NCBI RefSeq assembly: GCF_021155765.1 | Contig: NC_060110.1 | Location: forward strand, 20,978,001-21,042,000 | Direction: 5' to 3' | Origin: Diprion similis | Taxonomy: Eukaryota > Arthropoda > Insecta > Hymenoptera > Diprionidae | Length of the DNA: 64,000 bases | Part shown: positions 1-64,000 of the stretch, one piece after another | How the letters are laid out: each line of letters starts with the position of its first letter | Numbering within the stretch: the first letter of the stretch is position 1 | Translations under genes and position numbers: made by a program | The notes under the pieces: generated by a model | Databases searched by the model: none | What the model saw: the letters and a program-made list of their open reading frames with translations, nothing else | What the model was told of the DNA's origin: nothing

Positions 1-3000
1 CCCCTCGTCGAATACGGCATAATTACCTGCATCGAAAACCATGCCAGTATTTATCCGATAGCGGATAAACAGCTTAATTATCATCAATAAGACATCCTTA
101 ATGTTCCGGGAATCTGACAAACGGATATTGGTATAATTTTTACAGACTAAATCGCATGCTGACGTAAGTCTAGTAAAATAATCCACCAGTTTGTCAGGTA
201 CATATAAAATACAGTAGTTCTGTAACTACGTGTGTGAAAAAAACTCGAAGTAAAAATAATCGATTGAATATATTATTAACCGATTCCTCTTGTTTCAATT
301 GATTCACTCAACACTTTTTTCGCACGGCATCGAGTTACTTGAATTGGGAGTTTGTTATTTATATCATTATAAATCAGTTGATGAAATCTGGACTTTTTTC
401 TTCTACTTCTTTTGCTACGAAGGAAGATTGGCAGTATTCAATTATTGTAATTAGCATTCGAATGAATCTTTTTCTATGCAAGAAAGAAAGAGATAGAAAT
501 AATCTCGTACGGTACGAAATAAATATCGCGACGAAAGTTGCAGCAAATTTCGAAACGTCGCGACGACAGTCGCATAATAATTCGCAATAGCCGAGTATCT
601 CGTTATGCGTAATACACAGCCCGAGGCTTTTCAACCCTTGCCAGACCTGACAAACGGTTAAAACGTACGAACTTACTTTGTCTTCTAGTAGACACGTTTT
701 TTACTTAATTGACGAAACGAAAAAATGTAGATTAAAAAGGAAGAGCAATAAAATAAAATTTTGTCGATCCCGATAACATTTATCATTTTTCTGACAGCTG
801 CATCTTGTCTTGAAATCTAAATTTAGATGAATATTGAATCAAGAACGCTGCATTGATCTATATTCTGCTATGAACGATTTCATTGATTCGGGTGATTAGC
901 GAGAAGCAGAGAACTCGTTTTTTGTCGACAAAGCGCAAAATGAACGATCGAAGGAATAAAATCTTCACGTACACCCATTTCTCTCCCTATTTTTCCCCCT
1001 CAAGGCTAAAAGTAAGTGGTCGTTACTGATTGATGACGCCATCACTCATATTGCCTTACGGCCTGCACGGCTAGTCACCTGCAGACGAATGTTAGTCCGC
1101 ATGAGCTAGGCGCAAACGTATGTGAACCGGGTATATTAGAGAAATTGTCGCATTTTTTAAGATTCAACATTTTGCAAAACTTAAATATTTCATAATGGAC
1201 GTGTTTTATTTTTTAAATTTCTATTTAACTTTCGACGGAATTCAGGCTTTCGTGGAATACTCAAATTCACGCGAGGCGAGTTGAATATTTTGAACGGAAT
1301 ACGTGCATGGCTGTTAAAAATTTTGAAAATGCAGTGAAAATCTTATCTCGATTTCCGATACCCAAGTCCTTTTAAGATACAAACAACAAAGTAGATACAC
1401 GAATATGAGTTCTGAGATGAGATAGTCGAGCAACTTTGTAGCTAACAAATCAAAAGACGAAACAACAAGTGAAAAATTTTTATTCGACAGCTTTTTCAAC
1501 TTTTTTACATCCAAAGTTCTTGGCTTCAAATATTACACAAATAAAAAATATACCCGAATATTTTTAGTGGTACACGATTGCATTTGTCAAAAGCTCGTAG
1601 AAGAAAAAATAGGAAGCTTGAAAATCCCTGCATAGTTAAATGATCGGAAATATTTAAAAATCCCCAGAAGAAACGTCAGATTAAAGTACAGCTTAAAACT
1701 TAGCGGATTATACGCACACCAATTAGCCTGGTTAAAAATAATTTCAGTAAATTATGTTTGTTCGTTTAATTAAACGAGTTAATAAGCGCAAAACATAAAC
1801 ACCTATACTTCTGTAGTTACGACTTAAGCAAAAAAGGATTTCTCCATTCTACTGCCTGTAGTAAAATTCATACTTGCAAAACGAAACAATGTATTTACTC
1901 GTGTAAGGATATTATATTTAATCGCAAAATCTCGCACGAGACAAAACGCGTTGTAAGTATAATTAACCCGAATACACATTTCGCGTGGGACTCTGTACCC
2001 ACCTTTATCAAAACATGAAGGTATGACGCAGGTTTCACTTCCGTACCCGTAAGTTTACGTGAACCCATCCGATTGTAGTGCAGGACAGAAAAGGGCAACG
2101 CAACCAGCGGATTGGTGTATGTGTGTAGAGTGTATGAAGAGAAAAGAGGTCCCGGAAGGATGATATCATATTTCGCGGTAAGAGCTACGCCCTAGGACTC
2201 AGGGACGGTTTTAGAAGTTTTAGAAAGTAAAACTGGAATTAAAGAGGACGGTTCCAGGAGAAGCGTGATTAACCCGAAACCTCTGCATGTGCGCTTGATG
2301 ACACACGAAAGTGTGCAATGTAAGTATAATCGCAACTCTAAGGCCTAATTTTTCTCTTTACCGGCTTGCTCAAGAGATCTGCTGTACAGTTCAAACCACA
2401 AAGTGTAGAATAATGAATTGCGACCGTATGTATATAAAAATAAAGCGGAATGTTTAATTCATATACCAAACATTTTGAAGCATCAAGAAAAGGAGGCGTA
2501 AGATGAAAGTACATAAAAATTATATGAAAAGCTCAAGGAATCGTATAAAAATCCTCTAAAAGCTCGTCTTTTTCTCCCCCTCATCTTCGTCTGCAATCAT
2601 GTAACTAAATTCGCACCTTTTAAAGAAAATTTCATTATCTTTTCAGTGAAAACAGCAAATCTACTTTCTTCCGACCAAATTAAGGATAATTAAGATTGCT
2701 TCCAATCATACGACTACAGTGCTCTGTTTATCTCAGATTTTTGCAAGGATTTCCGGCGAACTGACTTTTCAACCTTGGATATAATACTTTGCCAGCGAAT
2801 CGCGGTACCCAGTTTCGATTATTAGTCGTTTTTCGGGGGGCGGGTGGGGGGGGGGGGGGGAGGCGAGCTTGCAGACACGCCGCAGACTGCGCGGTCTCTT
2901 CCGAAGGGCTCCAGTCATCCGGTTTGTAATTTCCGTCCATTTCCCTCGCCTGATGTGCGAGGCAATTTCAATCGACCCCCACGTAACATCGAATCCATCG

Positions 3001-3600
3001 ATTACGCCGCGCTGGACCGCAAGGAAATTAAAGAGATAAAAATGAAGATAAACAAAGTTGATAAACACTCGCGCCAAACATCGGAGATTCAAACACAGTA
3101 AGTGAAAATTGTGCAGAATTTTGGGGAGACTTTTTTAGAAATTTTCTTATTCTTATAAACTACAGCTTAATCTGTCAAAAAAAAGTTTATGATGTGTCGA
3201 ATATCTGTCAAAATACTTTGAATCCCTTTGAAACTATAGTGTGTTTTATTACAAACATCAGGGTCATTTATTATAGTATGCATTGCTTATAGAAGTTTTG
3301 TTGAGAAAAAACGACGAGCAATGATTCTATGCGGTCTCATATTATCCTCGGAATTTTTCCGGAAGCAAGCTGGTACAGGATATTTGCTCTATAAGTAGGG
3401 AAACCCGTTTTTGGTTTCTAGTGGAAAAATGGTTTGTTATTTTCCAAAGGCATGTGATTCATTGAGAATATCTTTTTTTTTTTTTTTCATTTTCAGCAGG
3501 CGTCCAAAATGGCTTATTTTTACATTTCAGTTGGGAAAAAGTATTTCCGGTCTTTTAGAGCGAACTTAAAAACCAGCCAATCAATCAATTAATAATAAAA
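1..3600. other. Non-coding DNA, no gene recognised
   Basis: AT-rich sequence with only short chance ORFs on both strands. A 15-bp G run lies at 2846-2860 and a T run near 3473-3487. I see nothing else that can be supported. Confidence 0.6.
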
Positions 3601-5450
3601 ATTACCTCAGCTCGATGCAGGTACGGTGGACGACTCCCTCTCATGGCAGAGCTTGCAGGGCTCGAATCATCGAGGCGGCGATAAGAAAAGCGCGGAGCTT
3701 TCATTCGTCGGCGTTTGAACAAGCGATGTCGGTATAAGAGAAGATACTACACGAGCTTTCGCCAGGTTCACCAACACAAACAATGCATATGGATATAAGC
3801 AGACCGCGACGCACGGTCACATTAGAAACGGGTTTTACGATTTACGCTGCGTACTACGTAGCCTTATACGATCCGCACGTCTGAGCAGCTACGAGTAAAG
3901 GAGTAAAAACGCGAATGGAAGGTGGAGTTCGCGACACTGAACCCGACCGGATGAATATTTGAATGGTGAAAATCGACACCGATGTGTACGAGTTAAAATA
4001 AAGTTAAAAAAAAAGCAGTGTCACACGTGGCCGCGGCGAGCGCGATTCTTACCTCATTCGAAAGGAATGGATATTACAGGTATATACACGTAGAAAGGGA
4101 AGCGGGCACGCGACATCGGCGATCTCTTTTCATCCCGTGTCCTACTCCGTCGGTAAGAGCGAGACGGAGAGCGGCCGCTTCTCCGTGACTCTGCAGGCCT
4201 TGATCGCTGGCTTCGGTTTTACTCCCGGCCTCCGATCGTTACGAGTACACCTATCAGATAAGAAAGCGGTTGAAATCGCCGTGTCGAAGGCCTTGATAGT
4301 CGATCCGCGTTGTTGTCAAGTTCGTGCGGCCAAGTCGCTCCGCCGGTAAGGTAGCTACGGAAACTCCGGAAGTTAGGTTAGGTTAGGTTAGGATAGCTCG
4401 TTGCCAGTTTCTATCTTTCTGTCTTTCAGCGTGGCGCGAGACTCTATAGAGACTCTGCTTCGATGCGGCGTGGCGTTTATCACGTTTACGCTCAAGCGTA
4501 AATGTGGAAACTCCTTCGACGGCTCACTTGCCGCGCATCCGCCATCGCCGGTTATTGTTTCTTCTATTGCATTATCGAGACATTGTTGTCAAGCGTTTTT
4601 CTGGATTATGATGATGTTTTTGCGCCTCTGAAAAACTCCCAAACTTCCAGAGATCGATATTCCGGCGCAAAGAATCCCGGGATGAGCCACGAGATACTTG
4701 GAACAGCATCGCGATCGAACAGTTCGGTTCTCCGACAGAAATCGTTCAACGTCGTGTTGCAAGCTCATCGAATTATTATACTCCAATTACGCGCTTATGT
4801 TGGCAGTCGTGCATTTTTTTGGTCTCGAGGTGTCTTCTTCAGCCGATGATACACGCGGCTGAAGTGCTGTTTGAAGAAATTTTTTCAATCGGTCTGCTAA
4901 ATTTCGTTCTTTAGATTCTTTGATCGAGACTTTTTCTAATCAACCTTTTTTTTCGTAATCTGTCGTAGAAACTCGTAGAACTTTGTTTTTCTTCCGCAAA
5001 ACACAGATCCTATATTTATGCACGAATCTTACGTGAACTCAAAAATCTTGTACGGGACAGCAACGAATTTTGCTCCGCGGATTTTCGCAAGAAAATTTTC
5101 ACGCATCGCGACGACGTCTCAAAAAAATTCGCGTACGCAGTTTACACGATTTGTAAAGTTTTCTGACGAGGAGAAATGTAGTTCGACTCTAACACTTCCT
5201 GCAGCTAGGATTACAGTCGGTGAATGAAAACTGAGCCCGTGAGTGTCGCGTCTATATCCTGCGATCATGCATCGCGTCTTCCGAGTTAGCGTCGGATTTC
5301 CCTGCGCTGTTCCCGATGCACTGGAGTTTCTGGTTGCGGATGATGTTGGAGGGAGGATCCAACTCCAGTCGGTCCTCTTTCCTTCTCGCTCTCTCTCTAT
5401 TTCTCTCTCCGTCTCTGAGTCACGTGGGGAATTGAGCTAATTTAGATCGT
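3601..5450. other. GC/CpG-richer island, candidate non-coding first exon(s)
   Basis: A minus-strand donor (ATGAG|GTAAGAAT) would end an exon at 4053. A plus-strand donor (GCCG|GTAAGG) would end one at 4345. No conserved protein is visible. It may be the promoter of a gene extending beyond the left edge. A (TTAGG)4 run lies inside. Confidence 0.3.
4373..4392 (+). repeat. Short interstitial telomere-type repeat (TTAGG)4
   Basis: Four perfect TTAGG units, the canonical insect telomeric pentamer, followed by a degenerate TAGG-like unit. Confidence 0.85.
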
Positions 5451-8400
5451 ACTTAGCGACGAAATTATCTTCACATACATATCTGTACGCGATGTTATAC
5501 ACACTTGACGGAAATACATGCACCGTCGGTCTAAGCCCTACTCCACGTACCTAATATACCGGTCTTCAAGTAATAAACTCTCGTTTAGGTGAATAGAATT
5601 GGTCTAGTTCGGTTGCAAAAACATCGTAATATTACGAAACGTTTGTTAATTTCATTTAAGCGAATTTATACTGTGAGAATAAAAATATTCAAACAATTGT
5701 TTCTACAATGAGTGCGTAATGACGCAGAAAAGCAACCAAAATCGTCACGAGAGACCAAAAATATTGCACAAAAAACCTTGAAGAAAGTCCAAACTTTAAA
5801 GAGGTTCAAGAGCCACGATTTTTTTGCATTTTTGCGAATATATAAAAAAATATTCATTGATTTGAGGATAAAAATTTTCCACACAATTGAGTTATTCTTA
5901 TAATAGATACGTGGCAAGTAAAGCGAAGACTTATAAATGTCTATAATAAATATTAAATGAAGATAATTTTGTCGCTAACCCGGCACGTGTTTGCCGAAGT
6001 GATAAACACCCGACGGCAACCGACAAACTGCGAGGTTTTAGTACAAGGAAAGTGGATAAATAGCCGTAAAATATCTCAGGGTATCTCGCATGGACCTAAT
6101 CGACTTTTATTGGTCGTCGCGGAACGAATTGATCAGCTGCAACGATCGTATGACGCCTGATCGCCAGACGATAAAATATTTCCAATTGATAACCCTTCAT
6201 GCCTGATAGCAAAAACGAGTCTTATCAACATTCCAGCATGTTCGATTCGTGTAATTAAACATATGTTCCCATGGTATTCATTCATTCTACCTCAAAGAAA
6301 AAGAAGAAATTATGTCCCTAATGGCCCATCGTACTAATAGTTCCTGTCGGAAGAACATGATTCCGAAAAATTTAACTCTTTTCTTTGACTTTTGTCAGAG
6401 ATTTTTATATTCACGTATTTCGTATCGATGCGATAGTATAGTTATATACTGCAGTAAAAATTTGAGACACAAAATTCTTGAGGTAAGTACAAGTTCAAGT
6501 TCCGTTTTGGCGTATATAAATTTGGAAAATTTCCATATTATTTCGCAGATTTTAAACGCGTTGTGGGTACAAGCGAAAAATATTTATCTCGATTAACGTA
6601 TGAATGTAGAAAATTGATTAATCTCGCTGACAATCAGTTCGTGTGATTGAACGGGCTGAAATTGGGTTACGCAGAATAAAAAAAAAATCGCAGAGCAATA
6701 TACGATAGCGAAAACGTTCGAATCGAAGTAAAATAAAAAAATAAAAAAATAAATAAATTCCCAACGATTCCTTCAAGCTTGGTGATTATAACACAGTTAC
6801 TTAATTTGTATCAGCCCAGTCAACGCTGACCCAACTGGCGTATAGTTCAGGTTGCCAAATCTCAAGATCTTGCGTTCAGGCTTGTGAATTGCGCAAGAGG
6901 CTGTGATTTTTAATTGATAGTTCAGTTTAAGACGGCGGGTTTGCAAGGCCTGCGGAATTATCTATGACGTAATATCGGTGTTCGCCACAAGAATCAACGC
7001 CGGTAGGTAAGCAGCTATTTGTATGCACAAGTATTATACATACCACGTGTATACATATATACAAACATTGTACACGTATATTCTGACAATCCTGAAACCA
7101 ATCAGCGTGACTACAATCTCTGCTTGAAAACGTCACACAATTATGCAGCGCGATGTTTTCCTCCCGCAATAATGGAATAGCAGATTTAAAAATAATACAA
7201 GTAAAATAGCGTGAACAAGAGAGAAAAAAAAAATACGAACCAGAAGGTAAAATAAAATATACAAACACGTCCGAGGAACGCTTAGACATGAATTATCATT
7301 AAGAATACATTTATACACATATTACTATACTTTTAATTGGCCGAGCATACTGCGATTTGAGTCGTACCTCATGATTGAAAGTGATTCACAATCGGTAGAC
7401 TCCTTACTGTGCTTTGCTCACGTTTACTATCGTAAATTTGTATATAGTTATGTTACGATTTGAGGACGCCGTAGCTAAGTAAAAAAACAAAACTAAAAAA
7501 ATTAAATAAAATAACGAATGGGAAAAAAACATTGGCATTAACATGCATGTAGGCTCGGAAGCGGTGTCGAAATCGAAAGTGTCGATTGATTTCAGACATC
7601 TCAAGTGTAACGAATTAATGAAGTATTTTATCCCAAATCAGTCAAGCTATGTAGTACTCGGACGTATTTTTGCACAGGATGTAGATTAAGAATAAAAAAA
7701 TATAAATAATAAACTAAAAAACAAAAAAACAGTCAAGAAAAGAATTCCTCAGACCTTTTTACGGTTTCCAATTCGAAGAATACGTTGCTCCTCATTTTCT
7801 CACCACAGATGTAAGTCGCACACAGCTTTTTATTTCAATTTTACTGCAGATCTTTTTGTCGCGCAAAAACATCTTCATGGTAATAAATGAAATTTTCGAT
7901 TTCCTCTAATTTCTGATTTGAAGTACCTTTTTGTACCTTTTTGTTCTAAAATAATTTTTTTTTTTTTCTCACTTCAAATTCGGAGAGTGGTTTACAAGTT
8001 ATCAATCCCTTTCGAAACTTTCAGATTTTGAGAAACACAGTTTACCTTTATTGACGAATCCGTAACTCGATATAAGACAGATAATTCTGAAGTGTACATA
8101 TTATATACACTTCCTCGAAACACAGTTAAACGTACATTTCCGTGCAAAAATATTCAACACCGGATGAAAATATGACTTGATGAATGTAAAAACACTCGTA
8201 AAAATTTTACCAATCTATAAGTAACCGACCAACATTGTATGTTATACGTTTCATAAGCCACTCGAAACCGCGACTAATTTCGCACAGAACAAAAAACGCC
8301 ATATGGAAGAAAATCGCAATTCGATCATTACACAGACTCTAGCGAGAATCGTTTAGAACCTTCAAACCCGTACTTCGAACCTGACAAAACTGCTTTGTAG

Positions 8401-8596
8401 GTACAAGAAGCCACTCCAAAGGTCAACGAGATATCCGTTGACAGCTTTCTACATTTCGCTGTCAAGCACGTCATTTTCGACCTGAAAACGGTCGCGGCAT
8501 CACTATAACGGCAGTGCGCGGAAGCCTGTCTTCGACTGATATTTCACTTCCAATTAATCCTGCAGCTAGATGCACCTGGCGTTGGCTAATAAGCTG
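5451..8596. other. Non-coding DNA, no gene recognised
   Basis: AT-rich, with A and T tracts and short chance frames on both strands. No conserved product or structured element was seen. Confidence 0.55.
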
Positions 8597-9024
8597 AAAA
8601 TAATCGATGCATCGATTAATCGTGTCCGAAAAAATAATCGGACACGACACGATTGAATCGGTACAAATTAATCGGTTGATCCATTATTTCGTATTTTCTA
8701 GAAACGGTGCATTTGAAACTGAAATTTGATGAATTTCGGTACGCATGAATCGTAATGGCGGACAAGTTTCTTGATAATTTATAGTTTATTGGTAAGAATA
8801 TTCATTTATCTTTCACTTATTGTATCGAGTAGTTATACTTAGTAAATAAAACGACGATAATAATTGATACTTTAATCACATGTATTGATAGTGTATTGCG
8901 TCGTTCAATGGGAGTAAAAAACAGAAACCGATTATGAGAAAAAATAATTGCACCGGTCAATTAATCGAGTTTGGGTAATAATCGATTCTACTCGATTAAT
9001 CGGAAAAAAATAATCGATTATTTT
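8597..9024. mobile_element. MITE-like inverted-repeat element
   Basis: The termini are AAAATAATCGAT at 8597-8608 and its exact complement at 9013-9024. Both ends are rich in CGATTAATCG subrepeats. A perfect 8-bp stem (GTGTCCGA/TCGGACAC, 8622-8645) sits near the left end. There is no ORF and no obvious target-site duplication. Confidence 0.45.
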
Positions 9025-10111
9025 TGGTCATTCTTAAGATGCACTCGCGAGTACACATATTGGATTTTTCCAAGTGTTGGCATCGCTGAGACCTGAAACT
9101 GCACGCAGCGCAACTGATACGCAATTCGCGTGGAGATAAGGCTCGTGTGTGAAATTCACACGTATTATATATGCATGTGCGAGCTATCGATAGATTATGC
9201 ATTCGCAACGTGGCAACTCGGCTTCGAGGGTCTCGGGTACACAACAGGTCACCCGCTGTTTATCGATTTCGAATAATTACGGTTAAGCACTCGACCCTCA
9301 ATTACAACTGGCTCGCAAAGCACAGCCTGTGTAATGGAAAGAAATAATTGAAACGGTAAATTACGATCTGCTGCAGAGTTATCGATGAAAAATTATCGAA
9401 CTTTGGCCTTTTGACAACCTCGTTTAGTCATGTTAACCGATTCAAAAGCCGTTTGAAACTAAGTTATCGACAAGACGATACAGTCATAGAAATATAACAT
9501 GGTAAATTGGAGTGAAAAAAATTACCCGATTACCGCAGGAATAAACATTACCGAGCTACGTTGGCACAAATTTGAAATACGATACGACGGTTGGAACGAG
9601 GGTGAAAATATTGCTACAGCTCGTGCGGTCAAATTTATCAGTTGGGGTTGAGATTTTTGAAAACTGTCCGTTAGAAAGGAGCGGCCTGAATACGGGGTCG
9701 AAGTAGAGAATAAACAGTCCTGACACACTTCAGTCAATCACTCGTTGATCGGAAATGAAAATTTCTATAAATTTCACTGTCAATCGCACTTGATCTTCAC
9801 GCACGAGTTCTTCGCAATGTATAACGAAAAATGTAAGATATTGAAGTAGAAATTGTAGGTATACATTATTATTAGTATTATTACTATTATTACATATAAT
9901 ACTCTCGTTTTGACGATTGCAAGAGAAATCGTCATGATCGTTACGATCAATTTTCTATTCAATGTAGGTAAAATCGATAATTTCATGCCTATAAGATAAC
10001 GGAATACAGACGAATTTAATTATCACTCTAATGAAAAAGCGCGCGCGATTTAAAATACGAGGTGATAAAAGTTAATAAATAAACGTAAACGATGGAAAAA
10101 GAACGGCTTAC
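9025..10111. other. Non-coding DNA, no gene recognised
   Basis: AT-rich sequence with short ORFs lacking any domain. An ATT-type microsatellite lies near 9865-9895. Confidence 0.55.
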
Positions 10112-10640
10112 CAGTTTCCTTTTTTTCCGGTGGTTTTCCATGGGCTCGAAGCACCGGTCTGCACCGAGCCTGGATAACGATCGTGTCGGATTTCGGCACC
10201 ACAGTAATGCACAACCGGTAGGTATTGTAAACGCGAAAGATGAACCAGGAGCACCTGTTTCCGTGCCGGCTAAACTGAAACTGAGCGCTCCCCGAGTGCG
10301 GTATATTGGTAGCTCTAACCACGGTGCGGGAGTAGGGAAGAAGAAATCGCGTGTAGAAAACAAACTCCAAAGCTAATAGAAGCCGAGAGGAGGATGGAAG
10401 CGCGAAGAACCGGGGAGCGATAGGCGCGCGTAAAGGTCATCATCGCTGGCGGTTTCTGACTCTTAAACCGCGTCGGTAAACACGGCTAAATAATATCGCG
10501 AATTTAAAAATGGCCAATCATCGCCCGGAACGGAATCCGCGTCGAGGAGAGACCGGCAATAACAGAGGCCAACATCATCGGCATAATAAGTTGTGTTTGT
10601 AACGGCTAATAATAAGGATTAATAACGTATCACGATGGAA
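10112..10640 (-). other. Candidate non-coding exon or promoter island
   Basis: This is a GC-richer stretch ending, on the minus strand, at the donor AACTG|GTAAGCC (exon end 10112). Overlapping frames on both strands (up to 111 codons) show no recognised domain and no codon preference, so a 5'-UTR exon of a leftward gene is more likely than a coding exon. Confidence 0.25.
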
Positions 10641-13600
10641 TCAAGCTCATTGTTACAGGCGATATGTAATCCATCACATTACATTCTATTGTAGTTTCTT
10701 TTATTGGCCAATCGGTTTTTCTTTCTTTTTCTTTCTCATACTCCATCGGCCGCTCGTTTACACTCGATTTCTGATTGTAAGTGACATGATGTGATAATAA
10801 ATGTATGGGCAGCAGGTATTGTAAACAATATGGCGTATTGTTCGCCGCCAGTATCGATCGTTGGATCAATTTCATTGATCGCGGCTCGTTCCGAGCTAGA
10901 CTGACATTTACAGGTGGAGAAAAAATTCATATCGAACGCACTTGACCTGTGTCTATAGACCTCCAAACCTTGACTATATTATAAGCAGTCCCGTAACAAA
11001 GTACGTATTTTTATACCCGGAGAGCACAAATAGTAAAGGTATAGTGTCCTATAACTAATATTTCATAGCGTTACTATAACACATTTTCTATGTCATGGGA
11101 AAATTGGGTCCAATTAACAAAGTAACGAAGACACTACGTTTAGTTGGTTTTCCAGAGAGAAGCGATTGCGTTAAGACCCGTATCACTCATTCCTCAAACT
11201 AGGAAAATGTGCAACCTCATTTTCCTGTAACGGGTGGTCCTAAAATGTTCTAAAAATCAATTCTGTAATTCGTAGAAACCATCGAGTTAGACTGCTCAGC
11301 GATAAATGTTAAAGAGAGAAATCTGCAGCGAAGGTCAATCGATTGTAACTCTGTGTTATCGTTGTTTCTCAAAAAAGCATGACAGCAACTTGTGGCAAAG
11401 TGTTCAGACTAAGAATTTGGAAATTACAGGTCAAAAACAGGACGCAAGAACTCAGAAATTTCGATGTGTTTCTCCAGAGGTTGATCCTGCGATGTTTTCA
11501 AAGCTTTTTTCCAATTCTTTGGGGTTTAATTAGCCTGACAAAGGTCATTCAAATCAATCCTGAGACGAAAAAACGACAATCGATTATATGGAACTAATTA
11601 TACATGAACTGACATCTACTGTATAAAGTAAACGTTATGATTTCATGTGTTGATATTTCGGACGGGTAAAAAAAAATCAGAGTTTGCAAAAGTCTGGATA
11701 AATATTCGCTGTGGATAAGCAATACCTTGCTTGTTTGTTTTCGTTGATGTGTATTGAAAAATCATCAACCGGTTTCACAAACATCGCGACATTCAAAATT
11801 CTAGATAGTTATTGCATATCTCTTCGTTGAGATTACTCTCGGTAATTGTAAACAAATAGCGTTTGAGACGCGAAATTGAACCAATAGGTGAATTGCATTC
11901 CACGAAACGAGGAGCGACAAATGTGCAAATACATATATTCATGCTAATTTCCGCGCAAACTGCGGCGCCGTGGTAAAAGACGAAAATACACCACCAACTC
12001 CGTCGGTACAATAGAACCTTGACTCGCCCTGAGTGAGTAGCAGCTGCTGCCTACCTGAAACGAAAGTTTAAAATACACACAACCACGTGAGTAGTCGCAA
12101 TTAGGTAAATACTGTCGTTTTACTGTACGGGATGCCAAGTTACTATTTAATGTGAATTATCATGCTGCAATGATGAAAGTTAAGAAAAATATTTCCTTTT
12201 TCGCATGGTAGTCTTTTACCCTCCGCAACTATATAATGGCCAGAATTTTTGCGTTTTGTATAAATGCAATTTTCTCTTTTTCCAATTTCTTTCTGTACAG
12301 AAACTCAAAGAAAAAAAAAATCGTTGCAACAAATCGTTTATTTTCAACTGTCGTGCAAGGCTGATTTCATATTATTAGCAACAGAATAAACAATTGCACA
12401 ATCACTTGCTTTTATAATTATAATATTTTCGATCAATTGTTTTGTGCATTTCTTTGGAAGACGAGATAAAAAAATTCGGACCCCACGTACCAACACAGAA
12501 TACAGCGCAAGAGTCGAAGTGTGTTCGGTAAGCATTAAATCTGCAGTACCGACCGTGGCAATTGACGGTAATTCAGAATCCGACACTATTAACGTTTTGT
12601 ACTTCGCATCGGTAAGACGTGCCGATAGGCAACTGAACATACTGCCGTGTTTGTTTGCGAAAAACCCCTGAAATATAGCACATCAGCAGGGCAACGTCGG
12701 TGGACGCAAGGATCATAAAAATACATCTGACTGGAATGAAAAATGTCAAAATTACATACGTATGAGGTGATATTTTATTATGTTGAACAAGAAGAAAAGT
12801 AGAAAAATGAATAGTAAAAACAAAGAGACACGGTTACAATATTTACGACGCAATTACAATAATCGCGGAACGGTATGGAATGAACAATGGCGGTTTTTTT
12901 TTGTGCCTCAGAGTAAATAAGCAGCATTTATTACCTACTTTATTTCTTACACTTGTACTCCCTTTCGTGAATTTATATATTTGTATACTTAACTTTGTAA
13001 ATACCTCAAATTTATATATGTGTCTATATATATATATGCATGTCATATATATATATACATATATTATCTATAATTTGTAATATTTGACTAATTAATATTT
13101 AAGCACACGACTTGTTTTCATTTCCATTTTAACAACAGAGAAGCACATTTTGGCATTTTTCAAATAGATCATATAATTATATAATTCATTTTTTCTTATT
13201 TTGCTTATTTTTTTTTTTGTTTTTTTTTTTTTGTTTTTTGTTTTTTTCTGAGCACGACCGGCGACGACGTTTTCAAGACTACATATGATTGTAATGACGC
13301 AAAAACACGTTTCGTTTATTGTTCGTCGTTACTTTTGGAATACTAATTTTGAAGTCTGTTGAGGTCAAATACTACCGAATTATCATATTCGAGATTGAAA
13401 AATTAAGAGTTTACGTTTTGCAAAAAATTTGGTAGCAAAAGATCACAGCTAGGCACTTGGGCAGCATCAAATTTTGTCATCTTTGTGACAAAAGTGGCAC
13501 TCTTTATTATCGGTACTTGTAATATATATATATATATATATACTTGTAATATATATATATAGGTATATAATATTTATATTGTCATGCAGCAAATTAGTTG

Positions 13601-14656
13601 AAATGAGAAAGTGGAGGAAAAAAAAATAATTAAAAAAAGATTATCAATGCGATTAGAACGACGCATCAGTTGAATACAAAGATAATGATTACAATAATTA
13701 GCGTAAAGAGAATATCGTATATAAATTCAACTATAACTGTATATTTGTTTTTGTTATTGTAAATGTAAATTTAATGTAAACGTACGCGATATTGAACGGC
13801 TAAGGTATACGTTAAAAAGCTATTATACCAGTTATTAAAACGCGCGTCAAACTCTTAATATAGTTGCATTATACTCAATAATATTACATGTACGTGATAA
13901 GCTATTTGAAAACTGATAAACGGAAAAAGATTATAAAATTGTGCGATTCACCATTAAGGGTAATAGTTTATCAGGCGCAGGTGAGACCTAAATTATTTCA
14001 ATTATTGGTCAATATGAGATCGGCGCCCAATTTGTTGCATTGAAATATACGTTTCGCTTTTCATTTCTTGTTTTCTTACTTCAAAGATTAGTCGCGTCAG
14101 AGAGGTAAGCCTTACATTACGTTACAGGGGCTGCAAGTGCCTTGAAACTTCAATAATTGTCGAACGGCTTCTAAATTTCTTTTAGAATTTTCACGGTTAA
14201 AATAAATTTTACTTTTTCGTTTAGTTTCAATCATAGTACGTCTGACGTCTTATATTCGCTTTCTTTTTGTCAATATTCACGAAATTTTTCGGGGTTTAAA
14301 ACGATCTACAACCCCTTCGTCTAAGTTAATCAACTTGGAATTTATTCTGCAGTTCAGTTTTCTAAGGCGAAGATATTGTCTGGCTTATATACTGGTTCAA
14401 AAATTGCGAAATTTAGGTTTCTTGGCTTCCCGTCATTTCGTGCAAACACACATATACAGACGCAAAGAAAAATGAGGAAGCAATTTACAAGTATAGCAAC
14501 AAACGCACAGATTCATCACGACAAGGTGTCCTTTGTTCCAATCGAAATTTCACGTGTCTATTCTTCGCCCGGTGTTCCGTATCAATATGCGCAATATCGT
14601 TTTACCTGCTTTTTCTCATCCCTTCAATTTTTTCTTTCCAATTCTTTTTATCACAA

Positions 14657-14712
<56 letters not shown>

Positions 14713-16781
14713 CACACAGAACCATAAAACAAACAAACATCCAACACATACATACAGCTATTACAGTACTTGGCTCAATTAGGAGGTAAGTTCTGCACAT
14801 TACGATACTCGAACTATACATATGTGTGTATATGTATAATATATATCGCGTTCCGCATCGCTGTATATAGAATAAAATATCATAATTCATAAGACACAAA
14901 TTGCATTAAAAAATATCATTCCTTATTGTATTATAATGTAGTTTTTGCATAAGGTGCATAATTCACCTTACTTTATACCGTAACCTACTGCACTAATATT
15001 AATAGTAATAATTGTAAGTATCTCCTCCGATGCTGTACACGTTTTTTAGTATATGTCCAATTACTTGATTTACTTGTAATAGGAATAATAATTATAATAT
15101 CTGTATAACGTTTCTTTAGATAATGATAATATTAATAATGAAAATAATTCTTATTCGGTACATACTTTCATTCGTTTCTACTTGGACGATTTAGATTTTA
15201 CTCTTTACTTTCTTTGTTCAATGTATTCTTTAACGAATAAAGCATTTAAATGACACACCAAAATGAGAAATTCTTATGAAGCACAAATGTATACCATTGT
15301 TCACATAATCTGTAGCAATATCGCTAGACGAAATGATGCAATTGAACGCAAATATTACCCATATAATAATTTCTGGATAGCTATACTTTTACACAACTTG
15401 ATAACAACACTTTTCTTATACGGCAAATTTTGACCTATGCATAATTAACGTAATCTTTATCGTGTTAGGCAGAGTTTATGGTTATTACAGAGAGACAAAT
15501 TTTATCGATGCAAGCTACACGTTACTTCACTTATTTATTATTGTTCGTATCTTGTCTTTTTTCTAAAAGTTTTGTACACATATGAATGTCACAAGGGTAG
15601 AATCAAGATTGTTTAAAAAAATATTCCCCTTCTTGCCTAACTTGAGCGCACTATAATTTTCGCAGCTGTATTCATATCACATCTTGACATGATCGAATGT
15701 CTAATTTTGATCTGTTGAATAGCCGTATACAGCTGCGCGTATCTTATAAACTACTACAAATGACTCATAACCGATTGGTCATAATAACATCCAGATGTGC
15801 ACAAGATCATGGAATATGGATCAAAATACCTATAATTTCAAAAAGATTGACAGACATTAATAAAAAACGAACACATTTCATTATGGCGAATTGTTTACCC
15901 TGTAGCAAGGGGAGGATCTTAGTCGAATGGTTAATTCGAAAAAGTCAGATTAGTTGATCATTGTTTCAGTTTTCATAGTCAGTTACATAAACCTTATCAG
16001 TGAGAGAGCAGCACTATGGTGAAGGCCTCTGACCACATCAAATGGACTATTGAAAAGACAAAGCTTTCAAACGTAGATATAAAAAATAAAGCAGCCATTG
16101 CGAGGCACAAAAGATGCCAAGCAAACCAGTTCTGAGTATATTATTTATCTACAAGAATCGGATAATTGTTTAGCGCGGAATCAATCAAATTTGCGAAAAC
16201 CTGTTATCTACCGTATATTAATTGCAATAAAGTTGTGATTTTGTTTTTCTTGCAGTACAAAACACATATAAAAACGTGAAATCAACGTAGTCAGCTTAAA
16301 AAGAATAGATAAAAAGTATTTATTGAAGTAATATGCACAAAAATACGAAAACACGGCATATATTCCGGATAATAATAAAATATAAGTATTCATAAATAAT
16401 CATGGACGAAAGACGTCAACGGATTAAAAAAACAAAAAAAAAAAAAAAACCAAAAAAAAAAACCACGTTACTGAAGCTCGCAAATTTTCAAAGCAGCAAT
16501 CTTTCAATAATAGACAAAATTTTACTACGTCATGTTTTCTCTTCTCTTTTACAGCCTGATACAAATTTGACCAGGTAATTTCAATCCGTGTATACAACTG
16601 GTATCATTTTTAACGGGTATGAAATGTATGCAATAGATATAGAAGTGTGAATGATTATCTTTCCACAGTAGTTAATATGCTCTCTATGTACAATTGACGA
16701 TGAATAAATTTCGCGACGGTAAAACGCCCTTTGTCGAATGCCAAATACGCATTTTAAATTCATTTATTTCTTCTATTTACT
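10641..16781. other. Non-coding AT-rich DNA downstream of Mad
   Basis: No recognisable gene. It contains an AT microsatellite (13521-13561), T-rich runs near 13207-13247, an (ACGC)n array at 14656-14712 and an A-rich run near 16433-16461. Parts may belong to a long Mad 3' UTR. Confidence 0.5.
14656..14712 (+). repeat. (ACGC)n microsatellite running into (CA)n
   Basis: About 14 perfect tetranucleotide units followed by a short CA run. Confidence 0.95.
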
Positions 16782-16787
16782 TTTATT
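16782..16787 (-). promoter_or_regulatory. Mad: Candidate Mad polyadenylation signal (AATAAA)
   Basis: This is the first AATAAA on the minus strand after the Mad stop, about 310 nt downstream. A second copy lies at 16763-16768. A longer 3' UTR using more distal sites is equally possible. Confidence 0.35.
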
Positions 16788-17097
16788 ATTATTATTATCA
16801 TCATTGTTTCTCTTTTTATATATCTTATGCCCTATCATATATACTATATAATTGAATAAAATTGTAAAGTTAATTTCAATTACTCATTGGCGCGTCATTG
16901 ATCTGTGATTTTTCCTTTTTTCTATTTCCGTCACACCACGTACTCACTGGAGGATCATCATTAGTTTCTTTCTATCAGTTAGGGTATTTGGAAAATAAAT
17001 TTCTAAGGATGACGGAAGTCTAGGCGGCGTTTCTCTGACCGGATACGCATGCGATTACTTCGCCGAACGCGTGCAAACGACAAGTTTCGAATAACGT

Positions 17098-18715
<1,618 letters not shown>

Positions 18716-20702
18716 CTGGAAATAAAAAGGATTTATTTGTTAAAGATCTGGTTCATTTCGTCATTCATCATAGTTTGTATTATAGTCGTATATCTCACGT
18801 GAATTCGATTACTGGTACATTATTCCTTGGTGAAAAGAAAAAATCGCATCAAATTCTTTTTTTTTTCCCTCTTCCCTATAATGAATTATTAATATATACA
18901 CCATGGAATTTGTCGTCGGATTAAAGCCGTAAACCAAGAAATTTAAATTCGATCCATTGACACGTATAATAAAAGTTTTTATTGCAGCTGAAGTGATTTT
19001 GAACCAACTCAGGAATTCAGGTGAGAATATTTTCGTAGAAAAATCACTTTAAGACGATCAAGAAGAATCAAATCCTGGAACCTAGGGATCCGGTTATCAA
19101 AAGTCGCTGAGAGTTATGTTTGAACATACTTATAGTGTTCTTATATAGACACGCGCATGCATCAAAAATTTCTAAGAAATTGATAGAATTTTTTCCTCTT
19201 TACGCAATAATCTGCCACGATATCAGTTTCAGAGATATCAAAGTTCGACAAAAATCATCGCGGTTAGGTTTCATATTTAGTAAAACGTCACAGAGCAAAT
19301 AAATTTTGTTTACATCAATCATGTATTCGGTTGAAGGATAATTGAAAATTTCTGAACTTGTGTGTTAATAAAATACTACATTTGAATTGAATTGATAACG
19401 CGACCTTGATAAAAAAAAAAAAGACACCAACTATATGATCAAATCTAACACATCAGTTTACATGTACAAACGAGTACAACAACTTTACTCTCTACCGTTG
19501 GAAAAATTATTCAAAATTAGCGCGATGAAAAAAATTTTCGTAGATTGAAATGCGAGAAAACAATAACCAGCTGGTGGGGATTGCAGGGTTCAAATTAGTT
19601 ACGGGTCAGTCAGGTGAAGGAAGGGTCGAGCGTTCTCAGGTAAAGAAACCCTGCAGAACAGGTTCAGCGAATGTGTGAATTTCAAAGTTTTCTGCGAACC
19701 CTCGATACCTGGATGTGTATAATAGGTATTCAGTGCGTTAATTAAGATTCGCGGAATTTCGAAGACCGAAGGCAATTTTTCCAAATATCTACTCTTAAAT
19801 TAGTACACAGATAATAGTAATAATAATAATAATAATAATCTATGAGTGTTCTATTGTCTCATATTATACGAGTGTGTTTTTTGGTGACGCAGTTGAGTAA
19901 ACATCTGCAGGCGATCGTGATTAATCGTTTGGCTAACCGTCAGTATTTCTTTTACAAATAAATACATATATATGCATATAAATATATTTGCATGATATGT
20001 GTAATTATTTACATTGTAAACTGAGCAGCTAAAAAATCATAAAATATGCAGTATTTACCAAAACTTGTCCGCAATTTTGTGGCGATCCGGACGGATTTAA
20101 TGGAAATAGCATGAAGGGTTTGACATAAAATTTTTATAACGGCGTGTATGGATATTAATGTGACTAAAAGCAAAAGTAGCCTGTAACAAAACGATCGTAT
20201 AGTCGGCGATAAAAATAATTATCTTTTATTTATTTTATTTTTTTTTTTTTTCATTTTTTTGCCGAAGCGGTGAAAAACTTTAGATCCACCTGTGATTTAT
20301 TTTTATTCTTTACACGAAAGCAAAATAATATGTATACATATGTTTTATACGTTCCAATTGAAGTATGTATCTAATTTCGTACAGGTTCGAAGTATGGATC
20401 TTACGCTCTGCGCGCCGTTTGTGAACTCCGCGTAGCACCGCGCGGTCTGCAGAATCCACTATATTTTATACGCAGAATTTAATGAAATAGGGTTTAATGC
20501 AAAGCGTTCGGATAGATACGCGTGCGCCTTTCCGCGCGTGTCGTGTTGTTACGTGTAATATGCGTAAGACGACCGCATGTACGTATCCACTATCCATACA
20601 TGCACAGAGTAACTGACGTGGCGCGGTAGTAAAAACGGCGCGAAATTACACGCGCAGAGTGTCAGAGGAGTGAATAATAAGAGAGTAGAGTGTAAGGTTG
20701 GC

Positions 20703-20731
<29 letters not shown>
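20703..20731 (+). repeat. 29-bp homopolymer G run
   Basis: Uninterrupted G from 20703 to 20731. Confidence 0.95.
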
Positions 20732-20734
<3 letters not shown>

Positions 20735-21583
20735 CAACGTGCTCGTTCACCCTTCCTATCAGTTGCCGTTTTTCCGCTTACAGTGAGTCATTGCACTTGC
20801 GCGAGGCGATTCAACGAAATCAAATGACGATGATAAATGGGCAATAATAAGAATATATCGATGAAACATAATACGAGAAGGAAAAAAAATTACGAAATAT
20901 GTATATATATATATTTGTGTGCGCGTGTGTGTACATACGTCATTCATTACGTTTGGTCATTCAGACTTGCCACCCTGCCGTTATATGCAACACAATTACT
21001 GTTCAATTTTGATAGATCATATTGCTTACAACACTTGCTGTATTGAAATGAAAATTTTGGCAAAACTGCGCCCGATGACTCACGCCTGCAAGAATTTTTC
21101 TCTCTCACCCACTTGGTATTATTATTACACACGCACAGGATGTTGCGACTATAATAATTCGACCGATCGTTCAGTATATGTATATAGAGCAAAAGAAATG
21201 GCAAACCCTGTACATCTACGAGCAGCTATTTGTTATATATACATATATATATATATTATATATGTGTGTGTGTGTAGGAATTGCGATACAGAGCGCATCG
21301 CACCGTTGCAAATCCAATCTTATTTGAATGAGAGAAAAAAAAAAAAAACAGAAAGAAAAACGGGAAAGTGATAGAACCGGCTCGCTCATCGCCCCCGTAG
21401 CATCACGCCATACAGCTATGGGGTCTGAACCCTATTGCGTGTAATACAACGCGGCATAAATGAGTCTTGAAAACGAACTCCCGCTGCTTTCGTATACGAA
21501 TTAACACGTGTTCGTCGATCAGTTTTTCCTTCCTTCCTTCTCCATTGCTGCACCACCACGGCACACACATACATGTGTGCGTG

Positions 21584-21586
<3 letters not shown>

Positions 21587-21621
<35 letters not shown>

Positions 21622-21666
21622 CACTACCACGGGGCAAGTGGCAGAGCAGAGCAGAGCAGAGCAGAG
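21587..21666 (+). repeat. (TA)n followed by (GCAGA)5
   Basis: Alternating TA at 21587-21619, then five GCAGA pentamers at 21641-21666 separated by 21 bp of unique sequence. Confidence 0.9.
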
Positions 21667-22594
21667 CGGCACTACAGTTCCGAGAATATTTCTTTCAATC
21701 GAATTTCTTTATTTATTCTATTATTATTGCGATCGCCGCCCTACCCTCACCCCTCTTTGATCCGTCGCACGAGTCTTTTTCTCTCTCTCTTTCTGGCTGT
21801 TCTGTAAATTATATACATGTAACGTACATAATGTATAATAGTGGCAAGCTGTCGAAAATGATAAGGGGATTTAATTTTACGTATTATAAAAAGCCAATTA
21901 CACGAATGCTGTGTACGTTTGATAAATCGCGGTAGCGAGGTTATTCGTGTGCATACTTCGGCGGGTGTGTTAAAATTGAAAAGTAAACACAATAAAGTCA
22001 TCGAATCTCAGAAAAAGAAACTGTTTCTTAATTAGTTAATCAATTAATTATTGCATACCTAATCTGCACCGCGTGTAGGGTGAAATCGTGGGTCAGGCGG
22101 TCAGATCTCGGTGAAAAAATATTTGGGCAGTGGGAAGAAATAAAAATGAAAAAGCGTAAGACACGAATTCAAAAAACCAAGTAATCCTCTTTAAAATTCA
22201 ACCTGTAATTACCCTATTTTTTTTAATTATTGCGATTTAAGAGCGGCGTAGATATTTTTTCTTAGCATTGACAAATCGCTAATTAGTTTTGAGACATATA
22301 TATCTATGTATATATGTATATATATTTAAACCAATGTAATTTGCATCAGATCGTTGTTTAGATAAATATTATATACGCTGGGTGAAAGTGATACGATTTA
22401 GAAACTCGTGGAGAAGAAAAATTGAAATATAAATTCAGAGTTTAGACGGAGAAAAAAAAAGAAAAAGTGTGAAAAAAGAATAGAAAAGAAAACCCCGGGA
22501 AATATTCTACTTACGAGAACGAATGTATGAATGAATCAAGCTGTGATGATTCGTGATACATATATATATATATATATATGTAACATTTACTCAC

Positions 22595-23480
22595 GTCCTC
22601 TCTGGCGAATGCGAGTTTTTCTCCTCAACGATTAAATTGGCGAAAGAACGGGGTTCCGAGAAGCACCTCGAGTAATGATACGTCACTGTCAATTGCAATG
22701 AGGCAGAGTGCGTGCGGCGAGCGTTTGTTGTTTGTTGGCGGTTACTCGTAGTGTTAAATCTCCCAGGATATTTGTTACCCTCAGGATCTGACCCCCTACT
22801 TTAAAAGCGATGAAAATAAGAAAAAGAAGAATATAACTTAATAAGGTGAGGAAAATTGGAGTTATAAAAATTGCGAGAGTAAACGCGAAAGAAGCGAAGT
22901 AGTGAAATAAGGAGAAAAGATAAAAAGAAAACAATACCGAAGCACATGTGCCGGGAGGGAATAAAATCACTCACTTCGTCTATGTGCATATGTATTTCGT
23001 AACTCGGATCGACGCAGCTCGATCGAATCCCTCGGAATCGATCCAACTCTCGTCGGATCGAGAGAGGCAGGTAAGCGATGCGCCTCGTCTCTATCGCCGG
23101 AATTCGCTCCCCGTCCGTCAGGTTGGACGATATTGTGAGAAATCAGTCGGTTCGCTGCTGCCCCACGCCAATGTGGTCTCTCGGTCGAAGGAACGACCGA
23201 CGTCTACTCCTCGAGGGGCACAAGCAAGCACAAGATTAACCCGCGGTATCGAGCCACAAGCCACAAGACGACGGTCGGAATTGCGAGCCGAGTTCGGCGA
23301 GACTGGTACACGCGGTAAAAAAAACTGGCCGACGTACGATCAAACACCCGCGTTGCTGAAACGGAAGTTCGGGAAGCGATTCACATTTTTGAGCACGTTA
23401 TTTGTCACTAATGTTTACACACCACCGTCCATGATGTCGCATAGCATTATGGCGGCCGTGTTTACGGGCGACGCGCGTCA

Positions 23481-23511
<31 letters not shown>

Positions 23512-23514
23512 CTG

Positions 23515-23547
<33 letters not shown>

Positions 23548-24100
23548 GAAGGCTCAAGCAGGCAGAGCCATGAGCCATGGGCAGAGCTACCGGCGCCCCC
23601 GGTGACCGAGAAGAGAGGCGATCCCAAGCCAACCAACGAAGTAACGAACCAACCCAACCAACGGTCGACGACACGCGCGTACCGCCGACGCACGTCACTC
23701 GACACACGCCTGTGCGCCTCGCAAGTCGCATCAATTTTCGTTACATGCGATCGAATCCCCCCCCCTTTTCAACCCGCCCATTTCACATCCTCGGCTCTCC
23801 TCTCGTGGTAATCGAATATTGCTCTAGTCGCAATCGCGGATCTCAACGACGTCTGGCGACTCCGTTGTGAAACGGGAAACCGTTGACCGAAGATGTATAT
23901 TGACTGATTTTTTGTGGGCACTCGGAGGTGTTCATCCTCTCTGATACACCGTTCGTCGAACAATTTAAAACGGTTACTTACTTCCGGGCGTATTTACGTG
24001 ACCATTGATCGGCAGGTAAGTGGGCCTGAAGCATTGAGAAGCTGTGTTAACGATTCGGTAGCTTCTTTATCGGCGGGAGCTGTTTGACACGCAAATCCCA
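22595..24100 (-). promoter_or_regulatory. Mad: Candidate Mad promoter region with alternative non-coding first exons
   Basis: This is a GC- and CpG-richer stretch 4-5 kb upstream of the Mad coding exon. Three good minus-strand donors could each join the acceptor at 18716. Exons would end at 22595 (GGAC|GTGAGTAA), 22975 (CGAA|GTGAGTGA) and 23982 (GGAA|GTAAGTAA). Two plus-strand donors also occur, after 23070 (GCAG|GTAAGC) and 24015 (GCAG|GTAAGT), so a divergent plus-strand transcript is possible. Exon starts cannot be fixed from the sequence alone. Confidence 0.4.
23481..23546 (+). repeat. (CTGC)n/(CTG)n compound microsatellite
   Basis: CTGC tetramers at about 23481-23513 pass into CTG triplets to 23546, inside the candidate Mad promoter region. 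Confidence 0.95.
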
Positions 24101-25166
24101 TCATCGCACGAAAGCCCATTAGGGTAGCTTGTGTCGGGGGGGAAATTACCATGATCGTGAAACGAAACTATTTCTACTATTATCTCGGTCGGGCTGACCT
24201 TATTCTGGGTGTTCATCGACGGAACTTTGGGATGATTTCAATTGGTAAGGAATGTATAGTCAGGTGAGAAAAATGATGATAAGGTATTATGGCCTTATCG
24301 CTCGCCTTACTGTACCAAGGAGACCCCCGAAACTGAGACATCGGACTTATACCGTTGGATCAACTGTGCAGAGAACGTGTAATTTCTGCATTTATTTTTG
24401 CCACTCGTGATAATACAGTTGCATGTTACTTTTTCCTATGCCATATTTTATAAATACAATGCAACGTATTTACAAAATCAGAGGCATAATAAAAACAATG
24501 ATGTGTATACAATATTTTAATTATTAATGAATGTAGTTATACGTGCAATTAGTATGGTTACATTAAGTATTTATATTTAATCGTTTCATCGGAATAAATA
24601 ATAGGCGCGGAGAGAACATTTCACATATTTTTCTCGTCTCGTGACATGTTTCAAGGTAATCGAGGAATCGGATGTTAATACTGAACACAGCTTATGCAGT
24701 ACAGAACCTTCCTTCATGGGCTGGTACATTTTCATTTTTCTTCTTTATCCTATTTTTTTTGTTAGATACATTATGAACTATTTCACAGTATGTTTTCCTT
24801 GTTTCACGTAATTGGTATTTACTTATCCTTTGCTTTTCTCTTTCTTGTAATATCCCTAGTCATCGTTTAGTTAGTTCTTCATCCAACAGATTGCTTGTAT
24901 TGTACGTGTATACCTTTTAACGAATGAAAAGTGTACTACTTGCGAGTTTACATAGAAAAGCGGGAAAATTATGCAACTAGATGGAAAAGAATAATGAAAT
25001 AAATACAGGAATACTTGAATGAGACAAGAATAATTAAAATTCATAGACAGCATAGTACCGTCTTGAGGTACATAATTTATGTATGGAAATGTGTACATGG
25101 GTGGAACGAATTTAGCAATATAGTAAATAAAACTAACCGTGATAAAGTACAATGCGACAATAGGTA
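24101..25166. other. Non-coding spacer between the Stip1 3' end and the Mad 5' region
   Basis: AT-rich, with only short chance ORFs. No structured element was recognised. Confidence 0.5.
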
Positions 25167-25172
25167 TTTATT
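25167..25172 (-). promoter_or_regulatory. Stip1: Candidate Stip1 polyadenylation signal (AATAAA)
   Basis: This AATAAA on the minus strand lies about 405 nt after the Stip1 stop codon. No canonical copy was seen closer to the stop. Confidence 0.35.
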
Positions 25173-25575
25173 ATTTCCTTTAGCTCAATTATTCACGGAT
25201 ACAAAAAACTTGCCCAATATCAGACACTGGGAAATTCATAATTCGTATCTGATCATTTTTATGCAAAAATCGAGAAACGTTATTTGACCGATTTGACTAG
25301 CAAATCGACAATCGTATCATGATACAATACAAGAGACAAAACAGTAAAGGCAAGCACTCGGTGGAGTTGAAAACCTCATTCACCCAATTGTACGTAGAAT
25401 ACGATAGAAATTGTAAAATTAACGTATCATTAACTAAATGTAAAGCCGTCCTCATCGTAATGAAGAAACACAGCGATAATAGAATGTTATATTGTATTAT
25501 GTTGTTATCTTCTAAGGCGGGTACAGCTGGTAAATTCTTATAGATATTGTTGGCTGTTCCATTCTCCTTTCTTTT

Positions 25576-27888
25576 TCAATGTATTGCTACAAGTCCGGAT
25601 TCAAGAAGCTTTTGAATTTTCGCCGCAATGTCCGGATTTTTAAGGTGACTGCAAAGAATTAAAGAAAGAGTTACTGAAATGAACTAAATTATCACAAAAT
25701 TATGGATGAGAATTGTATAATATTGTATTCCTTAAGTAAGGTGTATAGCTATTAATCAAAAGAAGCGTGATTCTATATTACATGCATTGTTCCTGAATCA
25801 TTCAAATTGAGATCGTCAACCACAGGTTTTGTAAAAATCAATAAACTTACTCTTGGAGCGCTTTTGGATCGCTCTGCATTTGTTCAAGAATCAAACGCAT
25901 CGCCGGATCTCTGAGGATGTTCTGAACCTCCGGATCAGCCATGGCTCTCTTCCTCACTTCCTCTGGATTGGAGCTAACAGCGACGGTACAAGAGCGGTAG
26001 CCTTCGAGCGCTTCGCTATTGGATGGGTCTATTTCTAATGCTTTCTGATAAGCAGACAGAGCTTTTCCTTGCTGCTGCATTCCTTGAAGGATTTTACCCT
26101 TTCTTATCCATCCTTTGATGAATTTTGGGTCAATTTCTACACACTTCTCACAGTCTTTTAACCCTAAGTCAAAAGCTACAAGTTTAGTATAGCAGGCTGC
26201 TCTGTTACTATAATATTTTGGCTCGTCAGGGTTTCTCAAAATGGCTTCCGAGTAGTGTTTTACTGCTCCGACGTAATCTCCATCCTTGAACTTTTGATTT
26301 CCGAGCTCCTTTTCCTCCTCAGCTTTGATCGGGTCGATATAGGCCTTTCTCTCCTGTTCCTTGATTTTCTTATCGATATCAGACAGGAGGGTTTTAATCT
26401 CGGGTGTTCTGTGCTCGGACATAGATTTTTCGTAATTAACTTTAGCCTGCTTCCAATTCTCTAATTTCTTATAGGCATTTCCAATTCGAGTGAACGCCTT
26501 GGCTATCAGTTTAAAATCTGCCCTATTTTCCCGACCAACCTCAATGGCCTGCTCGCATTGTTCTATACACTTTTGATACTCTTTTTGCTCAAAGTAAACT
26601 GCTGCGACATTGTTTCGATACGTGATGTCCGTAGGGTCAAGCTCGATGGCTTTATTATAATGTTCTAAAGCAGCCTCGAAGTTCTTTTTCTTATATGCCT
26701 CGTTTCCAAGTTCTTTCTCTTTCCTAGCTGCCTTCTTCTCCTCGGGAAGATTCTCATCCTCTTTTTTCTCGGGTTTGGCCTCTTGCTTAGGCTGGGAAGT
26801 CTCTCTCGTAGGCTTTGGCGGGTCGACATCCATCGGCTCGTCCATGTCTCCAGGATTCAGTCCAAGAAGTACGCTCAATGTCGTCAGTACTCGATTATCC
26901 TGCAGCCTAGCTCCAAGAACCCTGGGATTACTCCTGAGCTCCTGGATCAGTTTAACATACTCAGGGTCGTCGAGGTACGCTTTAGTCCTAGGATCGCTGC
27001 GCAATTTTACAAAGATATCTGGGGCGTTAAAAGGATTTGCGTCACTCCTCTGCGCCTGCACTTCGGACAAGCCCTCCCTCAACTGCTGATTATCAGGGTC
27101 TAATTTGAGACCCTCCTCATATGCCTTTATCGACTCGTCCAATCTGCCGAGGTACGCGAGAGCGCTACCCTTTCTAGAGTAGCCCTTAACCCAGTCAGGC
27201 TTTAGCTCTACCGTTTTCGTAGCATCCTCTAGCGCCTGCTCGTACTTTTCAGCTTTGGCATAGGCCGCTGATCTGTTGCTATACAATACGTGGTTATTAC
27301 CATCCAAAGCGATTGCCTCTGTGTAATAATTGACCGCTTCATCATATTTGCCTTCTTGCAGCGCGGCGTTGCCTTTGTCTTTCAGTGCTGACACCTAGAG
27401 CGATAATCAAACATTGCAGAGGTTATTATCAGGAGTGAAAAGAATACGATTTATTGTTTAAAACTGACGTAGAAGTAGCATTTTTACCACAGTAATCGTC
27501 ATGCTATCACCGTTTTTTCAAATCACGGTCGCAAGGATACGGGAAAACGGAGTGATGTGTAACTTTCGCCTCAATTTATTCGCAACGACAACTTGACTGA
27601 CTATTTTGCCAATCGGCAAAGGAACAGACAAACAAATTACGGGTATAAACAAAACTTTTGTAACAATGGAATGCTTGCGAAGCCGCGTGAACTTGAACAG
27701 TTGACGGGGTGGCCCGAACGCGTGCATCGTGAGCACACCGAGTGATGAAAGCGTAGTTATATACCTTGTGTGTCGGCGAAATTACAGCGAAAAATGATGA
27801 GGTATCCTTGAAAACATTTTCGCCTGATCGGATCGTGCGATTTTCGGAGATTAATTAGGATCGTAATTATTTACTATACCTTTTCCAT
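25576..27888 (-). CDS. Stip1: Stress-induced phosphoprotein 1 / Hsp70-Hsp90 organising protein (complete, 3 coding exons)
   Basis: The coding join is 27888-27880, 27394-25851 and 25648-25576, giving 541 aa (the human protein has 543). Exon 1 encodes only Met-Glu-Lys before a GTATAG donor. Exon 2 begins after CTCTAG with GTG (Val4). The last exon encodes about 24 residues, HLKNPD... to the stop. The order is TPR1 (about 4-105), the DP1 Asp-Pro region (about 125-185), a charged linker, TPR2A (about 223-340), TPR2B (about 358-475) and DP2 (about 485-541). The carboxylate-clamp residues that grip the EEVD tail of Hsp70 are all present in TPR1: Lys8, Asn12, Asn43, Lys73 and Arg77. Those of TPR2A, for the Hsp90 tail, are Lys230, Asn234, Asn265, Lys302 and Arg306. 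As in the family, it is a cytosolic co-chaperone passing clients from Hsp70 to Hsp90. Asp519 replaces the usual Glu at the last exon junction. Confidence 0.97.
27395..27879 (-). other. Stip1: Stip1 intron 1
   Basis: This 485-bp intron separates the 9-nt coding part of exon 1 from the main exon. It contains no recognisable gene. An intron straight after the first three codons would allow translational start and promoter elements to sit apart from the large TPR exon. Confidence 0.85.
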
Positions 27889-28064
27889 TACGCCGGTGAC
27901 GTCCGTGCGTTTAAGGTTCGCTCGCGTCGATCAAAACTGTCTGACTCTTTCTCTGTGTGCCGCTTCGAATGCTTCGACGATTTAGGCAGAAAGCTCTGGA
28001 AGTATTCTTGGTTGGCATACGCATCGCTGCTGGCGCCATGCGCCCTTAGAACGAACCAGAACAT
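27888..28064 (-). other. Possible upstream ORF overlapping the Stip1 start (TAATG)
   Basis: A 58-codon frame opens with ATG at 28064 and its TAA stop shares one base with the Stip1 ATG (TAATG). It matters only if the Stip1 transcript starts upstream of 28064, which cannot be seen. The encoded peptide is Ser/Arg/Lys-rich with no recognised domain. Confidence 0.25.
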
Positions 28065-31000
28065 GCGCAAAATAGCGATGATTTAGCACATCCTTGAGTA
28101 GAACACTCGGTAGCCATTATAGCCAGGTTACCATTCACCTCCTCGATCCCCGATAGAGCTGTTATACCGACAGCGGATAACATTACCGACTGATGTTATT
28201 GACGCGCGTAATTTAGAAACGTTTTATTGTAGTTTCCTCATTTTCATCAAGATTCTGAAAAACAAACAACTGCGGTTAAGAAAGGCTTTTCTATCACTTC
28301 TAACAGATTTTTATATCTTATCTCTGAGATGTCTTAAAATAATTGTATACGTTAAAAAAAAGGAAATGCTCGCGTCCAGAGGAGACATATTCGGATTGGA
28401 ATGTCGTGTTGCTATTCGTTAATAAATTCCTGATGTACGGTTTACCGTTTGCCTTGTCACGAAATGTTACGTCAGGTCAAAAATAAAATGTGAACTAAAC
28501 GTATTAAGCCACCTGAATTTCTAACTAGATTTATTCAACTCGTATGTCAAGTCACGATTGACTGTTAATCGATCGGTACATTTCTTTTGTGGCCGTATAT
28601 ACCTTCCGACTTACCCTGGTGTATAGCATAGTTTTCCTGTACAAATTATACAGTTTGATTCTGTTTAATAATTGTAAGAAAAATTTGAGACATGGAGTAA
28701 AAATCAAGAGAAATATGAGAAATAGAAGAGTCGCAATGGCGAATTTTGAAAAACGTCCAAATTTATTCCACAGCGTTTCAAATTTTCCATATTTTGGTTT
28801 CTTATATGCTTTAAAACTTTTTACCTTTTGCTTTTACTGTATTTCAACTTTTTACTGGTTAAAATTCTGTCGAACATATTTTCAGCCTTTTACAAATTCG
28901 ATATTGTGACCTTTCTATTTTTCGGTGTGTCTGTATTTTACCCCCACTTCTAACTTTATCTTGATAAACCTAACGGAAAAACTCACAAGAATTCCCAGAA
29001 ACATCTTGTACGCAATAACAGAATGTAATGTTTACTGATGTCATGCCTTCAAAATTTTTGGACTAATACTGATGACACAATTCTAGACTTCATTGTTGTC
29101 AAAAAGTGTTTGTCATCGGGTCATTTGCGCAACTTTGGTATATACATATATAGGGAAATATATTCAAGCATATCGACTTTCGACCCTCCAACGGTTCATG
29201 CTAATTTCGTATAAACACGAAGGCCCGTTTATTTTCGCATTTTACAGAGCTACGATTATAATTGACCGGATGTTATTCCGTACAGCGGTGAGAAAGTATA
29301 TTATAATTCTTTAGCGGTAAGCTCGACGTATTTATTAACGCCGAGAACGGCTGTCTGCATATAATTTCACCAGAAGCTTTACGTATGCACTGACACACTC
29401 GCCTTTCACGGTGTTATCGCTCGAAAGTGAAAATAGTTTACCAGGACCGCACGAAGAGCTACAATAAATATATACTGCAGATGCGAGGTGAAATTCACGG
29501 AAACATGCAACCGTCTAACGCATTTCTTCATCGAAAACTCCGGCGTATCTTGCGGTTTTTCCGCTTTGTTGCAGTCTTACACATTATGTCATAAAATGCA
29601 AGCAGAATGCAAATGCTGACCGTAAGCGCCTCTCGCAGTAAAAAAAAAAAAAAAAAAAAAAAAAAATCGGCACCTCCATTTTCGGAAAGGATGTATGATG
29701 TAAATTCTCGCCTCTCGTTTCACGCGAATTCAGTCATCGGTTTTATAATCGCTTTATACCCTCATACCCAATTCAAACTATTTCCTTATACATCTACTTC
29801 GTACGTACTCCTAGAATATACGTTACATATGACGTGACATGCATAACACGCGACGTCCCCGGCTTCTGTTATCGATAGAAATTCCTAATCACTCGATTAC
29901 CGCCCTGAAGCACGTCAGCTTAATTCCCCACTGACCGAATTGCTCTACATCGCAACGATGCGCTATAATAGCCGAATCGTCTGCATCGGATATACCTAGT
30001 AGAACCGCAATCCGATGTCCCTCGGTATTTTGCGGTCAAATAGGCGAGGATAAATTTAGGTATAAATTTAGCCATAAATTTACTTGGTCAGCCACCGGAT
30101 TGAGAGGACGTTACGCATACATATATAATCAACCAATCGCGACAGCCGCGATCTAGGTCCTCTCGCGATCCAATGATTTCTCCTTTTGTGGTCTGTATAC
30201 ATGTACATACAACTTTTTATTCGCCGCCTGTATCATTGAAACTGGTTTTACACGTACACCGTATACCGTCCAACTCATCGTCAGTTCTGCAGGCGGCGTT
30301 TTCAACGCGCCTGCGTTGGAATTCCCAGGGGCTACTGGGGAATCCCAGTCCCACCGAACCGAGCCTCGAATATATAGGTATACAACGAACGCGCCAGCTG
30401 CGATTCTAGAGAGCCTCTCGAAGCGAGAAGCCCCAGCCGCATGATCGTGATCGAGAACTACTGCAGAAAGAAAGGTGTATAAATCATAATGGTGTATGTA
30501 TATTAAAGGTACGCGCTCCTCGATCTCTACGACGGTAAATCTGCCTCGAATTACACGCATCTCACCTGCTCACAAGCCGCAGAGTTCATTGCCAGAAAGC
30601 TCGTTCTTCAGTTATTTTTATAACTGTAACAACCTTTGGTTGTTGTGCAGGTAAGGTAATTGAACGCTACACTGCGGATGTTGTCGAGATCTGAGGTTGA
30701 TGGGAAGAAAGTTGCGTATCATCTTGCGAGTGCGGTTAATTATACATCAATATTTCCTCCTAGAACATAAAGATCGGTCGTTACAAACCCTAAGAGTTTA
30801 TATTACACAGTTAAACACAAGCCGTTGAAGGCGTAAAATTTACACCATAAATAATTCTAGTTACCGATGTGTTTCTCGGAACGATTTTGTCACGCTTGCT
30901 AGCATTATTCGCGTTGCGCAATACTCGGAAGGTCGTAACCGCAATGTCGGTGCAAATGCACCACCATCTACTGATGTTGCTGCTACTTTCGTAGGGGCTT

Positions 31001-34000
31001 CACTTTTGACACTTAATTAAAATTGCCTGACATCCAGTCGTTGCTATTCGCAAGTAGCTCGACCAGGATCAGTCATTGTTGCTAAATTTTCTTAGCAAGT
31101 TCCGGTTAGCTTTAATAGCGTCATTGTCAGACTGGTTCATGCGCGGTGAAAAAGCACCTGAATTTCCTTAGACAAGATCCGGGATTTTAATAAAAATCCG
31201 GGATCAGACGATGACATAGAGCTCTGGAGTTCGGACCTCATGCATCCAACGTCAAGTTACACTCGGTCTACTGCTCGCGTAGGCATTCGGAGCAAATAAA
31301 ACGGTGGCAGGTATTTATAGGCAAGAAGAAGCCGTGTGCTCGTACACGCGTACGGATATAAATACAATAAGCACGTAGAGATAAAGCGTGCAGAGATCGC
31401 GGTGTCCGGTGTGCGTGCCTCTTCCTAGACGGCGAGCTGCACACGCATCCTCCAAGGCACGCAGGGACTTCGGCCAAATATACATACCGGTGACTTGTAC
31501 CGCACGTTATCCACGTGACTAATCCGGCACGGATGGTGCCGGAACGCCAAAGCCAAAAGTAGAGAATGAGGAGTAGAGCAAAGTTCCCCAAAAAAGAGCA
31601 AACGGTGAAAAAAGGCCGCAGCCGAGCGTCTGCGAGCTGTCTCTATGGGAACATATGTATCTATACCGTGGCGTTGCATTCACGAATTGCTGTGAAGCAA
31701 AGTGGGTCCAGCGAATACTAATTTCCACTTCTCGTGTGCTAGAATAATCTGAGACAACTTTTTTCACATCCATATGGGTAATAACTTCGTAGAAATCGTT
31801 TAAAGCACAAAGAGAAAAAGAGAGGCAGACTTGTTGGATCCGAAAAAAATTTACTGTCGGGAGAAGTCCACAAACTACGTTACCAATTGGGGAGGGGGAG
31901 GACCCACAGAAGTAACGTCACCTTTCAAAAATGACCAATTTTTAGTTTTGTGATCTTGGTTTACTGGCCATGTTATTTATATTTAAAAATAACACTTTCG
32001 TCGAGAAGTTAACGTTACTTTCGGGGGGGTGGGGGGGGGGGGGGGGGGGGGGTTAGAAAGTTCAAGAGTGGTAACATAGTTTATGTACTTGACTGGGGCA
32101 GTGCATCCGCTGGGATCACTTAAGCGTTATCAAACTTTCCAGTCTTGGTTCTGGGAATTAATAAAAAACTCGTTAACTGTATGGAGGAATGATTTAAACA
32201 GACGAGTATATGAGACAGTTTTGACACATTGGGAAAACACAAATTCCGTCACGTTTTACGTTGATTGTTTTCTAACGGACGTAATATACTTTCGGAATGT
32301 TGACAAGAATAAAGACCCAAAATGCGAATTGAGTTTCTATCTTTATGAAAACATTTACTGTAGGTTCTCTGATTTATTGTTTTCACCTAAAAACAATTTT
32401 TCGTTTTTGTATGATTTTAATTAGCTGCTGATGATTGATAAACTATAACAACAGTTTCAAAGAGCCTGAACTTTAGATTTAGTTAATTCTCCTAAACTAA
32501 GCTCTTGCAAGAATCATTACAACATGACTGAATTTCCTTTACCGCATTCGTCAAAGTCAATTCATAGGCATGGCACTCCCTCAGAATTGACGATAGGAAT
32601 TCCCGAATATTCGTATATAACGTTCAGCGAAGAAGCTTCGAAAGTAAAGTGAGTGAAATAAAATCCCGGACTTACCCCTTTCATTGGTTACAACTTAGCG
32701 GCGTCCATATTCCAGGAATAACGCGCAAGTTTGGTTACATCGGGAACACCCAATTCTTCCCGAGAACTTCACAAAGGTTGACAGTACATATTTTTTCTAA
32801 GTGATTCAGCAAACTTTCTGCGGCCTCTCTTTGAGAAGAGAGCGAAAGAGGAAAACGTTTTCAAAGCAAATGTGCATATAGGAAGAGGACACGCAGTATG
32901 TTTATAGAATCACGTCCGCGGTTTGATGAAGGACGGAATTTTCAGACCACAAACTCACGGTTGATTCCGGATAGCAACGAAGTGAATCATTTTTGATTGA
33001 ATTTGACTGGGTTTTGAGTCCTCGTATAGTTCAATAAGTCATTGCAAATGTGACGGTATTTTTCTGTACCGTTTCACCGTTGGAAAGTAGAGGATTTTCT
33101 CTATATACCGGATAAGCAGTGAGTAAGACGCATGATTTCAACGCATGTAGAAGGATTTGATCCATGAAGCTCTTTCACCGCGTCTTTGCTCAGACGACCG
33201 CGTAGCTAATAAATTTCTACGTTATATATTATCTCTTTAGCGTACAGTAGGAAAGAAAAGTGATAACGTCGGATTGTCTCTTGGTTTATAATCGTTGGTT
33301 TATTTTTTTATATTAAAATGTATAAACGCTAATTTTATCACGAGAATGACATTGACATTCTGTCATTTACTCGCGATTGACAACGACGACGACGACGACG
33401 ACAGGTTTACATATGCAGTTCTGATAAGGAATGACGATATTTACACACGCGGGGTATTTTTTTGTTCGATGGGCTATTTCTTAACCACTGTCACAGTCTA
33501 ATTTGCGCTTCTGATATATAACTAACAAGATTAATAATACATAAGTCAACGTGGGAAGTCGTCCCATTCACAGTCTATATCATGTACATACAACATGTAT
33601 ATATTATACATATAACATATAAATATAAATATAAAATATTTTTATGTATATATATATACACTTGACTAATTTTAACCGGTGTACACTATATCTATATACA
33701 CTATATCTATATACATCAACACGCCCAATATATATATATATAAATATATTATATAAATATAAATTTAATAAATATCTATATATAATATCGGTGAGAATTG
33801 CGCATCGCGACACGTTCCTTGGATCATTTAAAGTTTCCCTCTTTTTTCACCTTCTCCTAAGAACCAAGACCGCGTGGTTATTCTGAAAAACGATTCTTCA
33901 TCCGTCATCTCGACCCTGCGGCTTACAAGTCACGCTGCTGCGACGTATGTGTAACGAATTGTGCCATCCAGCTCCCACTTACTTTATCCTGTACCACAGG

Positions 34001-34057
34001 ATGCGATCCGCTTGATCGGATCGACTTCGGTAATTGTTCCATTGGATCGTCCATTTC
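28065..34057. other. Intergenic region between Stip1 and cactus A
   Basis: No convincing coding sequence. It contains the kB/TATA patch at 30.3 kb, an A run (29640-29666), a G run (32031-32052), a GAC repeat near 33382-33402 and a TA-rich patch near 33600-33780. Short frames at 30.1-31.7 kb show no domain. Confidence 0.5.
30318..30376 (+). promoter_or_regulatory. kB motif pair next to a TATA-like sequence
   Basis: GGGAATTCC is on the minus strand at about 30318-30326, GGGGAATCCC on the plus strand at 30337-30346, and a TATA-like AATATATAGG follows near 30369. A plus-strand donor (GTGCAG|GTAAGG) lies near 30651 and a minus-strand donor (GAGCAG|GTGAGA) near 30565. No product can be assigned. 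Confidence 0.35.
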
Positions 34058-34063
34058 TTTATT
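34058..34063 (-). promoter_or_regulatory. cact: Cactus A polyadenylation signal (AATAAA)
   Basis: AATAAA begins about 24 nt after the stop codon of copy A on the minus strand. If used, the 3' UTR would be only about 50 nt. Confidence 0.5.
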
Positions 34064-34087
34064 TACTCTTGATAATCCACGTCTCGC

Positions 34088-37000
34088 CTAAGCACGTAAT
34101 CCGACGCTCTGCCAAAGCTGGGGAATTTTCGCGAGATTGTCATTGTTCTTGAAATCCGCGGTACGCGAACTCGCTGCACCGAGTCTCCTTCCGAGTTCCT
34201 TGGCCAGCTGCGTGTCCCATGCGGCTGCGATTTCGTACGCCGTAACACCTCCGTAGGTCAGGGCGTCGAGCTGGGGATTGCACTCTTGCAGCAGCAAGCT
34301 GGTGACACCCTTTCTCCGGCATTCGATCGCAAGGTGAAGAGCCGTCCTTCCACCTAGCCTCTCCTTAGCCTCGAGATCCGCACCGATGTTGATCAGGAAT
34401 CGTACGACTTCCGTATTTCCTGCTACAACTGCGGCGTGGAGGCAGGTTTCTCCTGTAATCATGAAAAAAAAGAGACGTTTAATGCTGCGCTCACTTCTTT
34501 CGATCCAACAATGGCTATTATAGTTTCAACTTGGGATTATATAAATTTATAAATTTCCCCCGTCATAATGGTGTAATTTCACGATTGCTGCACTTTTACA
34601 TGTCACGTATATGATGTATAAGTATACGTAAGATTTAACGGGAATGAATGTAATTTTAGTTTATGGTATTCGAGATAAGATTTCTCGGAGACGGGCGGCG
34701 CCGCGGCATCTTGCTTCTTTATTGTTACATTACATACCTAATCGGCTACATTATTTAAACAGGTTCGAAGCGGTTAATCCCCCCATTACTACACACACGT
34801 AAAGTCCAGAAAGCGTGTGGACATGGTCTTCCGCTTGTATCCCTCGTCAGGAGTATGCTTTGTTTTTTCAAGAATCAAGACAAATACATAAATAAAATGA
34901 AAACTCAACGACGGTTCGACGATTGCGAAGAAACGGTGCATTTGCGAGAAGTTACGGTGATTCCACTTCGGTCGAGGAAAGCCTCAGTTGACTGACTCAC
35001 GCGTGATATTTTTTTTTTTTCCCCACCTTTTCCGCAAACTTTATCATTTTTTAACTGCAATCGTCGGATTCCGGACCTGTTCGCCGTTTTAGTTGGCTCA
35101 CTTCACCGCGAGATAAACTCTATGTATGTGTAAGGTATACTATACATACAACGCAACGATACCACAATAAGGGAAACTCTTTTCAACCGCAAACCGAAGC
35201 ATGCTAACGTCACTTGACAATTCCGAAACATTCGCACGGGTTTGGTGAATCATGTCTTTTTTTTCTTTTTTTTTTTTTTTTGCAACACACTGCAAGGTCA
35301 TAGTCCCCAAGTGCGTTGGGTCAAAAAGTGCGACACGGATGCAATGTGGTAGATTAGAAGGCAAAAGTCCCGCTGTGCCACGCGGACACGTCCTACCTAC
35401 TTTTAGCAAAATCGCGTCACACTATTAGAGACACGCTTACACGTGTGCATGTGCATAATTGAATTCTAACTCCTCGAATATGGCACGATATTGTTTTTCT
35501 TCTATTATCCGCACAGCCGTTAACAATTCTCGTGTATAAGACAATGGTGATTCGATATCGTGCATTCCATGTAAATGATAAGCACGTGTTATATAGCTTT
35601 GCTTTTGCAGCTGCGGAGGAAAAACCGCGAGCAGAATACTGTCTCGTCAGTTTCCTGCGGCTGAGCAGAACAAGGCGTCTATGCTTAATGTAGGTGCTAT
35701 TGAATTCGAATAACACAATAACGTCACGCGTGGGGTTAATTCTCTCTAAGAATTACTGCAACAGGCGTTCATTCTCTCTTTTGTATCTCTCGATCGTTGC
35801 ATAACCGAAGAGCTCGGGCCGTGTTTGGTCGTTTTTCGAAAGTGGGCCGCCCCGAGGACGAGGCCTTCCGTTCGCGTATTTGCAACGAGTTGGCAGAGGC
35901 GAGTGCGGAGCGTTTCTATTGTTGGATGGATCGCGAAAAACAATGTCAGGTGAAGGACGCGAGCCTCGAATTGTCCGTATGGCTGTACGATGTGCAAATT
36001 GCAATGCGTGTGTTTCTCGGTTACTAAATCCTTCCGCAGCGCCTTGACCGGACGAAAATGGTGCCGCTGGTTATCTGGGTCGACGATTCGATTTGCACCT
36101 AGCTCTTAAATAAAAACAATTTAGCGCCAATCACGCTACACCTACCTGCGAAAAAGTACCAATATTCTAGTAACAGAGCGCGGCAGACGCCGAGGAAAAC
36201 GAGTTCGAATGTGTTTTGGAAAGCCAGGAATTGAGAGGTGGCCAAGTCACATGCCTGAGCAGGATATAGATAGAACTAGGAAGCTGCCGTGAGTCAGCTC
36301 CGTGGTATAAGGTCCAGCGGGATGCCGCGAGTTGAACTATCCTTGTCCCGATCAAAGCCTGCGGGCTAAACTTAACCGACACACGATGAGTTGCCACCAA
36401 CAGCGGCGTAGCTGCCCTACATAAAGCTGTTTTTTTTAAACAACCGTTTTATCATCCCGAGACAGTTGTCGTTCGTATTTTAAACCGTTGAAAGATATTT
36501 CGGGAAAATCATGTCTCCACCTGGGATTAGAAATAGGCGCTTTTAACAACACGGGACGAGGATCGATGCGGGATTGCAAAAGCTTCCCGGGGAACTCCGA
36601 GCTGCTTTGCGATCCTCGGTACTCGCAATTTTTTTTGTTTTTTCTTTTTTCAAAACGTTACAGGGGAATCCCCCAATCTTGTCGCCACTGTGGGGTTTCC
36701 CCGAGTCGAGAAGGGAACGCGCGGTGCGCAAATAGCCTGGCAGGTATTCCTGAATGTCAAAAACATCTGCTTTTGCTTCGACTTGAGCTGAGAATTAAAG
36801 GGGGGAAAAAAATTTGTGATGTAACAAATCCCGGATAAGAGGGTGCTCGGGAAAATTCCTAACCGGATACGCTTCCTGCCTTTTACAGGTGCAACAATCG
36901 CTCGGCCAACCGAGGAATAGAGACCGACACGTCGATGCCAGAGCAAAACTGCGATCAACGCGATTATCAATTTCGTTTTTACAGAGGTAATGAGACGCGA

Positions 37001-39498
37001 CGTTTATACCGCTTCATCGCGTCTCCATCATTAGCATCGTCCAAGTGCCCATGTATCAAAGTGCCAAGACGTTACGGCTTGCAATAATTTATCAGTTGTT
37101 CGTCTATCGAGATTCGACGGGGTCGAGGAAAGAATTGCGAAGCTCCGGTTTACTGACCTTCGTAATTGCGCTGCTCAAGGTCCTGCGGGATCGCGGGCGC
37201 CTGTCTTCCGGGTGTGAGATACATCCTTTCGCAGGCCGATATCGGCTCGGTCAACGCCCTGGCACAGGCCAAATCTCCGGATGCTGCGGCGAGATGGAGT
37301 GCCGTGTTTCCGTCTGAATTTCTCAGGCTCGGATCGGCTCCCGCCAAAATCAGCCGCCTTACTATGCTCGGCTGGTGAGTGTAAACAGCAAGGTGCAGCG
37401 GCGCCTGGCGCTTGCTGTTTAAGCAGTCGAAGAGCGAAGGATGAGGTGACATTCTTATCAGACTCATTGCGACTTCGTGGAAGCCCTGGACGATGGCGAT
37501 GTGTAGCTGTCTGTTGAACAAATTATTTTTATTTACTTACTACTCTTTGTTAAATGTCAAACGAGATGACGTTTGTGATGATTATATGGATTTGAGGGAA
37601 TGATCGTTTGCTTATAATATGAATTATTCGTGATAACAAGTGGCGTGAAGCAAACTACAGTTACCATTTGTTTAAAGTATTAACTAGTTTTACTACACGC
37701 GTAGTTCACAGATCTGAACTTGAAGAAGATGGTGATATCATCGTAGGGGTAATAATAAATACCGAACTAGAGGATCTGTAATCAACGAGTGAAGTATTGG
37801 AATTTAGATATCGAACCACCGCTGTTGAGACAGAGATCTGTAGATCTGTAGATAGTATTTTTAACTACTGCCACTCCGGTTGGGACCAACTTGTTCGTTA
37901 TCAACATTTCAAGACTTGACAAATTACTCATGGGTTTGACCAGGAATCTTATAAATTATTTCCTTCTTTTTTTTCTTTTTCCTTTTTTTAAATTACCCAT
38001 GGTTATAAAAGCGTTTATTATACACGGAATTAAACTGAGGTCATTTGTCAATGATACTGAAATCTGAAGTAAAGATCTTTCTCAATCAGGACATTGCTTG
38101 TACATTTGCGTTTGAAAAACACGACTTAATCTGTGGTTGTCGAGTGACGTGGGTTAAAAATTTGCAGCCGCAATTATACATTTCTGACAATTAATTAAGC
38201 GGGTAAGAGATGTTGGCGTGTATAAAGTAAAGGGAAATGAATAAAGTATAAAATTGCCCAAGTTATCTGCCAAAAATACTTTCTTGGGTACGCAATGGAC
38301 AAATGAGAGCTTGAATTTTCCTTATTGTCGTTTAAAAATGTCTAATCTGGGATCCCGAATCTGAAACACGCCTAAAAAATTAGCAATGTACCCGACCTCC
38401 ATACTAAATTTGTGAGTAGGTATCAGACCTGCGGATACATTATGTCTTAGCTATTTCGAGCCGACCTTCGAAACTGAGAAACAACTTTGAATCGAATATT
38501 TTCATCAGAAAATTATGGTCACTTTATGCTCGGTCACGCGTGGAAGAATTCAGGAAACCGCTACGCGCGTTGAAGATCGTTTTATAAATTAATCCATTAC
38601 GATGAAATCCTCGTTTCAAGAACAAACTACGAATCACTCGAAGAATTCCGGGATCATAAAGTAGAATGCGTGTCTGTTTCCTGTACCAGATTAAAAAGTA
38701 TTATGCGAATAAAATTTTCAACATCGCGAAAGGCCAACGGATCGAATAAACAACTTATCGAAAAACAAAAGGAATGTTTCAAGGTGATCGGACCATCCGC
38801 TTCGAAGTGATCCTTGTGAGATCATTCTGTAGGTAGTAATGTTTTTCATGACTCACGACACGACGCACGTAATGATCACTAAATATGTAGGCAGTTGTAG
38901 AATGTTTGTATATGTATAGTATAACAGGTATAATAACTCGTTAAAAAATGATTCAAGACAAAAAACGAGGACGAATACAGATTTGACCGATCGATTTAGA
39001 CTTTTGACGATGATGAGTCAGTGGAAGTAAGAGTACGAATCGATCAACTTACGTGTCGCCATCCTCGTCCTGGGAGTAGTAGAGCCTCCAAAGCTGCTGG
39101 GCCTGTTCAAGGTAGGAGTCTTCGTCAACCGGCGAAGAGTGATGCGGAATTCTGTGAGCGGTAACCGGAGCTAATTCGTCGGTTGGTTCCGCTTGAACCT
39201 TTCCTCTGAGGTGGTTTATGGTCACGTGTGTCAAGGTGAGTTGGCTCAGGGTATCGCTCAGACCCACTTCGACGACCCCGCTGTCGACCCTCATGTCTAC
39301 TTCCGGCTGCAGGTTCTTCCAGGACGAAATGTCGGATTGCTCTTCTCGACCGGTTTGGAGCCTGAGATCGGCAGGGTGTTCCTGGTCCGACTGCGGGGTG
39401 GTGATGTTCTGGCCTGACAGGAACCCCGAATCAATCTGAATCGCGGGGTCATCTGAAAAGTTTTTCTTCGTTTGGTTCGTCATCCGTGACTGCAACAT
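34088..39498 (-). CDS. cact: Cactus (IkB-family inhibitor of Dorsal/Rel), tandem copy A, complete, 3 coding exons
   Basis: The coding join is 39498-39053, 37510-37158 and 34452-34088, giving 387 aa. All junctions are GT-AG and in frame (Thr149 and Gly267 are split). The N-terminal region carries the degron DSGFLSG with Ser24 and Ser28, and Lys11/Lys12 just upstream as possible ubiquitin sites. A second DSG lies at 72-74. Six ankyrin repeats follow, at about 146-182, 183-215, 216-265 (with an insertion), 266-303, 304-336 and 337-357. In the family, this protein holds Dorsal/Dif-type Rel factors in the cytoplasm until Toll signalling causes its phosphorylation and degradation. The tail (358-387) is short and basic or neutral and ends WQSVGLRA. 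The acidic PEST-like segment seen in copy B is absent. An alternative start is Met6 (39483). Intron 2 contains kB-bearing blocks shared with copy B. Confidence 0.93.
36269..36398. promoter_or_regulatory. Conserved intronic block 1, copy A (AP-1-like and TCF-like motifs)
   Basis: This block matches 52863-52999 in cactus B in order and orientation. Shared anchors are GATAGAACTAGGAAG (15/15), GTGAGTCA (contains the AP-1 heptamer TGAGTCA), CCCGATCAAAGC (contains the TCF/Pangolin-like ATCAAAG), GCTAAAYTTAACC and GAGTTRSCACC. Spacing between anchors differs slightly, as expected for diverged paralogous sequence. A shared mobile repeat is the alternative. Confidence 0.6.
36683..36837. promoter_or_regulatory. 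Conserved intronic block 2, copy A (kB site plus E-box)
   Basis: This block matches 54770-54902. Anchors are CGCCACTGTGGGGTTTCCC (18/19 with copy B), GCGGTGCGCAAATAGC (16/16), TCAAAAACATCTGCT (15/15, containing E-box CATCTG) and GTGATGTAAC (10/10). The first anchor contains a perfect Rel/NF-kB decamer at 36692-36701. Two further kB decamers specific to copy A lie just outside, at 36589-36598 and 36663-36672. Confidence 0.65.
37511..39052 (-). other. cact: Cactus A intron 1
   Basis: This 1542-bp intron lies between the degron exon and ankyrin exon 1. The donor is ACAC|GTAAGTTG and the acceptor is TTCAACAG. The content is AT-rich and I see no gene or strong repeat in it. Confidence 0.85.
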
Positions 39499-40260
39499 CT
39501 CTCGGCTGTTTCTGCACTCGGTTCAGCAGTGACGCGAATTAAGAATGTACTTCAAGTAACGCGATAAGCGGCGACGTTTGCGGCCGCGAGATAATATTCC
39601 AATGACGCACTTCAACTTCGTTAATAAGTATGCTGTGTAGCGTGGATAAAATTATTATTATAATAGCAAATTGTCAGCTGATTGTGACCGGCACTTTTCA
39701 ACTGTTCAAATACGTTTTTATTTTCAACAATTGCGATTACTGTTCACTGTGCAACAGCTGGTGTTTAACGAGATGTTGCTTTTTCGCAATTAGTTTAACT
39801 GTGCAGAATTACCGAACAAAGAATTGCGGAGCTCTGAAAGGCAGTGTTCACTTTCACGATTGCAAAAGGCAACTGTAGTTTGCCGTTTTCGGAATAACTC
39901 GGAACGCGAATTTCCCCATTTCGCAACCCGTTTACACCAAGTGTACGGTTATCTCCTTATCATCCGACCGTTTGCGCGAGTCACACAATTCGATGCGGAA
40001 CGTTTGATGTTCAGTGTATATTTGCACGGTTTAGTGCTTGTCAATTTCCTCTATTAGCACCAAACTCCGGTTTGCAAAAGTCGTTTAGTGTACGAGCAAG
40101 TCTCTGAGCACGCTGATACTGAAGTGGCTTATGAGTCTAACTCCGCCTTCTTAAGTCGTACCACCGCAACTGACGTTTGGAAACGGACTGACTGAAGTTG
40201 TAAACACGAGCGAGACTCGACTCGAGCGTTTCTCCCCTCTAGGCAGCTGCCAAATGAAAC

Positions 40261-40270
40261 GGGAAAACCA
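40261..40270 (+). promoter_or_regulatory. Dorsal-type binding motif GGGAAAACCA upstream of cactus A
   Basis: This is an exact match to the Drosophila Dorsal consensus GGGWWWWCCM. It lies about 760 bp upstream of the cactus A start codon and about 220 bp from a candidate 5'-UTR exon donor at 40490. Confidence 0.4.
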
Positions 40271-40489
40271 TTTCTGAGTGCCAAGTCAGTACAATCCTCG
40301 GCTTTCAAGGCTCGTCGATGTACCCACATTCACATGGACACATGCGCCACACATCAGAGCTTGCCTGCTATGTTGAGTCCCTCCTTGTGTATCGCTTCGT
40401 ATGTTACGTCACGTTGCATTTCAATTGACACGTGGAAGTTGACAGATTTTACTGTCCCACAGATTTTTCTCCGTGAATGCGGAACTTAC

Positions 40490-40700
40490 TTTATATCTTG
40501 CACCCTTTTCTGAGACCTCCTCGATTCCGTTGGTTGTCGGATCGGTGCATGGAAACGACGCTGATTGAATTAGTTTTGATTGAATTGAGTATTCAAGCAT
40601 GTGTGCGAGGATCGTTAAAACTCGATCACACCCTGGGAAATGAGGAAAAAATTCCTCCGACATACATCGCGTTTATGAACGCAATCTGTTTACAATCAGC
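40490..40700 (-). other. cact: Candidate non-coding first exon of cactus A
   Basis: A good minus-strand donor (TATAAA|GTAAGTTCC) ends a possible exon at 40490, about 1 kb upstream of the cactus A ATG. A plausible acceptor lies just before the ATG exon (GAGTGCAG). The exon start and its use are inferred. Confidence 0.3.
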
Positions 40701-43700
40701 TTTCACCATCGGACAAGATTAAAGAGTTTTTTTAACCACCGAGCGGTTAATTCCAAGCGAATTAATGATTGCACCAGCCGATTTATGGGTGTTAGTGGCT
40801 AATTAAGGTGCAGAAAACTCTCTCTCTCGCAATCCCCCTTTTCAATTGTCTCTTTTAAAAATACCCAGCCATTGTTTACGACCAGAGTATTGCACGTCTA
40901 GCTGCGCAGTCAAGAGTGGGAACATGATGACGAACGCAGATAATTCGGGTGCTAAACGAAGAGTGAAAAGCTTACGTAGATCTCACCGCTTTGTACCGAG
41001 GCTCGTGATCAAGGTTTATTCAAGATTCAAAGTCCATCCGAAATACACAAACGCGTGTTGCAAATACAAGTTTAGAAGGTGATCGACATCGCGAGAAAAA
41101 AAATAAAAAAATATATATAGATATCAGACGAGAAATATGATTTCTCATATCTATACACTGCAGAGATACTTACAGGGTTATTCCGTTTGCTAAGCTCATG
41201 TTTGATCTGCTGTCAAAAATCAACAATCAAGGACTTTCCAAATCCCTGCGCTGCGTTGGTAGAGGCGCGATAATGACTCGGGATCACAGCGGGACTTCGT
41301 AGCTGTCCTACGAAGGGAAACAACTGAAATAGGGTCAATTGTACGACACAAAGGTGATAACCAATACCGATGATATTTTCCGAACGACTAACCACCGCTA
41401 CAGGCCATAATCTCTTGCACGATGCGAAAGTCTCGTCGTGTATATAAATAATGTATTTTGCGAGTGAATCGCAGTGGTGGTTGTAGTCCTAGTCATCCGA
41501 CTAGGCTTGTACACTTTCAACAATTTGTAAATAGGATAGGCGCCATGGATGTTGGGGGGGGGGGGGGGGCTACGCGATTTCTCCAAATTCAATTCACCTT
41601 CCCCCCTTCGTTCGCAGATAAATAATTCCCAACGAGGTCTTAGGTCTATAATCTCGGAAATACCGGGCGAGTGTAATACCTGCGTAAACACAGCACCAGC
41701 CTATCTATATCGTTATATTGTACAAGGTAAAAGATACGACTGATGCGGACATTTCGCTGCGGTATAAGTTGGTATTATATCGTGCATATATGCTTATCTC
41801 CAGAGCTTTGGGCAGGGCGGTTAGTTCGTTGTTAGTGCGCTAAATACACATTAGTAAGAAAAATTGAACGGAAAGAAAATTTCGAAATAACCATGCCAAA
41901 TTGCAGATGACGACAGTTTAGAGCTTAGCGCGATTCTAAGCTGATTGACTGGAAGGCTATGAGTCTTGCGATATTCCGGGATATACCTGCATAATGACTG
42001 GGGAAAAATTTCGCAAGTTCTGCGCCATCTTCTTGGCAAAAGTACAGCGAGTATCCATCGTCAACCTTGTTTTTATTACCCCGGACATAACGCAGCTCGC
42101 ACGAGTTTACAATCTGGATTAGTCATTGCATTTGAGGTAAACGCATTTTCCCATTAGCCCCCACCGAGCCAGGTAGTAAAACCATGGGAATTCTCAAGGG
42201 GTGGTTTCAAATTTTCAGCTACCTGGCAATGAGTCCCTTCCTGTTCGCCGTGCAACCGAGCAGAGTCTTATCTATAACGACAAAGACTTGTGGAGGGATT
42301 TGATTTATGCGCTATGAGAATCTTGCTGCGAATAGTTGTTCTGATCACCGAGGTTAATTGAACACAAGCCCACATCCATGCGCCGGACACGTGCTAAATA
42401 GGAAAGTTATGAACGTGCAATTCACACGTGAAAGAAAACTTCGCACTTACGTATTGCTCAGCTGGACTTACGTAACGTGAATAACCTATGATAGTTCGAT
42501 GGTCAGTTGCGAACCAGCGCGTCATTTATTTGCATTTATTGTCTTATTGATCGGATCGAGGAAACAATCGAGAGCCTGATGGATCGATGAAATTCGGGGA
42601 CCAAAATGACGAGCTTAAAAATAGTTTTACGCGTTTGGAACTTAGTTATACTATTTTCAGTTGTACACAGTTTATCATGTGCCTGAAACTATATGCTCCG
42701 TTCATAAATAGTTACGCTCGCGCGATACAAGCAGCTCGTAAGTTATGCGGACAGAGATGAATAGTCTGTATAACTCAACGCATTTGTGTCAAGAGCCCGT
42801 ATGAATTTGTCAGTTGTAATTCATTGTCGATTAATTATATTTCATTTTAATCCATGCGTGAATAGATATTCGTTTAATGTATGATGTTTTCGGGGAAACG
42901 TCCGCTTTCCTCATCCTCGATCGCTGCACGTAATGACCCATTGAATTTCACGTAAGCAGCAGCATCTTGAGTTGAATCGAAAGTCCATCATGTGTACGTG
43001 TTCGTTCAATAACGCAGCGTAATGTTTCTACTCCTCGTGACGCATTCAATCAAACCTCACAATCAGCTGTAAACCATTCGGAAAATCCAAACAGTGGTGA
43101 TGGGTTAATTTTATGATCCGCAGGACAGCGACGTTGTCTGCATAGAAAAATCACTTTGGTGCAGAATGGTGATTGACGAAAATGTTAAGGAGCCGGAAAG
43201 GCAGTTGAAAGAGGCCCAAATAACTGATCCTTTCACGGCTTTGCGGAAGACAGCACGTAGCGATAATGGCTAAACAATTGCCTTGAATGATTGAAAAATA
43301 GTTTTGTTAACCAGGCAACGTTATAAAAGTGGAAGAACATTATACTACACTCGAGTAGACTCAGCACTCTACAAAACAACGGTATATTTACAATTGGACA
43401 CATCAAGTACTCATGAATATAAGGTATTCTCAAACATACAACACAACGATGAGTCTTTGCGAGCAAACAATGTCTGAGTATATGTATAATAGACTCATTA
43501 GTCAGTTTTTGACTCAGAATCTAATCCTCGATTGAAATAAGAACACCTCGTTTGGTGAGTCGAGGCCACGTTGGAAGTAAACAGAGGTAGCTAAATAAGA
43601 ATCCTTGAACAATATTGAATCCTTCTTGATGAATAGCAAAGATATAGGTGAGAACTACAATTCTTGGATTCGTAGACGATTTTCCTCATATTAGAAAAAA

Positions 43701-46700
43701 AGGCTTTGATTTTGAAAATTCAAAGGCGGTATCGCCTCGTCAAACGACAATGGATCTGGCCGAGTTCATTGTAAAACGGATTGGAGCTCTACCGGTAATA
43801 ATGCATGCTCAACAGGTGCGTAGCCGTGAAATCAGCTCTATGAAACCCGGAAAAACCACCCCGGATTATGCTGGCGTAACTTTACGACGAAAGTATCATC
43901 GCAATGCGTAAGTCGAAACAAATGTGTACGTGTCGACTCGTGATAATGGTGATTCTTACTTTTACAATTAGCGTCAGATAAGGTGCGTCATTTCTTTTTT
44001 TTGTGGGCTTTTTATCTGCTGCACTGGTCATGCAGAATGGTATAATAAAAGTGCTAGTTGATCAAAAAGAAAAAAATACAACAACAATGAGCTAGGACGA
44101 GATAAAAACCCGTCAGGATTTCCCACGAACAATTTTTATCGCAATTGCTTTGTGATCGATTGATACACAAACATGAAACATCATTACGGAAATTCTTAAG
44201 TATAAAATTACATGTCGACGATGATAAGCAACGTGACGCGTCTGCATTGCATGACTCGAAACGGGTAAAAAGAGTGAAATTTCCCATCTGTATGTGGCAT
44301 TATCACGAGATAACGAAACTGAGAAACTTATAACTTGTAAAGTTAATCTATTCAAACGTCCGTTAAAAACCAGTAGCTGCTATATATATTCAAGTACACT
44401 TTTTCCTCCAAGGTTCTTTTTTTTCCTCGATAACTTTTTGCGATCGGATAATGAACGGTACGTGTGTGTATTACAGTACCTTCCGCATCATAATCAGCCT
44501 ACGTAAAACGGCGGTCTGGCCTTACTCGGGTCTTATATAGGTCTGTGTATTTAAACTTGCAGGCGCCAAACCAAGCTAGATGGGGAATTCCAACCGCTTT
44601 GTACACGTCTACCGCAGACTTTTAAGACCTCAGACCGATCTACTCCAGACTCTCTTTGAGAATAGAGATAGATCCATCTAGTGGCTGTGCATTTCATTGC
44701 TTGAAAAAGTAGACCATTCGACGTATGTTCAGAACGCACTTGACGTAACACACGTTACACGTGGCATTTGTCAGCGGTTCGTGTATGAAGGAAAAAATAC
44801 AAAGAAAAAAATATCACTTGTTTACAATTGTCGTACAACAAGTTTGACCGGAAAATCCAGTTCCATTTTTCCTAGGCATGTGCAGGCTCTTTACGTTTAA
44901 TGCAAAGCAAATCTGTAGCTCAACTCGTCTCATGCATTACATAAATTATCCATCAATTGTCGAGAAACTTACAGAAAGCATTTAGTAATTTTTACAATCT
45001 CGTTTCAAAGTGTTCTCCGTTTTTCATCGTATTCGTCTCTTTTTTCGCTGTTTTTTCTTAACGTTTTCCTAGAATCGAGCATAGATTCAACTATATGTTT
45101 GCGTCCTCGACCCCGTTTAGCAGTGAATTTTACCAGTTATTTGCATTTCTCAAATCATACTCGAGTACAACTTTTATCAAACAGCAAGCATTTCTTTGAT
45201 CGTATAAAATGTTTCTGACTCTGGGCACTTTCGGGCTATAAAATGTACGCGACTGGCGCCTAAAGCGATTCGAGTTTTTATAACAGCTTCTCGATGTAAG
45301 AATTTCCAAATATAGACGCAGAGGAACGGGCAGATAAGGACGTTCAAATATTTCCAATCCGAATGATCACGAATGACTACTGTTTACCCGCATAATTAAC
45401 ACATTTCGAGATACTGGTTTTAGCAAGTAGATTCATTGGTTATACATGCAGGCGTGGTCTACGATGTATTTTTTGATCGGTTGGATATAAAAATCGAGGA
45501 ATCCTAAAAGACTGATACAAGTTACGAAAAATATAACGCAATTCAACTGTGACTGGTCTGATCGAGTCAAATATGGCGAAACATTAATTTTTTAAACCAA
45601 AAAGACTTCTCTTGACGTGAAAAAATGAAGGTGAAGCAAAACGGATTTTATATACAAGTGCAGAAAAATACTTGTGGCAAATATTTTTTTTTTGCCATTG
45701 AATGAATGATCTATGTATATTCTCATTGTCAGTGACTGTGAAGATATGGCCTTGAACATACGTTAGAAGTGAGACAAATAGATATCTGAGCTAAGAATCT
45801 CGACGTTGTTTTCTCATGAATGATCAAGCAGGATGATCTCTGGGAGAGTGATCGAGTCCCTCCAAGTATTTCAACCTTTTTACTAGGAACCGACGATGGT
45901 GATCACCTGAAGGTCGCATTGCGATCCAAGAATCCCGTTATGGCGTGCACACAAGGTTGTTAGATAGATTGTAATTATTAATGGTTGTGATACTGGTTGT
46001 AGTTAACTTGTCACGGATTAGAAAGGACTTGGCGAGTTTTGAACTGCTGTATCGATAAATTTATTTCCTGCAGATTCACTCGCGCGAAAAATATTTTTCA
46101 AGGAATAGAACGCCGTACAAATTTCGTATGAAAAATATTTCTTTGCGTGTACGTCTTCGATAACTTTACTTTGATTTATTTATTTATTTATTTATTTTAA
46201 TAATAAATTAAGATGACGATTGAAAACGAAAGAAGTTATTGTAATGGGGAAGACGAGCGTTGAAATTTTTTCATCTAGTAGGAAAAACCGGTATTCCAGT
46301 AAATTAAAAACTAACTATAAAATGACTGGGGGTTTCCAGCGAGCAAGGTTTCTAAAAATAATTTGTGCACTTTCGTACGCTGATGAAAAGTAGGTAAGGA
46401 TGAAATAATTGCGCGGGAACATACGATTCTTAAAAGTAATCAGGAGTTGATAAATCAATGGGATAAACCAATTGAATTTACGATCATTTAATGCTGTCTT
46501 TCGTTTGAAAAACGAATAAAAAGCATATATGTTTCCTCCATTGCCACGACATGCAAGACTATAAAGTAAAATGAGATATATTTCAACGAACTTTAAGCAA
46601 TAAAAATAGCCGTTTCAATTTTGGGCTTACTTGAGAGTCAATGCGCGGATTGATAGTACTTTTGTTTACCAAATTTTCATTTAAATCGTATTAATATACT

Positions 46701-49255
46701 TAAATTGATATCCGGAATCTTAACAGGAGTTGATTCAAGATCCGTGCCCGATTTGTCAATTGTCAGTATCATGCAGCTCTTATTTTATGCCCTTTTTTTA
46801 CAGCAACGGCCACACCGCAAGTTCGGCGACCCTGTCGATGACTTGGCAAGGACGAAACCTGCGCGTGGCATCGCATGAACTTGACGAAAACTCGGTGGTT
46901 AAGCATATAAATCTCTAACGGTGGGAAATCAATTTCCGAAGTCGAAGCTCGGCGCTGTTATATTCGAGCACAATTACGTGCGGTTAGTGACTAATGAAAT
47001 GTAAAAAAGGTGCCGAGAAAGAAAAAAAAGGGGAAAAAAAAAAATTGCCCACCTTGCGGAACTTGTACTGACCACTGGTATTGAGACTTAATGAATAATT
47101 CAACTGGAAGGGTAAAAAAATTCGTACGGAAATAACGGCGATGAAATATTAAAGGCGTACGATTAAATCAAGATTCGAACTGGAATTTCTCTGATGCAAA
47201 CTGTGGCCTTATTTGCGTGCAGCGTGTGTACTACTTGGTCTACGCAAGTGAATTAAGCGCGTATCTAACCAGACAGAATTCATATCACGCGCACCATCAG
47301 TCTGAGCGCTCTGAACATGTGTAGAAGGTATTTTTATACCCGTGCCACCTTTTGCATGTGCGCGAGCAATTCGCGTTGCCGATTTTAGCGACTGGGCAGT
47401 CGGCTAACAGGAGGAGAGGGGCTGATAGCCTGCAGACGCGAACTTCCCCAAATAAGAATAATAAACGAGCGCAGACGACGATCTTCGCAGTTCTTGGAAT
47501 TCGAAACGCCACCTGACGACGAGAGGCAAAAGGAGGTATTTGCTCTGTATCGTATTAGCGCGGATGCCATAAAGAGAGCCGTTACAGATGTAAACACGTG
47601 AAGTTTGCCGCAGAGACTGCGAGTTGATTTTACAAGCTAACTTCTCGGTCTCCAGAACCCAGCCCGGGTCAAAATCATGCCTAAACTATTCCTGCCATCG
47701 TCGTGTTTGGCGCGAAATAGCGACCGGTGATTGACCAGCAGCGGAAATGAGCGCAGAGCCGAAATTAAATTGCAGGCGTTTCAACGGCGGCCATCTTTCC
47801 TCCGGCGTCACCGTTCGAATATTTTAAAACCACTTTTCTCCGTCACTTTCTACCTTCGAATAGGATTGAAAAATACTTTCATATCCTCAAGAATTCATGC
47901 TTCCACGATTTTTTCCGAGATTATAATGATGAGCGTACATGTTAATGTGGGTCATTCTCAATTGATAATATGAGGAGAAATTTCTTAATTTCCTGCGAAG
48001 ATCTCATGATCAATTAATCGATCTAGTTTCAACCCCCGAGTGAAGACTGAGGCATGTAAGTCACAGTGAAAGTTAAGATCCTGGATCTAAAACATCGCAT
48101 CTTTATACCACTGGCGATGATCATCGGCGTTTAATACGGCCGATGACAGCAGTGAGTGAGATGATAGACGGATCGATGAATCGATGAAAAATTCGTATAG
48201 GTGATACAGGTGGTTACCTACGTGTGTGTAACAGTATAAACAGGTATATCCGCATATTTCGCATAATACTATGATAATTTACACATGCGTTGATTAATAA
48301 CCGTCGATATGTATAAAACGGAGTTGGCACATGCATATATATATATACACACGTGACGATGCCACAACAACCATAATAATCAAGTATATACACGTACACT
48401 TCTGATCTTCAGGATGAAAATATTTAATAAATCTGTTTACATCAATCTTCTATTAACAACAATTGGATACTTGCTTACGAAATTGCCAATTGACGTCATT
48501 GAACGTGTCTTACATTTATTGCTCGGCAAGCAATTGGGCAAGGCACATTCGTCAAGATGGACAGATGCTGGATGTGATTGCTGTTACTTTTTCCATAGAC
48601 AGCTGCTTCTACACCAAACCTTCTTGTCCTTTGATATCAATAAGTTTATTTTCATGCTATTGTGAATCTCAAAACTTGAGGTCTCTTCGTTGCCTAATAT
48701 CGTTGGCATTCGAACGATAAGCTGATAACGTCAGTGTGGTTGGTTGTAACTTGAAGAAAAGCCTCGAACTCGAGTTTAAACAAGTCAATTTCATTGGGTT
48801 TTTTTTATTCTACTGACGTGTTCATTCCGGCACTGAACACTTATGTTTTTTAATGTTACAAATATTATTTGCATAGAATGACAATTTTGTAACCCATAAA
48901 ATTTACCGTTCGTAACTGAAAATTCCTTTTCAAGTAAAACCAACTGCATATTTCAATCGACAAGAATATTTAATAATCGCAAAAACATGGAGTATTTATT
49001 ACTTGTAATTCTGTTTGATTTTCCTTAAATTCTTTAAATTCTATCTAAATATAGCCAATTTAATTTTTGGTTATTAGGAACGTTCTTTTGAATCGAAAAG
49101 TTTAGCTACGTGAATCAGAAATTTCTTAACATGAAGTGATATGTTAGTTAGATGACCAGAAATGAAATAACGACAAATCTCGAGTATGCTTTTTTTTTTT
49201 GTCTTTTCTTAAGAACGTTTGTTTATTACTAAAATATAATCGTTTCCACTAAAAC

Positions 49256-49286
<31 letters not shown>

Positions 49287-49562
49287 GTATAACACAAGTA
49301 ATAATAATTAATAATTTGTTAGCTAATTTCCTAATAGGGTAAAACGTGGCTATGTACATACCGAGGAGAGGTTTTAACACGTGAAAAATATTGTATATAG
49401 ATATAGAGGGATGAAAAGATTCAGAGAGAGGTACATCTAGATATAGGTACAGGGAAAGTGTCTTTCCGTCACGAGGATTGTTTATATAACAATTAACTAT
49501 AATAAGTTAATCTATAGTATTTTTTGATGCAGGGCTTAGCCTATAGTATATATATATATTTA

Positions 49563-49574
49563 TACATACATACA

Positions 49575-49628
<54 letters not shown>
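49563..49628 (+). repeat. (TACA)n/(TA)n compound microsatellite
   Basis: About ten TACA units pass directly into a TA array. Confidence 0.95.
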
Positions 49629-49633
<5 letters not shown>

Positions 49634-50598
49634 GATATTTTACATATCATCATATTCATAATATAATAATAGCAATATAAATAAATGATAATTAATTTGT
49701 GTAGTCACGCTATAGTCTCTCTCTCAATATTCGTTTTATACTATACATGTAGGTATATTGAACCATGTGTTATGAATTTGTTTAATTTCTCGTGTGAGTG
49801 TATGCATGTTCTTGCACAACACAAGAATATATATAATAATATAATATATTTTTTTCTGTTTCTTTTAAATCGTATTTCGAAACGATATTGAATTCATTTA
49901 TCGTATTGTAACTATAACGCCATTTTACATACCTATTTATGTATACATAGATATTTATACACCGTTGATCCAGAATTGTTGAAGAGGTCACAGACGTGAA
50001 GGTTTATCGCAAACTTGACTCGATCATTTCTTTTTATTCCAGAAATTTATCGTCAGTATACCGAATAATTTTTCAACTAATATGCAACATTCGATCCGTA
50101 CTCGCAGAGTTTGACGGAAAAGTAAATTTAAGAAAGTGAAAAAAGGTAGGAAAAATGACACAAACAAGACGACGAACCGGTATAAAAATTAACGAAAGAA
50201 ATCGTCCGCAGGATCGCTTTCAATTATTCAATTATAAAAATTTCAATAATTCGCATTAAATAAAATTTAACGACAATCGAGTCGTCACACGCTTTAGGAT
50301 CACGTTAAAAGGGATAAGGAAAAACTCGTTATTTTGTAGCTTTAGGATTACCTGAAATTAATCAAGCCGTTAATAAGTCATAAAAAAAACTCCAGATATT
50401 GAAAAAATTCAGCTTCTTCAGTTATTCTAAAAGTACAAAACAGTAAATTTTTCTACAAGCCAACGTTACTAACTCCAGCCTCATGCTTTGGGGTTATCCG
50501 GTACGCGCGAACCTCTTCGATTAATTCCATTTCACAGATATGTTTCGTTTCATCTCGTCATTTCATTAACATTGTCGTTTCGTTCAAATTTTCGAACA

Positions 50599-50630
<32 letters not shown>

Positions 50631-50853
50631 CGTCGACCGCAATAAATATATCGTTCCATTTTTCCCATGGATCCATCCATTATCAAGGAATCGTTCCCTA
50701 CAATTCTCGGACAGGTTGTCCGCGGCAAGGATTCGCCGCAGTCTCCGAGGGCGGTTAATAATAATTTCGTCTCCAAAAAATGTCCGGAGCTATTGCGATG
50801 AGGGACGAGAGGGAAACGAGACGTCGCGTCCAGATTCCCGGTCTTCTCCTTCC

Positions 50854-51278
50854 CTAGGTTCTAAGTCCGACGCCCTGCCACGTGTGGTTTCCATTGTTCA
50901 CGTTGTACATGGGACTCTTCGACTCTCCCTCGTTCTCCGAGTCATCGTTCATGTCCGAGTCGTTGTCGTCCTCGGAGTCCGACTCCGGAGGCGGCTGCGG
51001 TTTCGCACCAAGTCTTACGAGTTCTCTCGCAAGCTCGAGGTCGCCGCAGGCGGCTATTTGGTAGGCGGTTATACCGGCGTAAGTAAGGGCGTCAAGACAG
51101 GGTGCGCACTCCTGGAGAAGAAACTTCGTCACCGATGCCCGATGTCGCTCGATCGCCAGATGAAGCGCCGTTCTTCCCGCGAGCCATTCGCCAGCTTCCA
51201 AATCCGCCCCGTTCCGCAGAAGGAGTCTGACCAGTTCAACGTGCCCCCCTATCACCGCCGAGTGAAGACAGGTTTGTC
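50854..51278 (-). CDS. cact: Cactus (IkB-family), tandem copy B: terminal coding exon only
   Basis: The exon is open from the acceptor TTATCTTCCAG (exon starts at 51278, the same phase as copy A exon 3) to the TAG at 50854-50856. It encodes ankyrin repeats 4-6 (GQTCLHSAV..., GRTALHLAI..., GITAYQIAA...), collinear with copy A. A Pro-rich stretch and an acidic Ser/Asp/Glu tail of about 25 residues follow, with several casein-kinase-2-like SDSE/SDxxDD sites, typical of the cactus/IkB PEST region. It ends WQGVGLRT, so the closing W-Q-x-V-G-L-R motif is shared by both copies. No degron or ankyrin 1-3 exon was found between 51.3 and 64 kb on this strand. They presumably lie beyond the right edge, or the exon is an orphan. 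The open frame and clean acceptor argue for a live gene. Confidence 0.88.
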
Positions 51279-51378
51279 CTGGAAGATAAAAAATTGCGAC
51301 ATTGAGTTGGTTAGTTAGTTGCGATTCTAGATATGTATTGTAAATGGGCTGCGATCTGTAATCTAGTTATAAAATCAC

Positions 51379-51607
51379 TTTTTACGGCATAGGCATTGAA
51401 AAGTCCACTTTTTGTGGCAGTTTTCGTTCCGTAAAGTGACGCTTTATACGGCAGCGAACAAAGTTTACGGAATAAAGTCTTTATTCCGCAGTTTTGATGC
51501 GCAGTTCGAAGTGCGCATCCCAAACTGGCGAATAAAGTAGCTTCGTCGAACAGATCGCGACATAACCTCACTCTTCGTTCTGCTTTTCAATGCCCATACC
51601 GTAAAAA
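51379..51607. mobile_element. Foldback/MITE-like element with 25-bp terminal inverted repeats
   Basis: The termini at 51379-51403 and 51583-51607 are inverted copies matching at 23 of 25 bases and begin TTTTTACGG. Inside are a near-perfect hairpin (51479-51537, with arms GATGCGCA/TGCGCATC around a TTCGAA centre) and a 21-bp palindrome (51468-51488). No coding capacity and no clear target-site duplication are seen. The element begins 100 bp upstream of the cactus B exon. Confidence 0.6.
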
Positions 51608-51617
51608 ATATTGTATA

Positions 51618-51749
51618 TGGCATGCCCGTAAACTGTTTTTTGGCTCGGATAATTTCAGTACTCGTTTCCTGCTCGCTTCCGGCTCGCCTTCAGCTCGTCC
51701 TGAAATCTTTATCCTTGCCAAAAAAAACAGGCGGTTTACGGGCATGCCA
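51618..51749. repeat. Long imperfect hairpin with 16-bp perfect outer arms
   Basis: TGGCATGCCCGTAAAC at 51618-51633 is perfectly inverted at 51734-51749. Pairing continues inward through TGTTTTTTGGC/GCCAAAAAAAACA and GGATAATTTCAG/CTGAAATCTTTATCC, giving arms of about 40-50 bp. The loop holds three 11-bp repeats around GCTCG. It could be a second MITE or a hairpin RNA source. Confidence 0.6.
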
Positions 51750-52862
51750 CATAAAATGCTATTGCAGTGTAATTATAACGGAATTTGCCATTTTTTGTAC
51801 ATGAAATTCAAATACATTGTCATATCGAACATACATAATATAAAAGATTGTGAAAATCATTGTACATTATCAGATCGACATAAACCTGCACATATATTGA
51901 CTAAATTGCAATTACAGTTGTGCACTTTGCATTTTCGTCTTTGATCGTGAACGTTAAAAGATAATTTTCATACAATCCAAAGACCAGATAGAAGATTTGA
52001 ATTTCAAAAGGTTATCGACACGTATATGTGTCGATTTACGATCGTCACAAGTAGGTACAAATAATCGAGCGGACATTATAACCGTTTATTCGCGTATGTA
52101 ATACCTTATACAGATGTACAGGTATATATATACTTTTTAAACGCCACGTATTGCAAGTGTGTTAATTTTGTGTCTAAACATTGATGAAAATACAACAGCA
52201 AACATATTTTACCGCATCTTTTTGTGTCATAGATACATACGTATAAATTAAATTAATTATCATACGCATGCGAATTTGATATTTTCGTTAATTTTTTTTT
52301 TTTTTTTTTTTTTTTCTCCCCTCCATTAGAAACGTTATACCAAAGCAATATTAAATATAAAACAAATATATGTATATACATGTCAAGCTATCCACATTAC
52401 TTATATATCACAGCCATACAGTAAGAATGACTTGACCTAGTATAATAATTGCATATACATATATATACATAAAATCGGATAGTGTGTCGTTTCCGCAAAC
52501 CGAGTAAATAAATAAATAAATCATATTTTATATCTTCCGCCCGTATTTACATATATTTAAATAAATTCTTTTTCATCTTCGGTCACGCGGTTTTCACAGA
52601 CGTTCCGCGGAGCGATGGCCGATGACGCGTGTGTGAATTTTTTCCTACGCATGTGTACGAAGTGCGAGAGGGAATGCCTGCGCATGTGTGAGTATATAAA
52701 TAGAGTCAGGCAAGTATAATAATTCAGAGCGTGTGCAAGAGGCACGCGTTTCTAGTTTGTTGAGATAGAAGAAGACGCAAGACGTCAGTCACATGCCGCC
52801 TTAACATCATCACACATCGGCAGATAATATAAGGCAAACCTGAAAAACACACACAGATAAAA

Positions 52863-52999
52863 GATAGAACTAGGAAGAATTAAGAACGGGCATAAGGTAG
52901 GTGAGTCACCGTCGGAGAGGTTTGGCTGGCTGCCTGCGGTCCAAACTAGGCTCGCCCCGATCAAAGCGCCGCTAAATTTAACCACCCTGAGTTAGCACC
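52863..52999. promoter_or_regulatory. Conserved intronic block 1, copy B
   Basis: This is the partner of 36269-36398 and lies 1.6 kb upstream of the cactus B terminal exon (copy A: 1.8 kb). The AP-1-like TGAGTCA is at 52902-52908 and the TCF-like core lies within 52956-52967. A conceptual minus-strand translation shows weak similarity between the two blocks (VKFS..ALIG), but stops and frame shifts make coding unlikely. Confidence 0.6.
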
Positions 53000-53290
53000 G
53001 GTCGCGAATAGCATTGGCGTAAACGATGGAAAATTCTTCGATCCGTTAGCCCTTTATTTTGACAATTTTAACGTTTTATTTTAAAATTTTATTTCCCATC
53101 GCGCCTAAAGTAAAAACCATTTTTCCCCTGAAATGAAATTTTCACATACTGAAGTGAAAAAATCTCATTCCATTTCATGGAATTTCCTATACTTTATACA
53201 TTTTATCCTCCGGCTTGACCACCAATTATTGTAGTTTTATTTTATCATTCCCTGACTCGATTTTAATGTATCTTTTTTGCTTAGTTATTA

Positions 53291-53314
53291 CCCCCCCCCC
53301 CCCCCCCCCCCCCC
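53291..53314 (+). repeat. 24-bp homopolymer C run
   Basis: Uninterrupted C, equivalent to a G run on the transcribed (minus) orientation of cactus B. Confidence 0.9.
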
Positions 53315-54242
53315 ACATATTTCAAACGTATGGGGTGACTTGAGTGTTGAGTGGTAATTTGCCGTTCGTTTCGCGACGACCTTGAGCAAACAACAAACTC
53401 CAAGTTTATCGCGGTGATTATAAAATAAGAGTAGATAGTACTTGTATATGTGTGTGTACTTGGGTAGTATATATATGTATAATGTACGCGTATATAGCAG
53501 CAAGTGTGCGTCACGGAGAATTGGCGCGATATGTTTCTGCATATACATATACATATATAATAAAAATAAAAAAATAAAAAAAAAAAATAATAATAATTTG
53601 TATATAACAGTTTGGGAAAATCCCGCGGCACGGAGACTTCACACTGATTATATACAACGAGATGTATATGCTATAGCTCTGCATGTTATATGTATTACCC
53701 AGGCATACATGCGGTGCAAAAAAATAGCATGTTATTTTCTTCCCACACTTTAATTATAGAGACAGTTATATGTAGGTATATTGCAGTCCGTTACATTGAA
53801 TCACACTGCACATGTGACTATAATTTAATAAGTATTAAATGTTCGTTATTTTTGTTACTGCATGCCAATTTCGATCTTTTTGTTTAAAATTAATAGAATA
53901 AGGCTAATAGAATTAGAAGGAAGGAAATATCTAATAAATCTTTCCGACGAGAGCTAAAGAAAAAATTAATATATATGTACATGTATATCAAATGCGCACG
54001 AAATAGAAGAAAAGTGTTCAAAATTTTCCTATGTACATCCTACATATGTTATACACATACAAATTGGTGAAAAATACGTGGAAACGATCGTAGCGCGGTG
54101 GATAATAAAGACGTTCGATATACACTGATTGGAATGACGCTGTTATTCCACTTTAGGTGGTTTAATTAACTGTCTATAATACAGCCTAATGAAACGGTCA
54201 GTAGCTGCATTTTCTGTGTGTATATACAATTATACACAATAC

Positions 54243-54248
<6 letters not shown>

Positions 54249-54277
<29 letters not shown>

Positions 54278-54282
54278 TGTAT
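54249..54282 (+). repeat. (TATG)n microsatellite
   Basis: About eight tetranucleotide units flanked by TA runs. Confidence 0.95.
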
Positions 54283-54769
54283 ATATTGCAAAAGAATTTG
54301 TCTATGACGCAAATGAAAACAAATATCTTAACTCAGCGCAAGATATGTCTAATATATTATATATTATATATATATATATATATATGTATACATATATATA
54401 CGAAAGCTGTTATCAATAACGAGAAGCACTTAATAAATACTGATCGACTGATCACGGGATCCCATGTGTTATAACATATTAATCATATGTGTTAGTTTAT
54501 GTGTATGAAAATAAATTAATTGGTCAATAATTTACGATTTAAAATTACGTAAAAAAAAGAAACGAACGCGTCGTTAGTCATTATAGATTCCGAGTAGGTA
54601 AACGAGACGTTATTTTCGACTCTATTATTACCTAGTTAATCTGTTTTTTTTTTTCATTTACCTGCACTTTAACATTTTTTTTTTTTTTTTTTTTTTCTTC
54701 TCAAGCATTTTTGTTTCTCTTGCTTTCGACACGCCGAATCTCGAGTCGAGGGCATCCTCTCGACGTCTG

Positions 54770-54902
54770 CGCCAATGTGGGGTTTCCCGTGGCGAGAATG
54801 CCGCGGTGCGCAAATAGCTGAGTGAGTATTTTTAAAATATCAAAAACATCTGCTACAGGGGGCTGAATATCTCTACCCGCTTCGTGATGTAACGGAATCC
54901 GG
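54770..54902. promoter_or_regulatory. Conserved intronic block 2, copy B (kB site plus E-box)
   Basis: This is the partner of 36683-36837. The kB decamer GGGGTTTCCC is at 54779-54788, the 16-bp anchor GCGGTGCGCAAATAGC at 54803-54818, the E-box anchor at 54840-54854 and GTGATGTAAC at 54884-54893. It stands out as a GC-richer island in AT-rich DNA. Confidence 0.65.
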
Positions 54903-55215
54903 TGGCGAACGCGTGCCTATACACGCTCGCGTTGCAAATTTGTGCGTATTTCAGCGTTGCACGAAGGCGAATAATCGGAAAATACACTGATTAGTCACCA
55001 CAGAGTAAAAGGTCTTCGGATTTTTTCCTTTACCGTTAAATTCTTTCCTTTTTTTTTTAAATTATACTTTATTAACTTGAAAATAAAATTTCTGTATATT
55101 ATACATCCTTTGCCCCGCCATTTATTTTTGGTTTCATAGAAAAAGGAATAACGAGGAATTACATAAGTATTCGTTTCATCAGCTGTCATCCTGTTTTTCC
55201 CCTCTTAAATTGAAA

Positions 55216-55224
55216 CTCTCTCTC

Positions 55225-55263
<39 letters not shown>
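55216..55263 (+). repeat. (CT)n microsatellite
   Basis: CT dinucleotides with a single CA interruption. Confidence 0.95.
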
Positions 55264-55265
<2 letters not shown>

Positions 55266-55989
55266 AATCGCGGTAGTTCCATTCTTTGTTGTCACGGTAT
55301 TTAACTTATCGGATAACTCGTGCGTTTGTGGTGGAAAAATTTAATCGACCTATACCTCCTTTCACGTTGTAAAATTACGTCAAACAAATTGCCCCCACCC
55401 CACCGATTGGCCAAGTCACGACAGTGCAATATTTTCGCTGCGCTTTTGCATTCTTCGTATAACACAGACTCGATTCGGTATTCCCTCGCTACAAAAAAAG
55501 AAATCACTTCAATATAAGATATAAAACTTTTGGATAATATAACAACTCGCATATGTATACATACATATTACAATCTTTCGCAATAAGATAAAAAGAACCG
55601 GGAAAGATATAACAAGGTTTCAATAAATATATTATTCATGTACACATGTAAACCTTGTACAGATACTTGATACTACGTGTTATATGAGTTATATATATAT
55701 ATATGATTTACACTACTTGAGATAACGCAAATGATGGAAAAACCCCGGTGACAAATATACGGATTAAATTTCTTACACACACACATACACACACACGCAG
55801 AGACATAGACACGTATTTATGCATAAGCATATATGTATCAAAAGAATGATCTCCGAATAATGGAATATAATTCGTGGATGATAATACATATAATGTATTA
55901 TATACCTATATCTCTGCGCGATAGACAGATAAACGTAATTCAAATCGAGCAATAACTTTTACGACTATAACAAATGATATGCGATTTTA

Positions 55990-56039
<50 letters not shown>

Positions 56040-56560
56040 TTTTTTTTGTTTTTCCGCAAAACGATAAGTTACAACATTATTAATCTCACAGACGGATAAA
56101 AATTTTACCCCCAAATGGTAATTTCAACACTTTTGTTTTCGCAATCCCTCATTTATCGCAGCAACGTATGAAGAAGATAAAGTAAAATCCCTCGGATTCA
56201 AATAACATATACATATTGTACGCATGAACACTGTTTCGACTTTTCTAAGTTACAACACCCGCAAGATTGTTCATTTTTCTCCTAGCGATGCCATCTGCAA
56301 TATACATATAACGATATAAATAATTTATATATATATATTATTGTTTATCGATCACGCGTCAGAATTTTCCGCCACATATCTAATACAAAATACGTTATTC
56401 AATTATTCTTACGTTTTGTCGTAGAATTTTGTTCATCACACTTTTCGCCATCTTTTTTTATGATGTTATACATCGGATCGATTTTCTGGTCTACTTATTA
56501 CGATATTTATGAAAAAAAAAATTAATAAAAAAATATGTGTGTGTGCGTGCGTGTGAGAAA

Positions 56561-56566
<6 letters not shown>

Positions 56567-56618
<52 letters not shown>
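56567..56618 (+). repeat. (GA)n microsatellite
   Basis: About 26 GA units, preceded by a short GT/GC patch. GA arrays can bind GAGA-type factors, but this one may simply be neutral. Confidence 0.95.
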
Positions 56619-56621
<3 letters not shown>

Positions 56622-58358
56622 ACACGTGAATAAAAAGAACTGCATTAATGCATCATATAGATAACTGCTGCTGAAGAAAGAGGGAGATTCAAAAGTGGGT
56701 CAAACAGTGTAGAATGGAGAGCATGACTAGCGTTATTTAAGAAGTCTATAATGTGTATGTAGGTATATAGCTACGAGACTCTCTTACGATAGGTTAAAAG
56801 CGCAAGTAGATATTAGCCACGGCACCGTCTTATAAATCTTCTAACGACCGCAAACGCGAAGGAAAAAACAAGAAGTGTATAGGTAAAAATATTTAATGTT
56901 GTAACGGCGAGTGCAGCTTGATTCGCTATTTTCAAACTGTAGCAAAAACATATCTTTTCGAAACATCAGTCATACGCAAAATCTTATTATTATATCGATA
57001 CGGAAATCGTTATACATATCGATTGTATAACATATATATATATATATATATATATACATTAATGTCACTATACTTGAATAAAATAAGAAATTGTTTCAAC
57101 TTTGACATGTTATTCAGGTTTTAAATTTTAATGTCTTCAACAATTAATCAAACGAAGAGAAACTCAATGCGATGATAAAAATATTGGAAAAACCGAGGAA
57201 TGGAAAAAACGAGGATATTCAATTTACATACTTTCCCCACCGTGCGCAGCTGAATAATCGACAATTAGTCCAAACTTTTTCTATCCCATTTTTTTTTCAT
57301 TTCCCTCCGCCAGCCATTGCTACGATGTTAATTGCCTATTCGTATAATATAATGTATACACTGTATTATATATTACACTGGCATTCGAGCCAGAACCACG
57401 TGCAGCTCGTCGTCATCATCAACACGTGTCTCTGAGGAATTCAAGTATAGTAAAAACAAAAGTGTTATTATGACCGGGAACACATTTTACTACAAGGACT
57501 CCGCGTAAGGAAAAAATAATCATGGATCAAATCGAGGTTCCTTTCAGTGTCGTTCAATTGTTATTTTTTTTCTCACGAGTATTTTTCGTATTATGTATAT
57601 ACAGATGAAATTCAAGAATAAAACAGAAATTAAATAAATACAGCAATAATTATACTCGAAAATGAAATTTGCCTTTCATTGTCAGTATATTTTTCAAACA
57701 CTGTCAACACCGATTGTAGACTGTTATACCTATTTTAAAAACTAAATTTCGATACCAAAAGTTGTTTCTACGTACTAAATATAAAATGCAAGTGCGGTTA
57801 GTCGATCAAATTATTTTTACAATTTTACAAATTATTTTTGCTTTTCATTCTATTTATTACAGCGTAATAATTAAACTTCTTCTTCGACATTGCCATAGGA
57901 AAGAATATTAGTCACATTATAACGCAAGATGACGAATTCTCATTATTTCTTTTCCATTTCTTCTTATTTTACTCCAATATTATTATTCATTTATTTTTCT
58001 TTTCTTTTTCTCTTATGTGATGTCGGTTATAGTTACACATGCGGCGTTCTGTCTCGTTGCATAATTTGCGGTAGTTGGCTACTATACCTACATGTATTAC
58101 ATGAATATAGATACGGATATTTACGCAAAAAATGTGTATACATTATAAAATACATATTATTCATGTATATATAATATATAAGTTGAATAAAAACGTGACG
58201 TGACGATGCCGCGCAGCGTGTCACCGTAACATGCTTCTTGGATCATCAGGATAATAGTTATTCAATTACATAAAGACTAGAGTAACCGGACATAATAATT
58301 TTACCGACTCATAATTCATTTCTAAAATCGACCGGATCAGGATTTTATATACCTATGT

Positions 58359-58389
<31 letters not shown>

Positions 58390-59055
58390 TAAAAAAATAA
58401 AAAAATCATCCGTCATTGTGCAAATGTGCAAGTCACTCCCTCCATAGCATAGACGTGCAGGCGTGCAACCGTTACATCTTTAATTCGTCCGTTAATTGAG
58501 CTTTATTCAAGTCAATTGTAGCTGCGTGTTGTATGTTATTCGAATCAAGTAAAGGCATAAAAAAAATCTATTTCCGGTTACAACGTACAAACCAAATTTA
58601 AATAAGAATATTATTTACAATGTATATACATATACATCTATATGTGTACATAATAATTTCTACAAAATCTCATGACTTTAAATCCATCGGTTTTAGAAAA
58701 AATAAATTAACCAAAGTGAATTTAACTAAAAAAGAGTAGCGTGTGTTCATTTTTACAGTAACGCGTAGCGTGGGATTTACAATTAGATGCAGATCAGACT
58801 GGAGATAGGTTTTGTGCTTTCTGGCGTATAACCTAGCGTAACCCTAACCTAGCCTAACCAAACGCGTAAAAATGGTGTTTCGACATATGTATAAGCATGA
58901 TGTATGTATATAGTTGTGAAAAAGTTTAGAATTTCACCGGCAGATGTCGCTGAACGTTAAAATCTTGACGAAAATATCACATGATACGCAGAAATTATAT
59001 ACCTCTAAAATATACGTACATACGTATGCATACACAAGAGGTGACGCGACCGTCG

Positions 59056-59058
<3 letters not shown>

Positions 59059-59098
<40 letters not shown>
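59059..59098 (+). repeat. (TA)n microsatellite
   Basis: About 20 TA units. Similar arrays lie at 50602-50630, 56000-56034, 57031-57056 and 63091-63124. Confidence 0.95.
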
Positions 59099-59104
<6 letters not shown>

Positions 59105-61824
59105 TATGAAAAATTGTACAATATTGCGAATAGATGATGATCGATTATACTGATTCAATCGTTATTCAGTCGATTATTGTAATTTTACAATTTCCCGACA
59201 ACGTTTGTTCAATCGTATGATTTTTTCCCTCCATTTGAATAACAATTGAAGTTTGAAAGCATGCTGTTTCAAATTTTCGCGCGTCCAAATTTCTACAGAC
59301 TCGCTTATGGGTAAGATAGTAGCCGCAGAGCCCTGATCCAACTTATTTTCACACCGCAAGTTGCATACTTTGGTCAGGATAGCGTCTGGGTACAACAATC
59401 ATGCCCGATATCCAATTATCACGTTAACAAACAGATTACATTTGAAAAACCAAAACTCGAACAATAAGAGGATGTAGTGGAATGACGATGAATGGATGGT
59501 CAACGAAGTTGGAACGGTTGCCGAAGGCTCGACCTCTTCTCTGAAAATTTCCTTTTCCATCTGTTTTCGGGTCGAACGTTTTCAAAAGGACTGACCACGG
59601 GTGACCACCCCTCCACACTCGGTGCATTCAATTTTCCACCCGTCCCGAGTGCATTCGAGGAGGCTACCCACGCCTCTCCTCGAAGGTCTCGACTCGAAAT
59701 GGTTATACCATTTCAAAACTACTCGAGAGTTGCCCTGACATGCTGAGACGGAGTGAAGGTTTTACCTGGCTCATCGTGGTCGTTCCTAGGCCAATGCGAC
59801 TTTCTCCGAATTTGCCTGCAGATTAAACTTTTGAGCTCCTATATATACGCTGCGTTCAAGTTTATGATGAACATGCGTTTTTAACACGCGATAATCTGCC
59901 TTTAAACTAACAATTATTTCCTGACTCTGGACAAACATCCTCTACGTCACGTGTTACAAGAATTCTCTGCATCTAGTGTGAAAAAATGAATTTTAAATCA
60001 CGGAAATATATATATATATAAATCATCATATATTCGGTCGCTATGCATTAATAAAGCAGGAAATCTATGGCATTCCTAATTCACTTTCGTACCGCAGAAT
60101 CACGTCATTGCCAAATCGAAAGAAACCGACTCAGTCAGATGCTCTCAATATTGTACCTACACGTCGACACGGGCATGGCATTGGTGTAGTATCTGGTGTA
60201 TAATAACAACAGGCATTAAGGTGCGCATAACGTTTATGCAAATGAGATGGAAGGCCAGACTCAGAGACGAGTCAAGACTGCGGCAAAGTGGACGAACCGA
60301 TTAGAGATATTCACCGCAACGTGCCACGTCAGGATATAATAATACGTAGCTAGATAGGTACGTTAATTTTCGAGAGGACATCCGGAGACGATTGAGAAGT
60401 TGGCAAAAACGTTGACGTAACTATGGATCTCTATATAATTAGATATATACCTATGCATATATGATATGAATGTCGTATGAAATTCCTACGTAAACTGTAA
60501 AAATTGAACAAAGCAAACAACTGTTTAAATATGTAGTTTAAAAATTTAACACCCTGCAAATCATTCTCAAATTTCAATGTCATAGTGATTAATTATCTTT
60601 GAATGTTCGGTTAAATTTGGCGTATTCGAAACTTTTCAAATTCGGAATTTGAAATTAAGGAATCGATTTGTCATATATCACGTACATCTTCTAGACAATT
60701 TCAGCAAGTTTTTCATGAAAATTTAAAAAATTCCCCAACATTTCCATCAGATTGTTTCAGGTCAATGGTCTGCGCCGACTTGAAACCCACAAACAACAGA
60801 CGGACGAAAAAACGTGGCGTGCATAAACGTCGTCGGCAGAAATAATTGCAACAGTCCGATGGACAAGCGAAATGGTCGACATAATTCGACGCGGTGCAGC
60901 GATGCGAATGGTCTCGGACTATTCGCAGTATAATATATATTATACTCGGTGTTGCGAATTCCGCAGGTATTGTGTTGTACAACCGTCCATGATCTGTCTC
61001 AACATTTTTTGAGTTTTCTCAGACCGACTATGCCTGATTGCCTAAAATTCTTAACCAGCACCATCGTCGGGTGGATCCCCCCCGTTTTTTTCTTCACACT
61101 TTCATTGAAAAACCGCTACTTATCCTCGGTTCTTTCGCAACCTTTCGGCTCTTCCATCGAGTGCGCATTTTTTACGCCTGCATATATATATTTCGTTCCA
61201 ACATCATCTCCGAGACAAAAATTACATTGACAAATAATTGTTCGTTCTTTCGATGTACTGTGTGTAGGTATGTGTGCGTGTAATTGTTTTGCACGCTCTA
61301 TTTCTGCACAAAGACCTTCGACGAAAAGGTGCATTAAATTGCAATTACCATTACCAGCTAGCTCTTAAAGTTTGTACATATAAAATCCAATTTACTTCTC
61401 GACGGTCGAAATTAACCCGAAAATCTTAAGAGATCTCAAAACAACTCAACGCTGGTAAAAAATGATCACAGATATTTTGCACTTTCACAATCATCCGAAC
61501 CGACTTTAGTGATAAATAATCGAAGAAATTAAACGCATTAAAAAATTCTGCAAACATTTTCTTTTTATAAAGAATAAAACAGATCTTGAGGTTATTTATG
61601 AAAGGAACAAAAAAAAAGGGGACGGGGAGAGGGGAGGGGGGCGTTAAAGTAATCATTTATACGGTAAAACGAGATTCGAAACCTCGCCTCTGGACATTTT
61701 GAAAGTTGAATCTAATCGGTCGACGCATAAATACGAGAACTACGCTTACATTGGTAAAAGGACTCCTCGCAGTATTATTATCATACCAACCGCTGGGGAT
61801 TCCCCAATAGCGTGACTTTTTCTT

Positions 61825-61844
61825 CATGCCGATATATCGGCATG
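61825..61844. repeat. 20-bp perfect palindrome next to a palindromic kB site
   Basis: CATGCCGATATATCGGCATG reads the same on both strands. It starts 19 bp after GGGGATTCCCC (61795-61805), itself symmetrical about its centre base. Confidence 0.9.
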
Positions 61845-63087
61845 ATTTACAGTTAGTTGTCAAGATATGTATCTTTTTGCACATATCTACACCTACACAT
61901 ACCGTATGTCGTATTATTATTCAGCGTCGACCAATTACGTTCATATTTTTCGTTTAATACATCAAAATAAAAAAAAAAAATTCAAAAAAAAAAACAAAGG
62001 TAGATTTAAAAAAACTGCACACTTTTCCATGCGCAGAGAACTAATTAATTGTAAGATAAGAAATCATTCGGAATGAACAATACAATCCATTTTGCTCTTC
62101 CTTTTTATCTTCTTACCCTCAGACTCAAAGTGTGTACATAATAACGCAGATTTATGTAGAACGTGCGCACTTGTGTGTTTGTGAGTATACAAAAAGATTA
62201 AAAAAAAAAAAGTTAAAAAAAAAAAAAAAAAAGGAATAAATACTGGCGTCCATCTTCGTACTCGTGATTATAAAAGTGAACATTATACGCGCAGATTCCA
62301 CGTCATCATCAGGAAACAGTTGGTATTTTTTGAAGTTGTTTGAAAATTATGTTTCTCGCATTTTTTTCTCCTCCTGTCTCTCCTCCTCTTCATCATCAAT
62401 TATTTGACAACGATAAAAGAAAGTTACGTAAGTGACTCGACTGGCACCAATAACAGATATGCAATTTATATAATAAAAATGAGTGTAAAAGGGGCGTCAC
62501 CGATGCGAAATATTCGTGAAAACAATATTGGGGAAATCGGATTTCACATCAGCAAAAAAAAAAAAAAAAAAGGAAAGAAAAGAAAAAATATTTTAAATTT
62601 ATCGATGTCACAATACCTTCCATTGATTTTAATAAATTTTTGCCAATTTTTTAAAAATAATATCTGTAATACGTTTATAGTGGTATTGCTTTGTCACTGT
62701 TCTTCAAACTATTTTACCACGTATCGTTTCATTCACTTCTCGAGAATTTTTCAATTCACCAAATCACGAAAGTGATTAGGATATAGAACAAGGTGTAATT
62801 CAATCAAAATATAATTTCCCGGATGAAGAAATGATAAAGTTACCGTTATCTCAATTAACTATCATATATATATTATATATATAAACACATATAAGTTTCA
62901 CCTGTCGCATCAAATTCATTAACATTAGATTCAGTGTCGGCATTTTTCTTTTTATACATGTATATGTATATATAATATACGTGATACAACCATACCATGC
63001 CATAATTTTTCTACAGTCAATGCTGTGCCGTACCATCAGAATATATGATATGCATATATATAACCAATAAATATTCGAAATTCATTT

Positions 63088-63128
<41 letters not shown>

Positions 63129-63287
63129 GGCATAATATAATCTGAAAGTTAAAGTGAGCGAGTATTTAAATATATTAGCGAGGTTAACACAGGTATTTAA
63201 ATTCCGAATCACTTATACGGTAGTAAAACAAACAAATAAAATGAATAGGAATTAATATAAACAGAACTCGAGAATGCGTTGTTGGGG

Positions 63288-63318
<31 letters not shown>
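63288..63318 (+). repeat. 31-bp A run
   Basis: Homopolymer A. No retroposon body or target duplication was recognised beside it. Confidence 0.9.
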
Positions 63319-63320
<2 letters not shown>

Positions 63321-63824
63321 CATCTGTTCCTTGAATTCCTTGTATTTTATTATCCCGCGCTCCTCCCAGATTCATCTGGATATTCAAAATTTAAGCTCTT
63401 CCGTTCATTAAATTACAGATCGCGTTGTGCCGGAGAAGAGGATTAATCGAAAGTGACGAGTGTTTCGGGTGCAGGAAATGGATGATGAAAAAGCACGCAA
63501 ACGGACATGCAACAAATACTCGATATTGTGTATTACTTTGATATTATTATAAAAATAATATATTATTAATATATATTTATTCAATAAACGACTAGCAAAG
63601 ATTTTTCAGCCTGTCGCAGACACACACGACGTTGACCAGTGAACCCGTTCGGCGCGCTGCGGCACGAAACACGATTGTTGGAATTCCCCAAGTCAAGATC
63701 GTCAATTAGCATGCGCCCGAGGCTGCTGTAATCGCTAGGAAAAACAAGGATATCTTTCTCGAAGCCTTTTCAGAAACATTAAAGCGCGTAACGCGAAAGA
63801 AAGAAATGATGGTAATGATGATAA

Positions 63825-63851
63825 TGATGATGATGATGATGATGATGATGA
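63825..63851 (+). repeat. (GAT)n microsatellite
   Basis: Nine GAT triplets with related degenerate units upstream. Confidence 0.9.
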
Positions 63852-64000
63852 TAATATATCGCATGTGCATTATAATAAGACACTACAACAGGTATTAATC
63901 GCCATTGTGGAAAAAAAAAAACCTTACTCAACGATCTCAAATCTCTTCTTTGCATGCAACGACAAAAATGTATAAAAAAATAAACAAAAACAGAAGAAAA

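What the first reader, a model, noticed from the sequence alone, without database searches (positions are those of the whole stretch)
36683..54902. kB-plus-E-box block conserved in the last introns of both cactus copies
Block 2 of copy A (36683-36837) and of copy B (54770-54902) share four anchors in the same order and orientation: an 18/19 anchor containing GGGGTTTCCC, a 16/16 anchor, a 15/15 anchor containing E-box CATCTG, and GTGATGTAAC. The surrounding intron sequence does not align by eye. A Rel site preserved in the intron of a Rel inhibitor fits a negative-feedback enhancer kept through gene duplication. Pairing with an E-box recalls Dorsal-Twist enhancers. Known: cactus/IkB genes are Rel targets in flies and vertebrates. 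Inferred: enhancer function here.
Basis: partly seen in the sequence, partly recalled or inferred. Interest (0 to 1): 0.82.

Follow-up and report, generated by a model that had tools for sequence, protein, structure and literature searches.

The report
Shared control element in cactus introns
Two neighbouring insect genes that restrain the NF-kB immune and patterning switch share a short non-coding stretch, with an NF-kB-type binding site, in the same intron; it looks like a feedback switch kept since the gene doubled, although no experiment or sister species was available to prove it.

Summary
Block 2 aligns between the two cactus copies over 103 columns (80 identical), in the same order and orientation. 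A whole-genome search (269 Mb) with either copy finds only these two places (E 3e-8). Both lie in the homologous phase-1 last intron of neighbouring cactus/IkB genes; the exon that proves this for copy B lies outside the window, at 67387-67739. Four-fold sites agree at only 33 of 81, so the block has been constrained.

A second collinear block (36263-36410 / 52856-53021) also exceeds every null run. The other non-coding parts tested do not. The cactus region is rich in kB sites: 12 in 39.9 kb against 2 in 58 kb of flanks. Coding, RNA-structure and repeat readings found no support.

Best reading: a Rel-responsive intronic enhancer giving negative feedback on both paralogs. The kind is known: cactus is described as a Dorsal target in holometabolous insects, with a kB cluster near Nasonia cact. 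The Dorsal-Twist analogy is weak: the E-box is a common hexamer 68-72 bp away. Sister-species conservation could not be tested.

The parts
36664..36771 (+). Block 2, copy A, core aligned part (kB, 17-bp GC-rich anchor, 15-bp E-box anchor)
   Evidence: 80 of 103 aligned columns identical with 54750-54854; two places found in the genome
54750..54854 (+). Block 2, copy B, core aligned part
36692..36701 (+). kB decamer GGGGTTTCCC, copy A
54779..54788 (+). kB decamer GGGGTTTCCC, copy B
36663..36673 (+). Second kB site GGGGAATCCCC in copy A, 29 bp before the first (start to start); its minus strand fits the Relish consensus GGGGATTYYY; the aligned bases of copy B form no kB site
   Evidence: consensus from a figure legend of PMC9496462
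36721..36736 (+). 16-bp anchor GCGGTGCGCAAATAGC, copy A (C/EBP-like core by recall)
   Evidence: exact at two places in the genome
54803..54818 (+). 16-bp anchor, copy B
36757..36771 (+). 15-bp anchor TCAAAAACATCTGCT with CATCTG, copy A
   Evidence: four exact places in the genome, two of them here
54840..54854 (+). 15-bp anchor with CATCTG, copy B
36816..36825 (+). Fourth anchor GTGATGTAAC, copy A (weaker support)
54884..54893 (+). Fourth anchor GTGATGTAAC, copy B; a further copy in the same intron lies beyond the window at 65261
36263..36410 (+). Second conserved intronic block, copy A, with TGAGTCA (AP-1-like by recall) and GATCAAAG (TCF-like by recall)
   Evidence: 109 of 136 aligned columns identical, score 39 against null maximum 28; not found genome-wide
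52856..53021 (+). Second conserved intronic block, copy B
34453..37157 (-). Last intron of cactus copy A (phase 1)
   Evidence: splice sites read
51279..64000 (-). Last intron of cactus copy B; runs on past the window to 67386 (phase 1)
37158..37510 (-). Copy A exon with the first ankyrin repeats
34088..34452 (-). Copy A last coding exon (ankyrin repeats, stop)
39053..39498 (-). Copy A exon with the DSGFLS degron-like motif (start codon assumed)
50854..51278 (-). Copy B last coding exon
61795..61805 (+). kB site GGGGATTCCCC in the copy B intron, outside the blocks
53614..53624 (+). kB-like site GGGAAAATCCC in the copy B intron, outside the blocks

Best explanation
Block 2 is the core of an intronic enhancer that existed before the duplication of cactus and was kept in both neighbouring copies. 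Rel dimers (Dorsal/Dif-type and/or Relish) freed by Toll or Imd signalling bind the kB site, together with other factors on the neighbouring anchors, and raise transcription of both IkB genes, which then trap Rel again: negative feedback. Shown: homologous introns, conservation beyond chance, two places only in the genome search, kB enrichment. Inferred: enhancer activity, Rel binding, feedback, and the names of the partner factors.
For: Two blocks above all null runs, in the last intron and in none of the other three non-coding parts tested. Two places in the genome. Same intron position and phase in both genes. Heavily diverged coding DNA: 33 of 81 four-fold sites alike (26% expected from composition), dS 1.8 (YN00) to 3.2 (NG86), against 80 of 103 columns alike in the block. 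12 GGGRNNYYCC sites in 39.9 kb of cactus region against 2 in 58 kb of flanks, p 7e-4; the reversed motif gives 0 and 3. Both last introns exceed order-2 Markov expectation: 3 against 0.3 and 5 against 0.5. The ankyrin domain matches IkB-alpha in one stretch along nearly its whole length (1nfi, 1ikn). Literature: PMC4423117 (passages) says cact is activated by the Dorsal gradient in all known holometabolous insects and that Nasonia cact has a nearby cluster of Dorsal sites; PMC8883978 (section 3.11) reports ventral-midline expression of Nv-cact1 and, weaker, Nv-cact2, read as possible Toll feedback.
Against: No chromatin, reporter or binding data. No second species. The kB decamer is 10 of the 80 identical bases, so the other anchors could drive the conservation. 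GGGGTTTCCC does not fit the Relish consensus GGGGATTYYY, and its fit to Dorsal sites is by recall; the more Dorsal-like motif GGGWWWWYCC is hardly denser here (5 in 39.9 kb against 4 in 58 kb; reversed 2 and 3). The second kB site of copy A has no kB partner at the aligned position in copy B. Four of the five kB sites in the copy B intron lie outside the blocks. (DNA search with the second block of A, E up to 1) did not find its B partner genome-wide. [quoted passage not shown]
Confidence: 0.6

Rival explanations
1. A conserved intronic enhancer of both cactus genes that serves basal, maternal or tissue-specific expression through the bZIP-, E-box- or TCF-like anchors, with the kB decamer playing little or no Rel role.
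For: The longest exact runs (17 and 15 bp) are not the kB site; the second block has AP-1-like and TCF-like sites and no kB site.
Against: GGGRNNYYCC sites are enriched over the locus while the reversed motif is not; published Toll/Dorsal control of cactus in other insects.
Confidence: 0.25
2. An internal promoter, untranslated alternative exon or non-coding RNA shared by the two genes.
For: Sequence and orientation kept in both introns; open frames cross both copies and one minus-strand frame pair scores 57; copy A folds at z -2.1 on the gene strand.
Against: Ten weak Rfam matches in 28000-64000, all below gathering score, none overlapping a block; fold z-score of copy B only -1.1 on the gene strand, and 0.2 and -0.1 on the other strand; the DNA alignment has gaps of 4 and 1 bases inside the block, and the shared ATG frame of copy A stops after five residues in copy B.
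Confidence: 0.08
3. A dispersed repeat, a recent insertion or gene conversion between the copies.
For: The copies are neighbours on one strand.
Against: Two places in the genome; the 8 of 209 genomic GGGGTTTCCC places that were fetched and tested show no further similarity to the block (scores 10 to 14 against 45.5); 22% divergence with indels.
Confidence: 0.04
4. A Dorsal-Twist-type dorsoventral enhancer in the strict sense, with linked Dorsal and Twist sites.
For: kB and CATCTG both conserved; cactus has a ventral stripe in Nasonia and a twist-like reporter in Drosophila (Sandmann 2007 as cited in PMC4423117; not read).
Against: CATCTG is common (39 in 104 kb), starts 72 and 68 bp from the kB site, and is not the preferred Twist hexamer by recall.
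Confidence: 0.15

Closest known systems
Toll/Dorsal feedback control of zygotic cactus (Drosophila, Tribolium, Nasonia)
   Same: Rel sites at a cactus gene; feedback logic. PMC4423117 states that cact is activated by the Dorsal gradient in all known holometabolous insects and that Nasonia has a Dorsal-site cluster near cact (passages seen)
   Different: Here one aligned module sits in the last intron of two paralogs; activity untested
Duplicated conserved non-coding elements kept by paralogs (vertebrate dCNEs; search listing only)
   Same: Non-coding sequence alignable between paralogs beside heavily diverged coding DNA
   Different: About 105 bp at 78% identity in an insect; PMC4217690 (abstract) says regulatory sequences have diverged past recognition by standard alignment even within Diptera
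NFKBIA (IkB-alpha) autoregulation by kB sites in vertebrates (recalled)
   Same: IkB gene induced by the factor it inhibits
   Different: Vertebrate sites are in the promoter (recalled); here in an intron

Membership tests
cactus/IkB gene | IkB-type ankyrin domain and N-terminal DSGxxS degron | tested here: met
   IkB-alpha (1nfi, 1ikn) matches residues 2-205 of the 210-residue spliced copy A query in one stretch; four longer ankyrin-repeat proteins score higher but by repeated partial matches, and p100 and Bcl3 also match; DSGFLS in both copies
kB / Rel site | Matches GGGRNNYYCC (recalled consensus) | tested here: met
   both copies
kB / Rel site | Matches Relish consensus GGGGATTYYY | tested here: not met
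   GGGGTTTCCC fails on both strands; the neighbouring site of copy A at 36663 meets it (consensus from PMC9496462)
kB / Rel site | Bound by a Rel protein | not testable with these tools
   needs ChIP or EMSA
Rel-driven IkB feedback enhancer | kB sites enriched at the IkB gene | tested here: met
   12 in 39.9 kb against 2 in 58 kb; the Dorsal-like GGGWWWWYCC alone is not clearly enriched, 5 against 4
Rel-driven IkB feedback enhancer | Drives induction dependent on the kB site | not testable with these tools
   reporter needed
Dorsal-Twist enhancer | Dorsal site closely linked to a Twist-type E-box | tested here: not met
   E-box starts 72 and 68 bp away and is a common hexamer; preferred spacing and hexamer are recalled, so this is a weak failure
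Paralogous conserved non-coding element | Non-coding, alignable between paralogs above chance, not a repeat | tested here: met
Paralogous conserved non-coding element | Conserved in other species | not testable with these tools
   no other insect genome held; an exact-pattern scan of viral contigs and genome contigs (viral, bacterial, archaeal) gave 0, which does not bear on insects

The most novel reading that the evidence does not exclude
The last intron of cactus carries an old two-part Rel / AP-1 / TCF-like feedback module that predates the gene's duplication and is still readable by plain alignment, so that both IkB paralogs answer to the same signal and the module could be traced by sequence across insect lineages.
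Probability: 0.25. Interest if true: 0.65.

Novelty: new member of a known kind. Interest (0 to 1): 0.45.

Why it matters
Feedback of Rel on its own inhibitor is an old feature of innate immunity and of dorsoventral patterning, but the insect enhancers that carry it are hard to follow because regulatory DNA diverges fast. A block that still aligns between two diverged paralogs names about 105 bp, and one decamer, that can be tested directly, and gives a probe for looking in other insects.

Tried and rejected
Repeat family: rejected (8 of 209 other decamer places, all from contig C1). Four further loci chosen for a near or exact 16- or 15-mer score 15 to 19.5 (L031, L032, L035, L036). With up to 2 mismatches the 16-mer has 53 places genome-wide, fewer than its reversed control (131), so near-matches are not enriched. 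Coding exon: rejected after 18 frame pairs; the best pair scores 57 on the minus strand, but gaps of 4 and 1 bases break the frame. Structured RNA: not supported. tRNA: none. Shared module elsewhere: a kB site followed at 8-38 bp by TGCGCAAA occurs at 3 places genome-wide (reversed control 0), two of them the cactus blocks; the third, on C8 (L040), scores only 11 and 10 against the block. About one is expected by chance (my own estimate, no call). Conservation elsewhere in the genes: intron 1, upstream and 3' flank give nothing above the maximum of 40 shuffles each. The third-best intron alignment (23.0) is within null and was dropped. Other cactus copies: one search gave 48 matches at E up to 0.1; only the two genes here are close (100% and 62% identity), the next is 39% over 61 residues. 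Scan of non-insect collections: 0. A first dS estimate (34 of 82 four-fold sites, dS 1.5-2.7) included a few intron codons by mistake and is replaced. Intron limits used (34470-37160, 51288-67381) differ by up to 17 bases from the splice sites later read.

Full report
What was checked. The window is part of a 269 Mb genome in 60 contigs, without names. Alignment extends over A 36664-36771 and B 54750-54854, with 80 identical of 103 aligned columns and longest exact runs of 17, 15 and 10 bp. A search of the whole genome with either block returns two places, itself and the other copy, at E 3e-8; that tool warns that very common words are skipped. The 16-mer occurs exactly twice in the genome, the 15-mer four times, the kB decamer 209 times against 106 for its reversed control.

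Chance. Intron A against intron B gives local scores of 45.5 (block 2) and 39.0 (a second block, 36263-36410 / 52856-53021). 160 Markov-shuffled introns gave a mean of 21.0 and a maximum of 28; 21 tiles of flanking DNA (overlapping, both strands and reversed) gave at most 26. Extrapolated Gumbel p values are 1.4e-8 and 1.4e-6. The third alignment (23.0) is within null. Both blocks are collinear and in the same orientation; they lie 253 bp apart in A and 1728 bp apart in B. Against this, a genome-wide DNA search with the A copy of the second block found only itself at E up to 1. The fourth anchor GTGATGTAAC is weaker: 23 of 3000 real-intron draws and 8 of 3000 shuffles reach its local score.

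Gene context. Both genes are on the minus strand. Copy A has a degron exon, a first ankyrin exon (37158-37510) and a last ankyrin exon ending at 34088. Copy B has the same plan, but its first ankyrin exon (67387-67739) and degron exon lie past the window end. Both last introns interrupt the same glycine codon in phase 1: A 34453-37157, 2.7 kb; B 51279-67386, 16.1 kb. The spliced ankyrin part of copy A matches IkB-alpha in one stretch over residues 2-205 of 210; long ankyrin-repeat proteins score higher by repeated partial matches. Over 237 aligned codons 144 residues are identical; dS is 3.2 (NG86) or 1.8 (YN00); 33 of 81 four-fold sites agree, where base composition alone gives 26%. Synonymous sites are thus near saturation, not fully random, and the block at 78% has been under constraint. 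This assumes no local gene conversion, for which 22% divergence with indels gives no sign.

Where conservation lies. Intron 1, the upstream region and the 3' flank were tested in the same way; none exceeds the maximum of its 40 shuffles. Of the non-coding parts tested, only the last intron carries sequence shared above chance.

kB content. GGGRNNYYCC sites, overlaps merged: 12 in 39.9 kb from the end of copy A to 5.4 kb above copy B; 2 in 58 kb of flanks (binomial p 7e-4). The reversed motif gives 0 and 3 in the same stretches. A further site at 30337, in the 3' flank of A, was outside both sets. Last intron A has 3 against 0.3 expected, last intron B 5 against 0.5 (order-2 Markov). A more Dorsal-like motif, GGGWWWWYCC, is hardly denser: 5 in the cactus stretches and 4 in the flanks, with 2 and 3 for its reverse. 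Copy A has a second kB site 29 bp before the shared one that fits the Relish consensus printed in PMC9496462 (figure legend seen); the aligned bases of B do not form a kB site. The shared decamer itself does not fit that consensus.

What it is not. The block alignment has gaps of 4 and 1 bases, so no reading frame is kept; the best of 18 frame pairs scores 57 on the minus strand, and the ATG frame shared on that strand stops after five residues in copy B. Ten weak Rfam matches in 28000-64000 are all below gathering score and none overlaps a block. Folding z-scores are unremarkable; the strongest, -2.1 in copy A, drops to -1.1 in copy B. Eight other genomic GGGGTTTCCC loci, of 209 places, share nothing beyond the decamer.

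Literature. [quoted passage not shown] PMC8883978 (section 3.11 read) reports three Nasonia cact paralogs, with ventral-midline expression of cact1 and, weaker, cact2, read as possible Toll feedback; [quoted passage not shown] PMC4968023 (passages) also describes a narrow early ventral stripe for Nv-cactus. Against generality, PMC3995682 (passages) describes an anterior, not ventral, pattern of honeybee cact. PMC6115922 (one figure legend) names three honeybee Cactus proteins. PMC4217690 (abstract) says regulatory sequences have diverged past recognition by standard alignment even within Diptera. None of the listings showed a title or abstract start describing an intronic element shared by cactus paralogs; the listings are partial and most subscription papers are not held.

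Verdict. A conserved intronic cis-regulatory element is very likely. That it is a Rel-responsive feedback enhancer is the best reading (0.6). The Dorsal-Twist label is weak: CATCTG occurs 39 times in 104 kb and starts 72 and 68 bp from the kB site. C/EBP-, AP-1- and TCF-like labels for the other anchors are recalled consensus matches, not tests.

Noticed in passing
36263-36410 and 52856-53021: Second block shared by the two last introns, with aligned TGAGTCA (AP-1-like) and GATCAAAG (TCF-like); no kB site.
   Followed up: yes
17258-18619 (-): Large exon of a Smad gene (MH1 and most of MH2; looks like Mad, by recall) about 15 kb from the end of cactus copy A. It looked like an intronless retrocopy at first, but the MH2 match stops at position 147 of 174, so it is more likely an ordinary exon. 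Three other MH1 places are in the genome.
   Followed up: partly
25847-27394 (-): 515-codon open frame with TPR and STI1/HOP domains (Hsp70-Hsp90 organising protein by recall) in one piece, between the Smad exon and cactus copy A.
   Followed up: no
61795, 63680 in the window; 66381, 70000, 70429 beyond it: Further strong kB sites (GGGGATTCCCC, GGGGAATCCCC, GGGAAAACCCC among them) in the copy B intron and upstream of copy B, outside the conserved blocks.
   Followed up: partly
L015 (G000:C6:18803230-18806415): Single 308-codon ankyrin frame, third-best match to the cactus exon (39% over 61 residues); possibly a Relish or Bcl3-like ankyrin region.
   Followed up: no
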